A DNA stretch of 14,702 nucleotides, from the NCBI GenBank assembly GCA_016212295.1, contig JACRGO010000143.1:1-14702 (forward strand). The letters run 5' to 3'. Below are positions 1 through 14,702 of this stretch, one piece after another. Every line of letters starts with the position of its first letter. The first letter of the stretch is position 1. The DNA is from Nitrospinota bacterium (lineage in GTDB: Bacteria > Nitrospinota > Nitrospinia > JACRGO01). A model generated the notes under the pieces. The model saw only the letters and a program-made list of their open reading frames with translations. It was not told where the DNA came from and did no database searches. Position numbers and translations under genes: made by a program.

Positions 1-43
1 ACATGAGATTGCGTTCTTCTTTGGTCACGCGTGTGTAAGCCAT
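1..43 (-). CDS. N-terminal fragment of a transposase (IS30-like), continues beyond the window
   Basis: Only the first 14 codons are present; they read MAYTRVTKEERNLM. The pattern of a short basic start followed by R-(V/L)-T-x-E-E-R is typical of the N-terminus of IS30-family DDE transposases, just before their helix-turn-helix. A good Shine-Dalgarno sequence (AAGGAG) lies 6-7 bases upstream of the ATG, which supports a real start. Fourteen residues cannot establish the family, and whether the gene is intact cannot be seen. It is divergent from glgP. Confidence 0.55.
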   Translation of the reverse strand, partial: MAYTRVTKEERNLM

Positions 44-112
44 GTCGTTCTCCTTGTGTTGTGGCACAATACGAAGAACGTAGCTTACCTCGCGTGGCTT
101 TTTCTATCTACA
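1..112 (-). mobile_element. End of an insertion sequence, probably IS30 family, cut by the window edge
   Basis: Reading the minus strand from position 112, the sequence begins TGTAGATAGAAAAAGCC and leads within about 70 bases to a ribosome binding site and a transposase-like start codon at 43. IS30 itself is known to begin with TGTAGATT, so 112 is my best guess for the outer tip; the flanking bases agtgttgc could still be part of the inverted repeat. The rest of the element lies outside the window, so neither the second terminal repeat nor a target duplication can be checked. The tip would lie about 170 bp upstream of glgP. Confidence 0.5.
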
Positions 113-208
113 AGTGTTGCAATAGCCGGTAGCGCGCGGGTCTCAATAACAAAAATTATAAAGAACAAACAAGGAAAAGGAATTGTTTCGGACATTCGGG
201 AATTGTAG

Positions 209-247
209 TTTGTTATTTATTTGTAATTTGTTATTTGTCATTTGGGG
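209..247 (+). repeat. Heptanucleotide tandem repeat, tttgtta-type
   Basis: The tract reads tttgtta, a 4-base interruption (ttta), then tttgtaa, tttgtta, tttgtca and tttgggg: five units at a 7-base period with small substitutions. It fills the spacer between the insertion-sequence end and the glgP ribosome binding site. It may contain or displace promoter elements of glgP, but I see no convincing -35/-10 pair in it. Confidence 0.7.
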
Positions 248-284
248 TTTTATTTAAATAAGTAATTCATGAAAGGAAAAGCCT

Positions 285-2807
285 ATGCCAATGGAAGAAA
301 AAAGCCCGCCAGCGGGAAAGCCGGATAAGGAGAAAACCACGAAGACAAAAAATGAAAAACCGCCTCTGTCGCGCCATGAGGTGGAGTCGCTTAAGAGGTC
401 CATAGAAAAGCACATAGTCTACAGCATCGCCAAGGACGCAGTCGGGGCCAACAAGTACGATTTTTATAACGCCGTGGCTTACGCCATCCGGGACCTCCTC
501 ATAGAAAGATGGCTCAAGACCCAAAGCGCCTATTACCACATGAAGGCCAAGCGCGTCTATTATCTCTCAATGGAATTCCTCATCGGACGCACCTTCGGGA
601 ACAGTCTCATCAATATGGGACTGTACGACACCTGCCACCAGGCCCTGCACGAGCTGGGCTATGACCTGGAGGAGATCCGGGAGGTGGAGTGGGACGCGGG
701 ACTCGGCAACGGGGGCCTTGGGCGGCTGGCGGCTTGCTTCCTTGATTCCCTGGCCACCATGGAGCTTCCATCCTACGGCTACGGCATCCATTACGAATAC
801 GGAATCTTCTATCAAAGGATAGTTGACGGCGGCCAAGTGGAAATCCCGGACAACTGGCTCCGTTACGGAAACCCCTGGGAATTCGTCAGGCCGGAGCACA
901 TCTTCCCCGTGAAATTTTACGGCAGCGTGAACCAGAGGCGCGACGAGGAAGGCGTGATAAGAAGCGAGTGGGTGGACGCCGAGGAACTCATGGCAGTTGC
1001 GTGCGACACCCCGATACCGGGATACGACAACAACCACGTCATCAACATGAGGCTCTGGGCCGCCCGCGCGACGCGGGAATTCGACCTGAAGTACTTTAAC
1101 GAGGGCGACTACATCCGCGCCATGGAAAGCAAGATGGTGTCGGAGTCCATCTCCAAGGTCCTCTATCCCAGCGACCACCTGGCCGAGGGCAGGGAACTGC
1201 GGCTTAAACAGCAATACTTCCTGGTCTCGGCCACGCTCCAGGACATTATCCGGCGCTACGAGAAGCATGAAAAGGAGTTCGACAATTTTCCGGACAAGGT
1301 GGCGGTGCAGTTGAACGACACGCATCCGGCCCTGGCCATAGCCGAATTCATGCGGGTCCTTGTGGACAAGAAGTCCGTTGACTGGGACAAGGCATGGGGC
1401 ATCACGGTCAGGACCTTTGGATACACGAACCACACGCTCCTCCCGGAGGCCCTTGAAAAGTGGTCGGTTTCCCTTTTTGAGCGCGTCCTGCCGCGGCACC
1501 TGCAGATCATCTATGAGATCAACCATCGCTTTCTGCAGGAGGTGGCGAGGAGGTTCCCAGGGGACCTCGACAGACTCGGCAGGATGTCCCTTATCGAGGA
1601 GGGCGGGGAAAAGAAGGTTCGCATGGCCCACCTGGCCATAGTGGGATCACACTCGGTTAACGGCGTGTCGGAGCTGCACAGCAACCTGCTCAAGACCCAG
1701 TTATTCAAGGATTTTGACGAGCTCTTCCCTGGCAGGTTCAACAACAAGACCAACGGCATAACCCCGCGCCGGTGGCTGAAGAAGTGCAATCAGGGGCTGG
1801 CGGGCCTGATCACCAGGGAAATAGGGGACGGATGGGCCAAGGACCTGTATCAATTGAAGAGACTGGTCCCGCTGGCGGAGGACAAGGCGTTTCGCGCTGA
1901 ATGGAGGGCGGTGAAGCAGGCGAACAAGGTGCGCCTCGCGGCCTACATAAAGTGGAAAAACCGGTTGGAAGTCGATATCGACTCCATGTTCGATTCCCAG
2001 GTGAAACGCATGCATGAATACAAGCGCCAGCTCCTCAACCTCTTGCATGCAGTGACGATGTACAACAGGATCAGGAAAAATCCGGGAGGGGATTTCACCC
2101 CAAGGGCGGTAATCTTCGGCGGAAAGGCCGCCCCGGCGTACTGGATCGCCAAGCTTATCATCAAGCTCATCAATTCAGTGGCCGACGTCGTGAACAACAA
2201 CAAGGACGTGGGGGGCCGCCTTAAGGTGGTCTTCCTCCACAATTACAAGGTGTCGCTGGCCGAGAAGATCATGCCCGCCACCGACCTTTCGGAACAGATT
2301 TCGACCGCCGGCAAGGAGGCGTCCGGCACAGGGAACATGAAATTCGCCCTGAACGGGGCGCTGACCATCGGGACCCTGGACGGGGCCAATATCGAGATCA
2401 TGGAGGAAGTTGGAAAGGAAAACATCTTCATCTTCGGACTGAACGCGGTGGAGGTGGCTGATCTGAAGGGCAGGGGCTACAATCCCTGGGATTATTACAA
2501 CAGGAACGCGGAACTGAAGGAGGTCCTGGACATGATAGGCGGCGGTTATTTCTCCCCCTTTCAGCACGACCTGTTCAGGCCCATCGTGGCGTCCCTCCTG
2601 GAGCACGGCGACCCGTACCTGCTTCTGGCCGATTACCAGGCTTATGTGGAATGCCAGGACCGCGTGTCAGCGGCCTTTAAGGACCATGAAAGCTGGACGC
2701 GCATGTCCATTCTGAACACCGCGAACATGGGAAAATTTTCCAGCGACAACACAATAAGGGAATACGCCGAGAAGATTTGGGGGGTCCACCCGGTGCATGT
2801 GGAGTAA
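285..2807 (+). CDS. glgP: Glycogen/starch (alpha-glucan) phosphorylase
   Basis: This 840-residue protein is a full-length glycogen phosphorylase. The family is cytosolic, uses pyridoxal phosphate, and releases glucose-1-phosphate from the non-reducing ends of alpha-1,4-glucans. Visible hallmarks are VYYLSMEFLIGR (residues 91-102), the glycine-rich GNGGLGRLA (141-149), the ISKVLYPSD segment, and the cofactor-binding EASGTGNMKFALNGA block, where K686 should form the Schiff base. Length is within the family's usual 800-850. The first 30 residues are a lysine-rich extension ahead of the conserved core. The ATG at 285 has an AAAGGA Shine-Dalgarno at suitable distance; an ATG at 291 is possible. 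No other glycogen gene is adjacent, so it appears to be a single-gene unit, with an insertion sequence upstream and a repeat cluster downstream. Preference for glycogen over maltodextrin cannot be read from the sequence. Confidence 0.97.
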   Translation: MPMEEKSPPAGKPDKEKTTKTKNEKPPLSRHEVESLKRSIEKHIVYSIAKDAVGANKYDFYNAVAYAIRDLLIERWLKTQSAYYHMKAKRVYYLSMEFLIGRTFGNSLINMGLYDTCHQALHELGYDLEEIREVEWDAGLGNGGLGRLAACFLDSLATMELPSYGYGIHYEYGIFYQRIVDGGQVEIPDNWLRYGNPWEFVRPEHIFPVKFYGSVNQRRDEEGVIRSEWVDAEELMAVACDTPIPGYDNNHVINMRLWAARATREFDLKYFNEGDYIRAMESKMVSESISKVLYPSDHLAEGRELRLKQQYFLVSATLQDIIRRYEKHEKEFDNFPDKVAVQLNDTHPALAIAEFMRVLVDKKSVDWDKAWGITVRTFGYTNHTLLPEALEKWSVSLFERVLPRHLQIIYEINHRFLQEVARRFPGDLDRLGRMSLIEEGGEKKVRMAHLAIVGSHSVNGVSELHSNLLKTQLFKDFDELFPGRFNNKTNGITPRRWLKKCNQGLAGLITREIGDGWAKDLYQLKRLVPLAEDKAFRAEWRAVKQANKVRLAAYIKWKNRLEVDIDSMFDSQVKRMHEYKRQLLNLLHAVTMYNRIRKNPGGDFTPRAVIFGGKAAPAYWIAKLIIKLINSVADVVNNNKDVGGRLKVVFLHNYKVSLAEKIMPATDLSEQISTAGKEASGTGNMKFALNGALTIGTLDGANIEIMEEVGKENIFIFGLNAVEVADLKGRGYNPWDYYNRNAELKEVLDMIGGGYFSPFQHDLFRPIVASLLEHGDPYLLLADYQAYVECQDRVSAAFKDHESWTRMSILNTANMGKFSSDNTIREYAEKIWGVHPVHVE

Positions 2808-2869
2808 TGGTTCAGTTATTTTTCCAGAACAGCGGACTATTGCGGCCATGCGGAATAAAACGTTTTTCT

Positions 2870-2895
2870 CGCTCCCAGGGTCCTCCCTGGGAGCG
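2870..2895. repeat. Strong hairpin in the glgP downstream region
   Basis: CGCTCCCAGGG and CCCTGGGAGCG form a perfect 11-bp stem around a TCCT loop. There is no T-run on either exit side, so a classical intrinsic terminator is unlikely. The 'cccaggg…ccctggg' style, repeated in variant form at 3030-3048, looks like a dispersed palindromic (REP-like) repeat. It could still stabilise the glgP mRNA end. Confidence 0.65.
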
Positions 2896-2940
2896 CCAAT
2901 TATAGAGGCTAATTGTACGAGTCAGAGCCTCGTGGTCCGG

Positions 2941-3177
2941 CATTCCCAGGCAGGGCCTCACTGCCATTAAGTTAAGAAAATTTTTGAAAAATATTCTGAA
3001 AAAAAGCCCGAAGGGCTGACTTAATATAGCCCAGGGCAACGCCCTGGGATCAGGAACATAAAGCATTCCAGCCCTGAAAGGGCGATTTAAAAGGATACGC
3101 CATCTCTAAATCAGCCTTTCAGGCTTGAAAAAGGCAGTCCCCTTAACTTAATGGCAGTGAGGCAAAACCTGGGAACG
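2941..3177. repeat. Inverted-repeat element with multiple internal hairpins (MITE-like)
   Basis: Positions 2955-2976 and 3142-3163 are a perfect 22-bp inverted repeat containing CTGCCATTAAGTTAAG. With imperfect flanks the arms extend to 2941-2976 and 3142-3177, matching at 31 of 36 bases. The roughly 165 bp between them holds short hairpins: 3005-3017 (agccc/gggct), 3030-3048 (cccagggc/gccctggg, 3-base loop) and 3071-3083 (gccct/agggc). No protein with visible family features is encoded. The outer pair ttcccagg/cctgggaa looks like an older hairpin whose loop received the inner element. This is most simply a non-autonomous or REP-like repeat. Confidence 0.7.
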
Positions 3178-3278
3178 AAAGACATGAAGGCTATGTCGCT
3201 ACTATTATGAGGCTGTTAATAAACGAACTATTGCCATGCGGAACAAGACGTTAAAAGCCTTCCTTCTTTCGCCACCGC

Positions 3279-3466
3279 TCATTTTTTTAATGCTTGCTGG
3301 ATGCGGCGGGGAGCAATCCATTTACCCAATGCTTGGCGAGTTACTCCGAATATTTGGGCAACCTCAACCTGAGTTTTTCCTCCCATAACAGCCTTGACAG
3401 CTTTAATTCGTATAGCTTCCTGGGTTTTAGGAGAAAGGGAGCGGCCATGTCGCGCTAAGCATTCAT
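3279..3466 (-). pseudogene. Remnant of an IS630-type transposase (N-terminal helix-turn-helix only)
   Basis: The minus strand encodes ARHGRSLSPKTQEAIR, then KAVKAVMGGKTQVEVAQIFG and VTRQALGKWI. This is the characteristic N-terminal helix-turn-helix of IS630/Tc1-type transposases. The frame ends in a stop at 3279 shortly after the domain; the neighbouring frame continues with GGIQQALKK-like residues, suggesting a frameshift within 3300-3315. The DDE catalytic domain is absent. At the other end the natural ATG (minus strand near 3464-3472) is out of frame with the body, suggesting a second single-base lesion. The fragment reaches the start codon of the next plus-strand gene, so it now forms that gene's upstream region. 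Confidence 0.8.
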
Positions 3467-3470
3467 CTTC

Positions 3471-4952
3471 ATGGAAAAAATCCACAAATTTTCTTTTCCC
3501 CGCGGCCTGATTTTTCCCGCCGTCGCGGTCCTGGCGTCCTGGCTGGTTTATCTCCCCGCCGCTGGAGTTTTTTTCTGCTGGGACGATTTGGATCTTCTCC
3601 ATGACTCAGCGGCCATTGCGGATTTCCCCTCCTTGATGTCGTGGCTTGTTGTGCCTAACAACGAGCACTGCCTGCCCTTATTGAAGCTCCTGGATTTTTT
3701 GCTTTTCAAGCTGTTTGGCCCGGACCCCTTGCCTTTCCATGTAGTTATTGCCTTGGTCCACGCTGCCACTATCTTCGGATTATACACGTTGTGCAACCTT
3801 CTTTTCCAAATACCCGTCCTTTCCAGTTGCGCGTGTCTGCTCTTCGGGATGTCGGCCATATACGCTGAATGCGTTGTCTGGATTTCAGGATCGCACATCC
3901 TCTTCTGCCTGTGCTTCATGGCGTGGACGCTTAACTCCATTTATTTCGGCATGGCCGCGAAGTCGAGGGCCTGGAAGACCGCCGGATTTTTTTTCGCGCT
4001 GGGCGCGGTATGGTCCTTTTCCATCGGCCTGACCCTTTTTCTTTGGATGCCGTGGTTTTACCTTTTAGTTAAAAAGAACATGGGGCCTGGCGCAGGAGAT
4101 AATGTTTCCGTTTCCGCGGTCATCCCCCATCTTTCCGGCGCGGCCCTGGCCGCCTTGCTTTATGTATACAACAGGATGGCGGTATTCAGTCCTTCCCATT
4201 ACAAATACATGGGAGGCCATAACGCTCTGGACGCCATGAACGCCGCCTCCGGGGCTGTTTATACTTACAGGGCTTTTTTTGAAAGGCTCCTTCCAGGCAT
4301 ATCCTTTGCCCCTGTTTCAGTCCTGCTGATTCTGGCTGCCGGGACGGGTTTATATTATTACCGCCGGGAGTTATCAATGGAAGCCATCCTCTTTTTTATT
4401 GCGTGGATATTCATATTCTTCATGGTCCCTTTCACCTTCAGGGCCGCCTGGGGGGACGACATCTTGTTCTGGGGGCGGTATTATGTGTTCCCCGCCTTTG
4501 GACTTTCAGTCCTTTACGCGGCTGTGGCCAGGGAATGGTTTGAAAATAAGCTCCGGCCGCCTTCGCGTTCAGTAACGGGCCTGCTTGTAGTTGTACTGCT
4601 CCTCTTTTCCGTCCACGGAATAACCGCCCGTTCCCTTGTAGTCGAAAGGCTGCCTGACACCGCCGCGTTGGAAGCTGTGTCCAGGGAAATGCGCGGGCTG
4701 TTTGAGAATTTCTTCAGGGAGAGGGAGGGCCTTGCGGGGAAACTCCAGGTCGCGGACAAAGGGGTGAAAGTAAACGTGTATCCAACCATTAAGGGAATCA
4801 GCTTTTACGCGGCCTTTTTGCTGCCTGATAAAATCAATAAACGGTTGAGTTGGGGACCTGATTCGTCACCGGAGTTTCTTTCCTATTTGGAGTCCAACTC
4901 AGGGAAGTACCCTATTTTAGCTGATTTTTGGAAGGCAGGGAGCAGGGAGTAG
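3471..4952 (+). CDS. Polytopic membrane protein, GT-C glycosyltransferase-like
   Basis: This 493-residue protein has a very hydrophobic N-terminal 380 residues with roughly nine or more predicted membrane segments, the first at about residues 12-35, followed by a soluble C-terminal domain of about 110 residues. Just after the first segment lies WDDLDLL (residues 37-43), with NEHCLPLLKLLD at 64-75. An acidic pair in the first extracytoplasmic loop is the usual catalytic signature of GT-C enzymes, which use lipid-linked sugar donors. RYYVFPAFGLSVL (336-348) resembles late-helix motifs of such proteins. Substrate is unknown. ATG 3471 is the only start available, since an in-frame stop lies at 3456, but it lacks a Shine-Dalgarno and directly abuts a transposase remnant. 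The last codons and the stop lie inside a heptamer array. A general membrane protein of unknown function is the alternative. Confidence 0.7.
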   Translation: MEKIHKFSFPRGLIFPAVAVLASWLVYLPAAGVFFCWDDLDLLHDSAAIADFPSLMSWLVVPNNEHCLPLLKLLDFLLFKLFGPDPLPFHVVIALVHAATIFGLYTLCNLLFQIPVLSSCACLLFGMSAIYAECVVWISGSHILFCLCFMAWTLNSIYFGMAAKSRAWKTAGFFFALGAVWSFSIGLTLFLWMPWFYLLVKKNMGPGAGDNVSVSAVIPHLSGAALAALLYVYNRMAVFSPSHYKYMGGHNALDAMNAASGAVYTYRAFFERLLPGISFAPVSVLLILAAGTGLYYYRRELSMEAILFFIAWIFIFFMVPFTFRAAWGDDILFWGRYYVFPAFGLSVLYAAVAREWFENKLRPPSRSVTGLLVVVLLLFSVHGITARSLVVERLPDTAALEAVSREMRGLFENFFREREGLAGKLQVADKGVKVNVYPTIKGISFYAAFLLPDKINKRLSWGPDSSPEFLSYLESNSGKYPILADFWKAGSRE

Positions 4953-5010
4953 CGGATAGCGATTAGCGGATAGGGATTAGCGTATAGGGATTAGCGATTA
5001 GCGAATAGGG
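4934..5010 (+). repeat. Heptanucleotide tandem repeat, attagcg-type, 11 units
   Basis: The tract divides without gaps into eleven 7-base units: ggcaggg, agcaggg, agtagcg, gatagcg, attagcg, gataggg, attagcg, tataggg, attagcg, attagcg, aataggg. The first units overlap the end of the membrane-protein gene and supply its final residues and its TAG stop. The length of 77 bases is exactly 11 periods. Confidence 0.85.
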
Positions 5011-5019
5011 CGGAACTAA

Positions 5020-5103
5020 TTTCAGATTCGCGATTTCAGATTTCAGATTTGTTGCAGGCTTTTTCTTTTTATGTCTTCCAATCTGAAATCTGAAATCTGA
5101 AAT
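5020..5103. repeat. Inverted heptamer repeat between convergent genes; possible bidirectional terminator
   Basis: The left arm is tttcaga, ttcgcga, tttcaga, tttcaga, tttgttg (5020-5054). The right arm is atctgaa three times without change (5081-5101). The arms are reverse complements and can form a stem of about 17 bp (5033-5050 with 5080-5103). On the plus strand the stem is followed by atatttttt. Lying between the stops of two convergent genes (4952 and 5122), it is well placed to end transcription from the plus strand at least, although the AT-rich stem is weak for a terminator. Confidence 0.65.
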
Positions 5104-5121
5104 ATTTTTTGATAACGTACC

Positions 5122-8100
5122 TTACCCGAACAGAAACTCAATATCCTCCCGGCCTATCTTTTTGAACAAAGACCCTTCTCCTGAAATTATGGACCCCACC
5201 AATTCCTTCTTTTTTTCCTGCAAGGCCATGATCTTCTCCTCCACTGTGTCCTTGGTTATCAACCGGTAGGTGAAGACCTTTTGGGTCTGGCCGATGCGGT
5301 GCGCCCGGTCCGTGGCCTGGGCCTCAACCGCCGGGTTCCACCAGGGATCGAAGATGAACACATAACTAGCTGCGGTGAGGTTAAGTCCATGCCCGCCTGC
5401 CCTGAGGCTTATGAGAAAGAGCTTGCAATCCTTGTTCTCCTGGAATTTTTTGACCTCTTCCTTTCTCTTGATGGTGCGGCCGTCCAGATAGGCGTAAGGG
5501 ATTTTTTTCCCCTTTACAGCCGGTTTGATCAGGTCCAGCATGGTGACAAACTGCGAAAAGACAAGGGCCTTATGCCCTTCCTCCACCGCCTCGCCCACCA
5601 TCTCCATCAAGGTCTCCAGCTTGGCGGACTTGGCCTTGGAGGCGGGCTTCACCAGCGCCGGATGGCAGGCGGTCTGCCTGAGCCTTAGCAGCCCTTCCAG
5701 TATCGTCATCCGGCTTTTATTGATCCCCCTGGAATCCACGTGGCCCAGGACTTTTATTCTGTAGAAATCACGTATCTCGTTATAAAGTTTTCGTTGGGGC
5801 GGCGACATCTCGCAATGGATGATCTGCTCTGACTTCGGGGGGAGCTCGGTCAGGACGTCCTCTTTTTTCCGCCGGAGTATGAATGGATGGACAAGGCGCC
5901 TCAGTTTCTCAAGGTCTTCGGCGTCCACCTCCTTCTTGCCGCCGTAGCGGGAGTCGAAATATTCCTTCCGCCAGAGCAGACCAGGATTCAGGAAGGATTT
6001 AAGGGACCATAATTCCCCAAGATGGTTTTCCACCGGCGTCCCGCTGAGGGCGAGCCGGTGCGCGGCCTTCAGGGCGCGGACGGCCTTGGCGGTGATTGTC
6101 TCCGTGTTCTTCATGGCCTGGGCCTCGTCCAGGGCCGCGTAAAAAAAATCCATCTCCCTGAACGCGTCGATGTCCCGCCGGAGGACCCCGTAGGTGGTGA
6201 GAATCACCTTGCCTGCCAAAGGCCCGTCCAATAGCCCCTTACGGTTGAGTCCGGTATAGTTCACGACGTCCAGCGAGGGGGCGAATTTGTTTATCTCATC
6301 CATCCAGTTAAAGATCAGGGAGGTGGGCGCCACCACCAGGGAAGGCTTTTCCTGCTCCATCACGCCCGTGTGCAGGAACAGGGCCAGGACCTGCACGGTC
6401 TTTCCCAGCCCCATGTCGTCCGCCAGTATCCCTCCGAAACCAAAGTCCCTTAAAAAGGCCAGCCATGACAGGCCGGCCTTTTGGTAGTCCCTGAGCGTTC
6501 CCTTGAACCGCGCGGGCGGGTTGATCTCCTCAATCCCTGAAAAACCGGCCAGCTTCTTGAAAAAGTCCTTTGAGAGAACGTCGAACTTCGCCGGAAAATA
6601 TTCGTCATCGGAGAGGCCCTGGATGGCGCCTGCGTGGGCCTTGTGGAAGCGCAATGTCCCGTCGCCTTTTTGTTTTTGTCCGAGTTCCAGCAGCCACTGG
6701 TTTTTCTTCAGCCACTCTTCCGGGAGCAGGCCGCTTTCTCCGTTGGAAAGACGCACGAACCTTTCGCCTTTTTGCAAGGCGTCCAGGAGGTCAAGGACGG
6801 AAACGCTGGCGTCGCCGAAGGAGGCATTGCCTTCGAGGTCGAACCAGTCGATCCCGGAAGAGACGGAAAGCTTGAAGCTGGACATGGACTGGATTTTTTT
6901 TCTGTCCTGGGCCAGGACTTCAAACCCTTTTTCCATCAGCAGGCGGATGTTTTCCATCAGCCCTTCCCGCGCCAAAATCCACTCCTGGCCGGAAGGGTCA
7001 AAGGCAACGCCCGGGAGGGAATTAACCGCCTCCACCGCCTGTTTTTCCAGTTCCGGATTTCTGAGAAACCGGCGTCTTTTCTTGAAATCAGTTATGGCCT
7101 CTCCGGCTTGGAAGGCATTCGCCGACATTTTATCTTCGTCCTGGCCAGGGGAATATTCAAACTCCAGCGAGCCTTTTATTTTCTGGCCCAGGAACTCCAA
7201 TTGGAAAACCGGTAGAGGGGCTTGGACAGGAATAGTTTCCCTCCAGAAATTATCCGGCCATGAGAAATCAGGGATGTTTCCTCCAGCCTCGCCCATGGAT
7301 TCGTAAAAAAGGTCCACTTCCCCGGCGGGAATGGCGACCTGCTCTTTTTTTTCCCGGAAGAAGGTAATCCAGGCAAAAGCAGACTGTCCCTCCGCCTTGC
7401 TGAATGTCCCTTTGTGAAAAAAGAACATTGGGTCTCCGCTGAAAATGACGCTTGGTTCCTCTATAGGGATGGACTCTTCTCCGCGTTTAAAAACAGGCCG
7501 CATGGCCAGGCTCCCGGCCTCCTCCTGGATATTTATAACGAACCGCCATGGACCTTCCTTGTCTATTTTCAAAGGCCATTGTTCATCATGGTTCCGCCCT
7601 GATACCGTTGTGTGGCCATACTCCTCAAGGAGGGGAAGAAGGGCGCCGGCGGTCTGGAGAGGAATACGGTGCTTCATTTCGCCGTAATAGGAATACGTAT
7701 TCCGGGCCAGCAGCAAGGAAAAAATCTGCTGTTCCAGGCCGGTCCCGTGCTCCAGAAATTTTCTGGCGGCGTAAGAGCTTTCCTGCCTGCCCGGGGAGCC
7801 GTCTTTTTTCCGGTACCATAGCTCCACTTCCAGTACTAGCTTTTGGGCTTGCTGGGACTCCTGGGTCTTGATGGCAAAGGAGCAGATGGGACAGATGGGA
7901 AGGGGAGGCGCCGCGTCCTGAAAAAGAGTTTGGGAACGAACGACCTTGCTGATTAAGTCGCGCCAGGAGGGCTGCGGGAGTCGCGGAAGCGGACTTTTTA
8001 TTTTGGGCGCTTCCTTCTTTTTTTTTGGCGGAAATAAGGCGTTAAAAGCAAAATAATCCTCGGCCTCGTCAAAATCCTCGACCCCGCTATAACTTATATC

Positions 8101-8397
8101 GGCCTTGTCTATGTTGACTCCAGGCCGGTAGCCGATGCGGTCGAGTTCCAGAAGGACGGCCCAAAGATGCTTGCACGGTTCCAGAAACCCGTCCATGTAC
8201 GGGCAATCGCAATGCATCTCCACCTCCTCGGGTGATAAAAAGATGGAGACCTCGTATTCCTCGGAGCCGAAAACGGACGCCTCCACGCTGTCGGGTCCAG
8301 TTTTTTCAATCCTTGCCCTCCGCCCATTGAAATAGTTGCGGCCCCGGTTTTGGATGGTTCCGCTGAAATGGCTTTTAAATCTTTCCGCTAAGGTCAT
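5122..8397 (-). CDS. SWIM zinc-finger SNF2-family DNA helicase/ATPase
   Basis: This 1091-residue protein begins with a SWIM zinc-binding motif (C63-x-C65 … C75-x-H77) and ends with a complete SNF2/Rad54-type ATPase. The Walker A is DDMGLGKT (660-667, K666), the DEAQ box is at 757-760, SGTPVEN is motif III, and FSQF is near 948. The second lobe has LRAGGHGLNLTAASYVFIFD and, further on, QATDRAHRIGQ (1027-1037) with the arginine finger. Such bacterial SNF2 enzymes are DNA-dependent translocases of mostly unknown role. Residues 100-620 match no domain I can name and include a lone CPIC (169-172). ATG 8397 is the natural start because the SWIM region follows at normal distance, although no clear Shine-Dalgarno precedes it. 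The 139-bp gap to the upstream chemoreceptor gene holds nothing I can identify and suggests separate transcription. Confidence 0.93.
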   Translation of the reverse strand: MTLAERFKSHFSGTIQNRGRNYFNGRRARIEKTGPDSVEASVFGSEEYEVSIFLSPEEVEMHCDCPYMDGFLEPCKHLWAVLLELDRIGYRPGVNIDKADISYSGVEDFDEAEDYFAFNALFPPKKKKEAPKIKSPLPRLPQPSWRDLISKVVRSQTLFQDAAPPLPICPICSFAIKTQESQQAQKLVLEVELWYRKKDGSPGRQESSYAARKFLEHGTGLEQQIFSLLLARNTYSYYGEMKHRIPLQTAGALLPLLEEYGHTTVSGRNHDEQWPLKIDKEGPWRFVINIQEEAGSLAMRPVFKRGEESIPIEEPSVIFSGDPMFFFHKGTFSKAEGQSAFAWITFFREKKEQVAIPAGEVDLFYESMGEAGGNIPDFSWPDNFWRETIPVQAPLPVFQLEFLGQKIKGSLEFEYSPGQDEDKMSANAFQAGEAITDFKKRRRFLRNPELEKQAVEAVNSLPGVAFDPSGQEWILAREGLMENIRLLMEKGFEVLAQDRKKIQSMSSFKLSVSSGIDWFDLEGNASFGDASVSVLDLLDALQKGERFVRLSNGESGLLPEEWLKKNQWLLELGQKQKGDGTLRFHKAHAGAIQGLSDDEYFPAKFDVLSKDFFKKLAGFSGIEEINPPARFKGTLRDYQKAGLSWLAFLRDFGFGGILADDMGLGKTVQVLALFLHTGVMEQEKPSLVVAPTSLIFNWMDEINKFAPSLDVVNYTGLNRKGLLDGPLAGKVILTTYGVLRRDIDAFREMDFFYAALDEAQAMKNTETITAKAVRALKAAHRLALSGTPVENHLGELWSLKSFLNPGLLWRKEYFDSRYGGKKEVDAEDLEKLRRLVHPFILRRKKEDVLTELPPKSEQIIHCEMSPPQRKLYNEIRDFYRIKVLGHVDSRGINKSRMTILEGLLRLRQTACHPALVKPASKAKSAKLETLMEMVGEAVEEGHKALVFSQFVTMLDLIKPAVKGKKIPYAYLDGRTIKRKEEVKKFQENKDCKLFLISLRAGGHGLNLTAASYVFIFDPWWNPAVEAQATDRAHRIGQTQKVFTYRLITKDTVEEKIMALQEKKKELVGSIISGEGSLFKKIGREDIEFLFG

Positions 8398-8536
8398 TGC
8401 TATACAAGGATATAAAAAATAATTTAGCAGGGGTTAGACAGGATATTTTGTTCTAAGCTTGCATGACAGAAAGGAAATCCGTAGAAAGTTGGAAATCAGG
8501 CGGGCGGCGGGTGATAATTTGGCGGACATTAAGGCG

Positions 8537-9925
8537 CTACTTGAACTTCAAGCTGTCCAGGTCTCCGAACTCGTCTTCCGTGTCTTCCGGCCTAAAGTCC
8601 TCCGAGGGCCCATCAAAATTATCATTCCGCAGGGTCGGCAATTTTATTTCCTCCTCCTGTTCTTCCTCCTCATCTGAGCATTTCTCTTCCCTAAGGGAAA
8701 ACGCGGAAACAACATCTTTCAGGTCGTCCGCCAAAACGGAGAGATCAAGGGCAAGGGACGCCAGTTGATTCATGGAAGCGGATTGCTCCTCCGTGGCCGC
8801 GGCGGTCTCTTCAGTGGCCGCGGCGTTGTCCTGGGCCAAGTCAGCCACTTCCTCTATGGCTTGCACCATTTTCTCGGTTTCCCTGGCCTGGACTCCAGTA
8901 ACGGAGGATATATCCTGGACCTCTTTCGCGGTCGCCATGACCCCTTCCGATATCCTGCCCAGGGAGCCTACGATGGTTTGCAAGACCCCGCGGCCGTCCT
9001 TGAGTCCGCTGGAAACGGCCCCGAAGGAATCCAGAATGGTGTGGTGCTCCTCCTGTATATCTTCCACTATGGCCTTGATTTTGTTCGCGAATTCCCTTGT
9101 AGTTTCGGCGAGCTTCCGGACCTCGTCCGCCACCACCGCGAACCCGGCGCCGTATTCGCCCGCCCTGGCTGCTTCAATGGCGGCATTCAGGGCAAGGAGA
9201 TTGGTCTGCTGGGAAATTTCAGTAATCATGTCCACGGTTTTGTTGATTTCAGCGGTCTTTTTCACAAAGCGTTTTACCATGCCCAGGGACTCGTCGATTT
9301 TGGAAAAAACCTGTTCCATTTCACCAAGGGCCGCTTCAGTCGCCTTGCCGGCCTCCTGGGCCTTTGTGGCCATCCCTTCCGCCGTCCTGGCCGCGAGTTC
9401 CACTTTTTCATTTATCTTGCCGGTCCCATCGGCCAACTGTTTGGTGATTTCAGAGGCCCCTTCAACCAATTCCGTCTGTTTTTCCGCCCCTTGGGAAATA
9501 TTTTCCACGGATGAGGATATCTCCAGTATGGTGGATTTCATCTCCTGGGCCATGCTGGAAAAACTTGAGGCTGAATCCGAAATCTGGTTAGAGGTGGTCT
9601 TCATCTTGCCGGCCAGATTTCTCAAATTGAGGACCATCTGATTAAAGGCGTCCACCAATGCCCCGATTTCGTCCCTGGACTTGATGTCCACGTCCTCGGT
9701 CAAGTCTCCGCTGCTTATGACCTTGCTGAAGGCCACGAGTTTTTGTACGTCCCTGGTCAAGCTGTTGGAGAAAAAATAGGCGAGGGCCATGCCGATCCCG
9801 ATGCAGGAAACCACAGTGAATATCTGGTATTGCAAATTGTCCAGAATGAAGCTTTTGGCGAAAAGACCGATGACCAGATTTGAAAAAATGACCACCAGGT
9901 ATCCAAGAATAATTTTTTTCTTCAT
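8537..9925 (-). CDS. Methyl-accepting chemotaxis protein lacking a periplasmic ligand domain
   Basis: This 462-residue protein has two transmembrane segments (about 5-22 and 34-53) separated by only about 11 residues, a HAMP domain (about 54-106), and a long coiled-coil signalling domain. The hairpin tip is canonical: [20 protein letters not shown] (238-257), then [13 protein letters not shown], where CheA and CheW bind. Glutamate/glutamine/alanine-rich flanks such as [20 protein letters not shown] are typical methylation-helix sequence. The C-terminus is a very acidic tail (419-460) with no NWETF-like CheR/CheB tether. With no external domain, the signal is probably sensed in the membrane or cytoplasm, or delivered by a partner protein. 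The start at 9925 is preferred because TM1 follows at once and AAGGG lies upstream; an in-frame ATG at 10066 would overlap the ferritin-like gene and add an unrelated basic stretch. It is 10 bp downstream of that gene and likely co-transcribed. Confidence 0.95.
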
Positions 9926-9935
9926 TTTATGGCCC

Positions 9936-10151
9936 TTAATTGTCCTTGTAAATTCCTCTATCCAGCTCTTCCTCAAGAATGCGCTGGTGTTCGATCTCCT
10001 GGCGGACCAGTTCCTTGAACATCTTCCTTGCGCCCGGGTCCTCGGCCATTTGGGCCGCCTTTTCATAAAAGGCCTGGGATTGCTTTTCGTGCTCGATGGC
10101 CATGCGGATGGCGTCAGCGGGATGTATTAAATCGGGGTAAATCAGGCTCAT
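9936..10151 (-). CDS. Half-length ferritin-like (rubrerythrin-type) protein
   Basis: The product is 71 residues, predicted as two amphipathic helices (about 12-36 and 39-63). Residues 13-60 resemble the first helix pair of rubrerythrin and other ferritin-like diiron proteins: a glutamate in [15 protein letters not shown] (E20 or E22) and an ExxH in QEIEHQ (E52, H55). A full ferritin-like four-helix bundle needs two such hairpins, so this protein would have to dimerise to form a diiron site, as encapsulated ferritins do. The start is secure: AAAGGAG lies about 7 bases before the ATG. It ends 10 bp before the chemoreceptor start, implying one transcript. Iron binding or oxygen/peroxide chemistry is inference; a structural role or a stray fragment of rubrerythrin is possible. 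Confidence 0.8.
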
Positions 10152-10187
10152 GGGCTTCTCCTTTACTATTTAAGCAATTTTATTAAA

Positions 10188-10350
10188 GTTCACGGTGTCA
10201 GGGACCAGGGGCCAGTTTGTTTCTCCATGAATCTTCTCAAACCATCAACTATTCCACCAATTTCAGTGGCTTGGCCGCCAAATGGACAGATATTGCCGGA
10301 AATCGATATCGTTTGGTTTTGCTGCCCCCTGGTCCCTGACACCCGTGAAC
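10188..10350. repeat. Inverted-repeat mini-element with cagggac-type arms
   Basis: The left arm 10188-10211 (gttcacggtgtcagggacca…) and right arm 10326-10350 are reverse complements except for one inserted G, giving arms of about 24 bp around 114 bp of unique sequence. The left arm contains 7-base units cagggac and caggggc, so it belongs with the other heptamer families here. The minus strand across the element is open for 50 codons from a GTG at 10342 to a TGA at 10190, but without a ribosome binding site. It occupies most of the 244-bp spacer between arnT-like and ferritin-like genes and could act as a terminator stem in transcripts. Confidence 0.75.
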
Positions 10351-10395
10351 TATAGTATAACAATTATTTTAATCAGAGCCAATAAAATGTTTTTT

Positions 10396-12054
10396 TTAAG
10401 AACCATACAAAAGCATATATGAGGGGGTTTCAGATAGTATGGACAGAGGATGTCCAGCCAGCCCCCTAACCTCCTCCAGATGCCTGCGTTTTATCACAAG
10501 AAAAATCCTTTTGCCGGGCTCAAAAAAGTTTTTTAAGCTGTTTTCATTTTCAATGACGTAGCGTCCGGCCTCTTCCTGGTCTTCCTCGAAAAGGATCTCC
10601 CTTGGTTGGGACACGTTGATGATCCTTTCCCCGGTATAAAAGGGGAGGCTATTGAGCATGCATTTATAGGCAATGATTTTGTCTCCCGGCTTGAAATGCT
10701 CCTTGATTTTTTTAACGAACACGGGGGTTGGGCTTAGCAAAGGCTCCACTGAGGAAATGGACCGCGCCACCACGAGACAGCACAAAAGGAAACCCAGCGT
10801 TGCAATGGGAAAAAAAAACGCGGCCCGGTTTGTCTTTATGGAAAACCAGGCGGCCGCCATACCCGCGCAGCAAAAAAAGAGCAGGAAGATTGAGGCATTT
10901 CTAAGAGGGGAGAGGTCATATTGAGCCCAACCTGAGAAACGCGGGGTATATATAAAAAAAGCGGTCAGGAAAACCCCAATGAGTAAAAATCCCGCCAGAT
11001 AAAGAGAGAGGGAGAGCCGGATTGTGGGCCTATTGTCTTCAGGCTCCATTATAAGGTCTCTCCACATCTTTCCAGTCAACAAGGCGGTGGCCGGGAAAAT
11101 GGGCAATAAATAGTGCACGAGTTTGGAACCGGACAGGGAAAAAAAGACCAACGGCCCGATAATCCAGACCGCCAGAAACCGGTTGTTCCCTTTTTCCGGC
11201 GTTCCATTAAAGGAAAAATAATCCTTGATCAAAGACGGCAAAAGAGGGGTCCAGGGCAGGAGGCCGATAAGGAAAACCGGGATAAAATAAAATATCGAAC
11301 CTGGCCTGCCATGTACCTTGGAAAAAAAGCGGTCGATAGTGTGGAAGAAGACAAAGTACTGGAGGAGGCCCGGATTTTTCCAGCAAAGCCAGATAAACCA
11401 TGGTCCGCAAATAGCGGCAGCCACCAACAGCCCTCTGCCCCACCCCAGCCTGAAAAACTCCCTCCATTTTCCGGCGATAACTAAATCCAGCCCGATTATC
11501 ATGGCGGGAAGGAGAACTCCAACAGGGCCTTTGGTCAGCATGGCCCCGGAAAGGGAAAGAAAAAAAAGCCACCAATTTAATTTTTTCGCAAGCCCCTTGC
11601 AATAAAAGAGAAGGGAAAGAGTAATAAAAAGGGCCAGGAGCATATCCGTCACCAGGTAACGGGAAATAAAAAAATATTCCATGGTGGATAAGAGCGCCAG
11701 CCCGGAAAGGAATCCCGCCAAGGTGTCGAAGAGAAATTTTCCTAAAAAAAAGGTGGCCATGATTCCGCCCAAGCCGAAGAGGGCCTGTGGAAAACGCGCC
11801 GCGAATTCATTTTCCCCGAAGAGCTTAAAGGAGGCCGCGGTGGCCCAGTAGATGAGGGGAGGCTTATGGAAGTGTTTTATGAAGTTGTAGCGCGGCGTGG
11901 TCCAGTCCCCGGACCGGGCCATTTCCCAGGAGATTTCAGCGTACCGCGCCTCGCTGGTTTCCATGAGGCCATGGCTTCCAAGAAAGGAAAAGAGAAAAAG
12001 AGAGGAGACCAGGAGCAACGCCGGCCAGTCTCCGAATTTTTTGAGTGTTTGCAT
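10396..12054 (-). CDS. ArnT/PMT-type (GT39-like) membrane glycosyltransferase
   Basis: This 552-residue polytopic protein matches the ArnT/PMT family in length and in its N-terminal signature: METSEARYAEISWEMARSGD (31-50), followed by P54, then KHFHKPPLIYWATAASFKLF (60-79). In this family the acidic residues of the first periplasmic loop (here E32/E35) bind metal and catalyse transfer from a polyprenyl-phosphate sugar donor. ArnT itself adds aminoarabinose to lipid A; relatives glycosylate other lipids or proteins, and none of the arn pathway genes is nearby, so the substrate is unknown. About a dozen hydrophobic segments run to about residue 430, followed by a soluble C-terminal domain of about 120 residues. 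The upstream leader holds a heptamer repeat and only a weak Shine-Dalgarno (GAGTAAG), and the gene is separated from rdgC by a repeat element, so it probably has its own promoter. Confidence 0.9.
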   Translation of the reverse strand: MQTLKKFGDWPALLLVSSLFLFSFLGSHGLMETSEARYAEISWEMARSGDWTTPRYNFIKHFHKPPLIYWATAASFKLFGENEFAARFPQALFGLGGIMATFFLGKFLFDTLAGFLSGLALLSTMEYFFISRYLVTDMLLALFITLSLLFYCKGLAKKLNWWLFFLSLSGAMLTKGPVGVLLPAMIIGLDLVIAGKWREFFRLGWGRGLLVAAAICGPWFIWLCWKNPGLLQYFVFFHTIDRFFSKVHGRPGSIFYFIPVFLIGLLPWTPLLPSLIKDYFSFNGTPEKGNNRFLAVWIIGPLVFFSLSGSKLVHYLLPIFPATALLTGKMWRDLIMEPEDNRPTIRLSLSLYLAGFLLIGVFLTAFFIYTPRFSGWAQYDLSPLRNASIFLLFFCCAGMAAAWFSIKTNRAAFFFPIATLGFLLCCLVVARSISSVEPLLSPTPVFVKKIKEHFKPGDKIIAYKCMLNSLPFYTGERIINVSQPREILFEEDQEEAGRYVIENENSLKNFFEPGKRIFLVIKRRHLEEVRGLAGHPLSILSETPSYMLLYGS

Positions 12055-12084
12055 TTTAGATACTTACTCGCTCATGCGGTTCCT

Positions 12085-12105
12085 TGTTCGATATTCAATA
12101 TTCGA
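12085..12105 (+). repeat. Short heptamer repeat (tattcga-type) in the leader of the ArnT-like gene
   Basis: Three consecutive 7-base units read tgttcga, tattcaa and tattcga. They also make the near-palindrome ttcgatatt-c-aatattcgaa (12087-12106). It lies 31-51 bases upstream of the ArnT-like start, on the untranslated side, so it could be either an operator-like palindrome or another member of the heptamer class. Confidence 0.5.
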
Positions 12106-12147
12106 ATGTTGCATGAACGGGGGTTTTAGTTCAGGCACTATATATTA

Positions 12148-12292
12148 AACCACGAAGGGCGCGAAGATCACGAAGATCAATTAAAGGTTTTTCAGCCTCT
12201 CGATTTCTTCGAGAGAAAACGCATTTGAAAATTTTGAGGCCCTCTTGAAGTCAAAAATATTTTTCTTCGTGCCCTTAGCGCTCTTCGTGGTT
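12148..12292. repeat. Inverted-repeat mini-element with cacgaag-type arms
   Basis: The arms 12148-12175 (aaccacgaagggcgcgaaga…) and 12265-12292 are reverse complements at 24 of 28 positions. Unlike the other families, the unit here is 9 bases (accacgaag, ggcgcgaag, atcacgaag). The 89 bp in the middle read on the minus strand as KNIFDFKRASKFSNAFSLEE, continuing to a stop at 12181, which looks like the tail of a protein but has no start. The element fills the spacer between rdgC and the ArnT-like gene, ending 5 bp from the rdgC stop. A read-through hairpin could help end rdgC transcription. Confidence 0.7.
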
Positions 12293-12297
12293 ATTCA

Positions 12298-13464
12298 TTA
12301 ATTTTCCGAAGCCGCCCAATTTTCCATTTGCTTCTTCTTTTTTGTCCATTCATTGCCAAGCCGGTCCTGAAGGAAGGAAGAAAAAAGGCTGTCGAACTTT
12401 TGTAACCCTTGTTCCAAAAGAGACATGCGCTCAAAAAAAATCGCCTCCCTTTCGCTTACTTCATCAACCTCCGCGTCCTTTTCCAGTTTGACAGGGGGAC
12501 ACCTGAAAGACGCGAAGTCAAAGGTCTCGCCCTTCAAAATCAATTTCCATGTCTGCTCGTCCTTTTCCATGTATATGGCGGCCTCGGTGATCTTTTTATC
12601 TTCCCGGAGGGCCATGCGCGCCTCGCTGAACCTGGACTGTGGGCCGGCGATGGTTATTTTCCCTCCTTCCAGCTTGTCATCCTTAAGCGCCATGCGGTTA
12701 TCCACGTATGAAATAAAAGGCGTCCCTTTCTCCAGCAGGCCCGGTCTGTTGATTTCGTATCTTGAGCCGGAATTTTTTGTCCTGTACATGAGCCAGAACA
12801 GGAAATCCCAACCGATCCATTTATTGTGCTCAATCAGGGAAACCACGTCGTCAGCCGTGGTCTGGTTGGACTTTCGCAGGGCGGGGATCAAGTCCTTGGA
12901 GAGGACCGATTCCGCCCTGGAATAGGGATGGACCAATATCAAGCGCATCCCATGAAAGGTTTTATGGAAATGGTCCTCGAAAATTTCAATAATTTTTTTT
13001 CTCAGGCTCGCGAAAAGCAGGGTCCCTGTCTTGGTGTCCCAAACCGCGTCGTAAGTGGAAGGGACCGGCGGGACCTTGGAGAAAAGGGCCATTTTGACCC
13101 TTTCCAGCAGCTCTTCTTTTTCGCTTTTAGGGACCCATTTAAAGCCGGGGTTTGCCTCCAGGAATTCTTCCTCTGCTTTAGCCCTTCCGGCCTTCACCAG
13201 GGCCGAAGGCAATTTGCGTTGGTCCAGGCGCAGGGTCAGGGCCAGGTACCGGCCGCGGAGAAAGGAATGAGGGTCCTCGAATTCCGTTTCCTGATGTTCG
13301 TGGACATGGACCCAACCCCAGGAAGACTCATCCAAGGTGTTGTCGATGGAACGAAAGGCATGCTTGGCCAGAAGTTCCGACGCCCATTGAAAAAGGTCGC
13401 CTGGAGGTAGCCCCCCCTCGACCCGGTACTGGCGCATGCTGACGGTGTTTGAAATAATGCCCAT
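12298..13464 (-). CDS. rdgC: RdgC-family recombination-associated protein
   Basis: This 388-residue protein resembles the RdgC family, which in E. coli forms a ring around double-stranded DNA and restrains RecA activity. The order of features fits: an N-terminal β-rich half with WGWVHVHE (49-56), the LALTLRLDQRKLPSALVKAG segment, a lysine/glutamate-rich helical stretch with KSEKEELLERVKMALFSKVP, then the YDAVWDTKTGTLLFASLRKK strand-turn region and EIFEDHF. It is longer than E. coli RdgC (about 300 residues), with a charged C-terminal extension, so it belongs to a divergent branch and an altered role is possible. The start is supported by AAAGGAG about 9 bases before the ATG. The gene is divergent from cysE, and its upstream region carries the direct repeats at 13486-13507. 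It stands alone, with no recombination partner beside it. Confidence 0.82.
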   Translation of the reverse strand: MGIISNTVSMRQYRVEGGLPPGDLFQWASELLAKHAFRSIDNTLDESSWGWVHVHEHQETEFEDPHSFLRGRYLALTLRLDQRKLPSALVKAGRAKAEEEFLEANPGFKWVPKSEKEELLERVKMALFSKVPPVPSTYDAVWDTKTGTLLFASLRKKIIEIFEDHFHKTFHGMRLILVHPYSRAESVLSKDLIPALRKSNQTTADDVVSLIEHNKWIGWDFLFWLMYRTKNSGSRYEINRPGLLEKGTPFISYVDNRMALKDDKLEGGKITIAGPQSRFSEARMALREDKKITEAAIYMEKDEQTWKLILKGETFDFASFRCPPVKLEKDAEVDEVSEREAIFFERMSLLEQGLQKFDSLFSSFLQDRLGNEWTKKKKQMENWAASEN

Positions 13465-13485
13465 TAATTTTTCTCCTTTATATTA

Positions 13486-13507
13486 TTACGTTCAGAAATT
13501 TACGTTC
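13486..13507 (-). promoter_or_regulatory. Pair of GAACGTAA direct repeats upstream of rdgC
   Basis: On the minus strand, GAACGTAA occurs twice (13507-13500 and 13493-13486), 14 bases apart start to start, between about 20 and 45 bases before the rdgC ATG. The outer copy overlaps the palindrome GTTCGAAC (13504-13511). Repeats of this kind in a promoter-proximal position could bind a regulator. No known operator is matched, and a coincidence is possible. Confidence 0.3.
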
Positions 13508-13595
13508 GAACCAAGCTGTATAAAAAAGTTTACGGGATTTAGAGTCGAAATCGCAAAAAATGGCGCTTAATAAAATCTCAAATTACAATTAGTGT

Positions 13596-13714
13596 AACTG
13601 TTCAGGGTTCAGGGTTTAAAAACCGCCAAACACGGCAATGTAAGGGCAAGGTTTTTTTTAGGACGCTCCACTACAGGGTTTTCTATAACCTGGAACCCTG
13701 AACCGTGAACGGTT
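13596..13714. repeat. Mini-element with ggttcag heptamer inverted arms (left copy)
   Basis: The arms 13596-13616 and 13694-13714 are reverse complements at 19 of 21 bases. The left arm is built from gttcagg, gttcagg, gttt. The 77-bp interior contains acggcaatg, a T-run, ctccac and cagggttttctataacc, all of which recur in the same order at 14575-14702. It sits in the divergent rdgC-cysE spacer. Apart from this element, the promoter at 13807-13835 and the rdgC upstream repeats, I see nothing else in the 378 bp between the two starts. Confidence 0.8.
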
Positions 13715-13806
13715 GCCAATTACTGAATGTCCAAAACAATTCCATTTCTTTTTACTGTCATATTACAGATGCAGTAAGAGGCTAGCCTTGGATAAAGTTT
13801 TTAATC

Positions 13807-13835
13807 TTGACAGAAATTGTCGGGAATTGTATAGT
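13807..13835 (+). promoter_or_regulatory. Near-consensus sigma-70 promoter of cysE
   Basis: TTGACA (13807-13812, a perfect -35), a 17-base spacer and TATAGT (13830-13835, one mismatch to TATAAT) form a very good promoter. Transcription should start about 5-8 bases later, near 13841-13843, at the cysE ATG. GACA-N5-TGTC overlaps the -35 (13809-13821), and TGTCAA at 13835-13840 is the reverse complement of the -35, so a repressor site is possible but unproven. Confidence 0.7.
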
Positions 13836-13842
13836 GTCAAAT

Positions 13843-14511
13843 ATGCTTAACCAAATAAGAAAAGACATTAAAATGGTGCTGGAACGTGACCCTGCATCAA
13901 GGAACCCACTGGAAATTATTCTATGCTATGCGGGCTTTCACGCCCTGATCTTCCATAGAATAGCGCACTGGCTTTGGAAGCATGAAATGTTCCTTATAGG
14001 CCGTGTGCTTTCCCATATCAGCCGATTCCTGACCGGCATTGAAATTCATCCAGGGGCCAAGATAGGGGACGGCTTTTTCATCGACCACGGGATGGGCGTG
14101 GTGATAGGAGAGACCGCCGAGGTGGGCGATAATTGCATGATTTATCACGGCGTGACATTGGGGGGATTCAGCATGAAAAAGGAAAAAAGGCATCCCACCA
14201 TAGGAAACAATGTGATAATAGGCGCGGGCGCGAAGGTATTGGGTCCAATCAAGGTAGGGGACAACAGCAAGATAGGGTCCGGCTCCGTGGTTTTGGGAGA
14301 CGTCCCGCGCAACAGCACGGTGATCGGAGTGCCGGGAAGGATTATATACCGCCGGGACCCCGCCGCCGGGAGCGCCGGCGAGGAGTACAATTGGCAATCA
14401 TCGACGGACCCGGTGGCGCAGGCCATCAAGTGTCTGCTTGAAAAAATTCCCCAGATCGAAAAGGAAATCCAGGAACTCCGCGTGAAGCTGAAAAATATGG
14501 AAGAGAAATAA
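13843..14511 (+). CDS. cysE: Serine O-acetyltransferase (short form)
   Basis: This 222-residue enzyme acetylates L-serine from acetyl-CoA, the first step of cysteine synthesis in the cytoplasm. Left-handed β-helix hexapeptides span about residues 66-165. Key motifs are [12 protein letters not shown] (64-75), [11 protein letters not shown] (81-91), YHGVTLGG (101-108), KRHPTIG (115-121) and [13 protein letters not shown] (127-139). H82 and H117 correspond to catalytic and substrate-binding histidines of E. coli CysE; the catalytic acid is E67 here, as in other short forms. The C-terminus is a charged helix ending NMEEK, not the isoleucine that docks into cysteine synthase. The ATG at 13843 aligns with family N-termini; an upstream TTG at 13807 is really the promoter -35. 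No Shine-Dalgarno precedes the ATG, consistent with a leaderless mRNA. It is divergent from rdgC, with no cysK visible in the window. Confidence 0.95.
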
Positions 14512-14513
14512 AC

Positions 14514-14543
14514 AACCGTTTTCGGTTAACGGTTTACAGTTAA
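14514..14543 (+). repeat. Heptamer repeat (cggttaa-type) just after cysE
   Basis: Three units cggttaa, cggttta, cagttaa (14523-14543) follow the cysE stop by 11 bases. The preceding aaccg (14514-14518) pairs with cggtt (14523-14527) around TTTT to make a small hairpin. No T-run follows, so it is not a convincing terminator. Confidence 0.6.
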
Positions 14544-14566
14544 AAGCCTATGGAATTAATTTAGCC

Positions 14567-14702
14567 GTTCACGGGTTCAGGGTTCAAGGTTGAAAAAGGG
14601 CGTGAATCACGGCAATATTGCAAGGGATTTTTAGGGCATTCCACCTTGGTTATAGTGCCGCTCAACAAAAATCTGCGTGGGTACAGGGTTTTATAAAACC
14701 CG
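14567..14702. repeat. Mini-element with ggttcag heptamer arm (right copy, cut by window end)
   Basis: The left arm is gttcacg, ggttcag, ggttcaa, ggttgaa (14567-14594). From 14575 onward the sequence aligns with the element at 13600 in the same orientation, sharing acggcaat, the T-run, tccac and acagggtttt-ataa. This copy carries about 36 extra bases (about 14645-14680) that the left copy lacks. Its right arm should lie just past 14702. The minus strand is open for 46 codons from the window edge to a stop at 14561. Confidence 0.75.
14686..14701. repeat. Perfect 16-bp palindrome
   Basis: GGGTTTTATAAAACCC is exactly its own reverse complement. A decayed equivalent (cagggttttctataacctgg) occurs at the matching place in the left copy near 13674-13693, so this is a structural part of the repeat element rather than an isolated operator. 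Confidence 0.7.

Follow-up and report, generated by a model that had tools for sequence, protein, structure and literature searches.

The period-7 tandem arrays between the genes of this Nitrospinota genome are probably, in the main, the arms of short palindromic, non-autonomous elements, which slippage or unequal exchange would have resized before they dispersed. The over-representation of heptamers in bacteria is already known; PMC4692102 and PMC4679880, both citing Mrazek et al. 2007, rank them first among the longer tandem repeats of many bacterial genomes, with a guess at the cause. What is new is the multi-unit, MITE-arm anatomy. Unrelated heptads stand here in readable contexts (known ends, target duplications and empty sites), and such contexts separate the birth, growth and spread of an array, so that a "7-bp step" becomes testable.

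Period-7 arrays in the window and in the genome

The window is the whole stretch of 14,702 nucleotides that was analysed. All arrays listed in the initial annotation were found close to the coordinates given there, as parts of the following features (lag-7 identity refers to the originally listed range).

141-255, minus strand: fragment of family A, a dispersed palindrome with AAATNNC heptads (26 BLAST matches in other sampled spacers; alignment with L112, L121, L114 and L120); heptad arm at 203-244, listed as 209-247 (lag-7 identity 23/32), and opposite arm about half missing
4935-5008, plus strand: mixed-unit heptad array GCAGGGA/TAGCGGA/TTAGCGA with 14-bp alternation (TRF, array list); 4934-5010, lag-7 identity 49/70
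5019-5104, no strand: heptad-armed hairpin of inverted ATTTCAG arrays (5025-5050 and 5080-5103) with a 30-bp loop (DNA folding); 5020-5101, lag-7 identity 43/75
10183-10355, no strand: degenerate palindromic element with IS66-like ends ..AGTTCACGG / CCGTGAACTAT.. and TCAGGNN/CAGGGAC heptad arms (sequence; at most four matches in other spacers); 10199-10215, lag-7 identity 9/10
12083-12105, no strand: short, almost self-complementary TTCGATA/TTCAATA array (sequence; folding z = -2.1), a probable degenerate relative of the TTCGATG family; 12085-12105, lag-7 identity 11/14
13573-13770, no strand: family A fragment split by the MITE at 13594-13716
13586-13593, plus strand: left target-site duplication of this MITE, CAATTAGT
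13594-13716, no strand: complete 123-bp IS66-type MITE with GTTCAGG heptad arms and ends GTAACTGTTCA..TGAACGGTTGC (TIR, duplication, folding); 13600-13616, lag-7 identity 10/10
13717-13724, plus strand: right target-site duplication of the same MITE, CAATTACT, 7/8 bases equal
14514-14543, plus strand: CGGTTAA/CGGTTTA/CAGTTAA heptads between a cysE-like gene and the next MITE (TRF); 14523-14543, lag-7 identity 11/14
14561-14702, no strand: IS66-type MITE with a GTTCAGG/GTTCAAG heptad arm, truncated by the contig end (sequence; relatives); 14567-14594, lag-7 identity 15/21

The window spacers held 8 period-7 arrays, against a mean of 0.12 expected and a maximum of 2 in 300 runs of spacers simulated by a first-order Markov model. 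Every other period gave 0-1 arrays, and period 14, a multiple of 7, gave 5. The two shortest arrays, 10199-10215 and 12085-12105, would be weak if taken alone. The period had been called strict; period 7 is real, but several arrays are of mixed units or alternate at 14 bp.

The genome was sampled as stretches totalling about 860 kb of the 3.74-Mb MAG. For 20 early stretches a TTCAGGG match was the selection criterion for contigs, and the statistics are also given without such contigs. Intergenic DNA of this sample was dominated by period 7, with 79 strict period-7 arrays, 0-11 at other non-multiple periods and 0 in the simulation. In intergenic DNA of contigs not selected for repeats, exact 8-mer matches occurred at 2.5/kb at lag 7 and at 0.0-0.8/kb at other lags, the multiples 14 and 21 giving 2.7/kb and 1.2/kb. 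At least eight families of heptad units were present in the roughly 860 kb, which bears out the claim of many unrelated units sharing one period. That the arrays are not the spread of one repeat stands to the extent that no single repeat accounts for them, but their abundance owes much to the spread of several elements. To describe the spacers as filled was too strong, as arrays cover 2,055 of 68,402 bp (about 3%) of the sampled intergenic DNA. As 7-bp tandem units over-represented between genes they are heptameric SSR/STRR; no Rfam family covers them. Period-7 arrays were nearly absent from relatives of the class (20 samples of 4.5-20 kb each).

The GTTCAGG family and its IS66-type ends

One MITE family, bounded by IS66-type ends GTAACCGTTCACGG and flanked by 8-bp target duplications, accounts for the arrays at 13600-13616 and 14567-14594; its members measure about 120-250 bp and have no gene inside. 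The complete copy (termini GTAACTG..CGGTTGC; DNA folding z = -5.3) interrupts a family A fragment; with its flanks joined, the fragment matches family A copies that have no insertion. This empty junction is spanned by 3 family A copies (e.g. L174, 89% over 53 bp), and an analogous junction in L111 by 30 matches among family A copies. The truncated copy is of a subfamily shared with L188 1047-1220, which has a perfect 8-bp duplication, and with the start of contig C9. Among the GTAACCGTTCACGG-ended elements of this genome, 8-bp duplications with 7-8 of 8 matching bases flanked 10 of 26 candidates, as compared to 0 of 2,548 displaced controls. TIR matches numbered 78 in this genome and 61 in the sister species, where they include GTAAGCG variants, GTAAGCGTTCACGG. 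IS66 ends are stated to be GTAAGCG-type with 8-bp repeats (PMC11946415), and the GTTCAGG family combines a TIR starting with GTAAGCG or a close variant with the 8-bp target duplication and empty sites.

An IS66-type transposase would presumably act in trans to move the GTTCAGG MITE. In each of the two genomes one such transposase was detected, with no matching ends in the flanks examined, the assembly breaking at repeats. As matching ends were absent nearby, the detected loci were set aside as source of the MITEs. The sampled sequence yielded no complete autonomous copy carrying such ends, and plasmid searches with two of the elements gave no match.

At both ends the GTTCAGG unit adjoins the TIR on its inner side, and it resembles GTTCACG, a segment of the TIR; the heptad may have arisen as tandem copies of that segment. 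Both observations would also suit a reading of the heptads as serial binding sites at transposon ends, where a transposase or host factor binds each 7 bp, selection holds the spacing and the sequence tracks a diverging binder. We regard this as unlikely. Three elements (L112 365-593, L116 10537-10753 and L192 1971-2222) share this TIR and are flanked by 8-bp duplications that are perfect or nearly so, but have no heptads, and elements of the sister species carry octads, which argues that the 7-bp pitch is dispensable for movement; heptads are present also in elements with ends unrelated to the IS66-type TIR.

Mobilisation of the heptad hairpins as REP-like sequences by a RAYT (Y1) transposase of the genome appears quite unlikely. 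The genome has two Y1 transposases, and the one on C211 has numerous hairpins and an ACGAGTA heptad pair around it, but its flanks consist mainly of hairpins with a GGATTTGCAATCC core rather than of the main heptad families. These hairpins form another family that is largely confined to this contig, which holds 10 of the 21 copies sampled. REP/IS200-type movement is not known to leave a target duplication such as the 8-bp one of the GTTCAGG family.

Hairpin arms, exchanged units and seven-base steps

In the genome sample, 35 of 90 pairs of neighbouring arrays with the same unit were inverted (3.9 when shuffled) and 1 was direct, and in the sister genome 7 of 23 such pairs were inverted (1.2 when shuffled). 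Since same-unit neighbours are usually inverted, the arrays form hairpin arms. The initial annotation was right about period-7 arrays but missed that they are inverted-repeat arms of dispersed MITE-like elements. The single array it placed at 5020-5101 is two opposite arrays, and their hairpin folds with z = -4.9 (0 of 200 shuffles equally stable). A detectable inverted partner was present for only 74 of 251 arrays. The array at 4935-5008, which overlaps the 3' end of ORF 3471-4952 including its stop codon, lacks one: it has one orientation and no hairpin (folding z = 0.30). Mirroring of the unit variants from one arm to the other scored weakly above shuffled (592 vs. 566, sd 13), so the coupling of arms is loose, and this excess was too weak to be taken as proof that arms copy each other.

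Strong folding, intergenic position and a median distance of 87 bp from gene 3' ends could also reflect selection for RNA hairpins, e.g. transcription terminators or stabilisers of mRNA ends. We consider this very unlikely, as array density does not peak between convergent genes (1.2/kb, against 1.5 co-directional and 0.84 divergent), arrays are found in 22-27% of spacers, a minority, and those few orthologous spacers that were compared differ in the sister species. A terminator role was rejected for the lack of bias toward convergent genes.

The AAATNNC, AACATCG, GGTCATT and ATTTCAG units occur in separate dispersed palindromes, none of which is classed as an IS66 MITE. Aligned copies of the first three lacked GTAACCG ends and clear duplications. 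Target-site duplications are demonstrated for the GTTCAGG-type family only, and the boundaries of the other families are provisional. Units are at times swapped while the frame is kept: constant ends enclose AACATCG, GGTCATT or a non-heptad hairpin, and IS66-type ends enclose GTTCAGG, TCAGGNN or, in the sister, the octad TGGAGTAA. The element at 10183-10355 belongs to a subfamily common to L114 4035-4211 and L175 8508-8680, with members ending in GTAATAGTTCACGGG..CCCGTGAACTATTAC.

Dispersed copies differ in copy number by whole 7-bp units. Gaps between similar copies inside arrays peaked at 7 (76, vs. 19 at 6 and 8 at 8), whereas no such peak was seen outside arrays (27, vs. 48 at 6 and 37 at 8); part of the excess is expected, as alignments keep phase once arrays exist. 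The octads in the same MITE frame in the sister indicate that 7 is a strong bias and no fixed ruler, and the period is not absolutely constant as had been claimed; palindromes of period 9/10 occur in this genome too. The sister shares about 76-82% protein identity in the best-conserved pairs, and its spacers are too diverged to align.

One period common to many unrelated units, and the occurrence of comparable heptads in other phyla, in part with the identical word AATTGAC, could point to a polymerase dedicated to adding 7-base steps (a reverse transcriptase, a telomerase-like enzyme or another type) independently of mobile elements. We hold this to be highly improbable: inverted pairing and target duplications are not among its predictions, the sister has octads, and the sole reverse transcriptase found matches group II intron LtrA proteins. 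The earlier suggestion of a dedicated polymerase or an element copying in 7-bp steps found no evidence here, and neither RAYT, judged by gene flanks, nor the reverse transcriptase, judged by its LtrA match, is supported as driver.

We instead favour palindromic non-autonomous elements that would have spread across the spacers of this genus. Hairpins would favour replication slippage or unequal exchange, through which, most simply, the arms may gain or lose entire 7-bp (and 14-bp) units, after which elements with altered arms would disperse. The AAATNNC, AACATCG, GGTCATT and ATTTCAG palindromes may be built likewise, some as interchangeable middles of larger modular repeats. Slippage, which we infer behind the 7-bp steps, does not by itself explain 7 over 6 or 8; a general slippage bias may be the reason. 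As a less likely extension, palindromic mobile elements of one lineage could repeatedly re-invent their arm units with a strong 7-bp bias, which would imply a sequence-independent process with a step of about 7 bases, common to other heptad-rich phyla.

Comparison with known systems

For the GTTCAGG and TCAGGNN arrays, to which this comparison is limited, IS66-family MITEs are similar in their GTAACCG/GTAAGCG TIRs, 8-bp target duplications, 120-250 bp size and lack of a gene (end and repeat length per PMC11946415). They differ in that the arms here are 7-bp tandem arrays (8-bp in the sister) and in that an autonomous partner with the same ends was not located. REP/REPIN (RAYT) palindromes are likewise short hairpins dispersed between genes, whereas the elements here have heptad arms and, in the characterised family, an 8-bp target duplication, and are unconnected with the hairpin family that surrounds the RAYT gene.

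Cyanobacterial STRR and the TAACTGA repeats of Beggiatoaceae share the many intergenic 7-bp tandem arrays with several units per group, and the word AATTGAC is found both in cyanobacterial genomes and here. The initial statement that cyanobacteria usually have one dominant unit does not hold generally, as both AATTGAC and TTAACTG heptads occur in that phylum; TTAACTG, our reversed-word control, is itself a real heptad and so gives no clean control in cyanobacteria. The TAACTGA sets consist of direct repeats apart from one that is inverted (PMC4679880), whereas here same-unit neighbours are as a rule paired in opposite orientation within dispersed elements. "Intergenic heptamer repeats" of other genomes may, as a warning, be unrecognised MITE arms. 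Xanthomonas GGGNATC and Nostoc GGGGAYT are also intergenic heptamers in excess, inverted pairs were noted for Xanthomonas, and a polymerase-related slippage cause was proposed (PMC4692102). Each of those reports studied one G-rich unit, whereas this genome has at least eight units of varied composition.

Prevalence of period 7

The window (contig C101 of a 3.74-Mb, 237-contig assembly) carries an ordinary set of genes: glycogen phosphorylase, SNF2 helicase, chemotaxis receptor, PMT-type glycosyltransferase, RdgC-like protein and CysE-like acetyltransferase. The period-7 arrays of at least seven unrelated units that the initial annotation listed are all present in its sequence; its 2.3 kb of spacers hold 8 local arrays of this period where Markov-simulated spacers average 0.12, with 0 or 1 for each other period save the multiple 14. 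ORF 3471-4952 ends within a heptad array (shared bases 4935-4952), which supplies the ORF's stop codon. A match to the Acido-Lenti-1 RNA (RF01687), scoring above gathering, lies at 3004-3048 (minus strand), and the spacer around it also holds several further hairpins.

The genome-wide enrichment that the initial annotation had proposed to check was borne out in ~860 kb of genome, window included, as period 7 prevailed in intergenic DNA by both strict census and lag counts. Exact 8-base matches in intergenic DNA of contigs not picked for repeats reached 2.5/kb at lag 7 and 0.0-0.8/kb at lags other than 7, 14 and 21. The census gave 79 period-7 arrays in eight loose families (roughly 560 genome-wide by extrapolation), and 0-11 for each of periods 4-6, 8-13 and 15 (simulated DNA, 0-1). 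The period-7 finding is real and not an effect of noise. The enrichment is not universal, since lag-7 matches came to 0.02/kb in samples from 20 class relatives (4.5-20 kb each) and no array was present in 50 kb of E. coli. The same-genus sister species (G001) has heptads plus octads and period-9/10 arrays.

Inverted pairs and a transposable family

Among 90 neighbouring array pairs (<250 bp apart), 35 shared a unit in inverted orientation (shuffled, 3.9) and one in direct orientation (shuffled, 3.8), and the left-arm orientation was constant inside every heptad family. Two such hairpins lie in the window.

5019-5104, heptad hairpin, folding z -4.9
13594-13716, heptad hairpin, folding z -5.3

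A palindrome at 12151-12297 has period-9 arms (ACCACGAAGGGCGCGAAGATCACGAAG .. CTTCGTGCCCTTAGCGCTCTTCGTGGTT), and the genome has similar CACGAAGGACACGAAG repeats at other places, so period 7 is not common to all palindrome arms.

One heptad-armed palindrome family was shown to be a transposable element, a MITE bounded by IS66-type ends and flanked by duplicated target sequence. Duplications of 8 bp (7-8/8 bases identical) flank ten elements with ends GTAACCGTTCACGG..CCGTGAACGGTTAC, as against 0/2,548 displaced controls. The window copy (13594-13716), flanked by CAATTAGT and CAATTACT, splits a repeat of family A (dispersed palindromes with AAATNNC arms), whose rejoined flanks are found unbroken elsewhere; the case is clearer for the copy in stretch L111, with 30 uninterrupted copies running across its junction. 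IS66 elements are stated to be marked by GTAAGCG ends and repeats of 8 bp (PMC11946415), and exact GTAAGCG end variants were found in the sister genome. Our search located no autonomous copy with the family's ends, so that we infer its mover. Contigs break within or beside the family (window 14561-14702; contigs C9, C57 and C164 near base 125), and longer copies, any autonomous element included, were therefore probably missed or split by assembly. The heptad GTTCAGG resembles the GTTCACG segment of the terminal inverted repeat, a likeness which suggests that the array grew out of that repeat.

A Y1 (RAYT-like) transposase gene of the same genome (stretch L175, contig C211, about 13900-15600) lies amid many GCTCG..GGATTTGCAATCC hairpins, 10 of whose 21 sampled copies are on that contig, and adjoins an ACGAGTA heptad hairpin.

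Unit exchange and growth in 7-bp steps

Between IS66-type ends we found GTTCAGG heptads, TCAGGNN heptads, octads TGGAGTAA (G001) or no array; the sister's period-8 arms are TGGAGTAA/TTACTCCA (L255 and L259). In a second, modular repeat the ends stay constant (CGCCCTTCGGGCGGACTTTAAAG and ATGGAAATTCCTATAC, also given as GAACTTA[AT]CGCCCTTCGGGCGG and ATGGAAATTCCTATAC) around swapped middles: an AACATCG, a GGTCATT or a non-heptad hairpin. Its copies include the following, among others.

L113, 2431-2620
L116, 8480-8830
L117, 1400-1574
L118, 7432-7700
L137, 100-332

No obvious target duplication was seen at these copies, and our guess is that the ends are IS200/IS605-like in appearance. The earlier proposal of changing units at a fixed period thus holds broadly between elements, but the period is a bias and no rule.

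Gaps between similar dispersed copies peaked at 7 bp inside arrays (76 vs 19 at 6 bp and 8 at 8 bp), an excess due in part to alignments keeping phase, and showed no such peak outside them (27 vs 48 and 37). Near-identical copies differing by whole units were seen directly (L113, L116, L117, L137). The order of unit variants is only slightly mirrored between arms, and the arms therefore extend mostly independently of each other.

Heptads in other genomes

Taken together, dispersed palindromic elements explain the abundance of arrays in part; they do not account for why unrelated units favour 7 over 6 or 8, and this question is now better framed. Similar heptads, some inverted (L052), occur in other phyla at loci chosen for an unrelated gene. 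The exact word AATTGACAATTGAC was present in 4/8 other-phylum genomes, a set picked partly for heptads, and 11 of the 146 genomes in a Cyanobacteriota sample had its 21-base version. In that sample a reversed-pattern control surfaced a three-unit TTAACTG heptad word with 245 matches in one genome (G195). Over-representation of heptamers in bacteria has already been published, with slippage tied to the polymerase footprint guessed as the cause, as cited in PMC4692102 and PMC4679880.
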